A stretch of 64,000 nucleotides of DNA from Synechococcus sp. CB0101 (GTDB lineage Bacteria > Cyanobacteriota > Cyanobacteriia > PCC-6307 > Cyanobiaceae), in assembly GCF_000179235.2 (NCBI RefSeq), contig NZ_CP039373.1, positions 775,860-839,859 of the forward strand, written 5' to 3'. Shown one piece after another: positions 1 to 64,000 of this stretch. The notes under the pieces were generated by a model, which saw only the letters and a list, made by a program, of their open reading frames with translations, did not search any database and was not told the DNA's origin. A program made the position numbers and the translations under genes. Position 1 is the first letter of the stretch, and every line of letters starts with the position of its first letter.

Positions 1-1
1 T

Positions 2-205
2 CCCGGCCCCGCCTTCATCGAAGTGCAGGTGCGCCGCAACGAGAACTGCTACCCGATGGTGCCCCCCGGTGCCAGCAATGCCCAGATGGTGGGCCTGCCC
101 TCCCATCCCGAGCTGGCGATCGACACCACCCGCGAGTGCCACAGCTGCCACCACACCACCGCGAGCTCCAGCCTCTACTGCCCCAACTGCGGCACCAAGC
201 TCTGA
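2..205 (+). CDS. ilvB: Acetolactate synthase large subunit, C-terminal end (partial)
   Basis: Only the last 67 codons are inside the window; the reading frame is open from base 2. The sequence [10 protein letters not shown] followed by SNAQMVGLP is the conserved C-terminal signature of the ThDP-dependent acetolactate synthase large subunit, the first common enzyme of branched-chain amino acid synthesis. The protein ends with CxxC-x(11)-CxxC, a zinc-ribbon-like tail absent from enterobacterial IlvB. The stop overlaps the next start (TGATG). Confidence 0.8.
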
Positions 206-552
206 TGCCCAGGTGGTTGTTGGCAGCCGCAATGGCCATGGTGCTGTTGCTCGGCGCTGCCGGTGCGCAGGCAGCCGAGGTGCTGCAGGTGCGCAGCGGC
301 ACCCTGTTGCAGGTGGGTGATCACAACCGCACCTACACGGTTGAACTGGCCTGCGTGGCTGTGCCCGCTGGCGGTGATGAGGCCGCTGCAGCCTGGTTGC
401 GCCAGGCACTGCCGCGGCGCACGAAGGTGAACCTGCGGCCGGTGGGCAACGACGACGGCACCCTGGTGGCCCGGGTGCAGCGGCTGGGCGCCAGCGATCT
501 GGGCTCCGGCCTGGTAGCTGCGGGGCTGGCCAGCGCCAAGCCGGGCTGCTGA
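205..552 (+). CDS. Secreted thermonuclease-like (SNase-fold) protein
   Basis: The start is the ATG overlapping the ilvB stop, because it gives a clean signal peptide (hydrophobic residues 4-20 ending AQA). The mature part of about 95 residues resembles a staphylococcal-nuclease-like fold: a beta-rich GTLLQVGD...YTVEL opening, a helix with WLRQALP, and a closing DLGSGLVAAGLA segment. The usual catalytic Arg/Glu/Arg set is not obvious, so nuclease activity is uncertain. It probably acts outside the cytoplasmic membrane. The fold assignment is by pattern only. Confidence 0.6.
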   Translation: MPRWLLAAAMAMVLLLGAAGAQAAEVLQVRSGTLLQVGDHNRTYTVELACVAVPAGGDEAAAAWLRQALPRRTKVNLRPVGNDDGTLVARVQRLGASDLGSGLVAAGLASAKPGC

Positions 553-557
553 ACGCG

Positions 558-773
558 ATGAGTATCAACCGCACCGCCAAAGGCATCGTGCTGGTGCCCT
601 GCCTGCTGCTCGGCGCTGCCTTTCTGGCTGCGGCCGTATGGGGTGATCAAGCCGCCGCCGCCAATCAGCGGCTAGCCCTCATCCTGGGGAGCGCGCTGAT
701 GGGTGGAGGCCTGCTGGCCCAGTTGATCCCAGAAGCACCGCCGGAGCGGGATCCGGCCGCTCCGAAAGACTGA
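558..773 (+). CDS. Small two-helix membrane protein, unknown
   Basis: A 71-residue protein starting 5 bases after the previous stop, probably in the same transcript. Two hydrophobic segments (about residues 9-27 and 40-57) are joined by a short polar loop, and the C-terminus is charged and proline-rich. I recognise no family. It could be a small thylakoid or plasma-membrane protein, but nothing in the sequence fixes its role. Confidence 0.6.
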   Translation: MSINRTAKGIVLVPCLLLGAAFLAAAVWGDQAAAANQRLALILGSALMGGGLLAQLIPEAPPERDPAAPKD

Positions 774-776
774 GCC

Positions 777-793
777 GAGGCCTGCTGGGCCTC
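777..793. terminator. Weak bidirectional hairpin between convergent genes
   Basis: GAGGCC, a 5-base loop and GGCCTC form a 6-bp stem between the convergent small membrane protein and Tic22 genes. There is no T-run, so it is weak as an intrinsic terminator. Confidence 0.35.
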
Positions 794-1547
794 AGTTGCC
801 CTGTTTGCCCTTGGCCTGGTTTTCCTTCACCAGCCGGAAGTATTCGGGGGTGGGGAAGATGGTGAAGCTGTCGCTGGGGGCGTTGATGATCTCGCGCAGC
901 ACGGCGGTGAGATCCGCCACCTGGGGCTTCAGCTTCTGGCGCTCAGCCACCGGCAGCTTGGCCAGGGCGTTTTCCAGATTTTCGTAGCTGAAGAAGAACA
1001 CACCCCGGGGGCCTTCAGGGGTTGTGATCGTGAGGAAGGGCTTGGTGAAAAACACCGGCACATTCAGACCTTCTTGGATCTGCTTCTCGGTGAGGCCCTG
1101 CTCCTTGAGGATCTTCACCGCCTGGGTGCGATCGCCGTCGTTGCCGATGATCGGCGCCACCAGGGGCTTGCTCTTGTCTTTGAGCTGTTTGTTGAGCTCC
1201 ACCACCTTCTCGTTCATCACGTTGAGGGGCAGCGCCACGACACCGGCCTTGATGCCAGGGTTGTTCTTGTTGAGGGCCGCCAACTGCTCGTTGGCCTTGG
1301 CGCTCTCGAGGTAAAGGGGCAGCACCAATTCCTTCTCCCGGGGAATCGGCAGCGGCACACCGTTGGAGTCGGTGATCACAAACACCGGCACCACCTGCAG
1401 TTTCTTGATCGCGTCCGCCTCAGGAATGGCCTGAGCCGGAGCGGGCAGCAGGGAGATCGCACCAGCCCATGCCAGACCAGCGCTCAGCGCGACAGAGCCG
1501 AGCTTGCGGCCCAGACGGTGGCGCATGGCATTGCGGCGTGACTGCAT
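792..1547 (-). CDS. Tic22-family protein
   Basis: A Tic22-like protein of about 250 residues with an N-terminal signal peptide (basic start, hydrophobic core, AQA cleavage site near residue 37). Diagnostic segments are the VPVFVITD block, the VPVFFTKPFLTI block with GVFFFSYE, and the C-terminal FTIFPTPEYF. In cyanobacteria Tic22 homologues lie in the thylakoid lumen or periplasm and are linked to outer-membrane biogenesis. Two ATGs fit (1547 and 1526); neither has a strong Shine-Dalgarno. The gene diverges from the next one across 73 bases that must hold both promoters. Confidence 0.8.
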   Translation of the reverse strand: MQSRRNAMRHRLGRKLGSVALSAGLAWAGAISLLPAPAQAIPEADAIKKLQVVPVFVITDSNGVPLPIPREKELVLPLYLESAKANEQLAALNKNNPGIKAGVVALPLNVMNEKVVELNKQLKDKSKPLVAPIIGNDGDRTQAVKILKEQGLTEKQIQEGLNVPVFFTKPFLTITTPEGPRGVFFFSYENLENALAKLPVAERQKLKPQVADLTAVLREIINAPSDSFTIFPTPEYFRLVKENQAKGKQGN

Positions 1548-1620
1548 GCGATCAACTGTTGAAAGGTTGAGCCTAGTCAGAGAAATCCACCTAGCTTTCG
1601 GCGGCTGGACGGTGCCGGCC

Positions 1621-2814
1621 ATGACCACTGCAGAACAGCCTCGATCGGTTGCGGCGGCCACACCGCTGGCGGTGCTCAAGCAGGCGGGGCTGACCAACCA
1701 CTGGCGGCGCTCGCTGGGCTGGCTGGCCGGGATCAGCGCAGCACTGCTCGGCAGCCAAACCCTGGCCGCAAGCACGCCCATGCGCAGTGATGTGCGGCTC
1801 CTTCTGCCCAGCGAAGGACTTCTGGCAGGACTCGGTGATGGGCTGCGGCGGGGCTACAGCGTGGCCATGGAGGAAAGCCGCAGCTGCGGGGTCGAACCCC
1901 CAAGCCTGCAGGTTGGCTGGCTGCCACCGGGCGCCAACCCCCAGCAACCCGTGGGGGCCGCCCCCCGCAGCCAGCTGCTGGTGGCACCTCCCGCTGCGCC
2001 CCTACAGGCCTATGGCCAGCTAGCCGACCAACAGCGCCTCACGGTGCTGCTGCCCTTGCAGCGGGGCGTGTCTTTGGAGGGGTTGCCGCAGCTGCGCGGC
2101 TCCGATCGGCTCTGGCCGTTGATGCCAGGCCGCAGCCTGGAGGCCGATCGGCTGGCCGAGGCCCTGCTGGGCGACAAGATCAAGCGCGTGATGGTGGTGC
2201 GCGATCGCAGCGCCGAGAGCAAAGCCCTCACCGATCGCTTTGTGGCGAGCTTCGCTAATGGCAAGGGCGAGGTGATCGGGCCTACGGCCGCGCCGATCAG
2301 CGTGGCGGGCGATGACCCATCCGCAATGCAGCAGCTGGAGGGGGATGTGGATTGGTATCGCCCGCCGGCCCTGGTGGTGATCACCCAGCCGGGCAGTGAA
2401 TTAGCCAAAGCAGTGCGTGGGGCGAACTGGCCCGAAACACTGCTGTTGGCCTGGAGTGCTCCCGTCGAGCAACCCATGGCAGTGGAGCAGATCGGCGTGA
2501 ACCCCCTCAGCCGCGGTCCTGGATGGAAGGCCTTCGCCCAGCGCTTTGAGCAGCGTTGGGGCTACAAGCCCGGCGTGGTGGAAAGTGCCGGCTACGACAG
2601 CGGCCTGATGAGCGCCTTGGCGTCCGTGCAGGCCGGCGGCCGGCGGGGCTGGGATCTTCAGTGGTTCAGCGCCAATGCCAAGCCGCAGCCGTTGTGCACC
2701 GCCCTGAAGCTGAGGGCGGAGGGGGCCAAGGTGCGCCCCCAAGCAGCCAGCAGCCAATTCGATCTGAGCCCGGGTGTGCCCCCATCAGCGCAGTTGCAAC
2801 TGAGCCGTGGCTGA
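1621..2814 (+). CDS. ABC transporter substrate-binding-like protein (type I periplasmic fold)
   Basis: A protein of 397 residues with a hydrophobic segment at about 31-50 that probably acts as signal or anchor. The body has the two-lobed Leu/Ile/Val-binding-protein pattern: VRLLLPSEG at the first strand, an IKRVMVVRDRSAES Rossmann-like segment and a late ESAGYDSGLM segment. No permease or ATPase genes adjoin it, so a sensory or orphan binding role is as likely as transport. The reading frame is open upstream, but the ATG at 1621 is the sensible start. It overlaps ppsA by 8 bases. Confidence 0.6.
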   Translation: MTTAEQPRSVAAATPLAVLKQAGLTNHWRRSLGWLAGISAALLGSQTLAASTPMRSDVRLLLPSEGLLAGLGDGLRRGYSVAMEESRSCGVEPPSLQVGWLPPGANPQQPVGAAPRSQLLVAPPAAPLQAYGQLADQQRLTVLLPLQRGVSLEGLPQLRGSDRLWPLMPGRSLEADRLAEALLGDKIKRVMVVRDRSAESKALTDRFVASFANGKGEVIGPTAAPISVAGDDPSAMQQLEGDVDWYRPPALVVITQPGSELAKAVRGANWPETLLLAWSAPVEQPMAVEQIGVNPLSRGPGWKAFAQRFEQRWGYKPGVVESAGYDSGLMSALASVQAGGRRGWDLQWFSANAKPQPLCTALKLRAEGAKVRPQAASSQFDLSPGVPPSAQLQLSRG

Positions 2815-5209
2815 GCTGGTCCTGCCGCTCGAGGCGGTAGGCCTTGAGGCGATCGCCGAGGTTGGCGGCAAAAACGCCTCCCTCGGGGAGATGATCCGCC
2901 AGCTCTCGGCGCAGGGCGTGAGGGTTCCCGGTGGTTTCGCCACCACCGCCGCGGCCTACCGCCACTTCATCGCGGCCGGGGGGTTGCAGCAGCAACTGCA
3001 CGCCATCCTCGATCTTCTCGACAGCCACAACATCGCCCAGCTGCAGGCGGCAGGGGCCGCTGCCCGAGCCCTGCTGCTGGCGGCCGACTTACCCGCAGAT
3101 CTGGAGCAGGCGATCCTCAACGCCTACCGCCAGCTGGGGGCACCTGCCGTAGCCGTGCGCTCGAGCGCCACCGCTGAAGACCTGCCCGATGCCTCCTTCG
3201 CCGGGCAGCAGGAGACCTATCTCAATGTGGAAGGTGAGCAGGCGCTGCTGGCGGCGTGCCGGCGCTGCTTCGCCTCCCTGTTCACCGATCGAGCCATCTC
3301 CTACCGGCAGATCAACGGCTTCGATCACTTTGAGGTGGCCCTCTCCATCGGCGTGCAGCGCATGGTGCGCGCCGATCAGGCCTGCTCCGGGGTGATGTTC
3401 AGCATCGACACCGAAACCGGCTTCCGCAACGCCGTGCTGCTCACGGCGGCCTATGGGCTCGGCGAAAACGTGGTGCAGGGGGCCGTGAACCCCGATGAGT
3501 ACCTGATCTTCAAACCCACGCTCGAACAGGGCTTTGCACCGATCGTGAGCCAACGGCTCGGCAGCAAAGCGATCCGGATGATCTACGGCGAACACGGCTC
3601 CACGTGCAACGTGGATGTGCCGCTGGAGGAGCGCAACCGCTTTGCCCTCAGCCAGGCCGACGTGTTGCAGCTGGCGCGCTGGGCATGCCTGATCGAGCGG
3701 CATTACAGCGAGCGCCGCGGTCAGCCCACCCCCATGGACATCGAATGGGGCAAAGACGGCATCAGTGGTGAGCTGTTCATCCTCCAAGCCCGGCCGGAGA
3801 CCGTGGAATCCCGCCGCAGCGCCACCCTGCTGCGCAGCTGGCACCTGGAACCCCACCTAGCGGAGCTGCTGTGCAGCGGGCGTGCCATCGGCGCCTCGGT
3901 GAACAGCGGCCGGGCTCGCATCCTGCGGCATCCCTCCGAGATCCAGCGCTTCGAGCCCGGCGATCTGCTGGTGACCGAGCGCACCGATCCCGACTGGGAA
4001 CCCATCCTGAAGCGGGCCAGCGGGGTGATCACCAACCAGGGCGGCCGCACTTGCCATGCCGCGATCATTGCCCGCGAGATGGGCATCACCGCCATCGTGG
4101 GAGCGGGGGATGCCACCGAGCGCATCGCCGATGGCGACACGATCACCGCCAGCTGCTGTGAAGGCGATCAGGGGCGGGTGTATCGGGGCGCGCTGCCCTT
4201 CCGCGTGGATGAAAGCGACATTGGCGAGCTGCCTCCCACCCGCACACGCATCCTGATGAATGTGGGCAACCCGGAGGAGGCCTTCAGCCAGGCCGCGATT
4301 CCCTGCGACGGGGTGGGCCTGGCCCGGCTGGAGTTTGTGATCGCCAATCACATCCGGGTGCATCCGATGGCGCTGCTGCAGCCCGAGCGGCTCACGGATC
4401 CGGCCGAACGCCAGGCGATCGCCCAGCTCACCGCCGGATACACCCAGCCCGCCGACTACTACGTGGATCTGCTGGCCCAGGGAATGGCACGGCTGGCGGC
4501 GGCGTTTTATCCCCGGCCGGTGATCCTGCGCTTCTCCGATTTCAAGAGCAACGAATACGCCAAGTTGCTGGGGGGCAGCAGCTTTGAACCCAGTGAAGAG
4601 AACCCGATGATCGGCTGGCGCGGTGCCTCGCGCTACTACGCCGCAGGCTTTAGGGAGGCGTTCGCCCTGGAATGCCGCGCGCTCAAGCGGGTGCGCGAGC
4701 AGATGGGCCTCAGCAACGTGATCCCGATGGTGCCGTTCTGCCGCACCCCCGAAGAGGCTGATCGCGTGCTGGCGGAGATGGCCAAGGCCGGCCTGGTGCG
4801 CGGCGAGAACGGACTGGAGGTGTACGTGATGTGCGAACTACCGAGCAATGTGATCGCCGCCGAGGCCTTTGCCGAACGCTTCGATGGCTTCTCGATCGGC
4901 TCCAACGACCTCACCCAGCTGAGCCTGGGGCTCGACCGCGATTCAGCCCTGGTGGCGGATCTTTTTGATGAACGCAACGCGGCAGTGGTGGAGCTGATCC
5001 GCATGGCGATCCGCACCGCCAAGCGCTGCGGCCGCAAGATCGGCATCTGCGGCCAAGCCCCAAGCGATCACCCCGAATTCGCCGAACTCCTGGTGCGCGA
5101 AGGCATCGATTCGATCAGCCTCAACCCCGACGCCGTGCTGAGCACTCGCCTGCGGGTAGCCGCCATCGAAGCGCAGCTGGCAGCTGCCAACAGCGAGCAG
5201 CCTGCCTAG
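2807..5209 (+). CDS. ppsA: Phosphoenolpyruvate synthase
   Basis: A full-length 800-residue PEP synthase (pyruvate + ATP + water to PEP + AMP + Pi), cytoplasmic. The N-terminal ATP-grasp pyruvate/PEP domain has VGGKNASLGEM near residue 20 and VRSSATAEDLP near 117. The phosphohistidine domain has GGRTCHAAI with the phosphorylated His at residue 417. The C-terminal PEP-binding barrel has SIGSNDLTQL and the catalytic Cys748 in GICGQ. The start is GTG at 2807, overlapping the upstream gene by 8 bases. It lies 26 bases before hoxE, so it may be co-transcribed with the hydrogenase genes; together with PFOR downstream it would allow pyruvate recycling toward PEP. Confidence 0.95.
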   Translation: MAELVLPLEAVGLEAIAEVGGKNASLGEMIRQLSAQGVRVPGGFATTAAAYRHFIAAGGLQQQLHAILDLLDSHNIAQLQAAGAAARALLLAADLPADLEQAILNAYRQLGAPAVAVRSSATAEDLPDASFAGQQETYLNVEGEQALLAACRRCFASLFTDRAISYRQINGFDHFEVALSIGVQRMVRADQACSGVMFSIDTETGFRNAVLLTAAYGLGENVVQGAVNPDEYLIFKPTLEQGFAPIVSQRLGSKAIRMIYGEHGSTCNVDVPLEERNRFALSQADVLQLARWACLIERHYSERRGQPTPMDIEWGKDGISGELFILQARPETVESRRSATLLRSWHLEPHLAELLCSGRAIGASVNSGRARILRHPSEIQRFEPGDLLVTERTDPDWEPILKRASGVITNQGGRTCHAAIIAREMGITAIVGAGDATERIADGDTITASCCEGDQGRVYRGALPFRVDESDIGELPPTRTRILMNVGNPEEAFSQAAIPCDGVGLARLEFVIANHIRVHPMALLQPERLTDPAERQAIAQLTAGYTQPADYYVDLLAQGMARLAAAFYPRPVILRFSDFKSNEYAKLLGGSSFEPSEENPMIGWRGASRYYAAGFREAFALECRALKRVREQMGLSNVIPMVPFCRTPEEADRVLAEMAKAGLVRGENGLEVYVMCELPSNVIAAEAFAERFDGFSIGSNDLTQLSLGLDRDSALVADLFDERNAAVVELIRMAIRTAKRCGRKIGICGQAPSDHPEFAELLVREGIDSISLNPDAVLSTRLRVAAIEAQLAAANSEQPA

Positions 5210-5235
5210 CTTCGAGATAGCCGGCGAAGGGCCTG

Positions 5236-5706
5236 ATGCCGCTGCCGTTGGACCAGCCCCAGAGCGGAGCGGAGCTCTACGAAGGCCTGAACTCTGTGCT
5301 GCAGCGCCATGGCCACCAGGCCCATGGCCTGATTGAGGTGCTGAACCATGCGCAGCAGCTCTACGGCCACCTGAGCGAACCGCTGCTGCGCCATATCGCC
5401 CGGCAACTGCAGCTGCCCTTCAGCCGGGTGCAGGGCACGGCGAGTTTTTATCACCTGTTTCGCTTCAAGGCGCCGGCCCGGCACAGCTGCCTGGTGTGCA
5501 CCGGCACCGCCTGCCATGTGCTGGGGGCGGCGCAGCTGCTCGCCGATCTCAGAAACGCTGCGATGGAGGAGCTGGGCGTGGAGCTGGGTTCCGTGCGCTG
5601 CATCGGCACCTGCAGCGGCGCCCCGCTCGTGGTGGTGGATGGCGAGGTGTGGAACCACCTCAGCAGTGCTGCGGTGCTCAAACGGCTGCGGGAGCTCGAA
5701 CCATGA
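5236..5706 (+). CDS. hoxE: Bidirectional hydrogenase diaphorase subunit HoxE
   Basis: A 156-residue NuoE/HoxE-type thioredoxin-like protein carrying one [2Fe-2S] cluster. The cluster Cys are 88 and 93 (CTGTAC) and 122 and 126 (CIGTC). HoxE belongs to the diaphorase part of the cyanobacterial NAD(P)-linked hydrogenase and is thought to connect it to ferredoxin or the membrane. A GAAGGG Shine-Dalgarno lies 6 bases before the ATG. The last four bases overlap the hoxF start (ATGA). Confidence 0.93.
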   Translation: MPLPLDQPQSGAELYEGLNSVLQRHGHQAHGLIEVLNHAQQLYGHLSEPLLRHIARQLQLPFSRVQGTASFYHLFRFKAPARHSCLVCTGTACHVLGAAQLLADLRNAAMEELGVELGSVRCIGTCSGAPLVVVDGEVWNHLSSAAVLKRLRELEP

Positions 5707-7268
5707 GCGCCTGCCTGCGCCTGTGCACGGCCGCCAGCTGCCGCAGTCGGGGAGCCACCGAGCTGCTCGAGCACTGCCGCAAGGCCCTGGCAAGCGATCA
5801 GGCTCAACTGCGGGTGAAGGAGGTGGGCTGCCTGGGCCCCTGCAGCGATGGCCCTTTGCTGGCGATCGACCCTACCGACCGGCTGCTCTCCCTGCAGGAG
5901 GTGAACGGCTCCGATCTGGAGACATCCCTCGCCGAAGCCCTGCAACGGGGCAATGACGCAACGGGCCTGAAGCAGTGGCAACCCTCCGGCAGCCGTGAGC
6001 TCAGCCCTGATGAGCCCTTTTTGAACCTGCAGCGCCGCCTGGTGCTGGGGCGTTGCGGCGTGGTGGATCCCGAAAGCCTGGCTGACGCCTTGGCGGCTGG
6101 AGCCTGGCAGCAATTGCCGCGGGTGCTGGAGCAGAACGATCCGCCAGCCGTGATCGAGATCGTGCGCCGCAGTGGCCTGCGGGGCCGCGGGGGAGCCGGC
6201 TATCCCACAGGGCTGAAGTGGGCCACGGTGGCCGCGATGCCTGGCAGCCAAAAGGTGGTGGTGTGCAACGCCGATGAGGGCGACCCGGGCGCCTTCATGG
6301 ACCGCACCTTGATGGAGGGCGATCCCCACACCCTGCTGGAGGGCATGGCGATCGCCGCCTTTGCCGTGGGCGCGCAGCAGGGGTTCATCTACGTGCGGGC
6401 GGAGTATCCGCTGGCGATCGAACGGCTGCGCACAGCCATCAGCGCCGCCGAGCAGCAGGGCTGGCTGGGCAGGGGAATCGGCGGAAGCGGGTTCAGCTTC
6501 GAGATCGAGCTGCGGGTGGGTGCCGGTGCCTATGTGTGCGGCGAAGAAACGGCGCTGATCCACTCGATCGAGGGGCGGCGCGGTGTGCCGCGGCCCAGGC
6601 CTCCCTATCCGGCTGAACACGGGGTGTTTGGCCTGCCCACCCTGATCAACAACGTGGAGACCTTCGGCAATATCCCAGCGCTGCTGGAGCTGGGGGTGGA
6701 GGCCTACGGCACGGGCACCAAGGTGTTTTCACTCACGGGCCACGTGCAGCGCAGCGGTGTGCTGGAGGTGCCGATGGGCACGTCGCTGCGCACGATCGTG
6801 GAGACGATGGGCGGCGGTGCCCCGCAGGGGCGCCAGATCAAAGCCGTGCAAACCGGTGGCCCCTCCGGCGGCTGTGTGCCCGCCAGCGCCCTCGACAGCC
6901 CCGTCGACTACGACTCCCTCAAAGCCCTCGGCACGATCATGGGCTCAGGCGGGATGGTGGTGCTGGATGACACCACCAACATGGTGGACATCGCCGCCTT
7001 CTTCATCGCCTTCAGCCGCGAGGAATCCTGCGGCAAGTGCATCCCCTGCCGCTCAGGCACCGTGCAGTTGGAGATGTTGCTGCGCAAGCTGCTCGAACGC
7101 CGCGGCCAGGTGGCCGATCTCGAGCAGCTGGAAGCCCTCTGCCACACCGTGGCCGACGCCAGCCTCTGCGGCTTAGGCCAGAGCGCCCCCAAACCGGTGC
7201 TCAGCACCCTGCGCCATTTCCGCGGCGACTACCTGGCGCTGCTGCCAGCGGCGGAGGTGCAGCGATGA
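5703..7268 (+). CDS. hoxF: Bidirectional hydrogenase diaphorase subunit HoxF
   Basis: A 521-residue HoxF carrying FMN, the NAD(P)H site and FeS clusters. The N-terminal 110 residues are a [2Fe-2S] thioredoxin-like domain (CxxxxC then CLGPC). The central NuoF-like domain has GRGGAGYPTG near residue 161 and GEETALI later. The C-terminal [4Fe-4S] motif ESCGKCIPCRSGT is near residue 443 with its fourth Cys in SLCGLGQ. The start is the ATG overlapping the hoxE stop; the open frame extends upstream but that part is out-of-frame hoxE sequence. The end overlaps hoxU by four bases. Confidence 0.95.
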   Translation: MSACLRLCTAASCRSRGATELLEHCRKALASDQAQLRVKEVGCLGPCSDGPLLAIDPTDRLLSLQEVNGSDLETSLAEALQRGNDATGLKQWQPSGSRELSPDEPFLNLQRRLVLGRCGVVDPESLADALAAGAWQQLPRVLEQNDPPAVIEIVRRSGLRGRGGAGYPTGLKWATVAAMPGSQKVVVCNADEGDPGAFMDRTLMEGDPHTLLEGMAIAAFAVGAQQGFIYVRAEYPLAIERLRTAISAAEQQGWLGRGIGGSGFSFEIELRVGAGAYVCGEETALIHSIEGRRGVPRPRPPYPAEHGVFGLPTLINNVETFGNIPALLELGVEAYGTGTKVFSLTGHVQRSGVLEVPMGTSLRTIVETMGGGAPQGRQIKAVQTGGPSGGCVPASALDSPVDYDSLKALGTIMGSGGMVVLDDTTNMVDIAAFFIAFSREESCGKCIPCRSGTVQLEMLLRKLLERRGQVADLEQLEALCHTVADASLCGLGQSAPKPVLSTLRHFRGDYLALLPAAEVQR

Positions 7269-7981
7269 GCGTCTGCACCCTGCGCATCAACGACCACGAC
7301 CTGGCCGTGCCGCTTGGCACAACACTGCTGCAGGCGGCCCGCCAGGCAGGCATTCACATCCCCACCCTCTGCTTCCTGGAAGGACTCTCAGCGGTGGCAG
7401 CCTGCCGGCTCTGCTTGGTGGAGCTGGAGGGGAGCGATCGACTGATGGCCGCCTGCGTGACAGCTGCCGCCGAAGGGATGCGCGTGCACACCGACACGCC
7501 ACGGCTGCGGGAGATCCGCCGCACCGTGATCGAGCTGCTGTTCACCGAAGGCAACCATGTGTGTGCCGTGTGCGTGGCCAATGGCCACTGCGAACTGCAG
7601 AACCTGGCGGTGGAGGTGGGCATGGACCACAGCCGCCTGCCCTACCGCTTCCCCCAGCGCGGCGTTGACCTCTCCCACGCCCAATACGGCCTGGATCACA
7701 ACCGCTGCATCCTTTGCACCCGCTGCGTGCGGGTGTGTGATGAGGTGGAAGGAGCCCACGTGTGGGATGTGGGCTGGCGCGGCGAGCACTGCCAGATCAT
7801 CAGCGGCCTGGGTGAACCCTGGGGCGATGTGAACGCCTGCACCCACTGCGGCAAATGCGTAGAGGTGTGCCCCACCGGCGCGTTGTTCCACAAAACCGAC
7901 ACCAGCGAAGAGAAACAGGGGCACCCCGAGCGGCTCCAGGCCCTGATGCACGCCCGCACCCACCAGCAATGGAACCCATGA
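7265..7981 (+). CDS. hoxU: Bidirectional hydrogenase diaphorase subunit HoxU
   Basis: A 238-residue HoxU, homologous to the N-terminal part of NuoG, relaying electrons between HoxF and the hydrogenase heterodimer. An N-terminal [2Fe-2S] plant-ferredoxin-like domain (TLCFLEG, CRLC, later C) is followed by CAVCVANGHC and two ferredoxin-like clusters, CILCTRCVRVC and CTHCGKCVEVCP. ATGA overlaps join it to hoxF and hoxY, indicating translational coupling. Confidence 0.94.
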   Translation: MSVCTLRINDHDLAVPLGTTLLQAARQAGIHIPTLCFLEGLSAVAACRLCLVELEGSDRLMAACVTAAAEGMRVHTDTPRLREIRRTVIELLFTEGNHVCAVCVANGHCELQNLAVEVGMDHSRLPYRFPQRGVDLSHAQYGLDHNRCILCTRCVRVCDEVEGAHVWDVGWRGEHCQIISGLGEPWGDVNACTHCGKCVEVCPTGALFHKTDTSEEKQGHPERLQALMHARTHQQWNP

Positions 7982-8541
7982 GCCAAGCCACCCCCCGCAA
8001 ACCGCGGCTGGCCACGGTGTGGCTGGCGGGCTGCTCAGGCTGCCACATGTCGTTTCTGGATCTCGATGAATGGCTCCTGGAGCTCGCCGATCGAGCAGAG
8101 ATCGTCTACAGCCCGGTGGGATCCGACATCAAGACCTACCCCAAGGATGTGGACATCGCCCTGGTGGAGGGCGGGGTGGCCAACACCGACAACCTGGAGC
8201 TGCTGCATCAGGTGCGGGCCAACACCCGCACGCTGGTGAGCTTTGGCGACTGCGCCATCACGGCCAACATCCCGGGAATGCGCAATCTGCTGCGCGGCAG
8301 CGATCCCGTGCTGCGGCGGGCCTACCTGGAGCTCGCCGATGGCAGCGGCCAGCTCCCCCACGCCCCGGGGATCGTGCCGGAGCTACTAGAGCGGGTGTTG
8401 CCCGTGCATGAGCTGGTGCCCGTGGAGGTGTACCTGCCGGGTTGCCCGCCACCTGCTGATCGCATCCGCGCTGCGCTGGAGCCCTTGCTACGCGGAGAGC
8501 TTCCGCACCTCAGCGGTGCCGATCAGATCCGCTTCGGCTGA
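7978..8541 (+). CDS. hoxY: NiFe hydrogenase small subunit HoxY
   Basis: A 187-residue small subunit carrying the proximal [4Fe-4S] cluster: Cys19 and Cys22 in CSGC, a Cys in SFGDC and one in LPGCPPP. It is short, as expected for group 3d bidirectional enzymes, and has no Tat signal, so it is cytoplasmic. The ATG at 7978 is preferred over 7969 because it overlaps the hoxU stop as ATGA and starts just before the conserved [12 protein letters not shown] region. Confidence 0.94.
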
Positions 8542-8560
8542 AACACAAGGAGACCCAGCC

Positions 8561-10036
8561 ATGCCGAGTCATCCCGCCACCGACGCCAACCAGCCCCCCC
8601 GGCGCACGATCACGATCGATCCGGTAACCCGGATTGAAGGGCACGCCAAGATCTCGATCCACCTGGATGCCAGCGGCGCCGTAGAAACCGCCCGCTTCCA
8701 TGTAACCGAATACCGGGGCTTCGAGAAGTTCTGCGAGGGCCGGCCCTTCACCGAGATGGCGGGCATCACGGCACGGATCTGCGGCATCTGCCCGGTGAGC
8801 CATCTGCTGGCAGCGGCCGCCACCGGCGACAAGATCCTGGCGGTGCAGATCCCATCAGCCGCCGAGAAGCTCAGGCGGCTGATGAACCTGGCACAGCTCA
8901 CCCAGTCGCACGCCCTTTCGTTTTTTCACCTGAGCAGCCCCGATTTCCTGCTGGGCTGGGACAGTGATCCCGAGCAGCGCAACATCTTCGGGCTGATCGC
9001 CGCCAACCCCGAGCTGGCCCGCGGCGGTATTCGTCTGCGCCAGTTCGGCCAGGGAGTGATCGAAGCCCTTGGGGGCCGCAAGATCCACGCCGCCTGGGCC
9101 GTGCCTGGAGGGGTGCGCAGCCCCATGAGCATCGAAACGCGCGATCAGATCCGCCAAGGGCTACCGGAAGCGTTCGCGATTGCCGAGCAGGGGCTGGCGC
9201 TGTTCAAGCAGTTGCTCGATGGCCAACTGCGTGAAGAGCTCGACCTGTTTGGCCAGTTCCCGTCGCTGTTCCTGGGCCTGGTCAACCGCGATGGCCACTG
9301 GGAGCATTCCAGCGGCCGCCATTGCGCCGGAATCCGCGTGATGGCCAGCGACGGGCGCGTGGTGGCGGATGGTCTAAAGGAAGACGACTACGCCACATTC
9401 CTGGCGGAAGCGGTGGAGCCGTGGAGCTATCTCAAGTTCCCCTACTTCAAAGCGCTGGGCCCTGAAGCCGGCAGCTACCGGGTGGGCCCGTTGGCCAGGC
9501 TCAACCTGTGCGAGCGCATCGGCACGGAACGGGCCGACCAAGAATTACTGGAGCTACGCCAGCGCGGCGGCCGGGTGGTGACGGCATCGTTCCTGTATCA
9601 CCTGGCGCGCCTGATCGAGATCGTGGCCTGCCTCGAGCAGATGGAGCAGCTGCTCGACGATCCAGAGATCACGGCAACCCATGTGCGCGCCCGCGCCGGC
9701 GTGAACTGCCACGAGGCGGTGGGGGTGAGCGAGGCACCGCGCGGCACCTTGCTGCATCACTACCGGGTGGATACCAACGGCCTGATTGAACGGGTGAATC
9801 TGATCATCGCCACGGGCCAGAACAACGGCGCCATGAACCGCACGGTCACCCAGATCGCCCGCCACTACATCGATGGCCAGCACCTGAGCGAGGGCCTACT
9901 CAACCGGGTGGAGGCGGGCATCCGCTGCTTTGATCCCTGCCTCTCCTGCAGCACCCATGCCGCGGGGCAGATGCCGATGCAGGTGCAATTGTTCAGCGCC
10001 GATGGTGCGCTGCTGGAGTCGGTTCGGCGCGATTAG
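8561..10036 (+). CDS. hoxH: NiFe hydrogenase large subunit HoxH
   Basis: The 491-residue catalytic subunit. The Ni-Fe site ligands are Cys74 and Cys77 ([10 protein letters not shown]) and Cys460 and Cys463 (DPCLSCSTH). After His466 there are 25 more residues, the C-terminal extension that the HoxW protease removes once nickel is in place. A strong AAGGAG Shine-Dalgarno at 8547-8552, 8 bases before the ATG, breaks the otherwise overlapping arrangement and may raise HoxH translation. Confidence 0.96.
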
Positions 10037-10038
10037 CG

Positions 10039-10518
10039 ATGCAATATGGCCTCCCGCTGCTGATCGGCCTGGGTAACCGCCTGCGCAGCGACGATGGCGC
10101 CGGCGTTCGGCTGGCGGAGGCGATTGAAGCGCAAGGCTCGGGGCTCGAGGTGTTGATCTGCCATCAGCTCACACCCGACCTGGCGGAGCCCATCAGCCGG
10201 GCCAGCGCGGTGCTTTTTATGGATGCCTGGTTCGCCGCATCAGGGAAATCCGAAGACCAAGCCAGCAGCCCTGCCCTGCTCCCACCGCAGCTGCACCCCC
10301 TTGAAGCCTCTGCCAGCGGCGACCCCAGCGGCCATGCCCTCACACCCGCGCAGTTGCTGGCCCTGAGCAGAGCGCTGTATGGGTCGTGTCCCCCCGCCTG
10401 GCAACTGTTGATCCCCGGGGAGCAGTGGAAGGTGGGCGAGCAGCTCTCCGCGCAAACCACGGCCGCCTGCCGTGAGGCCTTGCCGCTGGTGCTGGCCTGG
10501 GGTGCACGCCATGCATGA
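10039..10518 (+). CDS. hoxW: HoxH maturation endopeptidase HoxW
   Basis: A 159-residue hydrogenase maturation protease of the HyaD/HoxW family, starting 2 bases after the hoxH stop. The N-terminal GLGNRLRSDDGAG motif has the first nickel-sensing acid, and FMDAW supplies a second. It is expected to trim the HoxH C-terminal extension. The end overlaps hypA by 8 bases. Confidence 0.92.
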   Translation: MQYGLPLLIGLGNRLRSDDGAGVRLAEAIEAQGSGLEVLICHQLTPDLAEPISRASAVLFMDAWFAASGKSEDQASSPALLPPQLHPLEASASGDPSGHALTPAQLLALSRALYGSCPPAWQLLIPGEQWKVGEQLSAQTTAACREALPLVLAWGARHA

Positions 10519-10852
10519 GCTGGCCCTGCTGCAGGAGCTCTGTGCCCTGGCCACCGCCGCGGCCACCGAGCAAGGGGCCAAGCGGATTCATCGGATCGAG
10601 CTGCGGGTGGGGGAACTGGGCGGGGTCGACCCCGACGCCCTACGGCAGGCCTTCGCCGTGGTGGCCGCCACGGCTCCCTGGCAGGAGACGGAGCTGCAGC
10701 TGGAGGTGGTGCCAACCCGCTGTTTCTGCCCACACTGTGAACAGGCCTTCAGCCCGCTGGATGTGATCCACGCCTGCCCCACATGCGGTTCGATCAGCCG
10801 GCAGGTTCTGGAAGGCCGGGAGCTGGAGCTGGTGGCCCTGGAGGTGTCGTAG
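10511..10852 (+). CDS. hypA: Hydrogenase nickel insertion protein HypA
   Basis: A 113-residue HypA with the invariant MHEL start whose His2 binds nickel, and a zinc-ribbon with two Cys pairs (CFCPHC and CPTC). It cooperates with HypB to load nickel into HoxH. The start is fixed by the MHEL motif, which lies inside the hoxW end; hypB starts directly after the stop. Confidence 0.95.
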   Translation: MHELALLQELCALATAAATEQGAKRIHRIELRVGELGGVDPDALRQAFAVVAATAPWQETELQLEVVPTRCFCPHCEQAFSPLDVIHACPTCGSISRQVLEGRELELVALEVS

Positions 10853-11548
10853 ATGTGCGGGCAATGCGGCTGCGATGCACCAGCGGCGGTGGCCGCCGCG
10901 CCGCGTCAACGGCTGGAGCTGCATCAGGGCCTGCTCAGCCGCAACGATCGCCAAGCGGCCCACAACCGCGAACACTTCCAGCGCCACGGCCTGCGCACCC
11001 TCAATCTGCTGTCGGCGCCCGGATCGGGCAAAACGGCACTGCTTGAGCAGCTGGCCCGGCAGTGGCCACGCCCGCCGATTGGCGTGATCGTGGGGGATCT
11101 GGCCACCGACAACGACGCCCAACGCCTACAGGCAGCCGGGGCACGGGCGGTACAGATCCGCACCGGCGATCTCTGCCACCTGGATGCAGCGTTGGTGGAT
11201 CAGGCCTTCGCGCAGCTGAATTGCCGCGGCATGGATCTGCTGGTGATCGAAAACGTGGGCAACCTGGTCTGCCCCGCCGCCTTCGACCTGGGGGAGCAAC
11301 GGCGTGTGGCCGTGCTGTCGGTAACGGAAGGAGAAGACAAAGCGCTCAAGTACCCGGCTTTGTTCAAGAGCGCCGACGCCGTGGTGATCAACAAGTGCGA
11401 CCTGGCTGTAGCCACGGGCTTTGATCGGCGCAGCGCTATGGACAATCTGCAGGCCATCGCGCCCCAGGCGGAGCTGTTTGAGCTCTCAGCCCGCACGGGA
11501 GAGGGCCTCGATGCGCTGATCCGCTGGTTGGATGCACACCCCGCCTGA
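10853..11548 (+). CDS. hypB: Hydrogenase nickel incorporation GTPase HypB
   Basis: A 231-residue SIMIBI-class GTPase. The P-loop APGSGKT is at residues 55-61, ENVGNLVCP is the conserved metal-site segment, and INKCDL is the guanine-specificity motif. The N-terminus is MCGQCGC, a short Cys motif, without the long His-rich stretch found in some HypB proteins. It overlaps the hypF start by 17 bases. Confidence 0.95.
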   Translation: MCGQCGCDAPAAVAAAPRQRLELHQGLLSRNDRQAAHNREHFQRHGLRTLNLLSAPGSGKTALLEQLARQWPRPPIGVIVGDLATDNDAQRLQAAGARAVQIRTGDLCHLDAALVDQAFAQLNCRGMDLLVIENVGNLVCPAAFDLGEQRRVAVLSVTEGEDKALKYPALFKSADAVVINKCDLAVATGFDRRSAMDNLQAIAPQAELFELSARTGEGLDALIRWLDAHPA

Positions 11549-13886
11549 GGCTGAGCAACACCTCAGCCTTCAGCTGCAGGGGCTGGTGCAGGGGGTGGGG
11601 TTGCGCCCGCACGTGGTGCGCTTGGCCCAGCGCCATGGCCTGCGCGGCACGGTGCACAACAGTGCCCAGGGCGTGCAGCTGGAGCTGGAGGGTCCGCGCC
11701 AGTCGCTTGAGGCCTTTCGCGCTTGCCTGCTGGCGCGACCGCCCGAGCGTGCACGCATCGATCACAGCGCCAGCCGTTGGGGGCCAGCCCTGGGGGCTTC
11801 AGACGGCGTGGCAATCCTGGCGCCGCAGAGCACAGGGGGCGCTACGGCACTGGTGAGTCCAGATCTGGCGATCTGCCCCAGCTGCCTGGCTGAACTGAGC
11901 GATCCCAGCAACCGCCGTTACGGCTATCCGTTCATCAGCTGCACCGACTGCGGCCCCCGCTACAGCGTGGTGGAGCAGCTGCCGTTCGAGCGGGAACACA
12001 CCAGCTTCCGCCATTTCCCGCTCTGCCCCCAGTGCCGTCGCGAGTTCGGCGATCCAAGCGATCGACGCTTCCATGCCCAAACGATCAGCTGCCCCAGCTG
12101 CGGACCCCAACTGCACTGGGATGGCCAACCGATCGGCAGCACGGAGGCGATCCAAGCGGCAGCCGAGGCCTTAGCCGCAGGAGCGGTCGTGGCGCTGCAG
12201 GGGGTGGGCGGCTTTCAGCTACTGGTGGATCCAACCCATGCCGCAGCGGTGCAGCAACTGCGCCAGCGCAAGGGCCGCCCCGAGAAACCCCTGGCTCTAC
12301 TCGCCAACAGCGCCTGGATGGAGCGCCATTGCCACTGCAACGCCGGCGAACGGGAGCTCTGGCTCGGTCCAGCGGCGCCGATTGTGCTGCTGCGCCGTAA
12401 CGCCGATCAGCCGCCAGCCTTCGCTGCCGGTGTCGCCGGCATCACCCCCTGGCTGGGGGTGATGCGCCCGTGCTCCGGCCTTCAGCACCTGCTGCTGGAA
12501 GCCTGCGGCGGTGTGCTGGTGGCCACCAGTGCCAACCGCTCCGGTGAACCCCTCTGCGCCGATGGTGTTGCGGATGCCGACGTGCTGCGGTGCCTCGCCG
12601 ATCACGTGCTCAGCCACACCCTGCCGCTGCTGAACCGCATCGACGACAGCGTGACCCGCTGCGCTGCAGGAGGCCCGCTGGTGTTGCGCCTCGGGCGCGG
12701 CCTTGCCCCTGTGGCGTTGCCGCATCCAGAGTTGCCAACCGGCGGCCACCTGGCCCTGGGGGCACAGATCAAAGGCGCCTTTGCACTGCAGACCGCCAGC
12801 CACCGCCTGCTCAGCCCCGACCTGGGGGATCTGAGCAGCCTCGCGGGCAACGCCCATCACCAACAGAGCTGCCGGGAGTGGCTGAGGCGCCATGGCCTGG
12901 CCGTGAGCCGCCTGGTTTGCGATCAGCACCCCGGCTACAGCAGCAGCGCCTGGGCCAAGGCATGGGCCCAGCGTGATGCAGTGCCACTGCTGCAGGTGCA
13001 ACACCACCACGCCCATCTGCTCGCCGTGATGGCCGAACACCGCATCACCGGCCCTGCGCTGGGCGTGGCCTGGGATGGCTCCGGCCAGGGGGGCGACGGC
13101 AGCCTCTGGGGCGGCGAAGCGTTAGCGATCCACGGAGATCGCTACACGCGGATCGCCCATCTACGGCCCTGGCCGTTACCGGGAGGTGAGCGCGCCCAGC
13201 GGGAACCGCGCCGGGCGCTGTTGGGGATGCTGCTCGAGGCCTACGGCCCTGGATGGCGGGATCGCCTCCAACCCCGCCCACACCTGGCCTTCAGCGAGGA
13301 GGAGCTGCAGGTGTTGGAGCAGAGCGTGCAGCGGGGGATCAACGCACCACGGAGCTCCAGCATCGGCCGACTCTTTGATGCGGTGGCAGCTCTGTTGGGG
13401 CTGGCGCAGCAGTGCAGTTACGAAGCCCAAGCCGCCCTTGCCCTGGAAGCGCTGGCCATGGAGGCAGAGGCCAGCGCGCGCCAATGGCGGTTGCACTTGC
13501 CCTTACAACGACTCAGTGCACAGGAACCCTGGCAATGGAACTGGCAACCGCTGCTGGAGCAGCTGCTGGAGGCCCTCCAACAGAACACCCCAGCGCCTGG
13601 GCTCGCCCTGGCCTTTCATCAAGCCCTGGCCGAAGCGATCGCCGCCCTGGCCCGGGCGGAGCACTGCGAGCAACTCCTGCTGGCGGGAGGCTGCTTTCAG
13701 AACGCGCTGCTGCTCGAGCTCACCACCCGCGCCCTCCGCACGCAGGGATGCCAACCGCTCTGGCCGCAGCAACTCCCCTGCAACGACGCCGCCCTGCCAA
13801 TCGGACAGCTGCTGGCGGCCGAAACCATGCCTATAAACCGGGTAGCCCCTGGGGCCGCGAACGATGTGCCTGGCCGTTGCCGGTGA
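11532..13886 (+). CDS. hypF: Carbamoyltransferase HypF
   Basis: A 784-residue HypF that converts carbamoyl phosphate to the thiocarbamate on HypE, the source of active-site cyanide. In order: acylphosphatase domain (GLVQGVGLRPHV near residue 20), two zinc fingers (CPSC/CTDC and CPQC/CPSC), YrdC-like domain, and Kae1-like domain with the metal-binding HHHAH near residue 496. All domains look intact. It overlaps hypB at the start and hypC at the end. Confidence 0.95.
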   Translation: MHTPPEAEQHLSLQLQGLVQGVGLRPHVVRLAQRHGLRGTVHNSAQGVQLELEGPRQSLEAFRACLLARPPERARIDHSASRWGPALGASDGVAILAPQSTGGATALVSPDLAICPSCLAELSDPSNRRYGYPFISCTDCGPRYSVVEQLPFEREHTSFRHFPLCPQCRREFGDPSDRRFHAQTISCPSCGPQLHWDGQPIGSTEAIQAAAEALAAGAVVALQGVGGFQLLVDPTHAAAVQQLRQRKGRPEKPLALLANSAWMERHCHCNAGERELWLGPAAPIVLLRRNADQPPAFAAGVAGITPWLGVMRPCSGLQHLLLEACGGVLVATSANRSGEPLCADGVADADVLRCLADHVLSHTLPLLNRIDDSVTRCAAGGPLVLRLGRGLAPVALPHPELPTGGHLALGAQIKGAFALQTASHRLLSPDLGDLSSLAGNAHHQQSCREWLRRHGLAVSRLVCDQHPGYSSSAWAKAWAQRDAVPLLQVQHHHAHLLAVMAEHRITGPALGVAWDGSGQGGDGSLWGGEALAIHGDRYTRIAHLRPWPLPGGERAQREPRRALLGMLLEAYGPGWRDRLQPRPHLAFSEEELQVLEQSVQRGINAPRSSSIGRLFDAVAALLGLAQQCSYEAQAALALEALAMEAEASARQWRLHLPLQRLSAQEPWQWNWQPLLEQLLEALQQNTPAPGLALAFHQALAEAIAALARAEHCEQLLLAGGCFQNALLLELTTRALRTQGCQPLWPQQLPCNDAALPIGQLLAAETMPINRVAPGAANDVPGRCR

Positions 13887-14055
13887 ACTGATCGAGATCA
13901 GTGAGCACAGCGATCCGCTGTGGCGCATGGGCGAGGTGAGCTTCGGGGGTGTGCTGCGCCAGGTGAGTCTGGCCTGCGTGCCCGAGGCCCGGGTGGGCGA
14001 TCAGCTGCTGGTGCATGTGGGCGTGGCGCTCACGGTGCTGGAGCCCGAGCGATGA
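13864..14055 (+). CDS. hypC: Hydrogenase maturation chaperone HypC
   Basis: A 63-residue HypC/HupF chaperone. MCLAVAGEL includes the essential Cys2 that holds the Fe(CN)2CO intermediate with HypD, and VGDQLLVHVGVAL is the typical C-terminal strand region. It overlaps hypF by 23 bases and nifJ by 4. Confidence 0.95.
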   Translation: MCLAVAGELIEISEHSDPLWRMGEVSFGGVLRQVSLACVPEARVGDQLLVHVGVALTVLEPER

Positions 14056-17000
14056 GCACGGAGGCAACCAGCGCCTGGCTGGATGGCAACGAGGCGGCGG
14101 CAAGAGTGGCCTATCGCCTCAACGAGGTGATGGCGATCTACCCGATCACCCCGGCCTCACCGATGGGCGAGTGGGCTGATGCCTGGGCGGCGGAAGGGCG
14201 ACCCAACCTCTGGGGGCAGGTGCCGCAGGTGGTGGAGATGCAGAGCGAGGGCGGTGCCGCCGGCATGGTGCACGGCGCCCTTCAGGCCGGCGCCCTCACC
14301 ACCACCTTCACGGCATCGCAGGGTCTGCTGTTGATGCTGCCCAACCTCTACAAAATTGCCGGCGAGCTCACAGCAGCGGTGATCCATGTGGCTGCGCGCA
14401 CGCTGGCCACCTCGGCGTTGTCGATCTTTGGCGACCACAGCGATCTGATGGCCACCCGCGGCACGGGCTGGGGGCTGCTGATGGCGGCATCGGTGCAGGA
14501 GTGCGGCGACTTCGCGGCCATCGCCACCGCCGCCAGCCTGGCCGGCCGCGTGCCGTTGCTGCATGGCTTCGATGGCTTCCGCACCTCCCATGAGATTCAG
14601 CGGGTGGAGCTGATCAGCGATGCGGTGCTGCGCGAGCTGGTGCCCGAGGCAGTGGTGGCGGCCCACAGGGCCCGCGGCCTCTCCCCCGACCATCCGGCGC
14701 TGCGGGGCAGCAGCCAGAACCCCGATCTGTGCTTCCAGGCCCATGAGGCGGTGAACCCGTTCCAGAACGCCCTGCCAAGCCATGTGCAGGCGGCGATGGA
14801 TCGCTTTGGCGCACTCACCGGTCGCCATTACCGCCTGTTCGACTACCACGGCCATCCCGAGGCCGATCGGGTGATCGCGCTGATGGGCAGCGGCTGCGAA
14901 ACCGCCTGCGCCACCGCCGATGCCTTGATCGCCGCCGGGGAGCGGGTGGGGGTGCTGAAGGTGCGCCTATTCCGGCCCCTGGCCGCTGAGGCGTTGGTGG
15001 CGGCTCTACCGGCCAGCACCCGCCGGGTGGCGGTGCTGGATCGCTGCAAAGACCCCGGAAGCCAGGGCGAACCGCTCTACCTCGAGGTGCTGGCAGCACT
15101 GGATGAGCACTGGCCAGGAACCCAGAAACCGCAGGTGGTGGGGGGCCGCTACGGCATCGCCTCCAAGGAATTCACACCGGCGATGGTGAAGGCGGTGTTC
15201 ACCAACCTGGCGTGCGAGCAGTCACGCCGCCACTTCACGGTGGGCATCGTCGACGACGTCACCCACCTCTCCCTGCCGCTGGAGCCGAACTTCAGCATCG
15301 AAGCCGCCGACAGCCTCCGGGCTGTGTTCGTGGGCCTGGGCTCCGACGGCACCGTGGGCGCCAACAAAAACACCCTCAAGATCGTGGGCGATGCCACCGG
15401 TCTGCACGGCCAGGGGTATTTCGTTTACGACTCGAAGAAGGCGGGCTCGATCACGGTGTCGCACCTGCGCTTCAGCCCGCAGCCGATCCATGCCAGCCAT
15501 CTGATTGAGCAGGCCCAGCTGCTGGCCTGCCACCACTGGGATTTCCTCGAGCGCTTTGATCTGCTGGAGCTGGCCGCACCAGGCGGCACATTGCTGCTCA
15601 ATGCCCCCTGGCCGGCCGAGCAGTGCTGGGCTCAACTGCCGGAGCGCGTGCAACAGCTGATCCAGCGCAAACGGCTGCGGGTGTTTGTGCTGAATGCTGC
15701 CGCCATTGCCCGCGAACATGGCCTGGGCGGACGCATCAACACCGTGATGCAGGTGGCTTTCTTCGCCGTAGCCAACCTGATGCCACTGGAGCAGGCGCTG
15801 AACGCCATGCGCACGGCGATCCAGAAGAGCTATGGCCGCAAAGGGGCGCAGGTGGTGGCAGCCAACCTGGCGGCGATCGAAGCGGCCCGCACCCAGCTGC
15901 AGGAGCTGGTGGTGCCTGCGGCCAAGGAGCCAACAGCGCTGGCGGAGCTGCCCATCCCAGCGGCCTTAGCGGAAGCACCGGCCGCCCTGCGCGAGCTGTT
16001 ACTGCCGCAACTGCAGCGCCGCGGTGATCAGCTGCCCGTGAGCGCCCTGCCCTGCGACGGCAGCTTCGCCACCGCCACCAGCCAATGGGAGAAACGCAAC
16101 ATCGCCGAACAGGTGCCGGTGTGGGAGCCGGATCTATGCGTGCAGTGCGGCAAGTGCGTGATGGTGTGCCCCCATGCCGTGATTCGCGCCAAGGTGGCGG
16201 AGCCCGAGGCATTGGCCGCCGCCCCGGAAGGCTTCCGGAGCGCCCCAGCCCGCGATGCCCATTGGAGCGGCCAACGCTTCACGATTCAGGTGTCTGCTGA
16301 AGACTGCACCGGCTGCAACCTCTGTGTGGAGGTGTGCCCAGCCCGTGATCGCCGCGAACCGCGCCGCAAGGCTTTGAACATGGCGCCGCAGCGCCCCCTG
16401 CGCGAGCAGAACCGCCAACACTGGCCCTTCTTCCTGGAGCTGCCGGAGGCCAACCGCACCGCGCTCAACCTGCACCACATCAACCAGCAGCAGCTGCAGC
16501 GGCCCCTGTTCGAGTTCTCGGGCGCCTGCGCCGGCTGCGGCGAAACGCCCTACCTCAAACTCGCCAGCCAGCTGTTCGGCGATCGGATGGTGGTGGCCAA
16601 CGCCACGGGTTGCTCATCGATCTACGGCGGCAATCTGCCCACCACCCCCTGGGCCACCAACGCTGAAGGGCGCGGACCGGCCTGGAGCAATTCGCTGTTT
16701 GAAGACAACGCCGAATTCGGCCTCGGCTTCCGCGTGGCCTTCGATCAACGCCGCCGCCGCGCCGAACAGCTGCTGCGTCAGCAGGCGGCGGAACTGCCCG
16801 AGGCGCTGGTGGATGGCCTGCTGCATGCCGACCAAGGCGATGAGGCCGGCATCCATGAGCAGCGCCAGCGGGTGGCCGAGCTGAAGCAGCGCACGACCGC
16901 GGCGGAACTGCTCGATCTGGCCGACGACCTGGTGAAACGCAGTGTCTGGATCGTGGGCGGAGACGGTTGGGCCTACGACATCGGCTACGGCGGCCTGGAT

Positions 17001-17594
17001 CACCTGCTGGCCAGCCACCACGACGTGAACGTGCTGGTGCTCGACACGGAGGTGTACTCCAACACCGGCGGGCAGATGTCGAAAGCCACGCCCAAAGGAG
17101 CGGTGGCCAAGTTCGCCAGCGGCGGCAAACCATCAGCCAAGAAGGATCTGGGCCTGATGGCGATGACCTACGGCCACGTGTATGTGGCCAGCGTGGCGAT
17201 GGGAGCGCGCGATGAACACACGCTGCGCTGCTTTTTAGAAGCCGAGGCCTATCCGGGGCCTTCCTTGATCGTGGCCTATTCCCACTGCATCGCCCACGGC
17301 ATCGACATGGCCAAGGGCATGGCGCAGCAACAGCAGGCGGTAGATGCAGGGCGCTGGCTGCTCTACCGCCACGACCCGCGTCGCCTGGAGCAAGGGCTGC
17401 CCCCACTACAGCTCGATTGCCGCAGCCCCCACCTGCCGCTGGACGAAGCGATGGCGAGCGAGAACCGCTTTCGCATGCTGCGTTACAGCCATCCGGAACA
17501 GGCCCGCGCCCTCACCCAGGAAGCCCAACATGAGCTCAAGGAGCGCTGGCAGCGCTATCAGCGCCTGGCCCAACCCAGCGAGCCAGCCCCATGA
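14052..17594 (+). CDS. nifJ: Pyruvate:ferredoxin (flavodoxin) oxidoreductase
   Basis: A 1180-residue single-chain PFOR, which interconverts pyruvate + CoA and acetyl-CoA + CO2 with ferredoxin or flavodoxin. In order: pyrimidine-binding domain with YPITPASPMGE, the gamma domain, two ferredoxin-like clusters (CVQCGKCVMVCP near residue 696, CTGCNLCVEVCP near 752), and a ThDP domain with CAGCGETPY near 826, GDGWAYDIGYGG and the NTGGQMS magnesium motif. The start overlaps the hypC stop (ATGA). Despite its name, nothing nearby suggests nitrogen fixation; the context is hydrogenase and fermentation. Confidence 0.95.
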   Translation: MSTEATSAWLDGNEAAARVAYRLNEVMAIYPITPASPMGEWADAWAAEGRPNLWGQVPQVVEMQSEGGAAGMVHGALQAGALTTTFTASQGLLLMLPNLYKIAGELTAAVIHVAARTLATSALSIFGDHSDLMATRGTGWGLLMAASVQECGDFAAIATAASLAGRVPLLHGFDGFRTSHEIQRVELISDAVLRELVPEAVVAAHRARGLSPDHPALRGSSQNPDLCFQAHEAVNPFQNALPSHVQAAMDRFGALTGRHYRLFDYHGHPEADRVIALMGSGCETACATADALIAAGERVGVLKVRLFRPLAAEALVAALPASTRRVAVLDRCKDPGSQGEPLYLEVLAALDEHWPGTQKPQVVGGRYGIASKEFTPAMVKAVFTNLACEQSRRHFTVGIVDDVTHLSLPLEPNFSIEAADSLRAVFVGLGSDGTVGANKNTLKIVGDATGLHGQGYFVYDSKKAGSITVSHLRFSPQPIHASHLIEQAQLLACHHWDFLERFDLLELAAPGGTLLLNAPWPAEQCWAQLPERVQQLIQRKRLRVFVLNAAAIAREHGLGGRINTVMQVAFFAVANLMPLEQALNAMRTAIQKSYGRKGAQVVAANLAAIEAARTQLQELVVPAAKEPTALAELPIPAALAEAPAALRELLLPQLQRRGDQLPVSALPCDGSFATATSQWEKRNIAEQVPVWEPDLCVQCGKCVMVCPHAVIRAKVAEPEALAAAPEGFRSAPARDAHWSGQRFTIQVSAEDCTGCNLCVEVCPARDRREPRRKALNMAPQRPLREQNRQHWPFFLELPEANRTALNLHHINQQQLQRPLFEFSGACAGCGETPYLKLASQLFGDRMVVANATGCSSIYGGNLPTTPWATNAEGRGPAWSNSLFEDNAEFGLGFRVAFDQRRRRAEQLLRQQAAELPEALVDGLLHADQGDEAGIHEQRQRVAELKQRTTAAELLDLADDLVKRSVWIVGGDGWAYDIGYGGLDHLLASHHDVNVLVLDTEVYSNTGGQMSKATPKGAVAKFASGGKPSAKKDLGLMAMTYGHVYVASVAMGARDEHTLRCFLEAEAYPGPSLIVAYSHCIAHGIDMAKGMAQQQQAVDAGRWLLYRHDPRRLEQGLPPLQLDCRSPHLPLDEAMASENRFRMLRYSHPEQARALTQEAQHELKERWQRYQRLAQPSEPAP

Positions 17595-18589
17595 CGATCT
17601 CACTAGCCACCACGTATCTCGGGCTGGAGCTGCCCTCCCCGCTGGTGGTGGGTGCCGCGGCACCGCTGAGCACGGATCTGCAGCGCCTGCAGCAACTGGA
17701 ACAGGAGGGAGCAGGGGCCGTGGTGCTGCATTCGCTCTTCCTCGAGCAGATCGAACGCGACTGGCAGGAGTGGATTCACCACCAGGAGCACAACAGCGAG
17801 AGCCATCCCGAGGCACTCAACTACCGACCGGCCAGTGATCCGCTGCATCTGGGCCTGGAGGGCTACCTGGAGGAGATCCGCCGCAGCCGAGAGGTGCTGC
17901 AGATCCCTGTGATCGCCAGTCTCAACGGCAGCCACGGCGGGGACTGGAGCGAGGCGGCTCGAGCCATTGAGCAGGCCGGAGCCCAGGCGATCGAGCTGAA
18001 CCTGTATTCCGTGCCGTGCGACATCAACCGCAGTGGTGCTGAGCTGGAAGCGGAGCAGCTGGCCATCGTGCGCGAGGTGTGCAGCGCTGTGACGGTGCCA
18101 GTCGCTGTGAAGCTCAGCCCCTTCTACACATCGCTGGCGGCAATGGCGGCGGGCTTCCAGGAGGCTGGCGCCAGTGGCCTGGTGCTGTTCAACCGCTTCC
18201 TGCAACCCCAGGTGGACATCGACAGCCTCTGCACCGATGTGCACATGCAGCTGAGCCATACGGATGAGCAACGCCTACCGCTGCGCTGGATCGGGTTGCT
18301 GTCGGGACGGGTTGACCTGGAGCTGGCGGCCAGCACCGGCATCGCCAGCGGCCACGACGTGGTGCGGATGCTGATGGTGGGTGCTCAGATCACCCAAGTG
18401 GTGGGCGCCTTACTGCGCCATGGCCCAGGTCAGCTGGCCCGGATGCGCAGCGAGCTGATCCAGTGGCTTGAAGAGATCGAGATCACCGACCTCAACAGCC
18501 TGCGCGGCAGCTTGAACCAGCAGCGCTGCCCCAACCCTGAAGCCTTCGAACGAGCCCAATATCTGAGAGCTCTCAGCAGCTATCCATGA
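17591..18589 (+). CDS. Dihydroorotate dehydrogenase-like FMN protein
   Basis: A 332-residue TIM-barrel protein of the dihydroorotate dehydrogenase-like group: PSPLVVGAAAPLS at the first strand, a central AIELNLY segment, VAVKLSPF with the conserved Lys, and late GRVDLELAASTGI and VRMLMVGA phosphate-binding parts. Such paralogues are often found next to nifJ. The real substrate is unknown; pyrimidine synthesis is less likely given the coupling (ATGA overlaps with nifJ and hypD). Confidence 0.8.
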   Translation: MTISLATTYLGLELPSPLVVGAAAPLSTDLQRLQQLEQEGAGAVVLHSLFLEQIERDWQEWIHHQEHNSESHPEALNYRPASDPLHLGLEGYLEEIRRSREVLQIPVIASLNGSHGGDWSEAARAIEQAGAQAIELNLYSVPCDINRSGAELEAEQLAIVREVCSAVTVPVAVKLSPFYTSLAAMAAGFQEAGASGLVLFNRFLQPQVDIDSLCTDVHMQLSHTDEQRLPLRWIGLLSGRVDLELAASTGIASGHDVVRMLMVGAQITQVVGALLRHGPGQLARMRSELIQWLEEIEITDLNSLRGSLNQQRCPNPEAFERAQYLRALSSYP

Positions 18590-19656
18590 GCGAAGCCCAA
18601 GCACTGCTGGAGCAGATTCGCGGCGGCATCAGCCGGCCCTGGACGCTGATGGAGGTGTGCGGCGGCCAGACCCACTCGTTACTACGCCATGGCATCGACC
18701 AGCTGTTGCCACCAGAGATCCAACTGATTCATGGGCCGGGGTGCCCGGTGTGCGTGACCGCCACAACCCGGATCGATCAGGCCATGGCCCTGGCCAAAAA
18801 ACCCGGGGTGATCCTTTGCTCCTATGGCGACATGCTGCGAGTGCCGGGCAGCGACGGACGGGATCTGCTCAGCCTGCGGGCAAAGGGCGCCGATGTGCGC
18901 GTGATCTACGCACCGCTGGATGTGCTGAAGCTGGCCCGCGATCACCCCGAACGGCCGGTGGTGTTCTTTGCGGTGGGCTTTGAAACCACCGCACCCGCCA
19001 CAGCCCTGCTCGCTCAGCAAGCGCTGGCGGAGGGCATCTCCAACCTGCAGCTCCTGGTGGCCCACGTGCGGGTAGCGCCCGTGCTCGATCAACTGCTCAG
19101 CGATCCGGGCTGCGCGGTGCAGGGGGTGCTGGCGGCAGGGCATGTGTGCACGGTGATGGGTGAAGCGGAGCTCCAGTCGCTGGTGGCGCGCCATCAACGA
19201 CCCATCGTGATCACGGGCTTCAGCGCCGAAGAGTTGCTGCTGGGGATCTGGCGCTGCGTGCAACAACTGGAGGAAGGTGTGCATCGGCTCGAAAACGCCT
19301 ATGCCAAGGCAGTCGCCAGCGGCGGCAACCGCGGCGCCCAGGCACTGCTGGAAGAGGTGTTTGAACCGGTGGACACCACCTGGCGAGGGCTGGGAACGAT
19401 CCCAGCGGGGGGCTACAGGCTGCGGGCGCCGTTTGATGTGCTCGGCCCACCGACATGCCGCCAGAACACAGCAATCGGCAGCTGCACTGTGAGCAACAAC
19501 GAAGCGAACTGCCCCAGTGGGCTGGTGTTGCAGGGGTTGCTGCGGCCCCATCAATGCCCCAGCTTCGGAACAGCCTGCACACCCGATGCCCCCCTGGGTG
19601 CACCGATGGTGTCGAGCGAGGGAGCCTGCGCGGCTTACTACCGCTACCACCGCTGA
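18586..19656 (+). CDS. hypD: Hydrogenase maturation protein HypD
   Basis: A 356-residue HypD scaffold, on which Fe(CN)2CO is assembled with HypC. Motifs are MEVCGGQTH near residue 22, HGPGCPVCVT near 48, GFETTAPAT near 130 and the C-terminal Cys-rich region holding the [4Fe-4S] cluster. It is coupled to the upstream DHOD-like gene by an ATGA overlap and lies 3 bases before hypE. Confidence 0.95.
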   Translation: MSEAQALLEQIRGGISRPWTLMEVCGGQTHSLLRHGIDQLLPPEIQLIHGPGCPVCVTATTRIDQAMALAKKPGVILCSYGDMLRVPGSDGRDLLSLRAKGADVRVIYAPLDVLKLARDHPERPVVFFAVGFETTAPATALLAQQALAEGISNLQLLVAHVRVAPVLDQLLSDPGCAVQGVLAAGHVCTVMGEAELQSLVARHQRPIVITGFSAEELLLGIWRCVQQLEEGVHRLENAYAKAVASGGNRGAQALLEEVFEPVDTTWRGLGTIPAGGYRLRAPFDVLGPPTCRQNTAIGSCTVSNNEANCPSGLVLQGLLRPHQCPSFGTACTPDAPLGAPMVSSEGACAAYYRYHR

Positions 19657-19659
19657 GGC

Positions 19660-20679
19660 ATGCAACACGCTGATGCCACCATCCAATTGGCCCATGGCGG
19701 CGGCGGCCGGCTCAGCCAACAGCTGATCCACGACGTGCTGTTGCCGGCCTTCGGACCAGCCGATGGCGTGCTGCACGATGCAGCGCTGCTGCCAAGCCCG
19801 GGCCAAACCCTCGCCTTCACCACCGACTCCTATGTGGTGCGGCCGCTGTTTTTTCCCGGCGGAGACATTGGCCGGATGGCCGTCATCGGCAGCGTGAATG
19901 ATCTAGCGATGGCCGGAGCGAGGCCAGTCGCCCTCAGCTTGGGACTGATCCTCGAGGAGGGCCTACCGATGGGCACCTTGAAGCGGGTGGTGGACTCCAT
20001 CCGCGAGGCAGCTGAGCAATGCGGGGTGGCAGTGCTCACCGGCGACACCAAAGTGGTGGAGCGAGGCAAAGGCGATGGCGTGTTCGTGAACACCAGCGCC
20101 ATCGGCGTTGTGGAACACGGGCTCACCATCCACCCCAGCTCCGTACAACCAGGCGACGCCGTGCTGGTGAGCGGTGACCTCGGCCGCCATGGCACGGCCA
20201 TCCTGATCGCGCGCGAGGAGCTGGGCTTCCGCAGCACGCTGGAGAGCGACCTAGCTCCCTTGCACAGCTGCGTGCTGGAGCTCATCGCAGCGGGAGTGGA
20301 GCTTCACTGCCTGCGAGACCTCACCCGCGGTGGCCTGGCAAGTGGACTCGATGAAATTGCACGCGGTGCTAGCTGCACGATCGAGGTGAACGAAGAAGCG
20401 ATCCCATTCGATCCGGCGGTAGACAGTGCCTGTGAACTGCTGGGGCTCGATCCCCTCGCCATGGCCAATGAAGGGCGAATGGTGGTGATCTGCCCGGCGG
20501 CCTCTGCGGAACTGGCCCTGCGGCACATGCGCTGTGATCACCCCAACGCCTGCCAGATCGGCACGGTGCAGGAATCACGGGAGGCACACTCACGGCATCC
20601 GGTACACCTACGCAATCGGTTCGGAGTGTTGCGCCCGCTGGAACTCGGTCGCGGTGAACAGTTGCCGCGCATTTGTTGA
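19660..20679 (+). CDS. hypE: Hydrogenase maturation protein HypE
   Basis: A 339-residue HypE of the PurM-like ATPase fold. HGGGGRLSQQLI near residue 12, FTTDSYVV, LTGDTKVVE and DLTRGGLA are visible. The protein ends PRIC, the C-terminal Cys that receives the carbamoyl group from HypF and is dehydrated to thiocyanate. This is the last gene of the hydrogenase run; no strong terminator follows. Confidence 0.95.
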   Translation: MQHADATIQLAHGGGGRLSQQLIHDVLLPAFGPADGVLHDAALLPSPGQTLAFTTDSYVVRPLFFPGGDIGRMAVIGSVNDLAMAGARPVALSLGLILEEGLPMGTLKRVVDSIREAAEQCGVAVLTGDTKVVERGKGDGVFVNTSAIGVVEHGLTIHPSSVQPGDAVLVSGDLGRHGTAILIAREELGFRSTLESDLAPLHSCVLELIAAGVELHCLRDLTRGGLASGLDEIARGASCTIEVNEEAIPFDPAVDSACELLGLDPLAMANEGRMVVICPAASAELALRHMRCDHPNACQIGTVQESREAHSRHPVHLRNRFGVLRPLELGRGEQLPRIC

Positions 20680-20751
20680 ACACAGCTGCAGCGCAACGCC
20701 GAGCGGGCGAACCATCCATAGCGTTTGAGGATCTCCCGATCAGACGCCGTG

Positions 20752-21489
20752 ATGAAAAAGCAGCACGCGCACACACTGGAAGCTGTATTTCACCATCCGC
20801 TGCGGCATGACCTGCGCATGAGTGATGTCGAAACGATGCTGGTGGATCTAGAGGCTCACGTTGAACACTTGTCGGATCACCGACTGAAGCTGCAACTGGC
20901 CAGTGGTGAAACCATGGTGTTGCATGCAGCAGCAGGGCAGCACCATCCCTTACTTGATGCAGATGGAGTGTTGCGGCTACGCCGATTTCTGGAGGAGGCA
21001 GGCGTCACACCCGAGCACCCAGATACACCACAGCCACATCCCAGGGGAGAGCAGGCCAAACGGCTGGTCATTCACCTTGATCATCGTGGCGCACGTCTTT
21101 GGTGGCTGGAAGGTGATGCTGTGGAAACGAGCACCCTCCAACCACATGGGCTGTGGAGCAGCCATCAACGCCTCAGTCATCGCCATGATCGTGACATCGC
21201 AGGACAACGCGCACCACTAGATCATGAGTTTCTACAAGCGCTGAGAGGAGCAATGACCCAAGCAGATCGGGTTCTAGTTGTTGGCCATGGACATGGTGAA
21301 AGCGATATGCGGAAGACGCTCTACAAATTTCTAGAAAAGCACTACCCCTCCGACGCAACTCGCCTTGAGGTATGCGAAGCAGACGATACAGCTTGGAGCG
21401 ACAAAGAACTCCTGGCCGCTGCACACAAACACTTTGGCAATCAAGCACATCGACATCACCCTGCGATACCAGGAAAAGAACTGGACTGA
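20752..21489 (+). CDS. HicA-like / eRF1-like two-part protein, unknown function
   Basis: About 245 residues. The N-terminal half (residues 1-85: KHAHTLEAVFHHPL, then DVETMLVDLEAHVE and LRRFLEEAGV) resembles a HicA-like double-stranded-RNA-binding fold. The C-terminal half (RLVIHLDHRGARLWWLEGD, then VLVVGHGHGESDM) resembles the bacterial eRF1-like/translational-machinery group. The ATG at 20752 is preferred; a TTG at 20725 is also in frame. It is His-rich. It sits between hypE and the peptide island and could belong to either. The domain reading is from pattern memory only. Confidence 0.55.
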   Translation: MKKQHAHTLEAVFHHPLRHDLRMSDVETMLVDLEAHVEHLSDHRLKLQLASGETMVLHAAAGQHHPLLDADGVLRLRRFLEEAGVTPEHPDTPQPHPRGEQAKRLVIHLDHRGARLWWLEGDAVETSTLQPHGLWSSHQRLSHRHDRDIAGQRAPLDHEFLQALRGAMTQADRVLVVGHGHGESDMRKTLYKFLEKHYPSDATRLEVCEADDTAWSDKELLAAAHKHFGNQAHRHHPAIPGKELD

Positions 21490-21581
21490 CCAAGCGCAAT
21501 CAGGCGACCTCGTCGAGCAGCGGTGCCGCGGCAGAAACGCACAACAAAGACCAAGAGCAGGAAAAGCAATCACACTCAAGA

Positions 21582-21595
21582 TGGGCACATGCCCA
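21582..21595. promoter_or_regulatory. Inverted repeat upstream of precursor peptide 1
   Basis: TGGGCA, a 2-base spacer and TGCCCA form a perfect 6-bp inverted repeat 28 bases before the precursor 1 ATG. A similar repeat precedes precursor 3 (22469-22479), with ATCAAAG shortly after both. It is a candidate operator or leader hairpin. Confidence 0.35.
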
Positions 21596-21623
21596 CAGAT
21601 CAAAGCAGTTTTTACCAAAATCC

Positions 21624-21854
21624 ATGATCATCCAAACCCTTCAAGAAAACCACTGCGAAGCACTCTGCGGTGGCGGACGAGAGGAACTCGAACTCACCCT
21701 TAACCTGACCAAACCCCGTCGCGTCATTTATGGCGGTTCTGCAACCTACTCCAACAACGGAAGCCAGAACAACCGCAGCTTCAATGTCCGCGGCAAAAAC
21801 GCACTTGGAAGCTTTAACGTTGGCCCCACCACCACCTACGTCACCCCTGCCTGA
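21624..21854 (+). CDS. Double-glycine leader peptide precursor 1 (candidate bacteriocin)
   Basis: A 76-residue precursor. The 17-residue leader MIIQTLQENHCEALCGG has Leu at -12 and Leu at -4 with Gly-Gly at -2/-1, matching C39-peptidase leaders. The mature part of 59 residues is rich in Asn, Gly, Ser and Thr, contains two SFNV segments and has no Cys, so it has neither disulphides nor lanthionines. The exporter with the matching peptidase is 1.3 kb downstream. No Shine-Dalgarno is visible. I do not recognise the core family. Confidence 0.65.
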   Translation: MIIQTLQENHCEALCGGGREELELTLNLTKPRRVIYGGSATYSNNGSQNNRSFNVRGKNALGSFNVGPTTTYVTPA

Positions 21855-21887
21855 CGCAACACCCTAACATTCATATAGCGCGCTTAT

Positions 21888-21915
21888 GCCCGCTCGCGCT
21901 ACGCGAGCGGGCTTT
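21888..21915 (+). terminator. Strong GC hairpin after precursor 1
   Basis: An 11-bp perfect stem (GCCCGCTCGCG paired with CGCGAGCGGGC, 3-base loop) is followed by TTTCC. The T-run is short, so it may be a terminator or an mRNA-stabilising hairpin between precursors 1 and 2. Confidence 0.6.
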
Positions 21916-21947
21916 CCAGTTCAAATCAAAAGCCCCCCACGAAAGTC

Positions 21948-22208
21948 ATGATCAACGAACTATCAGCAGAAAGAAGCGAAACAATCAACGGAGGATCGAA
22001 ATTCTTCAGGTGGCAGCAAGCTGCAGAAAAGATTGAAACAGCAACATTTGGCATCGGAAGCCCAACAATCAATGTCAGCCCATCCGTAAGCCCAGTAATT
22101 ATTACAGCTCCATTCTTAAGGTCCTCGAACTACTCCTTCAACCTCTTAGGCAACAACAACGCATTCAACACATACGGACAAGGCACGAGCATCATCAATA
22201 TTGGCTAA
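21948..22208 (+). CDS. Double-glycine leader peptide precursor 2 (candidate bacteriocin)
   Basis: An 86-residue precursor. The leader MINELSAERSETINGG has Leu at -12, Ile at -4 and Gly-Gly at -2/-1. The mature 70 residues contain PTINVSP, shared in pattern with precursor 4 (PAIQVSP), and YSFNLLGNNN, which resembles the SFN segment of precursor 1. There are no Cys. The C-terminus is Asn/Gly/Ile-rich. The codons are visibly richer in A/T than those of the hydrogenase genes. It is followed by its own terminator. Confidence 0.7.
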   Translation: MINELSAERSETINGGSKFFRWQQAAEKIETATFGIGSPTINVSPSVSPVIITAPFLRSSNYSFNLLGNNNAFNTYGQGTSIINIG

Positions 22209-22228
22209 CAAACACCAGAGACCAAACG

Positions 22229-22253
22229 GGGGCCACGAAAGCCCCTTTTTTTT
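22229..22253 (+). terminator. Rho-independent terminator after precursor 2
   Basis: GGGGC, a 7-base loop and GCCCC are followed directly by eight T. It is placed 20 bases after the precursor 2 stop. Confidence 0.85.
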
Positions 22254-22468
22254 GCGCAAGAGAGTGGAGACTAAGACCCAGCAAATACCAGCGACAGATA
22301 CCGCAAGAGCTCAAGATGCTTAGCGAGATCCCTGAAACGACTGCAGGATGCGAAAAACACAACTCACAGCCAAACAGAAAGCGAGAAGCCAGGCATAGCG
22401 CAAAGACAGCTAATGCTGCAGAAACGATGAAAACCCGTCAAACAGAAAAAAGGAACTTAAACCAGGAT

Positions 22469-22479
22469 GGGCATTGCCC
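22469..22479. promoter_or_regulatory. Inverted repeat upstream of precursor peptide 3
   Basis: GGGCA-T-TGCCC lies 19 bases before the precursor 3 ATG and parallels the repeat before precursor 1, including the preceding GAT and the following ATCAAAG. It is a candidate regulatory or leader element. Confidence 0.35.
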
Positions 22480-22498
22480 TCATTTTCATCAAAGGCAA

Positions 22499-22792
22499 AT
22501 GATCAAACTCGAACTTCTGCATGACGCTGAAATCCAGGGGCTGACTGGTGGCAACGGCTGGGCATTCCCTAGCCTGACCAGCAAGACCTCCACTATGGAG
22601 ATCAACAATCTGGTCAGCCAGTCCAACGTGGGTTCCGCATGGGCATCCAGCGCTACTGCCACAGGCGGTGGTGGCGGCTGGCATCCCTGGTTCCACAAGA
22701 TGCCTTCCGGTGGTGCAAGCACGGCAGACGCCAAGAACATCCAGAAGAACTACAACTCGATTAGCAACTTCGGCTTCAGCTTCACCATCTGA
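22499..22792 (+). CDS. Double-glycine leader peptide precursor 3 (candidate bacteriocin)
   Basis: A 97-residue precursor with the most classical leader of the set: MIKLELLHDAEIQGLTGG has Leu -12, Glu -8, Ile -7, Leu -4 and Gly-Gly. The mature 79 residues contain a Gly run followed by WHPWFHKMPSGG and end FGFSFTI; there are no Cys. The core is unlike precursors 1, 2 and 4. AAAGG lies 3 bases before the ATG. The long open frame upstream has no leader logic, so the ATG at 22499 is the start. Confidence 0.72.
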   Translation: MIKLELLHDAEIQGLTGGNGWAFPSLTSKTSTMEINNLVSQSNVGSAWASSATATGGGGGWHPWFHKMPSGGASTADAKNIQKNYNSISNFGFSFTI

Positions 22793-22809
22793 GCCATAGA
22801 GAAAATCAG

Positions 22810-22834
22810 GGGCCGCAGCGATGTGGCCCTTTTT
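22810..22834 (+). terminator. Rho-independent terminator after precursor 3
   Basis: GGGCC, a 10-base loop and GGCCC are followed by TTTTT. It lies 17 bases after the precursor 3 stop and 25 bases before the precursor 4 ATG. Confidence 0.8.
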
Positions 22835-22859
22835 GCTGCCCTTACAAACGAAAACTGCC

Positions 22860-23075
22860 ATGCACACGCTTAGTGATTTTGAGGCCGAGGAGATTGGCGG
22901 CGGATTCACCTTTGCATTACCAGCTATTCAGGTCAGTCCGAACATCATCATCAATACGGTCCCTCAGATCAATGCCGGCTCAGCCATTGCCGTTCTAGGC
23001 GGGAATTCCAGCCTGGATCAAAACAACGGCTCATCACTCTGGAATGCCTTGATTGCAGGACTCTTTAATTTTTGA
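22860..23075 (+). CDS. Double-glycine leader peptide precursor 4 (candidate bacteriocin)
   Basis: A 71-residue precursor. If cleavage follows the third Gly of MHTLSDFEAEEIGGG, the leader has Leu -12, Glu -8 and Ile -4, exactly the register of the other three. The mature 56 residues are hydrophobic and Asn-rich, with PAIQVSPNIII near the start and an amphipathic end (LWNALIAGLFNF) that could insert into membranes. An upstream in-frame ATG at 22821 lies in the terminator stem and is rejected. It ends 100 bases before the exporter gene. Confidence 0.68.
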   Translation: MHTLSDFEAEEIGGGFTFALPAIQVSPNIIINTVPQINAGSAIAVLGGNSSLDQNNGSSLWNALIAGLFNF

Positions 23076-23175
23076 AGCCCAGAGAAAGTGATCGCACAGC
23101 GTCACTCCGTGTCCCACGGCTCTGGCTGGTCCAGGGCCGTTTTCATCAGTCACATCGTGCGGCAGTGCCCAGCCC

Positions 23176-25401
23176 ATGAAGCTTCCCCATCTCAACACCA
23201 CCTCGCTGCATGCATGGAAACAGCAGCTCACAGCAGCCTTCAGCGGTCAGGATCGGCATTACACCTGCGTGCGCCAGTTCAATGAAGAAGACTGTGGTGC
23301 CGCTTGCATTGCCACGATCTGTGAGCATCACGGCCGCAAGCTCACCATCGGACGGGTTCGCGAATGCGTGGGCACGATGGCAACAGGAACAACGCTGCTG
23401 GGGCTGAAGCGCGGTGCCGAACAACTGGGCTTACAAGCTCGGGCAGCCAAAGCAGATGCCAGCCTTGTTGAGCACCTAGACGAACTACCTCTGCCAATGG
23501 TCTGCCATTGGAATGGCAACCATTGGGTGGTGTTACACGGGAGAAAAGGTGATGAGCTGGTGATCGCTGACCCTGCCGTAGGGATCCGGGAGATACCCAA
23601 GGAAGCTTTTCTGCAGCACTGGCAAAACGGAGTGGTTCTGCTGCTGGAGCCAGACCCGGCCCGATTCAACACGGCAGAGAAGGAGCCAGCCAGTAAAGGC
23701 CTATGGGTGCTTACCGAATTCGTGAAGCCCTTCAAAGGCCTGCTGATGCAGGTGCTGATGCTCAACATCGTGATCGGCACTCTGGCTCTGAGCATGCCTG
23801 TGTTGATGCAGATCCTCACCGACGACGTTCTGGTGCGTGGTGATGTGCACATGCTCACCAGCCTGAGCATCGGCATCATGCTCCTCACCGCCTTGCGCAA
23901 TGGCCTCGGCTGGGTGCAAGGCCACATGGTGGGCCACTTTGGCCAGAAGCTGCAGTTGCAGATGATCATGCACTACGGCCAGCGGTTGTTCCATCTGCCG
24001 ATCAACTACTTCGAAAGCCATCGCAGTGGTGAGGTAGTGAGTCGTATTGGCGACATCGAACACATCAATGGGCTGCTCACGGGAGTGGTCACTGGTCTAC
24101 CGAGCCAGCTGTGTATTGCAGCAATCTCTCTGATCTGGATGCTCACCTACAGCGCCCCGCTCACCCTGGCGGCCGTGGCCTGTTACGCGGCAGTGGTGAT
24201 CTGCAACCTGAGCTTCCTGCCCGCAGTGCAGACCAAGATCAAGAAACTGCTGGTGGGATCGTCGGAAAATCAGGGCTATCTGGTGGAGGTGTTCCGCGCC
24301 GCCACGGTTCTCAAAACAACAGAGGCGACACCCCAGGCCTGGCAGGAATACCAACGCAACTTCGGTCGGCTAGCACGATTGAGCTGGGACACCACACGTC
24401 TGCGCCTCAATGAGAGCACGGCCACAAGCCTGCTGGGTGGCCTCACGTCGATTGCTTTGCTTTGGTACGGCAGCAGCTTTGTGATCAACAGCCAGCTCAG
24501 CATCGGCCAGCTGCTCGCTTTCAATGGCATGGGGGCGAATGTGCTCGGCTTTTTGGCGGGGCTGAGCGGCCTGTCGCAGGAATTGATCACGTCCGGTGTT
24601 GTGCTGCGCCGCCTCTCAGAAGTGTTGGAACGGGATCCAGAAAATGCCCGTGATGGTCAAAAACACCATGCCGGCATCAGCTCCCAAGCACCGATTCGCT
24701 GCAACGACATCAGCTGGCACTATCCAGGCCGCCGAGCCTTACTCGATCACTTCACCCTGGAGATTCCTGGTGGACGCACGACGGCCCTGATCGGTGAATC
24801 CGGATGTGGGAAAAGCAGCATCACCAAGCTGATCGCCGGCATCTATCCGCTAGAGCACGGCAGTATCCACTACGGCAGCTTCAGTTCACGCGATCTGAAC
24901 CTCGATAGCCTTCGGCGGCAGGTGGTGCTAGTGCCGCAGGAATCGCACTTCTTCAACCGCAGCATCTTCGACAACTTCGCCTTTACCCATCCAGGGGTGG
25001 ACTTTGCCCAGGTGGTGGAGGCCTGCAAGTTGGCCATGGCAGACGACTTCATTCACGATCTGCCCGACGGCTACGGAACGGTGCTGGGTGAATTCGGCGC
25101 CAACCTTTCGGGAGGTCAGAAACAGCGGCTGGCGATTGCGCGCGCTCTGATCAACGATCCACCGGTGCTGATCATGGATGAATCCACCTCAGCCCTCGAT
25201 CCGGTGCTGGAGCAACGGCTGATGGATCGCCTGTTGGCGTACCGCAAAGGCCGCACCACGATCTTGGTGAGCCATCGCCCGTCGGTGATTCTGCGCGCCG
25301 ATTGGATTGTCTACATCGAGCGAGGCCAGGTGAAACAGCAGGACAGCCCTGCCGTTCTGGCCGACAGCGCCATGGTCTCCCCCTATCTCTCTGCAGCCTG
25401 A
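23176..25401 (+). CDS. Peptidase-containing ABC exporter (C39 peptidase, PCAT type)
   Basis: A 741-residue exporter. The N-terminal C39 Cys-protease domain has catalytic Cys40 (EEDCGAAC), His116 (GNHWVVLHG) and Asp132 (IADPAVG), which cut after Gly-Gly leaders. Six membrane helices follow (about residues 170-470, including a DDVLVRGD loop), then an ATPase domain with Walker A GESGCGKSS near 540, signature LSGGQKQR near 645 and Walker B LIMDEST near 665. All catalytic residues are present. It processes and exports double-glycine peptides across the inner membrane, and its obvious cargo is the four precursors just upstream. Confidence 0.93.
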   Translation: MKLPHLNTTSLHAWKQQLTAAFSGQDRHYTCVRQFNEEDCGAACIATICEHHGRKLTIGRVRECVGTMATGTTLLGLKRGAEQLGLQARAAKADASLVEHLDELPLPMVCHWNGNHWVVLHGRKGDELVIADPAVGIREIPKEAFLQHWQNGVVLLLEPDPARFNTAEKEPASKGLWVLTEFVKPFKGLLMQVLMLNIVIGTLALSMPVLMQILTDDVLVRGDVHMLTSLSIGIMLLTALRNGLGWVQGHMVGHFGQKLQLQMIMHYGQRLFHLPINYFESHRSGEVVSRIGDIEHINGLLTGVVTGLPSQLCIAAISLIWMLTYSAPLTLAAVACYAAVVICNLSFLPAVQTKIKKLLVGSSENQGYLVEVFRAATVLKTTEATPQAWQEYQRNFGRLARLSWDTTRLRLNESTATSLLGGLTSIALLWYGSSFVINSQLSIGQLLAFNGMGANVLGFLAGLSGLSQELITSGVVLRRLSEVLERDPENARDGQKHHAGISSQAPIRCNDISWHYPGRRALLDHFTLEIPGGRTTALIGESGCGKSSITKLIAGIYPLEHGSIHYGSFSSRDLNLDSLRRQVVLVPQESHFFNRSIFDNFAFTHPGVDFAQVVEACKLAMADDFIHDLPDGYGTVLGEFGANLSGGQKQRLAIARALINDPPVLIMDESTSALDPVLEQRLMDRLLAYRKGRTTILVSHRPSVILRADWIVYIERGQVKQQDSPAVLADSAMVSPYLSAA

Positions 25402-25403
25402 CG

Positions 25404-26627
25404 ATGAGCAACCTTCAACGCCGCAGCGACATCATTCCTGCCCAGCTCACCCCCCTGCAGGCCGATGACTTCCTACCGGAGCTCGGTCAGTGGAGCAAAA
25501 CGCTGGGGCAGCGGACACTGGTGGTTGGTGCCGCCAGTGTGTTGGCCCTTGCCATCTGGCCCTGGCAGGAGACCGTGCGCGCTGCAGGCGTGATCCGACC
25601 GGCCGGAGAAAACACCATCGTTCAGAGCCAACTCGATGGTGTGCTGGCGAGGGTCTGGGTCAAGGAGAACCAAGTGGTCCAGAAGGGCGAACGCTTGGCG
25701 GAACTCGATCGCCGCAGCCTGGACAACGAGCGACGGAAATTGGAAGCGGAGCTGACCCAGTCGTTGGCCCAACAGCGCGATAGCCAGGCCTCGCGTCTGG
25801 ATGCGCAGCAACAGACCAACGCCACACGCTCTTTGAACAGAGCCCAACTCAACTCAGCACAGCGCGATCTCGACAGCGCGGCCTCAACCCTGCAGTACCG
25901 GGAGGTTGAACTCAAGCGCTACCGCAGCTTGCTCTCCAGCGGTGCCGTTGCCGAAACAGTGATCGAGGAAAAACAGGCCCAAGCGGTATTGGCACGCAAC
26001 GAGTTGGCCAAGGCCCGGCAAGCACTGCGGGAACAAGAAGCACGCGGCGCCGCCGAACTGGCTCGGCTTGGCCAGGGCTCCAACCAGGCCACGCGTGACA
26101 GCCGAGAACTCGCCAAACAGGTGGATCAAACGCGTGCCCGTCTCGAGGAGGTCAAACGCGCCTTGCTCAACAGCGTGATCAAGGCGCCCAAAGCCGGGTC
26201 AGTGATTGTGAGCAACCTCAGGCATCCGCAGCAGGTGATCCGCAGCGGCGAGGTGCTGGCGCAGATCGCACCCAGCCAGGGCGAGCTACAAGTGAAACTG
26301 AGCGTGCCAAGCTCCGATGTCGGCACGATCAAGGCGAATCAACCGGCCCACCTCCGCATCGCCGGTTGTCCTTACCCAGAATTCGGCGTGCTGAAGGCGC
26401 GGGTGCTGAACATTTCTGCCGACACGATTAGCCAGGGCACAGGTCGTAATGGCACTGGCAACCCCGGTTTCCAGGTCTCTCTGCTGCCGTCAGCAAAACC
26501 ACTCACCAATGGAAGCCGCACCTGTTTACTGCGTCATGGCATGGATGTACAGGCCGATGTTGTAACGCGGCAAACCACGATTCTTGGCTTCATTCTCACC
26601 AAGTTACGACTCACAACTGGGACCTGA
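25404..26627 (+). CDS. HlyD-family secretion adaptor (membrane fusion protein)
   Basis: A 407-residue periplasmic adaptor starting 2 bases after the exporter stop. One membrane helix (residues 38-54) is followed by the first lipoyl half (VIRPAGENTIVQSQLDG, then VWVKENQVVQKGERLAEL), a long charged coiled coil (about 105-265) and the second lipoyl half (VIKAPKAGSVIV). It joins the ABC exporter to a TolC-like outer-membrane channel, which is not encoded in this window. The ATG at 25404 is chosen over longer frames that read into the exporter. Confidence 0.92.
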   Translation: MSNLQRRSDIIPAQLTPLQADDFLPELGQWSKTLGQRTLVVGAASVLALAIWPWQETVRAAGVIRPAGENTIVQSQLDGVLARVWVKENQVVQKGERLAELDRRSLDNERRKLEAELTQSLAQQRDSQASRLDAQQQTNATRSLNRAQLNSAQRDLDSAASTLQYREVELKRYRSLLSSGAVAETVIEEKQAQAVLARNELAKARQALREQEARGAAELARLGQGSNQATRDSRELAKQVDQTRARLEEVKRALLNSVIKAPKAGSVIVSNLRHPQQVIRSGEVLAQIAPSQGELQVKLSVPSSDVGTIKANQPAHLRIAGCPYPEFGVLKARVLNISADTISQGTGRNGTGNPGFQVSLLPSAKPLTNGSRTCLLRHGMDVQADVVTRQTTILGFILTKLRLTTGT

Positions 26628-26724
26628 AGACAAGCAGATTACAGCAGAATCGGAGCGCAGTAACACCCATCAATCAAGCCGAAGATCCATACGCTTCTGG
26701 GGCATCATCTCACCCCTTTTCAGG

Positions 26725-27414
26725 ATGGATACTGACACTCAGGTGCTCGATCCGGCAGTCATTGACCCGATGGTGATTGAACCCGAGGTTCTCGAACCAG
26801 CAGCCACCGAAACCATAGATCCTGTGGTGGAAGCACCTCTAGATCCCATCACTGGAACGGAGAGTGGCTCCGGAAGTTCATCAAATACCTCCAACGGCAA
26901 CCAAGTGGCCGTGAACTCGAACTTCGACTATTCGGTGCACAACCTCACCGTGTACAGCTACAGCTCCAACCAAAACCAGGAGACGCTGTACAACGGAATG
27001 GGGCAGGCCAACAGCGAGTCGCAACTCGGGGATGGCTTCTTGTGCGGCACCAGCGAGGCCAGCGGCAGCCTGAGCCGGCGTTACCGATTTGATTCGCTCC
27101 AATACTTCCGGGGTAGTCGTCGCCGCTCCCGAGTCGACCGAATCACCAACTTCAGCGGTGATGCAGGCGACACGTTGGAACTCTCAAAACGCATCTTCAA
27201 AGGAATGGGTGACCTTGACTTCGTGGCTGTTGGCAGCAAGCGAGGCCGCAATCGGGCTGCCAAAACCGACAGCGACATCATCTACGAGCAGTTCTCTGGC
27301 CGGCTCTATTTCAACGCCAACAGCGAGGAGAAGGGCTTTGGCAAGAAAGGAGGTCTGTTCGCGATTTTTGAGGGAGCCCCAGTGATCGGCAGCAGCGATT
27401 TCATCATCGTCTAA
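26725..27414 (+). CDS. Candidate type I secretion substrate with RTX-like C-terminal tail
   Basis: A 229-residue protein. Residues 1-55 are an acidic Pro/Glu/Asp/Thr linker of repeated xxDPxVIxP units, then a Ser/Asn-rich part. The last 95 residues match the C-terminal region of RTX-type secreted proteins: DRITNFSGDAGDTLELSK, then IIYEQFSGRLYFN, GLFAIFEGAPVI and a final SDFIIV. No GGxGxD calcium repeats precede it, so it is a tail without the usual toxin body. The ATG at 26725 is preferred; a TTG at 26584 inside hlyD is possible. It is probably exported by the adjacent system or a related type I exporter. Confidence 0.6.
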   Translation: MDTDTQVLDPAVIDPMVIEPEVLEPAATETIDPVVEAPLDPITGTESGSGSSSNTSNGNQVAVNSNFDYSVHNLTVYSYSSNQNQETLYNGMGQANSESQLGDGFLCGTSEASGSLSRRYRFDSLQYFRGSRRRSRVDRITNFSGDAGDTLELSKRIFKGMGDLDFVAVGSKRGRNRAAKTDSDIIYEQFSGRLYFNANSEEKGFGKKGGLFAIFEGAPVIGSSDFIIV

Positions 27415-27446
27415 GGGCACCAGGAGCTAGGAACAACGCAACCAGG

Positions 27447-27488
27447 GCTTCCGGCAGCAGACTCAGCTCTGCCGCCGGAAGCTTTTTT
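27447..27488. terminator. Strong rho-independent terminator ending the secretion island
   Basis: GCTTCCGGC pairs with GCCGGAAGC (9 bp, with further inner pairing) and six T follow on the plus strand. It separates the RTX-tail gene from the convergent ZIP gene. Confidence 0.88.
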
Positions 27489-27490
27489 CT

Positions 27491-28243
27491 TCAGGCCACC
27501 TGCGCGATCACAAGCATCACCAACAGACCGCCACTGAAGCAAGCAAAGCCTTGAAGCGCGACGCCAGGCTCCGAATGATGCTTGATTTCAGGCACAAGAT
27601 CAGAGGCAGCGATATAGATGAAATTGCCAGCTGCAAAGAGCACCAATGGCGCCAGTGGAATCAAATCTCTGAGCCACCAAGCCATCAATGCACCCAGCGG
27701 GAAGGTGAGAGCGGAGATCAAATTCCAGAACAGCGCCCTGCGGGGCTTCCAGCCGCTGTGCACCAAGACACCAAAATCACCAAGCTCTTGGGGGATTTCA
27801 TGAGCCACGGCAGCCATCCAGGCAGCCACACCGGCCGGTGGATTGATCAGAAAGGTGCTGGCGATACCCAGACCACCAATGAAGTTGTGCAGCCCATCCC
27901 CCATCAAGATCAACAAGCCCATGGGCTCCCGCGAACCGGTAGCAGCAAAAAGCCGCCCGTTCTGGCGATGGGAATGATGCCAATGCAAAAACTGCTCGAG
28001 CGCCAGGAATGCCGTAAAACCAGCTGCAATCCATTCGCCGGACCGCAACGGATTGAGGGCCGAGAATCCCTCCGGCAACATATGAAACAGTGCACCACCC
28101 AAGAGCGAGCCTGCTGCCAGCGACACCAGTGGTGCCAAAACCTGCTGCAGTCGCCGTGCCGGCAACACCAGCGTGAAGGCACCCACTAACGCCACGAGCG
28201 ACATCAGCAAGCTACCCAGCAGAATCGTGACTCCATGGCTCAT
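27491..28243 (-). CDS. ZIP-family divalent metal transporter
   Basis: A 250-residue membrane protein with eight predicted helices. ZIP hallmarks are HMLPEG at the end of helix 2, a His-rich loop (HWHHSHR), DGLHNFIGG in helix 4 and AHEIPQELGDF in helix 5, which supply the metal site. It imports zinc or a similar divalent metal. The ATG at 28243 overlaps the upstream stop (ATGA), so it is coupled to the small membrane protein gene. Confidence 0.9.
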   Translation of the reverse strand: MSHGVTILLGSLLMSLVALVGAFTLVLPARRLQQVLAPLVSLAAGSLLGGALFHMLPEGFSALNPLRSGEWIAAGFTAFLALEQFLHWHHSHRQNGRLFAATGSREPMGLLILMGDGLHNFIGGLGIASTFLINPPAGVAAWMAAVAHEIPQELGDFGVLVHSGWKPRRALFWNLISALTFPLGALMAWWLRDLIPLAPLVLFAAGNFIYIAASDLVPEIKHHSEPGVALQGFACFSGGLLVMLVIAQVA

Positions 28244-28677
28244 CCCTGCCACCACAGCCAGGTCTCGAGATTCAGAAACACGCCCACCAGCGTGAGCACG
28301 AGCATCAGAACCACCTGATCACTGCGGGAATCAGGGATCCGGATATCGGCCACCAGGTGAGCCAGATTGGTCAGGCTGTAGAGCACGCTGAGCAGAAACT
28401 GAGCCTGCCTCCAGGGGATTGTGTTACTCCAACCTGCCGGTTCAGATACGGCATGGAGCGCCAACAACATGGCGATCACAGGAATCAGGAAATACAGCAG
28501 CATCGCCAGAAAGATTCTGGGCAGCCGTGATGCAGCAACCTGGCTCTTGATCTCCACCGACACGCCATGGAAGAGCGGCATCAGCCCCAATTCCACATGG
28601 AAGAGCATCAACAACAGCCATGCACCCCAAAGGCCGGCTACACGCAACGCAGCGGAATCCACGATCTTGTTGCACAC
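28240..28677 (-). CDS. Four-helix membrane protein, unknown
   Basis: A 145-residue protein with a GTG start and four hydrophobic helices (about residues 12-35, 54-76, 90-108, 121-140). A conserved-looking LTNLAHLVADIRIPDSRSDQ loop lies before the last helix. I recognise no family. Translational coupling with the ZIP transporter suggests a role in the same metal-handling process, but that is inference. Confidence 0.65.
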   Translation of the reverse strand: MCNKIVDSAALRVAGLWGAWLLLMLFHVELGLMPLFHGVSVEIKSQVAASRLPRIFLAMLLYFLIPVIAMLLALHAVSEPAGWSNTIPWRQAQFLLSVLYSLTNLAHLVADIRIPDSRSDQVVLMLVLTLVGVFLNLETWLWWQG

Positions 28678-28886
28678 CCTCCAGTTTCAAGCGATCAACA
28701 CCACTGAATGGCTTCAACCGTGAGCACATCGGCAGCAGAGCTGCATGCCTTGCGCAAGCTTCAAACCGGCCAAACGGAGAAGACGCAACAGCGCTGATGC
28801 AGCAGATGCCCGGCAGGGCCTGCCAGGCGTAATGAGGGCCCGTATGCCGAAGGAAAGACGTCAATCAGCGCCGATCGTCTCCCCTG
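28678..28886. other. Intergenic region without recognised genes
   Basis: This holds the divergent promoters of the 28677 (minus) and 28887 (plus) genes. I see no conserved frame, RNA gene or repeat. Confidence 0.5.
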
Positions 28887-29177
28887 ATGAGCCATCGACA
28901 CACCAATGCCTCCCGATGGGTCTGGCTGGCCTTACCGCTTCTGACCTGGCCGGCCCAGGCCCAGGCTCAGCCCAACAGCTTCGAGGAGCGGCGCCAGCTG
29001 ATGCGCCAGGTGACCCAACAGCTTCAGGCCCGTCTGGAGCAGCGACTGCGCTGCGTGAACCAAGCCAAAACCTGGTCTGATCTGGATCAGTGCCAACGCA
29101 CCACCAGCACGGGCTGGCATCACGGCCCCGGCATGAGCGGGCCTGGGATGGGTGGCTGGGGCTGCCCGATCTGGTGA
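28887..29177 (+). CDS. Small secreted protein, unknown
   Basis: A 96-residue protein with a signal peptide (residues 1-28, cut near AQAQAQ). The mature part has a charged helix rich in Gln and Arg (EERRQLMRQVTQQLQARLEQRLR), two Cys around WSDLDQ and a Gly/Met/Trp/His-rich tail. The tail could bind metal, but nothing confirms that. It is convergent with the LysR pseudogene. Confidence 0.6.
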   Translation: MSHRHTNASRWVWLALPLLTWPAQAQAQPNSFEERRQLMRQVTQQLQARLEQRLRCVNQAKTWSDLDQCQRTTSTGWHHGPGMSGPGMGGWGCPIW

Positions 29178-29188
29178 TGGGCGCTGGC

Positions 29189-30064
29189 TCAGAGCATCAG
29201 CTCCACATCCCCGAATCGACCAGCCACCAAACGCGCCTGCTGCTGCAGATGCTCCACCAGCTGCTGAATGGCTGGTTCATCCATCAGATCGCGCCGCACC
29301 ACCAGCGCTTCTCCGGTGATCAGGCCAAGATCCCAGTCGAGGCGCACGGTGGTGGGCTGAAGGGCCTCGGTGAGGCTCTGGCCATAACTGAGGGTGACGC
29401 CATCGGCGCAGCGCCCTTCCCAACAGCTTGGGTCGTAGCGCTGGATGCGCACCGGATCGCTCCACAGCCCCTGCTCCCGCAACACGGCTTCAGTGCGCGG
29501 AAACCAGCCTGATGGCAACGCCAGGCTGGGGAAAGGCTCAAAGTCACCCACGCGCAGGTCGCGCACCTGAGCCAGGGGATGATCCGGCGCTGCCAGCAAC
29601 TGCACTGGCTCCCGCAACAGATCGAGCACCCACCACTCGGGATCATCAGCGTCGGGCAGATCCGGTTGATAGCTGCCCACCCAGGCGTCGATCACCCGAT
29701 CCCGCAGCAACTGCAGCGGACGGTGCAGACCCGGTAAATCAAAGCGACCCACCAGCCATCCCTCCGGCGGGGTCGACAACAGCCAAGGCCCCGAGGCATA
29801 GGTGGCATCGGCCCGAAGCGGAGCCCGACCACGCAAGCGGGCCTGTTGATGCACCGCACGCTCCGCCAGCAGCAACGCAGGATCACCCAGCAGCTCCAGA
29901 TGCGAGCTGGCCCGGCTGAGGCGGAGCTCAAACAACTTCAGCGCAGCGCGAATCTGGCGCGACACCGTGCTCTGGTGAACCTTGGTGAGGGCACTGATGG
30001 CGAGCTCCTACTCCAGCCATAGGTAGAGATCCAGAACCGCAAGATGTTCAAGCGGAAGAACCAC
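29189..30064 (-). pseudogene. LysR-type regulator interrupted by an in-frame stop
   Basis: The reading frame from 29965 down to 29189 encodes a LysR-like substrate-binding part (TLSYGQSLTEA, LGLITGEALVV). In the same frame upstream, the winged-helix region is recognisable (LEHLAVLDLYLWLE, then ELAISALTKVHQSTVSRQI), but a TAG at 30010-30008 lies between them. A GTG at 30064 would be the original start. The downstream part lacks an intact DNA-binding domain. It is either a real nonsense mutation or a sequencing error. Confidence 0.6.
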
Positions 30065-30262
30065 CTGCCGGAGAGCGATTGCAGGGGATCTTTGGCCGAA
30101 AACCTCCAGCGAAGGATCCAGCTCGCCGACATCGACACAAAGAACCTACAAACCATCTACAAGCCAACGCTGAGGGGTCCCTTCCATCGCCCGCCCCGAC
30201 CTCACACCAGCTCCCAACCAGACGCTCCAGCCACGGGGCACCCGCCATCCACCCCGACACAA

Positions 30263-30287
30263 GAAAAAGCGCCGGCGACAAGGCGCT
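30263..30287 (-). terminator. Terminator of the LuxR-type regulator gene
   Basis: Read on the minus strand, AGCGCC, an 8-base loop and GGCGCT are followed by TTTTC. The stem begins within the stop codon region of the regulator gene. Confidence 0.65.
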
Positions 30288-30915
30288 AACTGGATCGACT
30301 CGCATCCCAACTGAGCATGCGATACAGGGAGGCCAGTCGCACCAGCTCCGCACCGCTCACTCCGAGCCTGGCTGCCACATGCTTGCGATAGGTCTCCACA
30401 GTGGCATTGCTCAAGTTCAAGCGACTCGCAATCTCCTTGTTGAGCAGCCCGCACCCCAGCGCTCGCACCACGCGCTGCTCCCTTGGGCTGAGCCGCTCGA
30501 TGGCACTGAGTAGGTCCTGACAACTGGGCAGGTGGGTCCTCACCTGGTTCTGGCAGCGGTCCTTCCAGGCCAGCACCACAGCCATCAGCTGATCCCAAGC
30601 CAACGCTTTATCCACCACAGCAATCACACACCGGGCCAGATCAGCCGGAGGAGAGAAGGCCTCAGCCATGGCAGTCACGACCAGCAGCTCAGCATCCGGC
30701 CGCAGCTGCAGCAGCAAATCCGCAGCCTCGCAGTAGCTCCCATCCCCCAACTCCACATCCAGCACCAACAACCGCGGCGGATGGCGACGAATCAACAGCT
30801 TTGCCTCCTGCACGGAAGCACAAACCCCCATCACATCAAGCCCGGCCACTTCCGAGAGAACACCGGCAATGGCCTGGCCGACCATGCGGTGACGATCAAG
30901 AACAACAACACCCAA
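30286..30915 (-). CDS. NarL/LuxR-type response regulator
   Basis: A 209-residue regulator with a receiver domain (residues 1-115; VLDRHRMVGQ start, LLVLDVELGDG with the phospho-acceptor Asp, and a late VVDKAL Lys) and a LuxR helix-turn-helix (LSPREQRVVRALGCGLLNKEIA, then NATVETYRKHV). The apparent start is TTG at 30915; no ATG or GTG lies just upstream in frame before the conserved region. No histidine kinase gene adjoins it. Confidence 0.85.
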   Translation of the reverse strand: MGVVVLDRHRMVGQAIAGVLSEVAGLDVMGVCASVQEAKLLIRRHPPRLLVLDVELGDGSYCEAADLLLQLRPDAELLVVTAMAEAFSPPADLARCVIAVVDKALAWDQLMAVVLAWKDRCQNQVRTHLPSCQDLLSAIERLSPREQRVVRALGCGLLNKEIASRLNLSNATVETYRKHVAARLGVSGAELVRLASLYRMLSWDASRSS

Positions 30916-31196
30916 GCACCACTCGCCGCTGGACCTACAAGATAACTACAACAGCAGCGACCCTCAAGACTGACCTCCGATGGGATAGCAAGAAGCAAAC
31001 TCCTTCACCCATCAAGGCTTATACAAATAATGCATACAGCGATTACAAGCATGCTTATTCACATTTCAAGCCTATTTGCTGCAGAAGAGGGGCTCAACGC
31101 CTCAATCCCCCCCCCGAAATCCGGAAGCCCACAACAAGGGACTAGCGAGAAGAACCCAACAGCCCGAATCCTTAAGGAATCCTTACGGCATTGCCG
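30916..31196. other. Intergenic region, A/T-richer, no gene recognised
   Basis: About 280 bases between the divergent response regulator and a ribbon-helix-helix gene. It presumably holds both promoters. I see no conserved frame or structured RNA. Confidence 0.5.
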
Positions 31197-31412
31197 ATGG
31201 TTTCCCTCAACCCGCGCTCCGCTGCCAGCCAATTCCGCTCCAGCCAACGGCTCACCATCACCGTGGCTTACTCCACCCTCGACGCCCTGGTGGAACGCAG
31301 CAGCCGCGAGGGCCGCTCCCTCAGCAACCTGGCGGCCTACCTACTGGAGAGCTCCCTCGATCGGCGCGGCGTTGAAGCGCCTTCTGCAGCTCCACAGCCA
31401 AGAGCACGCTGA
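31197..31412 (+). CDS. Ribbon-helix-helix (CopG/Arc-like) DNA-binding protein A
   Basis: 71 residues with the ribbon RLTITVAYSTLDALVERS followed by EGRSLSNLAAYLLE, the beta strand and two helices of a CopG/Arc fold. It shares the EGRSxSNL turn with two other small proteins in this window (34670-34870 and 41547-41810). Its 3' end overlaps the convergent P-type ATPase gene by 92 bases. It could be a stand-alone repressor or an antitoxin whose toxin is missing. Confidence 0.65.
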   Translation: MVSLNPRSAASQFRSSQRLTITVAYSTLDALVERSSREGRSLSNLAAYLLESSLDRRGVEAPSAAPQPRAR

Positions 31413-33921
31413 GGCTTAACGCCAACTCCACCAGCCATTGCTGCAACGGCAGCGGTCCGGTGCCGAGCAGCTGCTGACCCAAGGGCACATGCATCACCAC
31501 CACATGCAGCCCAAAGGCCGCCGCGATGCCCGCCAGCAACAGGGGGGATCGCAGCGGTGAAGAGCTGAACACGGAATGGTGCTCCAGGCGGCAATTGCCG
31601 ATCTGAACGTTTTCAAACAGCACCATCTGCAGCAACAAGGCATTGCGGGCTTGCTCCAGCGGCCACCCCTGCTTCAGCAATGCGGCATACAAACCAAAGC
31701 CCACCAGCCCCATCACCAGGGCCGCCAGCAGTGTGCGCTGCCGCATCAGCCGATCAAACACCGGCTCCTGCGGCGACCGGGGCCGCTGGAGCAGCACATT
31801 CCCCTCGGCCGGCTCGAAAGCCAGGGCCACGTCTTGAACGCCATTGGTGGCCAGGTTCAGCCAGAGCAGTTGCACCGGCAGCAGGGGCAAAGGCAATCCA
31901 CTGGCCACCGCCAGGGTGATCAACACGATCTCCGCCGCGCCCGACGAGACCAACAAGGCGATCACCTTGCGCACATTGGCGTAGGCGATTCGGCCTTCTT
32001 CGATGCCGGCCACGATGGAGGCAAAGCCGTCGTCGGCCAGCACCAGATCAGCGGCCTCCCTAGCCACATCCGTGCCGCTGCGGCCCATCGCAATCCCGAT
32101 CGGAGCCGCCCGCAGCGCCGGAGCATCGTTCACCCCATCGCCGGTAACAGCCACAAAATGGCCGGCCCGCTGGGCCGCCTGCACCAGCTGCAGCTTCTGA
32201 TGGGGCGCCATGCGGGCAAACACACAGCGGCTGGCAACGAGCCGCTGCAGCTGCCGAGAACTCGCCTGCTCCAGATCACGCCCTTCCACCACGGCATCAT
32301 CCCCCTGCAGTAACCCCAGCTGCCGGGCGATCGCGGCTGCCGTGGTGGGGTGATCGCCGGTGATCATCCACACGCGGATCCCGGCCTGATGGCAGCGCCG
32401 CACCGCGTCGACCACCCCCGGGCGCAGCGGATCCATCAAGCCCAGAAGCCCAAGCCAGCGCAGCCCCTTGGGCTCAGGCGGGGTGGCCTGCTCCGCCACC
32501 GGCTCAAGGCCCGTGCCCTCCGCCAACGCCAACACCCGCAGCCCCTGGCCCGCCAGCGCAGCGGCCTGCTCCAGCCCATCCCGCTGCTGAGCTGGGCTCA
32601 AGGCACACATCGGCAACACCCGCTCCGGCGCGCCCTTCACCAGCACGGCAGTGCCCGCCGTGCCGCAGGCGTGAAAGCTGGCAGCAAAGCGGTGTTCGGG
32701 CTCAAACGGAATCGCATTCAGCTGCGGTTCCGCCAACAGGGCCGTGTCTCGGCTCCACCCCTGCTGGCGGGCGAACTGGAGCAAGGCCACATCGGTGGGA
32801 TCGCCGCGCCCTTCCCACACCCCATCGCGACGATGCAGATCCGCTTCGTTGCACAGCACCGCTGCCCGGGCCAGCCGTTCCAGGCCAATGCCCTCCGCCG
32901 GCCGCACCTGCTCCACCGACAGCTGATTGCAGGTGAGCGTGCCGGTTTTATCGCTCGCGATCAGGGTGCAGCTCCCCAACCCCTCCACCGCCGGTAAGCG
33001 CCGCACAATCACCTGGCGCTGAGCCATGCGATGGCTGGCCACCGCCAGGGCCACCGTGAGCGCCACCGGCAGGCCCTCAGGAATGGCTGACACCGCCAGC
33101 GCCACGGCGAACAGCAGCGCCTCCAGCAGGGTGAGGCCGCCGCGGGCCATCGCCAACCAGGCCACCACCAGGGCCGCCAGGCTCACCAGCAATCCGATGC
33201 TGCGGCTGAAGCGATCCATGCGCTGCAGCAGGGGCGGCCGGCCGGGCGTGATCGTTTGCAGATCGCTCGCCAAGCGGCCCACCTCCGTGGCCGAGCCGGT
33301 GGCCACCACCAACCCCAGCCCGCGGCCGCGGGCCACGGTGCTGCCGGCATGGGCCATGGTGCAGCGCTCGGCCAGGGGCGTGTCCAGCGGCAGCTGCGCC
33401 AGGGCGTGTTTGTGCACCGGCAGCGATTCGCCCGTGAGCAGCGCTTCATCGAGCTCGAGGTTGTGGCTGCGCAGCAAGCGCAGATCCGCTGCCACCACCT
33501 GGCCGCTCTCCAGCAACACGGCATCGCCGACCACCAGGGATTCGGCATCCCGCAGCACGGCCTCGCCATCGCGCAACACCAGGGCCTGCACCTTCAGCAA
33601 TTGGCGCAGCGCATGGCTACGGCGCTCCGCCTTCCATTCCTGCAGCCCGCCCACGGCGGCATTGAGCAGCAGCACCGCCGCGATAAAAAGGGCATCTTTG
33701 CGGTCGCCCACCGCCAACGAGAGCAAGGCCGCCAGCAGCAGCACGGCGATGAGTGGGCTGGCGAACTGGCGCACCAACACCGCCGCCAGAGCCGGGGCCG
33801 GAGCCTGGGGCAACCGATTGGGGCCGTTGGCGGCCAAGCGGCGTTCGGCCTCTACACAGCTGAGCCCGGCGGCATTGCCGGCAGGCGGCAGGGCATGCCA
33901 AGGGGTGGGTGCAGCAGGCAT
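31321..33921 (-). CDS. P-type cation ATPase (calcium/PacL-like, P2A)
   Basis: An 866-residue P-type ATPase. It has an actuator TGES motif, AIPEGLPVAL in membrane helix 4, DKTGTLT with phosphorylated Asp324, the VKGAPE nucleotide site and GDGVNDAPAL. Helix 5 has a Glu (SSGAAEIV), and helix 6 reads WLNLATNGVQD, where Asn replaces the Asp of calcium pumps. Ca2+ or another divalent cation is likely, but the changed helix 6 makes the ion uncertain. The start is the ATG at 33921 rather than the adjacent TTG. Confidence 0.9.
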   Translation of the reverse strand: MPAAPTPWHALPPAGNAAGLSCVEAERRLAANGPNRLPQAPAPALAAVLVRQFASPLIAVLLLAALLSLAVGDRKDALFIAAVLLLNAAVGGLQEWKAERRSHALRQLLKVQALVLRDGEAVLRDAESLVVGDAVLLESGQVVAADLRLLRSHNLELDEALLTGESLPVHKHALAQLPLDTPLAERCTMAHAGSTVARGRGLGLVVATGSATEVGRLASDLQTITPGRPPLLQRMDRFSRSIGLLVSLAALVVAWLAMARGGLTLLEALLFAVALAVSAIPEGLPVALTVALAVASHRMAQRQVIVRRLPAVEGLGSCTLIASDKTGTLTCNQLSVEQVRPAEGIGLERLARAAVLCNEADLHRRDGVWEGRGDPTDVALLQFARQQGWSRDTALLAEPQLNAIPFEPEHRFAASFHACGTAGTAVLVKGAPERVLPMCALSPAQQRDGLEQAAALAGQGLRVLALAEGTGLEPVAEQATPPEPKGLRWLGLLGLMDPLRPGVVDAVRRCHQAGIRVWMITGDHPTTAAAIARQLGLLQGDDAVVEGRDLEQASSRQLQRLVASRCVFARMAPHQKLQLVQAAQRAGHFVAVTGDGVNDAPALRAAPIGIAMGRSGTDVAREAADLVLADDGFASIVAGIEEGRIAYANVRKVIALLVSSGAAEIVLITLAVASGLPLPLLPVQLLWLNLATNGVQDVALAFEPAEGNVLLQRPRSPQEPVFDRLMRQRTLLAALVMGLVGFGLYAALLKQGWPLEQARNALLLQMVLFENVQIGNCRLEHHSVFSSSPLRSPLLLAGIAAAFGLHVVVMHVPLGQQLLGTGPLPLQQWLVELALSLSVLLAVELQKALQRRADRGSSPVGRPPGC

Positions 33922-33947
33922 CAAGCTCGAGGAGCCACCCAGCTGGC

Positions 33948-34136
33948 TCAGGCGTTGGTTTCAGCGTGCATCGCCCAGATGGCGGCGTAAAGCGGCTGCA
34001 TCTGACGATCGAGGTGCCTCACCTCAGCCGGGCTGCAGGGCGGATCGCTCAGCGTTAGGAGCAGATCCTGAATCTGAGCCTGCAGCTCAGCGATCCGATG
34101 CTGGTAGCAAGCGGTGGTGGTGGGCAGCGTGCTCAT
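33948..34136 (-). CDS. Small hypothetical protein
   Basis: A 62-residue, mostly helical protein with a HRIAELQAQIQDLLL coiled-coil-like start and two Cys. It starts at the stop of the preceding gene (TGATG), so the two are translationally coupled. No family recognised. Confidence 0.5.
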   Translation of the reverse strand: MSTLPTTTACYQHRIAELQAQIQDLLLTLSDPPCSPAEVRHLDRQMQPLYAAIWAMHAETNA

Positions 34137-34366
34137 CAGGGCTGCCCCTCCATGCGTGCCTCCACAGCCGCACTGCGTAACCGCCAGCCTTGATCGCCAT
34201 CGGGTTCGAGCACCATGTGGCGTTCGCCGCGATGCAGTGCCTGGCTGTCGCTGATGCCCTTCGCGTATCCCGCCAGAAACCAGAGGGTTGAGCCAGCCTG
34301 CTCGCCGCTCAACAGCTGATCAAGGCTGTCGGCCGACACACCGATTTCCCAGTTGGGGTTGTCCAT
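34136..34366 (-). CDS. Hypothetical protein, 76 residues
   Basis: It starts at the ATG at 34366 (MDNPNWEIGVSADSLDQLL). It has a short SGEQAGSTLWFLAGYAKG segment and a C-terminal beta-like DGDQGWRLRS part. No membrane helix or signal peptide is visible and no family is recognised. It is coupled to the gene at 33948-34136. Confidence 0.5.
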   Translation of the reverse strand: MDNPNWEIGVSADSLDQLLSGEQAGSTLWFLAGYAKGISDSQALHRGERHMVLEPDGDQGWRLRSAAVEARMEGQP

Positions 34367-34454
34367 CACACGGCTCCATCCGAGTGCACGCCTCCAGCCT
34401 GAGGGCAGAACCAAGGCAACAGACCCGCCTGAGGCTGTGCTGCTGCAGTTGTGC

Positions 34455-34640
34455 TCAGGGCCCGGGCCAGAGGGAACGCAGCTGAGCCAACACTCCCTGG
34501 CCAGTGAGCAATTCGGTGGCCAGGGCGATCACAAAACCCAGCATCGCCAGGCGCCCATTCCAGCGCTCGGCCTGATCCGTGAACCCCCAGTGCTGAAGCA
34601 ATGACATGGCCGGCAAAACAGCTGGGCCAAGCCAAGCCAT
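34455..34640 (-). CDS. hli: High-light-inducible protein (single-helix chlorophyll-binding)
   Basis: About 61 residues with the HLIP/ELIP signature [12 protein letters not shown] in a single membrane helix followed by [13 protein letters not shown]. HLIPs bind chlorophyll and carotenoid in the thylakoid and protect photosystem II during high light and assembly. The ATG at 34640, with GGGGTGGG just upstream, avoids overlap with the preceding gene; a GTG at 34721 would give 88 residues. Confidence 0.85.
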
Positions 34641-34669
34641 CCCACCCCGGGCCAGGGGTGCTGCGCCGC

Positions 34670-34870
34670 TCAATTGGGGCTCTGGCGCTGCGTCATCGAC
34701 GCTTGAATCAACTGCAAGCACAGGTTGCTCACGCTGCGCCCCTCATCCCCAGCCAAGCTGCGCAACTCCGCATGCAGCGCAGGGGAGAGGTTGATCGTGA
34801 TCCGACTACTACGCGCACCGACATCGGTCGACCTGCGGCTGTTCAGTTCGCTCAACGGAGACGAGGGCAA
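34670..34870 (-). CDS. Ribbon-helix-helix DNA-binding protein B
   Basis: 66 residues from a TTG start; a TAG lies a few codons upstream in frame. [18 protein letters not shown] followed by [13 protein letters not shown] fits the CopG/Arc fold. It lies directly before the HLIP gene and could be in the same transcript. Confidence 0.6.
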
Positions 34871-34893
34871 CCACCACCAGTTCTACAACAGGT

Positions 34894-35118
34894 CTACAAG
34901 CCTTCGTCTCGCTGTTCCAATTGATCAACGCGCGTCTGCAGCTGGTCGAGCTGCTGGGCCAGCTCGCGCGGATGGGGCGACTGCGACAGGCCGAGGTCGC
35001 GACGCACCAGCTCGCTCACATAGCCGGTGATGCTCTGCCCTTGCTCGGAGGCGCGCCGTTTGATGGCCTCGATCAACTCGACCGGAAGCACCATCGATAA
35101 CTGCTTACGACTCGTCAA
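34894..35118 (-). CDS. Ribbon-helix-helix protein C with coiled-coil tail
   Basis: 74 residues from a TTG start. KQLSMVLPVELIEAIKRRA followed by EQGQSITGYVSELVRRDL is a ribbon-helix-helix of a different subtype from the EGRSxSNL group. The C-terminus is a short leucine-rich coiled coil (LAQQLDQLQTRVDQLEQ) that could drive oligomerisation. It lies upstream of protein B on the same strand with a 23-base gap. Confidence 0.6.
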   Translation of the reverse strand: MTSRKQLSMVLPVELIEAIKRRASEQGQSITGYVSELVRRDLGLSQSPHPRELAQQLDQLQTRVDQLEQRDEGL

Positions 35119-35235
35119 GAGAGAAAGAAACGATCGGAATGAAACTCCAGGGAGAGCAAATAAGAGGGGGTGCCCAATCTATGCAGCAGAGTGCCGCAGT
35201 AGCCCGCGCTTTGTAAGTCTTCGAACTATCGGGGC

Positions 35236-35730
35236 TCACAACCCTCTGGCGTAGAGACCCGTCAGCGTGGCTCGCCCCAGCTCGTGATCAGCGATGGCAG
35301 CCCGCAGGTCAAACACCGTGCAACCCGGCGGGAGATCCAGCGACGCATCCAGCGCCACCAGTTCAAACACATAGCGATGGGCCAGCCCCGCGGGGGGCAA
35401 GGGGCCCTGGTAGCCGATGCGCTCAAAACGCCCCACCCCCCAGCAACTGCCGTGGCGGGCACCGTTGGCGAGTTCAGGGCTCCGCTCCAACCCGGCCGGC
35501 AGGGCGCGCAGCGAGGCCGGGATGTTGAACAGCAGCCAATGCACCCAGCTACCCGCTGGGGAATCCCAGTCTTCGAGCAGGAGCGCATAGCTGCGGGTGT
35601 GCTCCGGCGGACCGCTCCAGCGCAGTGGCGGCGACAGGTTGAGCCCCTCAGCGGTGTGAATCAACGGAATCAGCTCGCCATCGCGGAACGCTGGCGATTC
35701 GAGGTGAAACGAACCATTGCTGCTCACCAT
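35236..35730 (-). CDS. YbhB/YbcL-family (PEBP, Raf-kinase-inhibitor-like) protein
   Basis: 164 residues from the ATG at 35730. PEBP hallmarks are SPPLRWSGPPEHTRSYALLLED with the DxDxP-type DWDSP variant, VHWLLFNIP and a YQGPLPP stretch. The fold binds phosphatidylethanolamine-like ligands; the bacterial role is unclear. No signal peptide is obvious with this start. Confidence 0.85.
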   Translation of the reverse strand: MVSSNGSFHLESPAFRDGELIPLIHTAEGLNLSPPLRWSGPPEHTRSYALLLEDWDSPAGSWVHWLLFNIPASLRALPAGLERSPELANGARHGSCWGVGRFERIGYQGPLPPAGLAHRYVFELVALDASLDLPPGCTVFDLRAAIADHELGRATLTGLYARGL

Positions 35731-35890
35731 GCGCGGATCCGGCCAGGCACTGCGGCCAGGGTGCGTTGCCTCCAAGCCCCTGGGCAGCGCAGCTGCATGA
35801 TCCCAGCGCCACTGCGGCGGCTCCGCGGCCGCCGCCACTGGCTCAGCTCAGGCGGCGTAGAGCAGCGCTAGTGACGCAGGCGATCCCGTG

Positions 35891-36004
35891 ATGCCCCTGA
35901 TTCCGGTCTCGCTGGCCGTGCAGCTGAGCGTGGCCCTTGTGGCCGCCGGCCTGCTGGTGTTCGCCATCGCCTCGCTGCAGCAACTGTGGAAGCGCCAACC
36001 CTGA
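35891..36004 (+). CDS. Single-helix small membrane protein, 37 residues
   Basis: The ATG at 35891 opens a 37-codon frame with one hydrophobic helix (residues 7-28) and a basic end (LWKRQP). Its stop overlaps the GTG start of the CapA gene by 19 bases. Its size and shape resemble photosystem or NDH small subunits, but I cannot assign it to a named one. Confidence 0.45.
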   Translation: MPLIPVSLAVQLSVALVAAGLLVFAIASLQQLWKRQP

Positions 36005-37155
36005 AGCTGCTGCTGGGGGGCGATCTGATGCTCGGGCGCGGCATCGATCAGCAGATGCCCCAGCACTGCGATCCAGCCCTGCACGAAGCGGTGGTGCGGG
36101 ATGCCCGCTACTACGCGCAGCTGGCCGAGGAGCGCCATGGGCTCCTCACAACCCCCTTCGAGCCGGCCACCCCCTGGGGCGCCAGCCTGGCCTGGATGGA
36201 GCAATTACAGCCAGAGCTGCGCCTGGTGAATCTGGAAACAGCCATCACCCAGAGCGATCGGGCCTGGCCAGGCAAAGGCGTGCACTTCCGCATGCACCCG
36301 GCCAACATCACCGCCCTGCAGGCGGCACGCCTCGATGGCTGCAGCCTGGCCAACAACCACAGCCTCGACTGGGGGTTCAACGGCCTGGCCGACACTCTCC
36401 GCAGCCTGAGACAGGCCGGGATCCAAACCGCCGGAGCGGGCCTCAGCCCCCATCAGGCCCAGCGACCGGCGCGCTGGCAATTGGGTGATGGCCGCCAGCT
36501 GCTGCTGTTTGCCTGGGCCTTCACCAGCAGCGGGGTGCCGCCGGCCTGGGGCGTGCAACCCACGCATCCCGGCGTGGCGCTCTTGAGCGGCATCAACAGC
36601 GGCAGCGTGAAATGGCTCTGCCGCTGCATCAATCGCCAGCGCCGCCCCGGCGATCGGGTGGTGGTGTCGCTGCACTGGGGGGCGAACTGGGTGCCAGTGG
36701 TGCCCGAACAACACCGCTGGTTGGCCAGGCAGCTCATCGAGCTGGCCGGCGTGGATGTGGTGGTTGGCCATTCCTCCCACCACCCGCTTCCGCTGGAGGT
36801 GCATCAGGGCCGGCTGATCCTCTACGGCTGCGGCGATGTGATCAACGACTACGAGGGCCTACCAGCCCACGGCCCTTGGCGCGCTGATCTGGTGTGCCTC
36901 TACGGGGTCGAGCTGGAGCGCCGCAGCGGCGCCCTCGCCAGCCTCGAGCTGCGCCCCTTTCAGCTGCGGGGCTTCAAGCTCCAGGAGGCATCCACCAGCG
37001 ATCGCCAACTGCTGGCGCACCAACTGGGCCTGGAAGCCGCGCCAACAGGTTGGCGTTACCGGCAAGCCGGGCCCAGCTGGCGCCTGGAACGCCAACGCAG
37101 CGCCGCTGCGGCAGTGGCGAGCCAGTCGCACGCCAGGGGAGCAGAGCATCCATAG
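35986..37155 (+). CDS. CapA-family (poly-gamma-glutamate synthesis-like) protein
   Basis: 389 residues from a GTG that places the conserved KLLLGGDLMLGRGID at the N-terminus. Other CapA metallophosphatase-like motifs are VNLETAIT, LANNHSLDWG, VSLHWGANW and VVGHSSHH. The metal-binding Asp, Asn and His of the fold are present. No capsule or PGA synthetase genes are nearby, so polymer synthesis is not implied. No signal peptide is visible. Confidence 0.85.
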   Translation: MEAPTLKLLLGGDLMLGRGIDQQMPQHCDPALHEAVVRDARYYAQLAEERHGLLTTPFEPATPWGASLAWMEQLQPELRLVNLETAITQSDRAWPGKGVHFRMHPANITALQAARLDGCSLANNHSLDWGFNGLADTLRSLRQAGIQTAGAGLSPHQAQRPARWQLGDGRQLLLFAWAFTSSGVPPAWGVQPTHPGVALLSGINSGSVKWLCRCINRQRRPGDRVVVSLHWGANWVPVVPEQHRWLARQLIELAGVDVVVGHSSHHPLPLEVHQGRLILYGCGDVINDYEGLPAHGPWRADLVCLYGVELERRSGALASLELRPFQLRGFKLQEASTSDRQLLAHQLGLEAAPTGWRYRQAGPSWRLERQRSAAAAVASQSHARGAEHP

Positions 37156-37182
37156 GTTGCGCCGATCCGTGTCAACGCCGCC

Positions 37183-37908
37183 ATGATCCAGCTGATCGAC
37201 AACCTCCCCGCCGGCACCCTGGGCTTCAGCTGCAGCGGACAGATCAGCGGCGAGGAGATGCAGCGGCTGGTGATTCCACAGGTGGAGACGGCGCTGCTGG
37301 AGCACGAGCGCATCAAGGCGCTGGTGGTGCTGCAACCCGATTTCGAAGGCCTCAGCCTCGAAGCCGCCTGGGATGACACCAACCTCGGCCTGCGCCACTG
37401 GGATGGATTCGAGCGCCTGGCGGTGGTGACCGACCTGGCCTGGGTGCGCCAGGCCAGCCGGGCCCTCGCGCTGCTGCTGCCCTATCCGGTGCAGCACTTC
37501 GGCCTTCACGACGTGGAGGGAGCGCGGCGCTGGCTGAGCGAAGCGCTCGGCACCGTGCACCTGGAGCGCCAAGGCGAGGTAATCACCATCACCCTGATTG
37601 GATTGCTGGATCCAGAGGTGTATGCCCGCATCGACGACGACCTGGCCAACCTGTTCAGCCAGGTGGACAGGCCACGGGTGTTGCTGGATCTGCGCCAATT
37701 CGATGGCTGGCTGGCCCTGGGAGCCCTGCGCCAACACCTGGCCCTGATCCGCGACTATCGCCACCGCCCCCAGAAGCTCGCCGTGGTGAGCCATGGCCCC
37801 TTGCAGCGGATCGCCCAACGGGTGCTCGGCGCCTTCAGCCATGCCGATACCCAAACCTTCAGCAGTACGGATCTCCTGGCCGCCCAGGACTGGATCTGCT
37901 GCGACTGA
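37183..37908 (+). CDS. Tandem SpoIIAA/STAS-like protein
   Basis: 241 residues made of two SpoIIAA-like (STAS/SEC14-type) domains, residues 1-120 and 121-241. Each has a GxISxEE/GLLDPEVY helix opening, a VLLDL or LVVLQPDF strand, an RLAVVTDL or KLAVVSHG strand and a closing ALDWI-type helix. It probably binds lipid or protein partners. Single-domain members are common; the tandem form is less usual. Confidence 0.75.
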   Translation: MIQLIDNLPAGTLGFSCSGQISGEEMQRLVIPQVETALLEHERIKALVVLQPDFEGLSLEAAWDDTNLGLRHWDGFERLAVVTDLAWVRQASRALALLLPYPVQHFGLHDVEGARRWLSEALGTVHLERQGEVITITLIGLLDPEVYARIDDDLANLFSQVDRPRVLLDLRQFDGWLALGALRQHLALIRDYRHRPQKLAVVSHGPLQRIAQRVLGAFSHADTQTFSSTDLLAAQDWICCD

Positions 37909-37969
37909 GCGGCAGAGCACGCCGCCTGCGGCGCCCACTCTTTGGCTGAGGAGGTCTGCGCTCTGTGCC

Positions 37970-38278
37970 ATGAACCACCAGCACTGCCAAACCTGCTCCT
38001 ACTGGGACCAAGCCCACGGGCTGGAGATGACCTCCCTGGGCGCGATCGCTCCCTGCACCCGACACGCCCCCAACCTGTTCACCCTGGAGAGCGTGGAAAT
38101 CAGCGAAGCGGCGCAACACTTCTGCGGCTACTCCGCCGGTGATGGCCACAGCGACATGCAAGTGCCGATGGCGCTCTGGCCCTACACGAGCCGCAATCAG
38201 ATCTGCGGTGATTACAAACCCTGTGATCTCGAAGAAAACGTCCGTCGCTGCCGCCTGCGTGCCACGCCGCTGATTTGA
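37970..38278 (+). CDS. Cysteine-rich small protein, unknown
   Basis: 102 residues with eight Cys: HCQTC near the start, then single Cys in PCTRH and FCGY, ICGDYKPC and RRC near the end. The pattern suggests a metal or FeS site but matches no family I know. A GAGGAGGT stretch lies about 15 bases before the ATG. Confidence 0.6.
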   Translation: MNHQHCQTCSYWDQAHGLEMTSLGAIAPCTRHAPNLFTLESVEISEAAQHFCGYSAGDGHSDMQVPMALWPYTSRNQICGDYKPCDLEENVRRCRLRATPLI

Positions 38279-38359
38279 AGCGAATCGCGAGCACGGCAGA
38301 ATCTCAATCCCCACAATTCATAGCCTCAAAGAGCCATCGATCTCCCAAGAGGCAATCCA

Positions 38360-38794
38360 ATGAGTCTGATCAAGTGGGAACCCCTAACTGACATCGAAGC
38401 CATGATGGATCGGGCCTTCAACTGGCCCAGTTTCCGGCTTGGCGCCTCCATGCCGTTGAGCGAATGGGGGCCACGGGTGGATATTTGTGAAAGCGACGGC
38501 ACCTATCTGTTCAAAGCCGATATTCCCGGCATGAATAAAGAAGATGTATCGGTATCCGTTGCCGAAGACATGCTCACGCTTCAAGGGGAACGCAAGCGCG
38601 AAAGCGAGGAAACACGCCCCCACTTTCATCGGATGGAGCGCTCCTATGGCAGCTTCAGCCGCAGCTTCTCTCTACCGGAGGATGCCGATCTGAACACCGT
38701 GCACGCCCATTGCGAGAACGGCGAACTCACCGTGAGCATTGCCAAAAAAGCGGGTGCCGAAGAGGCCAAGCCAGTGAGCATTCCCGTGGATTGA
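38360..38794 (+). CDS. hspA: Small heat-shock protein Hsp20
   Basis: 144 residues. A short N-terminal arm (WEPLTDIEAMMDRAF) precedes the alpha-crystallin domain (residues 36-132) with YLFKADIPGM, the LTLQGERKRE strand, FSRSFSLPE and a C-terminal IPV motif for oligomer contacts. It is an ATP-independent holdase, cytoplasmic or thylakoid-associated. AAGAGG lies shortly before the ATG; I see no clear CIRCE element upstream. Confidence 0.93.
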   Translation: MSLIKWEPLTDIEAMMDRAFNWPSFRLGASMPLSEWGPRVDICESDGTYLFKADIPGMNKEDVSVSVAEDMLTLQGERKRESEETRPHFHRMERSYGSFSRSFSLPEDADLNTVHAHCENGELTVSIAKKAGAEEAKPVSIPVD

Positions 38795-38822
38795 GCCTGG
38801 AGTCACCAGGCTTGAACCGGAT

Positions 38823-38851
38823 AGCCGCCTGCCAGCTCCAGGCGGCTTTTT
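38823..38851. terminator. Rho-independent terminator after hsp20
   Basis: AGCCGCCTG, a 7-base loop and CAGGCGGCT are followed by TTTT. It ends hsp20 and lies next to the convergent GGDEF gene. Confidence 0.88.
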
Positions 38852-38860
38852 GGCGTGGTC

Positions 38861-39856
38861 CTAGTCCACCAGCAGCGAGGCCACCTGGTTGCGGCCATTT
38901 CCCTTGGCCAGATAGAGAGCCTGATCAGCCCGATAAAAGAGATCCGCAAAGCTCTGGTCGGTGTCGGCCAGGGCCGTGATGCCTCCACTGATATTGGGGT
39001 GGTAATCAGACTGGTCGAAGACGCCCCGCATGGCAGCAATCGCCTGGCGGATCGATTCAGCAAGGGCCATCGCTCGGGTCATCGATGCGTTCACCAGCAA
39101 CACTGAGAATTCCTCATCACCGATGCGCCCGAACAAATCCTCATGCCCCAGCTGCTTCTGCACCACTGCGCAGAGATCGAGCAGCACCTGATCACCAGCC
39201 TGATGCCCCCAGCGCATGTTGATCTGGCGAAAGTCGTCGATGTCGAAATTGAACAGCGCCAGCGGCGTGCATTCATCGCGGGCCTGCTCAAACTCCTGCT
39301 CACCAAAGCGAAAAAACACGCTGCGGTTGTAAAGACCGGTGACCGGGCACTGCATGCTGCGCTGGCGCAGCTCCAGCTCCCGCATCACCAGATCCGCCAT
39401 CAACTGCAACATCGCCCGCTGATGTGGATCCAGCACCCGCGGCTTGCGATCAATCGCGCAGAGGGTGCCGAGGTTGTAGCCGTCTTCGGTGCGCAGCGGC
39501 ACGCCGGCGTAGAAGCGGATCTTCGGCTCATCCAGCACCAGGGGGTTGGTGTTGAAGCGGGCATCGTCGAGGGCATCCGGCACCTCCATCAGCGCCTGCT
39601 CGGCAATGGCATGGGCACAGAAGGCCATGGCGCGCGGTGTTTGCTGTGCCTGCAGGCCATGGCGCGCCAGAAACCACTGGCGATCGCGATCCACCAGCGA
39701 CACCAACGCGATCGGCACCCCCAACACCGCCGAAGCCAGCTCCACGATCCGCGCGAAGTGGGGATCTTCCGGGGTGTCGAGCACCGCAAAGCGCCGCAAG
39801 GCCCGCAGCCGCTGCTCCTCATTGGCAGGGATCGGATAGTCGGGATAGGGGGTCAT
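38861..39856 (-). CDS. GAF-GGDEF protein with degenerate active site
   Basis: 331 residues. A GAF domain (about 20-160: VLDTPEDPHFARIVELAS, FCAHAI, VPLRTEDGYNLGTLC) is followed by a GGDEF fold (about 170-331) with FNFDIDDFRQIN and ALYLAKGNGRNQV. The signature loop reads GDEEF instead of GG(D/E)EF, so the second Gly, which contacts substrate, is Asp. Diguanylate cyclase activity is therefore doubtful; it may instead bind c-di-GMP or GTP as a sensor. It starts at the ATG at 39856. Confidence 0.85.
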   Translation of the reverse strand: MTPYPDYPIPANEEQRLRALRRFAVLDTPEDPHFARIVELASAVLGVPIALVSLVDRDRQWFLARHGLQAQQTPRAMAFCAHAIAEQALMEVPDALDDARFNTNPLVLDEPKIRFYAGVPLRTEDGYNLGTLCAIDRKPRVLDPHQRAMLQLMADLVMRELELRQRSMQCPVTGLYNRSVFFRFGEQEFEQARDECTPLALFNFDIDDFRQINMRWGHQAGDQVLLDLCAVVQKQLGHEDLFGRIGDEEFSVLLVNASMTRAMALAESIRQAIAAMRGVFDQSDYHPNISGGITALADTDQSFADLFYRADQALYLAKGNGRNQVASLLVD

Positions 39857-39887
39857 CGCAACACCAACAACAACAACGCAACAGCCC

Positions 39888-40280
39888 TCACGGCGTCGCA
39901 CCATCACCGCCTGCATCAGCGGGTTCGAGCGGCGTCAAGCGGATCTCACCGTCGTGCAGGTGAATGCGGAACTGATCGCCGGGCTTGAGCTGCAGCTTCT
40001 CGGTGTAGGCGCGGCCCACCATCAGGTTGCCGTTGAAATGCACGTGGGTGTTGAAGCTCAGATGCCGGCCCTGGGCACTGCGGCTGGCACGCCAGCGGCC
40101 GCCCTGGCCGGGCAGGTGAACCCCTTTGGCCTCCAGCACCGCTTCATAGAAATCGGTGAAGTGGAGATGTTCTCGGCCGTCATCGGATTGGGTGGCATAG
40201 CCACAGGCCCGCACCAGTTCAGAGCGGCTAAGCCCTTGCAATTGATGCAGTCTGGCGAGCAATCGATCACCTTGAAGCAT
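39888..40280 (-). CDS. cyAbrB-family transcription regulator (paralogue 1)
   Basis: 130 residues. The N-terminal GLSRSELVRACGYAT segment and the C-terminal AbrB-like FNGNLMVGRAYTEKLQLKPGD fold are diagnostic of cyanobacterial AbrB proteins. These regulate carbon/nitrogen balance, and in other cyanobacteria they bind hox promoters. A second copy is at 54877-55242. The ATG at 40280 gives the usual length. Confidence 0.88.
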   Translation of the reverse strand: MLQGDRLLARLHQLQGLSRSELVRACGYATQSDDGREHLHFTDFYEAVLEAKGVHLPGQGGRWRASRSAQGRHLSFNTHVHFNGNLMVGRAYTEKLQLKPGDQFRIHLHDGEIRLTPLEPADAGGDGATP

Positions 40281-40305
40281 GGCGGCAGCAGGCAGCGGCC
40301 ATGAT

Positions 40306-40536
40306 CTAAAGCAACCCAACAGGCTTGTGGTCAGGCACAGCTTGTTCTGCCTCTGAAATGCTGCAGCCGTGCACCAATTGCATCCGTTGTAGATAAGTGA
40401 TGGGTCGCCGTTTGCCGATCAACCAACGCTGGAGCCGCTCCGTCGCCACAGCGGCATCCAGCACCAACCAGGCCCGCGCCGGATCGAGCCTGAAGCGCCC
40501 ATCAACGCACAACCACCGTGGCCGCGCTCTCTCCAT
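40306..40536 (-). CDS. Small hypothetical protein
   Basis: 76 residues from the ATG at 40536. ARPRWLCVDGRFRLDPARAWLVLD followed by the RLQRWLIGKRRPITYLQRMQLVHG segment gives a basic, compact protein. I recognise no domain. Codon use resembles the neighbours, which supports a real gene. Confidence 0.45.
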   Translation of the reverse strand: MERARPRWLCVDGRFRLDPARAWLVLDAAVATERLQRWLIGKRRPITYLQRMQLVHGCSISEAEQAVPDHKPVGLL

Positions 40537-40717
40537 GGTGGAGGGAGGCCACAACAACACCCGCCAACCCACCATTGAGGAACCGCATGGAAGCGGATGT
40601 TGAACAGAGCAACACAATCCAGCGATCCCAGACACAGATCTGGGGCAAAGCTGCCGCGCGGATCAAAAGCACTGCCAGGCCCTTTTTCTGATGTGAGCTG
40701 AGCCCTCTTGAGCCACC

Positions 40718-41392
40718 ATGGCCCGCACCGCCAGCATCAGCAGCCTCACCATCCCCGCCGAAGGAGGCAGCCTCTCGGCGGATCTCACCCTGCCAGCCCA
40801 GGCCACCGGCCTGGTGGTGTTTTGCCATGGTTCCGGCAGCAATCGCTTCAGCCCCCGCAACCAAGCCGTGGCCGAACGGCTGCAGCGCAGTGGCCTCGCC
40901 ACCCTGCTCTGCGACCTCGAACGCAGCGACGCCCCCAGCCACGGCAGAACCCTGACATCCCTGCCGCCCTTGCAGCGGCGCCTGCTGCAGCTGCTCGATT
41001 GGACAGCCCAACAAGGCGATTTGAGCAACCTGCCCCTTGGGCTGTTTGGCGGCAGCACCGGCGCGGCTCTGGCGCTGGTGGCAGCAGCCGAGCGACCGCA
41101 GCAGGTGAAGGCCGTGGTGTCACGCGGCGGCCGCCCCGATCTCGTGTTCCAGCGACTGAGCGACGTGCGCTGCCCCGTGCTGTTGCTGGTGGGTGAGCAC
41201 GACGTGGATGTGCTCGAACTCAATGCCTGGGCCGCCGGCCAGCTGCAGGTGCGCAATGAACTGGTGGTGATCCCCCAGGCGGGCCATTTGTTTAGCGAGC
41301 CGGGATGCCTGGAGGCCGTGGCTGAGCACACCACCAGCTGGCTGCTGGAGCAATTCAAGGCGAGCCGATTCAGCCCTGCAGATGATCTGTAG
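40718..41392 (+). CDS. Alpha/beta hydrolase (dienelactone-hydrolase-like)
   Basis: 224 residues. VVFCHGSGSNRFSP forms the oxyanion region, GLFGGSTGAALAL contains the nucleophile-elbow Ser, GEHDVDV supplies the Asp and QAGHLF the His, so the triad is complete. No signal peptide. The substrate is unknown; such proteins often sit beside phosphoribosyltransferase domains in larger fusions. Confidence 0.85.
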   Translation: MARTASISSLTIPAEGGSLSADLTLPAQATGLVVFCHGSGSNRFSPRNQAVAERLQRSGLATLLCDLERSDAPSHGRTLTSLPPLQRRLLQLLDWTAQQGDLSNLPLGLFGGSTGAALALVAAAERPQQVKAVVSRGGRPDLVFQRLSDVRCPVLLLVGEHDVDVLELNAWAAGQLQVRNELVVIPQAGHLFSEPGCLEAVAEHTTSWLLEQFKASRFSPADDL

Positions 41393-41546
41393 AGAAGGCC
41401 TGCAACCTGCCGCAGAACCACGGTGAGTTGCCAGCAAGCAACGGCACTTCGCCACCATTTAACGCTCGTATTCTCAAGCTGCTGAGAGATGCAGCGGAGC
41501 TGAAGTCTCTTGGCATCTGTTCCACCCTCACCTGCGGTATTCACCC

Positions 41547-41810
41547 ATGAACGAGCGCATTCGCGTCCTGCAACGTCAACCGAAGCGGATCTCGATCACC
41601 CTCAGCTACCACGTGCATGAGGCGCTGCTCACTCGATCAGAAGAAGAGGGCCGATCCGTTTCCAATCTGTGTGCATTCCTGCTGGAAGATGCGCTGCGCG
41701 ACCCGCAACGCAGCCTCCCCTCGCCAACAGCGGCCAACACCCATCTCCAGGCCAATGGCCTGCAACCCACACCCCAAACAGCGGGGCGCTTGAAAACACG
41801 CCCGTTCTGA
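41547..41810 (+). CDS. Ribbon-helix-helix DNA-binding protein D
   Basis: 87 residues. KRISITLSYHVHEALLTRSEEEGRS followed by VSNLCAFLLEDAL is a CopG/Arc fold nearly identical in pattern to proteins A and B. A Pro/Thr/Asn-rich tail of about 35 residues follows. No toxin-like partner adjoins it. Confidence 0.68.
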   Translation: MNERIRVLQRQPKRISITLSYHVHEALLTRSEEEGRSVSNLCAFLLEDALRDPQRSLPSPTAANTHLQANGLQPTPQTAGRLKTRPF

Positions 41811-41875
41811 TGCGGTGGTGCACGGCGGATGAAACGGGGCCACCAAATCCGGTCGCCCCATGCCATCCGCCCGCC

Positions 41876-42715
41876 TCATTGAGGGAAGAGGGCCGGTGTG
41901 AGATGGCGCCGCAATTTTGTGAGAGCATGTCGCTCCAGCCGCTGCACTTGGTCTTTGCTGCGGCCGATCAAGCGAGCCACTTCCGCAAAAGAGCGCTGCT
42001 TGTCCTCGCCATAGCGCAACTGAATCACGGTGAGCTCTGGCGTGGAGAGATGCTGCAGTTGGCTGTGCATCCAGCGATAGTCGTCTGTGATCAGCGGTTG
42101 GTGGTCATCCGTCACCGTATCCAGCAGAGTCATGTCGCCATCGCTGCCGCTGAGTTGCTGATCGAGCGACACCGTGTTGCTGCGGTGTTGAATCGCCATG
42201 GCATACAACAACCGCTGCGGTGATTCCTGCAACGCCTCCGCCAGCTGCTCCACACTCATGGGATGGCTGCGCAGGCTCTGCAGGGAATCAGCTCGATTGG
42301 CCAGGCTCACCAGGTTCACAGGGATCCGGATGCTGCCGCTGTGCTCCTGCAGATAGCGGTTGATCGATTGACGAATCCACCAGTAGCCGTAGGTGGAAAA
42401 TTTGTAGCCGCGGGTGGGGTCATATTTCTCCGCCGCCCGCAACAGCCCCAGATTGCCGGCCTGCACCAGATCCATCGGATCGTGGGCCAGGTGCTTGAGC
42501 CGGCGGATGTAGCGCAGGGCCACGGTCACCACCAGGCGCAAATTGGCGGTCACGATGCGTTGAAGGGCGCGGCGCCCCCGCCGTTGCAACGCCGGCGAGG
42601 GATCGTTGCTCTCCATCCAGTCTTTCACGATCGTGCCCAGGTGCACTTCCTCCTGGGCGGTGAGCAAAGGAATCCGACCAATGGTGCGCAGATAGTCGCC
42701 AAAAGCATCACTCAT
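41876..42715 (-). CDS. Group 2 RpoD-like sigma factor
   Basis: 279 residues. Region 1.2 (DAFGDYLRTIGRIPLLTAQEE), region 2 (NLRLVVTVALRYI, then DLVQAGNLGLLRAAEKYDPTRGYKFSTYGYWWIRQSI), region 3 and region 4 (TVIQLRYGEDKQRSFAEVA, then SKDQVQRLERHALTKLR) are present, without the long 1.1 region of RpoD. It is an alternative, stress-type sigma factor of the cyanobacterial SigB/SigC/SigD kind; I cannot tell which. Confidence 0.92.
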   Translation of the reverse strand: MSDAFGDYLRTIGRIPLLTAQEEVHLGTIVKDWMESNDPSPALQRRGRRALQRIVTANLRLVVTVALRYIRRLKHLAHDPMDLVQAGNLGLLRAAEKYDPTRGYKFSTYGYWWIRQSINRYLQEHSGSIRIPVNLVSLANRADSLQSLRSHPMSVEQLAEALQESPQRLLYAMAIQHRSNTVSLDQQLSGSDGDMTLLDTVTDDHQPLITDDYRWMHSQLQHLSTPELTVIQLRYGEDKQRSFAEVARLIGRSKDQVQRLERHALTKLRRHLTPALFPQ

Positions 42716-42767
42716 GGACGCGGAACTTGATGGCGCTCAATCCTCTGGCGAATCCACAGTTGCACCA

Positions 42768-43967
42768 TCAGGTTGAGCAGGCTTGCCCATGGATCGAGGC
42801 GTCCTGCAGCATCCTTGTGGGCGCCTCCTGACGCGCAGGCCGCCAGGATTGATAGGCAGCAGCACGCTCAGGCCGGCTCAACACCACCTGCCACAGCTGA
42901 CCCTGGCGCGAACGGAAAAAGCCAGCACAACTGAGCAGGTAATAGCGCCAGAACCGAAAGAATTCAGGGGTGCTGTCGCAGGCCAAGCGCGGCCAGGCTT
43001 GCTCGAAGTTCTGCCACCAGGCCAGCAGGGTGTGGTCATAGTCGTGGCCGAAGCTTTCCCAGTCTTCGATCAGGAAATGCCCCTCCAGCCCATCAGCGAG
43101 CTGACGCGCCGATGGCAATCGCCCACCGGGAAAGATGTAGCGGTCGATCCACGGATCCGTGCGGCGTGTGCTGCGGGCCGAGCCGATGGTGTGCAGCAAA
43201 GCCAGGCCATTGGGATGCAGCAACCGCTGCATTGTGCGGAAGAAGGTGTGATCGTTGCGACGGCCAACATGCTCAAACATGCCCACTGAGGCAATGCGAT
43301 CAAACAGGCCTGGATCCCGCGCCGGCAGCTGGCGGTAATCACACAGCTCCACGCGAATTGGTAAATCCGCCAGGTGCTCACCGATCCAGCTGGCCTGCTG
43401 GGCTGACACCGTGATCCCAACCACCTCCACGCCGTAATGGCGGCAGGCGTAGGCCGCCAGCGATCCCCAGCCGCATCCCACATCCAGCAGCCGCATCCCC
43501 GGCCGCAGCTCCAGCTTTTCGCAGATCAGCCGCAGCTTGTGATCCTGCGCCTCAGCCAGCGTCTCTGCGTGCCGCCAGTAGCCGCAGCTGTACACCCTCT
43601 GCGGATCCAGCATCGCCGCGTAGACCCGCGGATCAATGTCGTAATGGCGGCGGCCCACCACATAGGAGCGGCGCAAGGCCTGGGGATTGCTGAGCTGATC
43701 CCGCAGGATCCGGGCCAGCTCCACCACCTGGGAGCGCAGCGTTAGGGGCCGATTGGCATTCGCGCGCAGCAAACGGCAGATCAGCTCATCGAGCTGCTCA
43801 CAATCCCAGTCGCCCCGCACATAACCATTCCCCAGCGCCAGGGAGCCATGCCGCAGCAACGCTCCATAGAGCTGCGGATTGTGCACCTGCAGATCCCAGG
43901 GCCGATCGCCGTTGAAACGCACATCGGCACCCTCCACAACGGCCGCAAGACTGGCGGGAACAGGCAT
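42768..43967 (-). CDS. cfa: Cyclopropane-fatty-acyl-phospholipid synthase family methyltransferase
   Basis: 399 residues. The SAM-binding LLDVGCGWGSLAAYACRHYG, the ERRNDHTFF region with IASVGMFEHVG, and HTIGSARSTRR plus DRYIFPGGRLPS are typical of Cfa/mycolic-acid cyclopropane synthases. YDIDPRVYAAMLDPQRVYSCGYW precedes the SAM site as in E. coli Cfa. It would add a methylene group to unsaturated phospholipid acyl chains. The start is the ATG at 43967; the next gene diverges. Confidence 0.9.
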   Translation of the reverse strand: MPVPASLAAVVEGADVRFNGDRPWDLQVHNPQLYGALLRHGSLALGNGYVRGDWDCEQLDELICRLLRANANRPLTLRSQVVELARILRDQLSNPQALRRSYVVGRRHYDIDPRVYAAMLDPQRVYSCGYWRHAETLAEAQDHKLRLICEKLELRPGMRLLDVGCGWGSLAAYACRHYGVEVVGITVSAQQASWIGEHLADLPIRVELCDYRQLPARDPGLFDRIASVGMFEHVGRRNDHTFFRTMQRLLHPNGLALLHTIGSARSTRRTDPWIDRYIFPGGRLPSARQLADGLEGHFLIEDWESFGHDYDHTLLAWWQNFEQAWPRLACDSTPEFFRFWRYYLLSCAGFFRSRQGQLWQVVLSRPERAAAYQSWRPARQEAPTRMLQDASIHGQACST

Positions 43968-44128
43968 GGCATCAGCAGAACGCCCTCCACCCAATCCGCA
44001 CCCGCGCGAGCCATCGCCGCTGGAGGTAGATCTGCGGTGCCATCACCGCTGCCCTGCGGTAGTCCTGCCGCAGGCGGGCTACCCCCTCGGATCGCCGATC
44101 AGGCTGACGCCATGGCCGTTGAGCCGAG

Positions 44129-46819
44129 ATGCAGCTCAGCGCAGCTGAACCGATCAGCAGCCTCAGCGCCGAAAAGGCCCTGGCGGCTTTGCAGAGCAGC
44201 GCCCAAGGCCTGAGCAGCTCCGAAGCCTTCCAGCGCCTGCAGCGCTGCGGCCCCAATCGCCTACCGCCGCAGAGGCAACGGCCGCTGATTCTGCGCCTGA
44301 CGGATCAGTTCACCCACTTCATGGCCCTGTTGCTGTGGGCAGCAGGGGGCATGGCCTTTCTGGCACGCACGCCGGAGCTGGGCTGGGCGATCTGGAGCGT
44401 GGTGCTGATCAATGCTCTCTTCAGCTTCTGGCAAGACTTTCAAGCCGAGCGAACCCTGGCGGCGCTCACCCAGGTGCTGCCCCACCAGGTGCGGCTATGG
44501 CGCGATGGTGACCTGCAGGTGCTGCCTGCCGACGACCTCGTGCCGGGCGATCTGATCGAACTCGAAGCCGGCGATCAGGTGCCGGCCGACTGCCGGGTGA
44601 TCGAAGCAGCAGCGCTGTATCTCAATGCAGCGGTGCTCACGGGTGAATCCCTGCCGGTGGCCCGCACCGCGCAAGCGCAGAACCAGCGGCTGCGCACCTC
44701 AGAAGCCACCAACCTGCTACCGGCAGGCACCACCGTGGCCGCAGGCCGGGCACAAGCTGTGGTGTACGCCACCGGCGCCGACACGGAATTCGGCCAGGTG
44801 GCGCATCTGAGTGCCGGCACCGAACGCGCCCCAAGCACGCTGGAGATTCAGGTGGGCCGGATTGTGCGCACCGTCACCAGCATCGCCGTGGGCATGGGCG
44901 CCCTGGCCTTCATCGCCGGTGTGGTGCTGGTGGGCGTGGGTCCGCTGGAGAGCCTGGTGTTCGCCATCGGGATCATCGTGGCCAACGTGCCGGAGGGGTT
45001 GCTGCCCACCGTGACCCTGGCCCTAGCCCTGGCGACGCAGCGCATGGCACGGGAGCGGGCCCTGGTGCGGCGCCTATCCGCGGTGGAAACACTCGGCTGC
45101 GTGAGCGTGATCTGCACCGACAAAACCGGCACCCTCACCGCTAACGCCATGGCGTTACAAAACACCTGGAGCAGCGATGAGCCCTTGCTGCTGCTGCTCT
45201 CGGGATTGTGTTGCAACGCCTCCGAAGCGGTTGGTGATCCCACGGAAACGGCGCTGTTGCAGGGCGCGCAGCAGGCGGGCCTCGATCTGGCAGACGAGCA
45301 ACAGCGACTGCCGCGCCAGCGGGAGCTGCCCTTCGATTCCGAACGGCGAATGATGAGCGTGCTGGTGCATTGGCAGGCCGATCCGCGCTGGCCCGAACCC
45401 AGCAGCTGGATGGTGTGCAGCAAAGGCGCCCCCCTTGAGCTGCTGCAGCACTGCAGCCATTGGCTCCGGGGCGGCACGATCACGGCCCTCGGCCCGGCCG
45501 AACGGCAGGTTGTACGATCGGCCAACGACGTGATGGCCCGCCAGGGCCATCGGGTGCTCGCCATCGCCTGCAAGCCCTGCGATCAGCCGCACCTCGAGGA
45601 AGAGGAGCTGGTGCTGGTGGGGTTGGTGGGCCTTTACGACCCGCCGCGGCCTGGCGTGAGTCAGGCCATCGCCGCCTGCCACCACGCCGGCATCAAGGTG
45701 ACGATGGTGACCGGCGACTACGGCCTCACCGCCGAAGCCATCGCCCGCCAGATCGGGTTGCTGGATGCGCCCGCCCATGCCGGCCCCGATCCGATACGGG
45801 TGGTGAATGGCAGCGATCTCCATCGCCTCAGCGATGCGCAGCTACGGCAGCTGCTGAAGTTCCGGTCGCGGCTGGTGTTTGCCCGCATGGCGCCGGAGCA
45901 GAAGTTGCGCCTGGTGCAGGCCTACCGAGCACTTGGAGACGTGGTGGCGGTCACCGGCGATGGCGTCAACGACGCCCCAGCCCTGCGGGCCGCTGATGTG
46001 GGCATCGCCATGGGCCGCAGCGGCACCGATGTCGCCCGAGAAGCCGCCGACATCGTGCTGGTGGACGACAACTTCGCCACCATCGTCTCGGCGGTGCGTC
46101 ACGGCCGAGGCGTGTACGACAACATTCGCCGCTTCATCCTCTACATCCTCGCTTCGAATGTGGCGGAGGTAGCACCGTTTCTCACGATGCTGCTGCTGCG
46201 CATCCCTGCCGCCCTCACGGTGCTGCAGATCCTGGCGGTGGACCTGGGCACGGATCTGCTGCCCGCCCTGGGCCTTGGCGCCGACCTCCCCCAGGCCGAT
46301 GTGATGCAGCAGCCGCCGCGCCATCGCGATCAACCCCTCCTGGATCGCCCCTTGCTGCGCCAGGCCTACCTGTTTCTCGGACTGCTGGAGGGAAGCTTAG
46401 CGATGCTGGGCTATGGCCTCACCTGGTGGAGCCATGGCGTTGGGCTCTGGCCATTGCGCCGCCTGGCACCAACCCTGTTGCATCACCAGGGCAGCGCTGA
46501 GCTGCTGCTGATTCAGCACGAGGCCTCCGCGGTAGCCCTGGGGTCGATCGTGTTCGCCCAGGTCGGCACGGTGCTCGTCTGCCGGGGTGGGCGGCGTTTC
46601 CGGGCCAACAGGCTGCTGTGGCTGGGCATTGCCACGGAGGTGATCGCCTTTGTGGTGCTGCAGGGCTGGCCGCCCCTGGCCCGCACCTTCCAGATGGCGC
46701 CGATCCCATCACAGTTGTGGTGGTGGCTGTTGCTGTGCATCCCGGCGCCACTGCTGGCGGTTCAACTCCGCAGCCTCTGGAGGGCTGATCCCCATGGTTC
46801 AAACCGCGCTCTGGCCTGA
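44129..46819 (+). CDS. P-type ATPase of the Na,K-ATPase-like (P2C) type
   Basis: 896 residues. Phosphorylated Asp331 lies in CTDKTGTLT, with TGES, CSKGAP and GDGVNDAPAL also present. Membrane helix 4 reads NVPEGLLPTVTL, helix 5 ASNVAEVAPF and helix 6 VDLGTDLLPALGL, the signatures of animal Na,K/H,K pumps rather than SERCA. It therefore most likely moves monovalent cations such as Na+ or K+; no beta subunit is expected in bacteria. It overlaps the following gene by 26 bases. Confidence 0.9.
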   Translation: MQLSAAEPISSLSAEKALAALQSSAQGLSSSEAFQRLQRCGPNRLPPQRQRPLILRLTDQFTHFMALLLWAAGGMAFLARTPELGWAIWSVVLINALFSFWQDFQAERTLAALTQVLPHQVRLWRDGDLQVLPADDLVPGDLIELEAGDQVPADCRVIEAAALYLNAAVLTGESLPVARTAQAQNQRLRTSEATNLLPAGTTVAAGRAQAVVYATGADTEFGQVAHLSAGTERAPSTLEIQVGRIVRTVTSIAVGMGALAFIAGVVLVGVGPLESLVFAIGIIVANVPEGLLPTVTLALALATQRMARERALVRRLSAVETLGCVSVICTDKTGTLTANAMALQNTWSSDEPLLLLLSGLCCNASEAVGDPTETALLQGAQQAGLDLADEQQRLPRQRELPFDSERRMMSVLVHWQADPRWPEPSSWMVCSKGAPLELLQHCSHWLRGGTITALGPAERQVVRSANDVMARQGHRVLAIACKPCDQPHLEEEELVLVGLVGLYDPPRPGVSQAIAACHHAGIKVTMVTGDYGLTAEAIARQIGLLDAPAHAGPDPIRVVNGSDLHRLSDAQLRQLLKFRSRLVFARMAPEQKLRLVQAYRALGDVVAVTGDGVNDAPALRAADVGIAMGRSGTDVAREAADIVLVDDNFATIVSAVRHGRGVYDNIRRFILYILASNVAEVAPFLTMLLLRIPAALTVLQILAVDLGTDLLPALGLGADLPQADVMQQPPRHRDQPLLDRPLLRQAYLFLGLLEGSLAMLGYGLTWWSHGVGLWPLRRLAPTLLHHQGSAELLLIQHEASAVALGSIVFAQVGTVLVCRGGRRFRANRLLWLGIATEVIAFVVLQGWPPLARTFQMAPIPSQLWWWLLLCIPAPLLAVQLRSLWRADPHGSNRALA

Positions 46820-47495
46820 CCGCCGCCACGCCGGCCGGGCCCTGGCCCAACAACTCAGCAACTGGTGCGGCCGCCCCCAAGCCCTGGTGGTGGGCCTACC
46901 CCGCGGCGGCATCGTGGTGGCTGCCGAGGTGGCACGCCAACTGCGGCTGCCTCTGGCCAGCTGGGCGGTGCGCAAACTCGCCCATCCCCACGCTCCGGAA
47001 TTGGCCCTAGGGGCCATGGCGCCAGGAGGGGTGCTGATCTGGGATGAGGACAACGCCCGCTCTTACGGCCTCGATAGCCCACAGCGCCAGCGCCTTGAGC
47101 TGGAGCAACGGCAAGAGCTGGAGCGCCGGCAGCAGCTCTATGGCGATCCACCGCTCGCCGCCCTGCGCCATCGCCCCTTGCTGGTCGTCGACGACGGGGT
47201 GGCCACCGGGCTCACAGTGCGCGCCGCCCTGCAATCCCTACGCCAGGCGGAGCCGAATGCCCTGGTGTTGGCGGTGCCGGTGATCGATCGGCGCGTCGCC
47301 GCGGCCATCAGGCCACAGCTCGATGGGTTGGTGGCCTTGGCGGAGGTGGATGACCTCTGGGCCGTGGGGGCCTGGTATCAGCGCTTTGAGCCCGTGAGCG
47401 ACCGGGAGGTGTTACGGCTCATGGCTGCGGGTAATGGGGATCGAGCCAGCAGCGCGGCAACGGCTCCCCGGAAGGAAAGATCAGATCCGATTTGA
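46794..47495 (+). CDS. Phosphoribosyltransferase-like protein
   Basis: 233 residues. RPQALVVGLPRGGIVVAAEVA begins a type I PRTase fold, and LLVVDDGVATGLTVRAAL is the PRPP-binding loop. Stand-alone members of this group usually have no known base substrate and are annotated only as PRTases. It overlaps the upstream ATPase gene, so it is co-transcribed. Its end overlaps a small minus-strand gene. Confidence 0.85.
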   Translation: MVQTALWPDRRHAGRALAQQLSNWCGRPQALVVGLPRGGIVVAAEVARQLRLPLASWAVRKLAHPHAPELALGAMAPGGVLIWDEDNARSYGLDSPQRQRLELEQRQELERRQQLYGDPPLAALRHRPLLVVDDGVATGLTVRAALQSLRQAEPNALVLAVPVIDRRVAAAIRPQLDGLVALAEVDDLWAVGAWYQRFEPVSDREVLRLMAAGNGDRASSAATAPRKERSDPI

Positions 47496-47628
47496 GAAAG
47501 AGCTCAGGCTCCTGCAACTCTTCACCGGCATGCAGACGGCCCTGCAGGTGCGTGGAGAAGGGATCAAACAACGGCGACAAGGTCAAGACCTCCATCAAGG
47601 AGCCGTCCTGCCGGGTTTTCAGAAACAT
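47419..47628 (-). CDS. Conserved small cyanobacterial protein
   Basis: 69 residues. MFLKTRQDGSLMEVL, GRLHAGEELQEPE and LIFPSGEPLPRCWLDPHY follow a pattern I associate with a widespread small cyanobacterial protein, sometimes named acetyltransferase without evidence. It overlaps the convergent PRTase gene by 77 bases. Function unknown. Confidence 0.7.
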   Translation of the reverse strand: MFLKTRQDGSLMEVLTLSPLFDPFSTHLQGRLHAGEELQEPELFLKSDLIFPSGEPLPRCWLDPHYPQP

Positions 47629-47697
47629 CGAGCCAGCGGTCTTGCTGCATCCGGTTTATTCAGGCACTGCAGGATCGGCCGGCGCAGATTCACGGCA

Positions 47698-48144
47698 TCA
47701 ACGGTTCAAGCGCTGCATCTGCCAGGTGACGAGCGTGCCCACCGGGCTCCAGAGCAGGTAGGGAATCAACAACAACGCCGCAGGTTGTGATGGGGCCGCC
47801 ACCACCACCGTGAGCGCCACGCCCCAGAGCCAGCCGGCCAGACCCACCACCGTGCCGTTGGCCAGGCGACGCGTGCGGCAGATGAGCCAGGTGTAGCTCT
47901 GCACCAACACCATCAGCAGCAGATAGCCAGCCATCAACCCCCAACTGGCGGTGCGATTCCAGGCCAGGAGAGCCGATGCATAGAAGCAGCCGTAGATGAG
48001 CACCCAGATCAGCGGGATCAAGCCCTCAAAGCTGAGCCAACTCGGCCGGCGCAGGCGCAGAAACCAGGCGAACTCCTCCTGGCTGGGCATGATCACCACC
48101 ACCAGGGTGCCGATCACCAGCAGGATCACGATCGCGGCGGTCAT
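47698..48144 (-). CDS. tspO: TspO/MBR-family protein
   Basis: 148 residues with five hydrophobic helices. LRRPSWLSFEGLIPLIWVLIYGCFYASA matches the RPSWxPP...W...Y...A pattern of TspO/MBR. In bacteria TspO binds tetrapyrroles and senses oxygen or stress. The Trp pattern is divergent from well-studied members, so the ligand is uncertain. Confidence 0.8.
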   Translation of the reverse strand: MTAAIVILLVIGTLVVVIMPSQEEFAWFLRLRRPSWLSFEGLIPLIWVLIYGCFYASALLAWNRTASWGLMAGYLLLMVLVQSYTWLICRTRRLANGTVVGLAGWLWGVALTVVVAAPSQPAALLLIPYLLWSPVGTLVTWQMQRLNR

Positions 48145-48384
48145 CGAGGCGAAGCATCTGCTCCAGCCTGATCACAACCAGGCCGTACTGCCGCAGTCAG
48201 CCCAACGGATCGGCCGCACTCTCGCCGCATTGCTGCAGCCGCGCGTCCAGCGGCAGCGTTAGCGCGCCAGCCTGAGCGGGGCCGAACGAGCCATGGGTTA
48301 GCGCCTCGTTCTGCCGCACTCCACTCACCCCCGCCCCGAGAGCGAACTGAGCCTTCGCCAGGGCGGGCCCTCAAGGACTTCACC

Positions 48385-49440
48385 ATGACCACCCTTTCTT
48401 CCGCCGCCGGGCGTTCTGGCTGGCGGCCCTTCCGGGCATGGATCACCAACACCAACAACCGGATCTACATCGGTTGGTTTGGCGTGCTGATGATTCCCTG
48501 CCTGCTCACCGCCACGATCGTGTTCGCCATGGCCTTTGTGGCCGCTCCTCCAGTGGATGTGGATGGCATCCGCGAACCGCTCAGCGGTTCACTGCTGGGC
48601 GGCAACAACCTGATCAGCGCAGCCGTGGTGCCCAGCTCCAATGCGATCGGGCTGCACTTCTATCCCCTCTGGGAGGCGTCCAGCGTGGAGGAATGGCTCT
48701 ACAACGGCGGGCCTTATCAGCTGATCGTGTTCCACTTCCTGATCGGCATCACCGCTTGGATGGGCCGCCAATGGGAACTGAGCTACCGGCTGGGCATGCG
48801 CCCCTGGATTGCCGTGGCCTTCTCGGCCCCCTGGGCCGGCGCCATGGCTGTGCTGCTGGTGTATCCGCTGGGGCAAGGATCCTTCGCCGATGGGATGCCC
48901 CTCGGCATCTCCGGAACCTTCAATTTCATGCTGGTGCTGCAGGCGGAACACAACGTGTTGATGCACCCGCTGCACATGCTCGCCGTCGCCGGCAGCTTCG
49001 GCGGAGCCTTCTTGGCGGCATTGCATGGATCGCTGGTGAGCAGCAGCTTGATTCGCGAAACCACCGAACAGGAATCGATTAATCGCGGCTACTTATTTGG
49101 CCAGAAGGAACCCACCTACAACATCGTGGCCGCTCACGCCTATCTGGGCCGGCTAATCATGCCCTATGCCACCAGCGATAACAGCCGCAGCGTGCATCTG
49201 TTGCTCGCCGCCTGGCCCGTGATCGGCATCTGGTGTTCGGCCCTGGCGGTGGCCAGCTTTGCCTTCAACCTCAACGGCTTCAACTTCAACCACTCAGTTC
49301 TTGATCATCAGGGCCGCGTGATCCCAACCTGGGCCGATGTTCTCAACCGCGGCAATCTCGGTATTGAAGCCATGCACGAGCGCAACGCCCATCAGTTTCC
49401 CCTTGATCTGGCGGCTCGGCCTGTTGCAACAAACGGCTGA
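48385..49440 (+). CDS. psbA: Photosystem II D1 protein, divergent D1'-like form
   Basis: 351 residues, one shorter at the N-terminus than standard D1; numbers below are standard D1 numbering. Tyr161 (YZ), His118, Asp170, Glu189, His190, His198, His215, His272, His332, Glu333, His337, Asp342 and Ala344 are all kept, so oxygen-evolving cofactors and P680 can bind. Gln130 is the low-light type. Ala80 and Leu158 are two of the three D1' marks, with Ser at 286 rather than Ala. The QB pocket is unusual: Leu255, Pro261, Thr264, Ser265, Asp266. The tail after Ala344 is only 8 residues. AAGGA lies about 6 bases before the ATG. Confidence 0.95.
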
Positions 49441-49470
49441 ACCCAGGCTGAACGAAGGCTGAGCCAAACA

Positions 49471-49497
49471 AAGGCGCCCCGTGTCGGGCGCCTTATC
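49471..49497 (+). terminator. Terminator hairpin after psbA
   Basis: AAGGCGCCC, a 6-base loop and GGGCGCCTT form a perfect 9-bp stem 30 bases after the psbA stop. The T-run is weak (TTAT). Confidence 0.75.
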
Positions 49498-49956
49498 ACC
49501 GGTTGCGGAAGGTCACCTTGGCAGATGGGATGACCTCCGGTCGGGTGTCTGTGGTTCAAGGGATCGAGCTGTTCACTCCAGCTGGGTTATGCAGCCCAGG
49601 TTGAGGGTTTCAAGGAACAATCCGTGGCATCTGGCTGATCTCTACGGGATGACACACGCGCAGCGCCATCGAGGACAACTGAACTGGACCTCGCACAGTT
49701 GTTTTCAATCGCACCTCCTCTGTGCACACCGGCTCGGGTGATCCCTGGCCGGACTCTCTTGGAGGTGGAGGTCGGGCTGGCTCCCGCTCCTCCCCTCAAC
49801 CTCAAAATAAGAGTTCCACGTGCTGCCGAACGGTTGGCAATGATCGTCTTCCCGTACCGCCGCAGGCTGCACACCTTCCGCCGCTTTGCTGCTGCATCAG
49901 CGGCCTGAATCAGCCCTCTGCACCTACAGCTGGAGGACCCGATCTGAGGCAAGCTG
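49498..49956. other. Unassigned region after psbA
   Basis: About 460 bases. Open frames exist on both strands (for example minus 49985-49587), but none shows a recognisable motif or convincing start. It could hold remnants of a lost gene. No tRNA cloverleaf or repeat was recognised. Confidence 0.4.
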
Positions 49957-50145
49957 TTGGCAGCCACGATCACGCTTGAGCTCACAGTTCAGGAGCTCAA
50001 TCTGTTGCGCAATACCATCCGAGCCCGCCAGATCTACGAGCCCTGCCAGCACACGCTGGCCCGGGGGATCTGGCAACCCTGGATGGCTCCACTACTGGAC
50101 AAGCTCAGCCAAGCCGTAGCGCAACACACCCAGCAGAGCCGCTGA
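49957..50145 (+). CDS. Small hypothetical protein
   Basis: 62 residues from a TTG start. TITLELTVQELNLLRNTI is an amphipathic strand-helix, followed by a helical C-terminal half. GAGGC lies about 8 bases before the TTG. It overlaps the convergent ChrA gene by 54 bases. I do not recognise a family; it may be a small cyanobacterial protein. Confidence 0.4.
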   Translation: MAATITLELTVQELNLLRNTIRARQIYEPCQHTLARGIWQPWMAPLLDKLSQAVAQHTQQSR

Positions 50146-51408
50146 GCCGATCAGAGGCAACACCCCCCAGCGCTGGCGCAGCAGTAGGAGCAGCGCCACC
50201 AGCGTCAGCCCCGCCGCCACGGGATCGAGACGCCCTCCCGGCAGCAGCACCGGCACGGCAAAGAACACCGCCAAGCTGGCGATCACCCCCACCAAGGCGG
50301 CCGTGATCGCCGTGAGCGGCGCGGTGAAGCGCTGATCGCCTCGGCTCGCCTCCACCAGCGGTGCCCCCGCCAGGATGAAACCAAACGAGGGCAGAAAGGT
50401 GAACCACACGGTGACCGCCGCCGCCGCCCAGCCGCCAACGCCGCTGCTCCAGCCCCCCAGGAAGCCAACAAAGGCCAGCACCATGATCAGCGGCCCCGGC
50501 GTGGTTTCCCCCAGGGCCAGGCCGTCCAGCATCTGCGTGGCGCTCAACCAGCCGTGCTGCTCCACCGCCCCCTGGGCCACATAGGGCAACACGGCATAGG
50601 CGCCCCCGAAGCTCACCAGGGCCACCTGGCTGAAAAAGCGCGCCATCGCGGCCAGCGGTCCATCCCAGCCCCCCAAGCGCACCACAGCCATCAAGGGCAA
50701 CAGCAGCGCCACACCCCAGGCCAAAAGCGTGATCAACAGACCTCGCCCACTGAAGCGGGCATGGTCCGGGGTGGGGGTGGTGTCGCCATGGATCGCCTCG
50801 AGACCAGGCCCTGGATCAGCCGCAGCTGCTCGCACCGCCAACTCCTCACGGACCGGCAGGATCCAGCGCGGCCGCCAACGGCCCGCCAGCCAACCCACCA
50901 GCGCGGCCCCGAGCACCAGGGCCGGATAGGGCAGAGCCGAACTGGTGAGCAGCAGCAGGGCCAGGGCCGCCAACAGGCCATGGAGTGGTGTGCGCAGGGT
51001 GCGCCGCGCCAGACGCCAGGCCGCAACAACAACGATGGCCAGCACCACCGGCTTCAGCGCCGCAAACACCGCCATCACCAGCGGCAGCGTTCCCCACACC
51101 ACATACAACCAGCCCAGCCCACTGAGCAGCAGGGCGGAGGGCAAGAGAAACAGCACACCCGCGATCAGGCCGCCGGTCCAGCCGTGCATCAACCAGCCCA
51201 GATAGGTGGCGAGCTGCGTGGCCTCAGGACCAGGCAGCAGCATGCAGAAATTGAGGGCGTGCAGATAGCGCTGCTCGCTCAGCCAGCGCCGCTGCTCCAC
51301 CAGCTCCCGATGCAGCAGGGCGATTTGGCCTGCCGGGCCGCCAAAACTCACCCAGCCAAGGCGCCACCAGAAGCGGCTTGCCTCCAGCAAGCTCACGCTG
51401 CGATTCAC
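50092..51408 (-). CDS. chrA: Chromate transporter ChrA
   Basis: 438 residues from a GTG start, a full-length two-domain ChrA. Each half has the CHR motif: LGWVSFGGPAGQIALLH and LLPGPEATQLATYLGW in the N-terminal half, and VALVSFGGAYAVLPYV and GETTPGPLIMVLAFVGF in the C-terminal half. It is predicted to export chromate or, more generally, carry sulfate-like oxyanions. There is no ChrB-type regulator nearby. Confidence 0.93.
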   Translation of the reverse strand: MNRSVSLLEASRFWWRLGWVSFGGPAGQIALLHRELVEQRRWLSEQRYLHALNFCMLLPGPEATQLATYLGWLMHGWTGGLIAGVLFLLPSALLLSGLGWLYVVWGTLPLVMAVFAALKPVVLAIVVVAAWRLARRTLRTPLHGLLAALALLLLTSSALPYPALVLGAALVGWLAGRWRPRWILPVREELAVRAAAADPGPGLEAIHGDTTPTPDHARFSGRGLLITLLAWGVALLLPLMAVVRLGGWDGPLAAMARFFSQVALVSFGGAYAVLPYVAQGAVEQHGWLSATQMLDGLALGETTPGPLIMVLAFVGFLGGWSSGVGGWAAAAVTVWFTFLPSFGFILAGAPLVEASRGDQRFTAPLTAITAALVGVIASLAVFFAVPVLLPGGRLDPVAAGLTLVALLLLLRQRWGVLPLIGSAALLGVLRYGLAELVQ

Positions 51409-51443
51409 ACCTGGGCGCCAGAGGCCCGCTCAGTTTGGCGGGT

Positions 51444-52355
51444 TCAGCCCAACTGCCTGAGGGCCTCCCTGTAGCCCTGGCAACACGGCAAGGGCGGGTA
51501 GCCATGGGTGCTCAACACCTGTTGCAGGCGCGCCGTGGCCTGCGGCAAGCGGCGGGTCGGGATCGCCGGGAAGGCGTGGTGGGTGCTGTGGTGGGGCAAG
51601 CCCCCGAGCCAGCCGTTGAGCCAAGCGGGAACGACAACCGTGCGGGAGCCATAGAGCTGGCTCAGCAACGGATGGGGTTGCGGTTGCCAGAGCTGCCAGT
51701 GCTCGATCGCACCGCGCAACTGCAGCAGCGCACCCGCCACCCGCTCCACCACCAGCCAACCCACGCCGTAGGCCAGCAGTTGCCGGTGCTGGATCACCAC
51801 CACCAGGATCAAGGCCTGCACCAGCACGATGCCGAGCCCATCGAGCAGGAGAGCCCGGCGCAACGCCGGCTGCTGCGCCTGCAGCCGCAGCGCCTCCTGC
51901 AGGGTGCGCAGGATCAGGCCGGCTCCACCGGCCAGCACCAGCCAGCGCCAACGACCGGGCTCCTGCTGGTGGATCCGCTCGGGATCGCGCGGGTCGCGAT
52001 TGTTCCAGCGGTGATGCAGGCGATGCAACAGCCGATAGGTGCAGAGCGGCCAGGCCATAGGCCAGCTAATCAGCGCCGCCAGCACCAACTCGAGCCGGCG
52101 CTGGCCCAGCAAGGTGCCATGGCAGGCCTCATGGGTGGCGATCAACAGCAACGTTTCCGCCAGAGCCACCAGCAGCGCCGCGGCGAGGCGCTGGGGCCAG
52201 GCCTGCAGCTGCCAGTAGGCCACGCCGCCGGCGGCGAGAAGGGCCAGCAGCAGCAGCAGTCGCCCCCAGGCCGGCTGCAACGCCGGAGCCTGCAGGTCGG
52301 CAACGGCAGCATGCAGATCGCGGATCAGCGGGCGCAACGCAACCGGATCAGGCAT
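51444..52355 (-). CDS. Fatty acid desaturase / carotene hydroxylase-like membrane di-iron enzyme
   Basis: 303 residues from the ATG at 52355. The three His boxes HEACH, HRLHH and HHSTHH are in the correct order and spacing, with hydrophobic helices before and between them. The family includes acyl-lipid desaturases and beta-carotene hydroxylases; the substrate cannot be read from the sequence. It lies 35 bases downstream of the chrA start on the same strand. Confidence 0.85.
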   Translation of the reverse strand: MPDPVALRPLIRDLHAAVADLQAPALQPAWGRLLLLLALLAAGGVAYWQLQAWPQRLAAALLVALAETLLLIATHEACHGTLLGQRRLELVLAALISWPMAWPLCTYRLLHRLHHRWNNRDPRDPERIHQQEPGRWRWLVLAGGAGLILRTLQEALRLQAQQPALRRALLLDGLGIVLVQALILVVVIQHRQLLAYGVGWLVVERVAGALLQLRGAIEHWQLWQPQPHPLLSQLYGSRTVVVPAWLNGWLGGLPHHSTHHAFPAIPTRRLPQATARLQQVLSTHGYPPLPCCQGYREALRQLG

Positions 52356-52439
52356 CAACGGCAGTGGCGATGCGGCCACCGTATGGAGGTCAGCCCAGCC
52401 GGCGGGCCCAGTGCGGCAACGCTGCAGCAAAGGCGACGA

Positions 52440-53174
52440 TCAGGCCGCTGCCAGCGCGTAGCGCTCACCCACCTGCGGATCGATCAACTGGCTGCCAGCC
52501 GGCATCGCCGCCGCGGCCTCAGCCGGGCTGCCCTTCATCCACAACAGCCGGGTGAGCAAACCGCTGAAGGCCACATCGCCGCCTGCCGTGCTGGCCAGCA
52601 CCGTGCGGGGCTGGAACCGCTCCAGCAGCTCAGGCAGCACCGCCTGGCCGCGCACAAAGGCCCCCGCCACCGGCAGCCCTAGGTCCACCACCGGGGTGAT
52701 CACCGCATCGAGAGGCCGGGCCGGCAGATCGGCGGGGAGGTAGCCGTGGGGCTCGAGATAAAGCGATCCCCGGGGATGCTCCAGCAGGTAGCCGTTCTCC
52801 ACCTGAGGCACCGGCGCGCCGGCCGTGGCTGTGATCTGCAGCTCGCCATGGCGACACTGTTCACCAGGGCGCAAGGCTGTGACCGTTTCAAAGCCGAGAC
52901 CGCGCACCTTCGCCGCCGCCGACACTGAGCCCACCACCGGCAGGGAGCGCGGCAGGAGCTGCAGGGTGTCGGGATGGGCGTGGTCGTCGAGCCCCTGGGT
53001 GAGCAGCAGCAGGTCCAGCTCCGCCGGCACCGGCTGGCTCTCAGGCAGCTGCCCTTCAAAAAACCAGGCCCCGGGCGGAAAGCGCAGCGCGCCGGTCAGC
53101 CAGGGATCCACCAGCACCCGCAGGCCACCCAGCTCCAGCAACCAACCGTTGGCACCGAAATAGGTGGCGTACAT
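52440..53174 (-). CDS. MBL-fold hydrolase (UlaG-like), with altered metal motif
   Basis: 244 residues from the ATG at 53174. YFGANGWLLELGGLRVLVDPWL is the UlaG/MBL opening. The metal motif reads LTQGLDDHAHPDT in place of HxHxDH, so only part of the metal set is present. Chloroplast and cyanobacterial MBL-like proteins of this type are common. Catalytic activity is uncertain. It diverges from the next gene. Confidence 0.75.
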   Translation of the reverse strand: MYATYFGANGWLLELGGLRVLVDPWLTGALRFPPGAWFFEGQLPESQPVPAELDLLLLTQGLDDHAHPDTLQLLPRSLPVVGSVSAAAKVRGLGFETVTALRPGEQCRHGELQITATAGAPVPQVENGYLLEHPRGSLYLEPHGYLPADLPARPLDAVITPVVDLGLPVAGAFVRGQAVLPELLERFQPRTVLASTAGGDVAFSGLLTRLLWMKGSPAEAAAAMPAGSQLIDPQVGERYALAAA

Positions 53175-53255
53175 GAAGGCTGCCGCAGGAATCGCGACCC
53201 TAAACAGCACCGCAGCGCGGGTGCTGGAATGCAGGAAAGGGGTTGATCACTGCCG

Positions 53256-54938
53256 ATGCTGCGGCTCAACGAACTGAAGCTGCCGCTCGACCACGAGCCC
53301 GAGGCGATCGGCGCCGCCCTCTGCCGCCGGCTGAAGCTCACACCCGAAGCGCTCCGCAGCGAACCCGTGGTGGTGAAACGCAGCGTGGATGCCCGCCGGA
53401 AAAGCCAGATCCAGCTGGCCTACAGCCTTGAGTTTGAGCTGGATCCCGCCCTGGAGCAGCGGCTGCTCAAGCGCTTCTCGCGCGACCCGCACCTGCAGCC
53501 CGCTCCCGACACCACCTATCAGCTGGTGGCCCAGGCGCCGGCAGATGCGGATCTGCCGCGGCCGGTGGTGGTGGGGGCAGGCCCCTGCGGTTATTTCTGC
53601 GCCCTGCTGCTGGCCCAGATGGGCTTAAAGCCGCTGCTGCTGGAACGGGGCAAACCGGTGAAGGAACGCAGCGCCGACACCTTCGGTTTCTGGCAGGGCA
53701 AACGCCCCTTCAACCCCGAATCCAATGCCCAGTTCGGGGAAGGGGGAGCCGGCACCTTCTCCGACGGCAAGCTCTACAGCCAGGTGCGCGACCCGCGCCA
53801 TCTGGGCCGCAAGGTGCTCGAGGAGCTGGTGGCCGCCGGCGCCAACCCGGAAATCCTGGTGCTGCACCGCCCCCACATCGGCACCTTCAAGCTGGCCACG
53901 GTGGTGCGGGGCCTCAGGGCCCAGATCCGAGCATTGGGCGGTGAGATCCGCTTCGAAAGCCGGGTGGATCGGCTCGAGCTCAACCCGAACGATCACGCCG
54001 TGCGGGGCGTCACCCTCGCCGATGGCAGCTTCATCCCCGCCCGGCAGGTGGTGATGGCGGTGGGGCACAGCGCCCGCGACAGCTTCGCCATGCTCCACGC
54101 CCAGGGCGTGACGATGGAACGCAAACCCTTCTCGGTGGGCTTCCGCATCGAGCATCCCCAGCCCCTGATCGATGCAGCCCGCTGGGGCAGCTGTGCCGGC
54201 CACCCTCAGTTGGGCGCAGCCGAATACAAGCTCGTGCACCACGCCAGCAACGGCCGCTGCGTGTACAGCTTCTGCATGTGCCCCGGCGGGTTGGTGGTGG
54301 GCGCTACCTCTGAAGCAGGGCGGGTAGTAACCAACGGCATGAGCCAGCACTCGCGCAACGAGCGCAATGCCAACAGCGGCATCGTGGTGAACATTGAGCC
54401 CGCCGATGTGGAGCCCTACGGCAGCGGCCCAAACGACCCACTCGCGGGGGTGGCCTTCCAACGGCACTGGGAATCGCGGGCCTATGCCCTGGGGGGCGAA
54501 ACCTTCGCGGCACCGGGCCAACGCCTGGGCGATTTTCTGTCAGGCCGCAGCAGCAACAGCACCGGCAGCGTGCAGCCCTCCTATGCACCGGGCGTGACGC
54601 TCACCGATTTGAGCAGTGCCCTGCCGGACTATGCGATCGAAGCGCTGCGGGAAGCCCTACCGGCGTTCAACAGCAAGATCGAGGGCTACGCCATGGACGA
54701 CGCCATGCTCACGGGCGTGGAGACCCGAACCTCCTCACCGATTCGGGTGCCGCGGGATGAGCGGATGCAGAGCATCAACACCCCGGGGCTGTACCCGGCG
54801 GGAGAGGGGGCCGGCTTCGCCGGCGGAATCCTCTCAGCCGCGATCGATGGCATCCGCGTGGCGGAAGCCGTTGGCCTCACTCTTCTTCGTCAGGAGCACC
54901 CAGGGGTGCCAGGCGAATCTGTTTGCGGCCGAGCTTGA
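53256..54938 (+). CDS. FAD-dependent oxidoreductase (COG2509-like)
   Basis: 560 residues. The dinucleotide-binding VVVGAGPCGYFCALLLAQMG is near residue 105, followed by FGEGGAGTFSDGKLYSQVRD and the late GLYPAGEGAGFAGGILSAAIDG FAD-contact region. An N-terminal domain of about 95 residues precedes the FAD fold, as in the uncharacterised FAD-dependent dehydrogenase family. CMCPGGLVVGATSEAG is also typical. Its role is unknown; the 3' end overlaps the convergent cyAbrB gene by 62 bases. Confidence 0.85.
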   Translation: MLRLNELKLPLDHEPEAIGAALCRRLKLTPEALRSEPVVVKRSVDARRKSQIQLAYSLEFELDPALEQRLLKRFSRDPHLQPAPDTTYQLVAQAPADADLPRPVVVGAGPCGYFCALLLAQMGLKPLLLERGKPVKERSADTFGFWQGKRPFNPESNAQFGEGGAGTFSDGKLYSQVRDPRHLGRKVLEELVAAGANPEILVLHRPHIGTFKLATVVRGLRAQIRALGGEIRFESRVDRLELNPNDHAVRGVTLADGSFIPARQVVMAVGHSARDSFAMLHAQGVTMERKPFSVGFRIEHPQPLIDAARWGSCAGHPQLGAAEYKLVHHASNGRCVYSFCMCPGGLVVGATSEAGRVVTNGMSQHSRNERNANSGIVVNIEPADVEPYGSGPNDPLAGVAFQRHWESRAYALGGETFAAPGQRLGDFLSGRSSNSTGSVQPSYAPGVTLTDLSSALPDYAIEALREALPAFNSKIEGYAMDDAMLTGVETRTSSPIRVPRDERMQSINTPGLYPAGEGAGFAGGILSAAIDGIRVAEAVGLTLLRQEHPGVPGESVCGRA

Positions 54939-55242
54939 TCTCAAATTCGTCGCCGGGCTTGAGATCGAGCAGGGCGGTATAGGCCTTGCCCACCATCAGG
55001 TTGCCGTTGAACTGCACCTTGGTGGTGAAGCTGAGCTTGCGGCCGCCTTTGCCCACCTTGGCGGAGCCACCACCAAAATCCACGCCCTTGGCGTTGAGCA
55101 GCGCTTCGTAGAAGGCGGTGAAGTTGAGACGCTCGGAGCCGTCCTTCTTCGTGGACACGTAGCCGCAAGCCCGCACGATGTCGGACTTGCTCACATCGCC
55201 AAGCTCTTTGACCTTGGCGAGAAGATCTGCTCCTGTGAGCAT
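54877..55242 (-). CDS. cyAbrB-family transcription regulator (paralogue 2)
   Basis: 121 residues. DVSKSDIVRACGYVSTKKDG, FYEALLNAKGVDFG and FNGNLMVGKAYTALLDLKPGD are the canonical cyAbrB blocks, cleaner than in paralogue 1. The C-terminus is acidic. It diverges from the photolyase gene over 110 bases. Confidence 0.92.
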   Translation of the reverse strand: MLTGADLLAKVKELGDVSKSDIVRACGYVSTKKDGSERLNFTAFYEALLNAKGVDFGGGSAKVGKGGRKLSFTTKVQFNGNLMVGKAYTALLDLKPGDEFEIKLGRKQIRLAPLGAPDEEE

Positions 55243-55352
55243 CTGTTTGTTAGTTATGCAACATTTGCATTATCGCATCGCGGTGGAAGCCTCGCAACAA
55301 AGAAGCCCCGCAACCAGACTGCAATCCTTCCTCGCCCGCCCAGTGAAACGCC

Positions 55353-57095
55353 ATGGCGTGCACGGTGGTGTGGTTTCGGCGTGACCTGCGCCTCAGCGAC
55401 CACGCAGCCCTCAGTGAAGCTTGCAACCAGGGAGCGGTCCTGCCGGTTTTCGTGCTGGATCGCGATCTGTTGTTTCACCCGGAAACAGCCGTGGCCCGCG
55501 TGGCCTTCATGCTCAACAATCTGCAGGCACTTGATGCAGATCTGCGGCAGCGGGGCGGTCGCCTGCTGATCCGTTGTGGCGATCCGGCTGAACAACTGCT
55601 GCAGGTGGTGCAGCTCAGCGGCGCCGATGGCGTGATCGCCCACACCGACAGCGAACGCTTGGTGGGCCGCGTGCGCGATGCCCGCGTCAGCCGCACCCTG
55701 GCCGCCCACCGCATTCCACTGCGCTGGGTGGAACCGGCCGGCGCCTGCGGCGAGCTGATGGCCTACAGCGGCTGGAGCCGCCAGTGGCACCAGGCCATGG
55801 CCAGCCCGGCCCTGCCAGCACCGGAGCGTGTGGTGGTGCCGCCCCCCTCCAGCGCCCTGCCGGACACACCGGTGCCCAGCCTGGAAGCGTTGGGCCTGAG
55901 GCCGGATGCCAAGCCCATCCCCCCGGGCGGCACTGCCGCAGCCCTCAAGCGGCTCGAGCAGTTTTGCGAAGGCTCGGCGTCACGCAGCTACTACTGGGAG
56001 CTCAGCTACCCCTCGGCGAAGGTCACCACCGGGCTGAGCCCCTACCTGAAATTCGGGGTGATTTCACCGCGCCAGTGCCTGCAGCGTTTGGCCTGGCTCC
56101 TGCCCCGCGGCGGCGAGGGCGGCCGCCGCGATCCCCGCAGCCGCAGCGCCGTGCAACTCGCCAGCCGCCTGCGCTGGGGCTGCGCCATCCACCAACGCTT
56201 TCGCTACCTGCCCCAGCTGGAATTGATCGCGTTGTGGAGCCCCCTCGACACCCACTGCGAGCTCAGCGCCCAACAGGAGGAGCTCTACGCCGCCTGGCGC
56301 GAGGGCCGCACGGGCTTTCCGATCGTGGATGCCGCCGCCCGCTGCCTGCAGGCCGAAGGGGGCTGGCTCGAACTCAACTTCCGCAGCCGGGCGATCTACG
56401 CCAGCTTTCTCTCCAACCTCTGTGGCATCGATTGGCGCTTCGGGGCCTTGCATTACATGCGTCATCTGATTGATGGCGATTGCCCCATCGATCACTACCA
56501 ATGGGCGATGCAGGCGGGGGTGACGTACCACGGCACCAAAGCCTGGACCCGCATCTACCACCCGGGCCAGGTGGCGGTGGATCGCTGCGATCCCCATGGG
56601 CTGTTCATCCGGCGCTGGCTGCCGGAACTGCGGGGCCTCACCAACGACCAACTGGGTACCCCGCCCGCCATGGCCGACTACCCCGCTCCGGTGCTCGATT
56701 ACGAAACATCCCGCAGACTGCGGCTGGAGGCGTTGGAGCAGCAACGTCTCCAAATTGGAGCCGTTCAATCCGCAATGGCTCGCCTTCCGAGCCATCTCCA
56801 TCCCTTCGGCTACCAGCGCATCGCCGGCTGCGAAGTGGGCTGGGCAGATCTGTGGGCAGCCCAGCCCCCATCAGCCCTGCAACCCAGCGCCGTGGATCTC
56901 GATCGGCTCGAGCCAGCCGGCTGGAGAGCCCTGATGAGCTGGTTCAGCGGCAGCAGCCGCACCAATGGCACCAGTCGAAGCCGCAGCAACACCAGCGGCA
57001 GCCGCAGCTCGGGCCGGAGCGGAAGCCGCAGCCGCCGCGCCCAAACCAGCCCGGGGCAACTCAGCCTCGATCTCGGAATTTCCCTCGAGCCCTAA
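55353..57095 (+). CDS. phrA: Deoxyribodipyrimidine photolyase (8-HDF type)
   Basis: 580 residues. The N-terminal antenna domain starts VVWFRRDLRLSDHAAL. The C-terminal FAD domain has LSPYLKFGVISPRQ, GRTGFPIVDAAAR, RSRAIYASFL and DGDCPIDHYQWAMQAG. It repairs cyclobutane pyrimidine dimers using light. After the normal end (about residue 525) there is an extra Ser/Arg/Gly-rich tail of about 40 residues, then a short SLDLGI end. The start is the ATG before ACTVVWFRR. Confidence 0.93.
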   Translation: MACTVVWFRRDLRLSDHAALSEACNQGAVLPVFVLDRDLLFHPETAVARVAFMLNNLQALDADLRQRGGRLLIRCGDPAEQLLQVVQLSGADGVIAHTDSERLVGRVRDARVSRTLAAHRIPLRWVEPAGACGELMAYSGWSRQWHQAMASPALPAPERVVVPPPSSALPDTPVPSLEALGLRPDAKPIPPGGTAAALKRLEQFCEGSASRSYYWELSYPSAKVTTGLSPYLKFGVISPRQCLQRLAWLLPRGGEGGRRDPRSRSAVQLASRLRWGCAIHQRFRYLPQLELIALWSPLDTHCELSAQQEELYAAWREGRTGFPIVDAAARCLQAEGGWLELNFRSRAIYASFLSNLCGIDWRFGALHYMRHLIDGDCPIDHYQWAMQAGVTYHGTKAWTRIYHPGQVAVDRCDPHGLFIRRWLPELRGLTNDQLGTPPAMADYPAPVLDYETSRRLRLEALEQQRLQIGAVQSAMARLPSHLHPFGYQRIAGCEVGWADLWAAQPPSALQPSAVDLDRLEPAGWRALMSWFSGSSRTNGTSRSRSNTSGSRSSGRSGSRSRRAQTSPGQLSLDLGISLEP

Positions 57096-57162
57096 GGCGC
57101 TCGGGCCCGGCGGTACCGCGCGCATGGGGCCAAGCCATCCCTATCCAGACAGTCTCCTGGTC

Positions 57163-57182
57163 CGGATATCCATGGATATCCG
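57163..57182. repeat. Perfect 20-bp palindrome
   Basis: CGGATATCCA is followed directly by TGGATATCCG, with no spacer. It lies in the 134-base gap between the convergent photolyase and pgeF genes. No T-run follows, so it is not a standard terminator. Confidence 0.6.
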
Positions 57183-57229
57183 AGCCTGGACAGTCGCTCG
57201 GCACAACACCCGCCTCCATCAGTCAGGCG

Positions 57230-58048
57230 TCAGTCGGGCAATTGCTGCGACACGATGCCGCTCCACTGCACCGCCTTCACCTGATCGCGGCGCCAGGAAT
57301 GGAACAACAACGCCTCGCCCACGGTGCAAAGCGGGCACACGCTGATCTGCTGGGCCGGCACACCGGCCAACTCCAGCTGACGGCGGGTGGCCGCGCGGAT
57401 ATCGAGGCGAGCGCGGCCGGGTTCAGGGTCGCCCTGAAGCGCACCGCAGCGCTCCAGCTCAGCCATGGCATCGAAGGCCCCACCAGCCTCAGACGGCAAC
57501 GATGCCGCCACCTGCTCAGCCACAGCCAGCTCCACCTGGTAGCGCGCACCACTCACCGCCGGGCCGAGGGCCACCAGCAGATCGCCGCGGCGGCAGCCGG
57601 CCTGCTCCAGCTGAGCGATGGCCTCCAGCAGGATGCCGCCGGCCACACCGCGCCAGCCGGCATGGCAGGCAGCCACACGGCCGCTGCGAGGATCAGCCAG
57701 CAGCACCGGCGTGCAATCGGCGCCGCACACCCACAGGCTCTGACCGCCCGCATCACTCACCAAGCCATCGGCCTCTGGCCAAGGCTCGGTGCTGGCGGCA
57801 CTGGCGGGAAGCACCAAGGCGCTGTGCACCTGCTTGGGGCGGTGCACCGTCACGCCGCCGCTCACATAGCCCGCCAACACCTCGGGCCCGCGGCCTGCCC
57901 ACTGGCGGGTGAAGAAGCCGTGCTCAAAGCCTGAGAGCAAATCAGCCTGGAGGTAATAGCCGCCGTAGCAGCCGATCCAGGTCCACCCCTCCAGCAGATT
58001 GAAGCGGGCATCGGGGCGATCAAACGGGGGATCAACGGCTTCCGCCAT
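57230..58048 (-). CDS. pgeF: PgeF/YfiH-family (multicopper oxidase-like laccase domain) protein
   Basis: 272 residues. The family signature VHRPKQVHSALV, then LWVCGADCTPVLLADPRSG and ACHAGWRGVAGGIL, and the late PAVSGARYQVE are all present. These proteins act on purine nucleosides or murein precursors and were earlier called polyphenol oxidases. The His and Cys zinc-site residues are kept. The start is the ATG at 58048; it lies 11 bases from the Tab2-like gene on the same strand. Confidence 0.88.
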   Translation of the reverse strand: MAEAVDPPFDRPDARFNLLEGWTWIGCYGGYYLQADLLSGFEHGFFTRQWAGRGPEVLAGYVSGGVTVHRPKQVHSALVLPASAASTEPWPEADGLVSDAGGQSLWVCGADCTPVLLADPRSGRVAACHAGWRGVAGGILLEAIAQLEQAGCRRGDLLVALGPAVSGARYQVELAVAEQVAASLPSEAGGAFDAMAELERCGALQGDPEPGRARLDIRAATRRQLELAGVPAQQISVCPLCTVGEALLFHSWRRDQVKAVQWSGIVSQQLPD

Positions 58049-58059
58049 GGTCCGCCTCC

Positions 58060-58977
58060 TCAGGCATCGGGGAGATCGCGCAGCACCCAGAAGCCATCGA
58101 AGCCGTTCTGGGCGTCGCTGCTTTGCACCGCCAGGAATTGCACGCCGCCGGCCTGCTGGCGTGCGGCGCGGAAGGCCTGGGCCGCCGCTTCCGCTTCTTC
58201 GGCCTCAAGGTTCCCCAGCAACCAGCGATCCTCCAGGCCGGCCTCGAGCACCAGTTGATTGCCGCTCACCTCCAGGCGCACCGGCTCAAGCCCCGCAATC
58301 CAACCGGCAATGGCCAGCGAGCGGGTGGCGCTGAACAGGCGCAGACCACTCACCATCACGTCGTCGTCGCCGGTGCCATCGAGGGGCACCAGGCCTGCAA
58401 AGCTCACATCCCACTCGGCGGCTTCCCGCAGGGCGCCGAGGGGAAGCGAGGCCCAGCTCCAGCTATCGCCGCGGGCGGCCTCCGGCAAGGGCACCGCCAC
58501 CGGCTGAATCGGCAGGGGCGCTGGCGCCAGAGGCCCGGCCATGTAGCCCTCCTCCGCGGGATACACCGTGGCTTGGCGCTCCTGCAGCCACTCCACCAGG
58601 GCGTAGCAGCGGCGGCTGGGGATCAGCTCCAGGCTGAGTTGCTCCGCCGCGCGCGACACCATCGTGCGCATCGAAGCCCGCCAGCAACGCAGCTTGCGGG
58701 GGGCGGCATAGCCCTCCGCAGCCGCCTGCTCCATAGCCTGCTCGAGGGCCTGCTTCAGCCACTGCGAATTCACGCTGGAGGCGGAGCAGTTCTGCACAAA
58801 GCGGAATCCGGGGCCCGACGCACCGGGGGCCGGGGTGCTGCAGATCAGGAGCTCCCAGCGTTTCTTGCCGTCGGGCTCGAGGATCGGCCGGGAGTAGTAG
58901 TCGAGCTCCCAATCGAGCTGCAGCGGGGCTGCAGTGCGACGGGTGGGATCAGCAACCTGATCGGTGGCCTGACTCAT
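58060..58977 (-). CDS. Tab2/Atab2-like RNA-binding protein
   Basis: 305 residues. WELDYYSRPILEPDGKKRWELLICS and the central EWLQERQATVYPAEEGYMAG segment are typical of the Tab2/Atab2 family, which is required for psaB translation in algae and plants and is conserved in cyanobacteria. The start overlaps the ribosomal protein S1 stop (ATGA), so the two are co-translated. Confidence 0.88.
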   Translation of the reverse strand: MSQATDQVADPTRRTAAPLQLDWELDYYSRPILEPDGKKRWELLICSTPAPGASGPGFRFVQNCSASSVNSQWLKQALEQAMEQAAAEGYAAPRKLRCWRASMRTMVSRAAEQLSLELIPSRRCYALVEWLQERQATVYPAEEGYMAGPLAPAPLPIQPVAVPLPEAARGDSWSWASLPLGALREAAEWDVSFAGLVPLDGTGDDDVMVSGLRLFSATRSLAIAGWIAGLEPVRLEVSGNQLVLEAGLEDRWLLGNLEAEEAEAAAQAFRAARQQAGGVQFLAVQSSDAQNGFDGFWVLRDLPDA

Positions 58978-60359
58978 CCGGCGCTCTGTTCCTGTTGGCG
59001 CAGCACGCTACGAGCACGGTTGGCCCGATCGGCGGCTTCGGCCATCACCTTGTCGCGATCGATGAGCAATTCACCGGGCTGGCCCTCGAGCAGGGCGGTG
59101 TTGAGGGCGATGCGACCACGGCCGGGATCGAGCTCAGTGATCAACGCCTTCACCCGATCACCCTGGCCGAACACCTCGCGCAGATCGCGCATCTGACCGC
59201 CGGTGATCACGGATTGGTGCAGCAGGCCGCTGATGCCGCCCAGATCCACAAACAAGCCATAGGGCTTCACCGACACCACCTGGCCTTCCACCAGCTGGCC
59301 CACCTCCAGGTTCTGGAAGATGGCGGCGGTGGCCGCTTTCTTCTCGGAGAGCACCAGCTTGCGGGTCTCGGGGTTGACCTCCAGGAAGGCCACACCGAGG
59401 GTTTTGCCCACCAGGGCTTCATGGTTCTCACCCTCCTGCAGCTGGGAGCGGGGAATGAAGCCCCGCAGCCCTTCCACATCGGCGGTCACACCGCCGCGGT
59501 TGAAGCCATTCACCTTCACCTGCAGCACCTTGCCCTCCTTCTCCAGGGCGCGCACCTTCTCCCAGCTTTGGCGCAGGGCCAGGGCGCGGGCGCTCACGGT
59601 CACCATGCCGTCGGCGTTCTGCTCGCGGGTGACCAGCACTTCCACCTCAGTACCACGGGGGAAACGCTCCTTGAGGTTGGTGATCACCCCGAGGCCACAT
59701 TCCTTCTTGGGCATGAAACCGGGGGCCTTGCCACCGATATCCACATACACGCCATCGCTCTCGAGGCCCACCACGGTGCCCACCGCCACTTCACCGGTGG
59801 TGCCCACGAACTCCTGCTCATCGAGGGCCGCCAGGAAGGCATCCGCATCGAAATCGAAATCGTCCACAGTGCGGGCCGGCACCGCAGCGGCGCGTTCGGG
59901 CTGAGGCGGGGCCATGCGGGCGCTGCCGGAACCACCGGAGCCACCACGACCGCCACGGCCGGCACGCTTGTCGTCGGGGCCGAGCAGATCCGCCATGGTG
60001 AGGCCCTCGAAGCCACTCATGTCGAACAACTCGTCGTCGCCATCGGAGCTGCGGCTCGGGGCGGCGGGTGCGCTGGGGCGCTGCGGGGCTACGGGAGCTT
60101 CACCGCGGGAGGCGCGCACGGCGTTTTCCAGTTCGGCGGCGCGCTGGGCAGCAGCTTCAGCGGCGGCACGGGCTTCAGCGGCCTCGCGCTCGAGCTTCAG
60201 CTGCTCTTCCTTTTTATTGATTTGCAGCACTTGAGGCGGCTTGCGCACCGGGGCTGCCCCACCCGCCGGGGGTCGCGGGGAGGCAGGAGGCACGGGTCGC
60301 GGCGACTGAACTTGCTTGGCCGAAGGCTGGGAGGGCTGCTGGTTGCCAGGACCGGCCAT
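58974..60359 (-). CDS. 30S ribosomal protein S1-like protein (multi-S1-domain)
   Basis: 461 residues from the ATG at 60359. The first 190 residues are a Pro/Ala/Gly-rich, charged linker with an EEQLKLEREAAEARAAAEAAAQ helix. Three S1 RNA-binding domains follow (about 193-263, 277-345, 363-435): GTVVGLESDGVYVDIGGKAPGF, then LQVKVNGFNRGGV and GQVVSVKPYGLFVDLGG. Cyanobacteria carry short S1 paralogues; this one may be an Rps1b-like mRNA binder. The long N-terminal linker is unusual for ribosomal S1. Confidence 0.88.
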   Translation of the reverse strand: MAGPGNQQPSQPSAKQVQSPRPVPPASPRPPAGGAAPVRKPPQVLQINKKEEQLKLEREAAEARAAAEAAAQRAAELENAVRASRGEAPVAPQRPSAPAAPSRSSDGDDELFDMSGFEGLTMADLLGPDDKRAGRGGRGGSGGSGSARMAPPQPERAAAVPARTVDDFDFDADAFLAALDEQEFVGTTGEVAVGTVVGLESDGVYVDIGGKAPGFMPKKECGLGVITNLKERFPRGTEVEVLVTREQNADGMVTVSARALALRQSWEKVRALEKEGKVLQVKVNGFNRGGVTADVEGLRGFIPRSQLQEGENHEALVGKTLGVAFLEVNPETRKLVLSEKKAATAAIFQNLEVGQLVEGQVVSVKPYGLFVDLGGISGLLHQSVITGGQMRDLREVFGQGDRVKALITELDPGRGRIALNTALLEGQPGELLIDRDKVMAEAADRANRARSVLRQQEQSAG

Positions 60360-60422
60360 GAAACAAGCACAGATGCACAGCGCCACACTGTAGTGAGGCC
60401 CCTTCAGCCCAATTGCCAGCCC

Positions 60423-61250
60423 ATGGAGCGCACCTGCCGATCCGGCACCCGACGGCTGGAGCAACTGGCCTGGCCGCAACTCGTGCAGGCGGCATCCCAG
60501 CCCGGCAGCACCGTGGTGTGGCCCTTCGGCGCCTTCGAGCAACACGGCCCCCAGCTGCCTCTGGGCACCGATGCCCTGTTTGCGGATCGGCTGCTGGATC
60601 GGGTGCTCGAGGGGCTGCCCGAAGCCCTGCCGATCTGGCGGCTACCGGTGCAAAACCTCGGCTTCTCCCCAGAACACCTGGGGTTCCAGGGCACCCTGAG
60701 CTTGCCGGCGGAGTTGTTGATCCGTCAGATCGAGGTGATTGGGGCGCAGCTGGCCGATGCCGGGTTCCAGCGACTGGTGCTGTTCAACGGCCACGGCGGC
60801 CAGATCGCCCTACTGCAGGTGGGAGCCCGCCAGCTGCGGGCCCAGCGGCCGGAGCTGGCTGTGCTGCCCTGCTTTCTCTGGAGTGGTCCCGATGGCATCG
60901 GCGAGCTGCTGGAGGAGCCGGAACGCAGCCAGGGGCTGCACGCCGGCCTGGCCGAAACCAGCCTGATGCTGCAGCTCGCGCCGGAGCTAGTGGGACCTGA
61001 ACGCCCTGTGGATGGGTTGCTGAGCGAAGCGCCGCCGCCGGGCTGGAGCTTGGAGGGAGCGGTGCCTGAGGCCTGGCTCACCACGGATCTCTCCCGCACC
61101 GGCGTGGTGGGCGACAGCCGCGGCGCCTCAGCCGAGCTAGGGGCGGCCCTGGAGGAGCGACTGGTGGCCGGCTGGCGAGGGCTGCTGGAGGCCCTGCTGG
61201 GCAGCTCCTGGCCCCCGGGATCAGCCCACGGGGCTGGAACGCAGCCTTGA
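60423..61250 (+). CDS. Creatininase-family amidohydrolase
   Basis: 275 residues. [22 protein letters not shown] supplies the Glu, His and Asp metal ligands, and [10 protein letters not shown] the next His; LAETSLML continues the site. The family acts on cyclic amides and nucleotide precursors. The frame is open upstream through the antisense of S1, but the ATG at 60423 is chosen because it begins the domain. It diverges from the S1 gene across 63 bases. Confidence 0.88.
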
Positions 61251-61347
61251 TGGGGCGGATCCCCGGTGCTCAAAAGCTTTCATAAGCCCAACTACACCCG
61301 CAGGAGATGGTTACAGTCGACTCCATTGCGATGTGGATCAGGTAGCC

Positions 61348-62061
61348 ATGGCGACCCTTGAAGCCCCGGAACTCGGCACCGAAACCTGCAACCTGCCCGA
61401 CTTCACCACCGAGACCTACAAGGACGCTTACAGCCGCATCAACGCGATCGTGATCGAGGGCGAGCAGGAAGCCCACGACAACTACATCGCCATCGGCACG
61501 CTGCTGCCTGATCAGGCCGAAGAGCTCACCAAGCTGGCGCGCATGGAGCTCAAGCACATGAAGGGCTTCACCGCATGTGCCAACAACCTTGGTGTGACCG
61601 CCGACATGGCCTTTGCCAAGGAGTTCTTTGCGCCGCTGCACAACAACTTCACCACCGCCCTCGAGGCAGGCAAGGTGCCCACTTGCCTGCTGATCCAGGC
61701 GCTGCTGATTGAGGCCTTCGCCATCTCGGCGTATCACATCTATATCCCTGTCGCCGACCCCTTCGCCCGCAAGATCACCGAGGGCGTGGTGAAGGATGAG
61801 TACACCCACCTCAACTACGGCCAAGAGTGGCTGAAGGCCAATCTCGAGAGCTGCCGCGAAGAGCTGGAGCAGGCTAACCGCGACAACCTGCCCCTGATCC
61901 GCCGCATGCTCGATCAAGTGGCCGCCGATGCCGCCGTGCTGCACATGGATAAAGAAGACCTGATCGAAGACTTTTTGATCGCTTACCAGGAAGCCCTCAC
62001 CGAGATCGGCTTCAGCACCCGCGAGATCGCTCGCATGGCCGCCGCCGCCCTGGTGGGCTGA
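61348..62061 (+). CDS. ado: Aldehyde-deformylating oxygenase (alkane synthesis)
   Basis: 237 residues, ferritin-like di-iron enzyme that turns fatty aldehydes (C16/C18) into C15/C17 alkanes plus formate. The iron ligands are visible in [20 protein letters not shown] and [10 protein letters not shown]. The ATG at 61348 is preferred over an in-frame upstream start. The aar gene follows after 79 bases. It is cytoplasmic and draws electrons from ferredoxin. Confidence 0.96.
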
Positions 62062-62140
62062 GCTCAACCAGCCCCCAACCGGCGTTGCCCTTTAATCGGG
62101 TCACTTCAAGGCCGGTGTGTCACCAGGAGCATCTGCACGC

Positions 62141-63208
62141 ATGTTTGGTCTGATCGGTCACTCCAGCAGCTTCGCCCAGGCCCAGGAAAAGGCCCGCGAA
62201 CTGGGACTCGAGGAGATGGCCGAAGCCGACATGCTCGCCTGGTGCTCCGCCCCGCCTCAGCTGCTGGAAACCTTTGAGGTGACCAGCCGCACCGGCAAAA
62301 CGATCGAAGGCACCTACATCGACTCCTGCTTTGTGCCAGAGATGCTGAGCCGTTTCAAAACGGCCACCCGCAAGGTGCAGAACGCCATGGAGATGGCCCA
62401 GAAGCAGGGCATCAACGTGACGGCCCTCGGCGGCTTCACCTCGATCATTTTTGAGAACTACGACCTCTCGAAGTTCCAGCAGATCCGCAACACCACCCTC
62501 GAGTGGCAGCGCTTCACCACCGGCAATACCCACACCGCCTGGGTGATCTGCCAACAGGTGGAACGCAATGCACCGCTGCTGGGCATTGATCTGAGCAAGG
62601 CCAAGGTGGCTGTGGTGGGCGCCACCGGCGACATCGGCAGCGCCGTGTGCCGCTGGCTCAGCCAGAAAACGGGTGTGGGTGAGTTGCTGCTCGTGGCGCG
62701 CCAGCAGCAGCGCCTGCAAGACCTTCAAACCTCGCTCGGCGGCGGCACGATCCTCAGCCTCGAGGAAGCCCTACCCCAAGCTGATGTGGTGGTTTGGGTG
62801 GCCAGCCTGCCCCAGACCCTCACGATCGATCACGCCAGCCTGCGCAAGCCCTGCTTGATGATCGACGGCGGCTACCCGAAGAATCTCGACGCCAAGGTGG
62901 CCGGCGATGGGGTGCACGTGCTGAAGGGCGGCATTGTGGAGTTCTGGCAGGACATCGGCTGGCAGATGATGGAGGTGGCCGAAATGGACAACCCGAAGCG
63001 CCAGCTGTTCGCTTGCTTTGCCGAGGCAATGCTGCTGGAATTTGAGGGAATCCACACCAACTTCAGCTGGGGGCGCAACAACATCTCGCTGGCCAACATG
63101 GAATTGATCGGCGATGCCTCGCTGCGTCATGGATTCCAGGCCATCGGACTCAACGCTGCCCAACTGAGCCGGGCAGCCCAGGGCGGAGTGGAGCTGGCGG
63201 CTGCCTGA
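62141..63208 (+). CDS. aar: Long-chain acyl-ACP reductase (alkane synthesis)
   Basis: 355 residues. [10 protein letters not shown] begins the protein, the Rossmann fold [14 protein letters not shown] binds NADPH, and Cys292 in [14 protein letters not shown] corresponds to the acyl-thioester Cys of characterised AARs. It reduces acyl-ACP to the aldehyde used by Ado. CAGGAGC lies about 9 bases before the ATG. ado, aar and accA are in the usual cyanobacterial order. Confidence 0.96.
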
Positions 63209-63264
63209 GCCACCCGATCCGCCTCCCCACACGTCCAGCCCAGCCCAGCCCTTCTCCTGCTGCC

Positions 63265-64000
63265 ATGGCCCGCCGTCCGCTGCTTGATTTCGAGAAACCT
63301 CTGGTGGAGCTGGAGGAGCAGATCGAGCAGATCCGCCAGCTGGCCAAGGATTCCGAGGTGGATGTGAGCCAGCAGCTGCTGCAGCTGGAAACCCTGGCCG
63401 CCCGCCGGCGCGAGGAGATCTTCACCAACCTCAGCCCGGCCCAGAAGATCCAGGTGGCGCGCCACCCCCAGCGCCCCAGCACCCTCGACTACATCCAGGT
63501 GGTCACCGATGAATTCATCGAGCTGCACGGCGACCGCCGCGGCAACGATGACCAGGCCCTGGTGGGCGGTGTGGGCCGCATCGGCGATCAAGGCGTGGTG
63601 CTGCTGGGCCACCAGAAGGGACGCGACACCAAGGAGAACGTGGCGCGCAACTTCGGCATGGCCTCCCCCGGCGGCTACCGCAAGGCGATGCGCCTGATGG
63701 AGCACGCCGATCGGTTCCGCCTGCCGATCTTCTCCTTCATCGACACCCCCGGCGCCTACGCCGGACTCACCGCTGAAGAGCAGGGCCAGGGCGAAGCCAT
63801 TGCCGTGAACCTGCGCGAGATGTTCCGACTGCGGGTGCCGATCGTGGCCACCGTGATCGGCGAGGGCGGCTCCGGCGGCGCCCTGGGCATCGGCGTGGCT
63901 GATCGCCTGCTGATGTTCCAGCACAGCGTTTACACAGTGGCCAGCCCCGAGGCCTGTGCTTCGATCCTCTGGCGCGACGCCGGCAAGGCCCCCGTGGCCG
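63265..64000 (+). CDS. accA: Acetyl-CoA carboxylase carboxyltransferase alpha subunit (partial, runs off the window)
   Basis: The first 245 codons are present; no stop is reached. [22 protein letters not shown] is the N-terminal AccA helix, and [38 protein letters not shown] and [19 protein letters not shown] are carboxyltransferase blocks. It transfers CO2 from biotin to acetyl-CoA to make malonyl-CoA. It follows aar by 56 bases. Confidence 0.95.

Follow-up and report, generated by a model that had tools for sequence, protein, structure and literature searches.

The window analysed here, a stretch of 64,000 nucleotides from Synechococcus sp. CB0101, carries a psbA gene whose product keeps the residues of the water-splitting site and replaces much of the QB pocket, which raises the question of what kind of D1 it encodes and what a photosystem II built with it might be used for. 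The gene (psbA*; 48385..49440; all features lie on the forward strand unless stated otherwise) is an open reading frame with an ATG start and encodes an acceptor-side-remodelled D1 of 351 amino acids. AAGGA, a possible ribosome-binding site recognised by eye, is located 7 bases 5' of the ATG (48373..48377). The product reaches 625.4 bits on the NCBIfam model TIGR01151 (psbA), above the cut-off of 596.05, and thus belongs to the PsbA/D1 family. According to the alignment with other D1, the standard D1 position, which is used throughout, equals the window residue plus one.

The codons of the manganese ligand Asp170 (48889..48891), which is Glu in the more distant cousins L093 and L016, and of Glu189 and His190 (48946..48951) are retained, as are the C-terminal manganese ligands within residues 332-344 (H332, E333, H337, D342, and A344; 49375..49413). 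A preliminary description of this DNA had stated that A80, L158, and S286 are present, that Tyr161, all manganese ligands (seven in number), and the chlorophyll histidine are kept, and that only a short tail follows Ala344; the alignment bears out each of these points. The tail, ARPVATNG (49414..49437), comprises 8 residues compared to 15-16 in most compared rows. The product furthermore contains H118, H198, H215, and H272, keeps H252, L218, V219, and Y246, and has W126, W151, and A201 at positions which we take to be near chlorophylls and pheophytin.

Most of the departures are found on the acceptor side, within residues 201-276 (48982..49209), which comprise the end of helix D, the DE loop, and the QB/bicarbonate site. 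Residues 255-266 (49144..49179) carry F255L, F260M, Q261P, S264T, F265S, and N266D, and codon 244 (49111..49113) has changed from Glu to Pro at a residue described as lying on the bicarbonate side in an excerpt of PMC13272216. Leu255, Pro261, Thr264, Ser265, and Asp266 had been listed in the preliminary description and were found again in the alignment. That observation was correct and understated the extent of change, since F211L, M214L, E242K, E244P, G253A, L271V, F273L, and F274L have to be added.

For comparison, we assembled 168 D1 rows, namely 11 rows (7 distinct) of the clade formed by the window D1 and its relatives, 8 atypical rows, 100 D1' rows, and 49 standard, INT, or far-red rows. 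These are the rows nearest to the window product or its profile rather than a random sample; group labels were assigned here from residues 80, 158, and 333 (for the atypical fragment L053 by hand), and the atypical rows are D1 that lose manganese ligands, with rogue and possibly ChlF sequences unseparated. F255, Q261, and F265 are invariant in 100/100 D1' rows and in every lettered row (45-46) of the 49 other ordinary rows, S264 is present in 99/100 and 45/45 rows, respectively, and N266 in 98/100 and 45/45. Because these residues are invariant or nearly so in ordinary D1, the changes in the pocket are not due to chance. Defining as near-invariant those 198 positions within residues 12-344 that show at least 97% agreement among the 149 D1' and other ordinary rows, the window D1 departs at 18. 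Thirteen of these fall within residues 205-276, which hold 55 of the 198 positions (Fisher p = 5e-5), and with G201A, 14 fall within residues 201-276. Eight positions (G201, F211, M214, E244, Q261, S264, F265, and L271) are changed in all seven distinct clade rows, seven of them within residues 205-276 (Fisher p = 6e-4), and these seven acceptor positions vary at most 2-3% in the 149 ordinary rows.

The changed positions are largely those that also give way in rogue D1. At 26 near-invariant positions, here called rogue-type, at least 75% of the 8 atypical rows depart. Six of the eight clade-wide changes coincide with them (expected 1.05, p = 7e-5), as do 10 of the 18 changes in the window D1 (expected 2.4), so that the QB positions are altered in a rogue-like manner; this p-value, like those above, assumes independent and exchangeable positions, and sites in one pocket are neither. 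The replacing residue itself is shared at 211 (Leu in 7/7 clade and 8/8 atypical rows) and at 261 (Pro in 7/7 and 7/8). The overlap may reflect sites that give way once the constraint of QB binding is lost. Orthologues repeat the pattern with small variation: residue 255 is Leu or Met, and residue 265 is Ser in L001 (the window D1), L089, L091, and L092 and Thr in L090, which in addition carries N181H, as do most rogue rows.

We then counted the seven manganese ligands and the seven acceptor markers together in a set extended by viral rows, of which 246/254 are complete at all 14 positions. All 14 are kept in 225 rows. The combination of 7/7 ligands with 0/7 markers occurs in 8 rows, all from the clade (5 distinct genomes), and 6/7 ligands with no marker in 3 rows, the D170E cousins (2 distinct). 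The five complete atypical rows have 2-4 ligands and 0-1 markers, and the remaining 5 rows show one or two single departures. Among the D1' rows, L034, L135, and L077 have H332 replaced by Tyr or Gln, each together with one acceptor change (E244A or S264C). In the rows examined, kept manganese ligands thus go with kept QB-site residues and lost ligands with a changed QB site, and this clade separates the two. None of the open-access full texts listed by our literature searches described a D1 that pairs a complete set of ligands with a QB site of the rogue type; earlier key works on D1 may already contain one.

The published roles of the changed residues, taken from excerpts of the cited articles, indicate what such changes could do. 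According to Table 2 of PMC4030317, the QB head is contacted by D1 F255, F265, V219, L218, and H215 and the tail by F211, with repulsive contributions of G253, N266, and L271; six of these nine residues (F255, F265, F211, G253, N266, and L271) are changed in the window D1. Hydrogen-bond partners of QB are H215, S264, and the backbone of F265, and H252 and S264 are likewise linked by a hydrogen bond (PMC10535343). In the light, the Chlamydomonas mutants F265S and F265T reach growth rates of about 20% and 70% of that of the control, respectively, with a driving force from QA to QB of almost zero, very low flash oxygen yields, poor rates in low light, and increased atrazine sensitivity, while the oxygen-evolving complex is, according to the authors, not seriously affected (PMC11645544). 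In the D1-E244A mutant, QB is bound more weakly, the QA potential is higher, high light is better tolerated, and the response to bicarbonate and formate is abolished (PMC13272216). The QB-binding stretches are described as structurally conserved across D1 groups, with negative selection expected (PMC12096807).

We next asked to which D1 group the clade belongs. A quick tree, reduced from 136 to 67 rows by removing near-duplicates (five rows shorter than 320 aa were left out and two fragments added), already set the clade apart. In a careful tree of 53 rows hand-picked from the 168 without the two fragments, it was recovered with a support of 100/99 on a stem of length 0.38 and joined 17 of the 20 D1' (G3) rows with 95/92, whereas the eight atypical rows formed a separate group (100/100). 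In AU tests designed after the tree had been seen, union of the clade with the rogue-type rows (p = 0.176) or with picocyanobacterial D1' (p = 0.417) was not rejected, union with all G4, INT, and far-red rows was weakly rejected (p = 0.031), and union with picocyanobacterial G4 was borderline (p = 0.049). When residues 205-276 were left out, the closest rows outside the clade were D1' from its own family, including one encoded by the same genome. In the tree of residues 205-276 alone, a short stretch, the clade moved to the branch immediately next to the rogue rows (support 86-88), as expected from the shared changes. We considered whether the acceptor half of a rogue D1 had recombined into a D1' and discarded this: in four part-trees, all built from short parts (residues 12-200, all but 205-276, 201-344, and 205-276), the clade and the rogue rows each formed one group, and no mosaic became apparent.

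These trees are therefore best read as D1' ancestry of the clade followed by convergent changes towards a rogue-like acceptor side, with moderate support and short of proof, and kinship of the clade with rogue D1 is compatible with the AU test. The preliminary description had treated the D1' class as established. The tree position and the weak rejection of a G4-type union speak for this assignment; the AU result for the rogue-type union speaks against treating it as settled, as does the variation of residues 158 and 286 inside the clade. The combination of A80, L158, and A286, which we take to be the D1' (G3) signature and which occurs in most G3 rows compared, is replaced by A80, L158, and S286 in the window D1 and does not define the clade. 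To call the product a D1' with a remodelled QB pocket proved too narrow, as it belongs to a separate clade whose acceptor side is changed at the positions of rogue-type D1.

As far as searched, the gene is restricted to one picocyanobacterial genus and one stray MAG contig. Within the genus set of 25 genomes, close relatives (88-93% identity) are present in G016, G008, and G013, so that it is intact in four genomes with shared synteny when the window genome (G000) is included. In G023, a contig edge leaves residues 183-347 (165 residues, 87%), and in G011 a fragment is present that starts at about residue 116 (86%). The cousins (75-78% by the aligner) are found in G017 (L092), in G002 (L093), and on a MAG contig labelled Gammaproteobacteria (L016); L093 and L016 share D170E, A264, and a GC content of about 52%, compared to 61% in the window gene. 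Outside the genus, no match above 78% was among those listed for 251 family genomes, a search that would miss fragments like the ones in G011 and G023. A profile search of 388 class genomes gave at least 745 bits for the three sampled member genomes and 684 for the next match; both searches covered samples of larger groups with a limited number of candidates scored per genome. Phage origin was dismissed: the best phage match in 512 records was 74.1%, the best among the matches listed for at least 80 viral loci was 74%, and a degenerate DNA pattern for GRLIMPYAT, which is present in the subclade of the window D1 and not in the cousins, matched no viral contig.

Purifying selection acts on the gene. 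Among the four nearest clade members (L001, L089, L090, and L091), dN/dS (NG86) is 0.06-0.12, compared to 0.01-0.20 for D1' pairs and 0.04-0.16 for G4 pairs, which argues against a merely decaying gene. Pairs with cousins are saturated except L090-L092 (0.08), and the nearly identical L093 and L016 give 0.47 on very few changes.

The window genome (one contig, 2.79 Mb) encodes six psbA genes. Besides the remodelled one, these are a typical D1' (L002; A80, L158, and A286), two standard genes with identical scores and residues (L003 and L004), a second standard form (L005), and a standard gene with a frame break at the 3' end (L006, G000:C1:2193168-2194184). L006 differs from L003 by two gaps and no mismatch over 1183 bases; a C run near its 3' end is shortened, which disrupts the frame so that D342 and A344 are lost, owing either to decay or to a sequencing indel. 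Likewise, the psbD gene L008 (G000:C1 near 1084099, beside psbC) is split into two frames near residue 92; L007, the second psbD, is intact. The two frame breaks hint at indel errors in this assembly.

A scan for regulatory elements at the remodelled gene returned no promoter-like site and a single terminator-like site, which falls within the gene and is no more than chance would give; its upstream regions align poorly across relatives, and a conserved promoter was not recognised there. An Rfam scan yielded no family and one chance miRNA match (E 0.67), no direct or inverted repeats were found within 49400-50000, and no tRNA genes in the 64-kb window. A GGCGCCC/GGGCGCC hairpin seen by eye directly 3' of the gene (49473-49492) is absent from the output of the terminator scan. 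The spacer to the next open reading frame (49441-49956) measures 516 bases, compared to 113-177 in three relatives.

The wider neighbourhood suggests a context for the gene. A hydrogenase/fermentation island (5236..20679) encodes HoxE, F, U, Y, H, and W, HypB, HypF, PFOR, a DHODH-like protein, HypD, and HypE. HoxU, the HoxW-type protease, HypB, HypF, HypD, HypE, and PFOR exceed curated cut-offs and HoxH its Pfam cut-off, whereas HoxE, F, and Y are below the NCBIfam cut-offs and were named by best match and order. PEP synthase precedes the Hox genes, and the stretch from PEP synthase to HypE (2807-20679) lies upstream of the remodelled psbA, 28 kb from hypE. Several of the gene's neighbours have relatives at hox clusters elsewhere. 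A cation P-type ATPase gene (44129..46819) has its relative beside the hox cluster in G021, and relatives of a phosphoribosyltransferase-domain gene with uncertain start (46737..47495) are located within or next to the hox/hyp/PFOR cluster in both G017 and G021. A 62-aa open reading frame (49957..50145), without a match in Pfam or NCBIfam, is conserved beside the remodelled psbA and lies directly downstream of hypE in G002 and G017; a chromate transporter and a desaturase are among the neighbours further downstream. The order is 62-aa frame, ATPase, phosphoribosyltransferase, PEP synthase, and Hox in G021 and PFOR, DHODH, HypD, HypE, 62-aa frame, and phosphoribosyltransferase in G017; gene order in sister genomes is thus rearranged relative to the window. 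The divergent neighbour, a TspO/MBR family gene (47698..48144, reverse strand; PF03073 and synteny), was considered as a partner and rejected, as orthologues (63-76%) occur in nine genomes of the genus without the remodelled psbA within 1.5-kb flanks.

Two genomes retain remnants. In G011 (L144, G011:C14:4500-14500, at about 4476-4608), hoxE/F sequence (window 5296-5864) directly abuts the remodelled psbA from window position 48728 on, and in G015 (L294, G015:C2, 9145-9294), 50-60 C-terminal residues remain beside the 62-aa frame; neither genome has a match to hoxH or PFOR. Both look like deletions that took the island and the 5' part of the gene, in G011 a likely loss of about 43 kb relative to the window with syntenic flanks, although, given the fragmented assembly, this junction is possibly a chimera.

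Across the genus, the remodelled psbA, intact or contig-cut, was found in 7/17 genomes with hoxH and in 0/8 without (p = 0.04), a count that includes the contig-cut G023 and the cousins of G002 and G017; for the 14 best genomes only, the numbers are 6/11 and 0/3 (p = 0.15). PFOR exceeds its cut-off in 16/25 genomes and is absent from G002 despite hox. The 62-aa frame is present in 10/25 genomes; 9 of these have the remodelled psbA, a cousin, or a remnant, compared to 0/15 of the others (p = 5e-6). In an rpoB tree that covered 20 genomes (the other five of the 25 had no usable rpoB stretch), the gene and the G015 remnant mark one subclade and the cousins another. Only two independent hox/psbA contrasts fall on well-supported branches of this tree (four on all branches), and these two are in the expected direction (sign test, p = 0.5). 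The association is confounded by kinship, which explains much of it. As the gene is only 28 kb from hypE, joint loss with the island may be mere linkage; on the other hand, the cousin genes of G002 and G017 are far from hox, which is suggestive of joint absence in the hox-less relatives G007, G010, and G014 not being due to linkage. Related picocyanobacteria from dark anoxic water with hox genes and fermentation are described in PMC8955281, and the word psbA does not occur in its main text.

Taken together, we tentatively favour, at nearly even chances, that the gene encodes a lineage-specific, D1'-derived D1 for a photosystem II with an intact manganese shell and a detuned acceptor side, used in the dark or at low oxygen. 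Such a D1 would assemble into photosystem II with its manganese-binding shell intact, and the loss of F211, F255, F265, S264, and L271 at the head and tail of QB, together with that of E244, would leave little driving force for electron transfer from QA to QB. Charge recombination would then be favoured, resulting in a low-output, protected photosystem that would probably operate together with the Hox hydrogenase and PFOR during fermentation in the dark or at low oxygen. We infer slow transfer from QA to QB by analogy with point mutants in other organisms, and both the conditions of expression and the protective role are predictions. The many changes may compensate for effects known from single mutants in other D1 backgrounds, and S264T and F265S could act in opposite ways. 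Changes at S264 are herbicide resistance changes and F265S confers hypersensitivity, so that a herbicide prediction cuts both ways. Given the very low flash oxygen yields of both F265 mutants, a full equivalent of F265S or F265T might make little oxygen.

The retention of all manganese ligands and of H215, H252, L218, Y246, and H272, a dN/dS as low as in D1' and G4 pairs, and the tree position with D1' would equally fit an ordinary D1' whose QB pocket has drifted with compensation, leaving near-normal transfer from QA to QB and perhaps an altered quinone or inhibitor specificity. We regard this as rather unlikely, if the likeliest of the alternatives: seven positions that hardly vary in 149 ordinary rows would have to have drifted, the changes match rogue-type positions far beyond expectation, and the effects published for F265S/T and E244A (excerpts of PMC11645544 and PMC13272216) would need compensation. 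The same overlap with rogue positions, D170E in the cousins, N181H in L090, and the finding that the matches listed for a rogue query (L088) in 201 family genomes were 68-71% identical, with none of those listed above 71%, would suit a second, independently evolved sentinel-type D1, which replaces normal D1, switches photosystem II off in darkness or anoxia, makes no oxygen, and has not yet eroded its ligands. Sentinel D1 is, however, defined by ligand loss, whereas five of seven distinct clade rows keep all seven ligands and the nearest four are under purifying selection, which makes this origin unlikely. The idea that nitrogen fixation explains a sentinel-like D1 was discarded, with nifH above cut-off in 1/25 genomes of the genus (G001) and not in the window genome.

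TspO family proteins bind tetrapyrroles, and with a TspO gene as neighbour, a heavily altered acceptor site, W126, W151, and A201, and an unusual combination of residues overall, a photo-oxidoreductase with a new substrate, reusing the D1 fold as ChlF does, can be imagined. It appears improbable, as no pigment-synthesis family is among the ten neighbours scanned and the manganese ligands and H252 are retained, unlike in ChlF (excerpt of PMC10535343), which also agrees with the preliminary statement that this is not a chlorophyll f synthase. That the gene is a decaying pseudogene or an assembly error, as the truncated remnants in G011 and G015 and the frame breaks in two other photosystem genes of the genome might suggest, is highly improbable considering the intact copies with shared synteny in four genomes and their low dN/dS. 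Returning to the D1'-derived, detuned D1, its combination of residues looks like a natural half-way form towards rogue D1. It is conceivable, with the balance somewhat against it, that it is a 'half-rogue' D1 in which the acceptor side was dismantled first while manganese is still bound, with ligand loss just starting as D170E in the sister branch. If so, a sentinel-type photosystem would have been approached a second time by a separate route, linked to fermentation and not to nitrogen fixation, and the clade would be a new D1 group outside G0-G4. For the origin of rogue D1, it would suggest the order acceptor side first, donor side later. If the protein forms a working, water-splitting photosystem II with little driving force from QA to QB, it would provide a natural test of the limits of, and reasons for, acceptor-side detuning.

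Compared with known D1 types, the clade resembles D1' (G3) in A80, in L158 or A286 in several members, and in the kept manganese ligands and cleavage residue; it differs in having replaced all of seven acceptor residues on which the 100 D1' rows agree with few or no exceptions and in that the window D1 has T124 and M155. With rogue or sentinel D1 (G2), it shares L211, L or V214, the absence of E244, P261, altered residues 264, 265, and 271, and the loss of Y73. In contrast, D170 is changed in the eight ligand-less rows, and E333 and D342 are missing from them wherever these positions can be read, whereas the window D1 has the full set of seven ligands and D170E is confined to the cousins L093 and L016. 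Trp126 is shared with D1-INT, whose marker pair is W126 and W260 according to an excerpt of PMC9740203, but residue 260 is Met and the clade does not group with the two INT rows. Like ChlF (G1), the window D1 is a divergent paralogue with altered QB surroundings, and it retains the manganese ligands and H252, unlike ChlF, for which H252Q is described (excerpt of PMC10535343). It also differs from far-red D1, characterised by Tyr120 and Thr155 (excerpt of PMC9740203), in having Leu120 and Met155. At residue 265, the clade resembles the Chlamydomonas F265S and F265T mutants, whose residues recur in it (Ser, or Thr in L090); those are laboratory point mutants in a standard D1, whereas the clade is natural and carries many further changes in the pocket.
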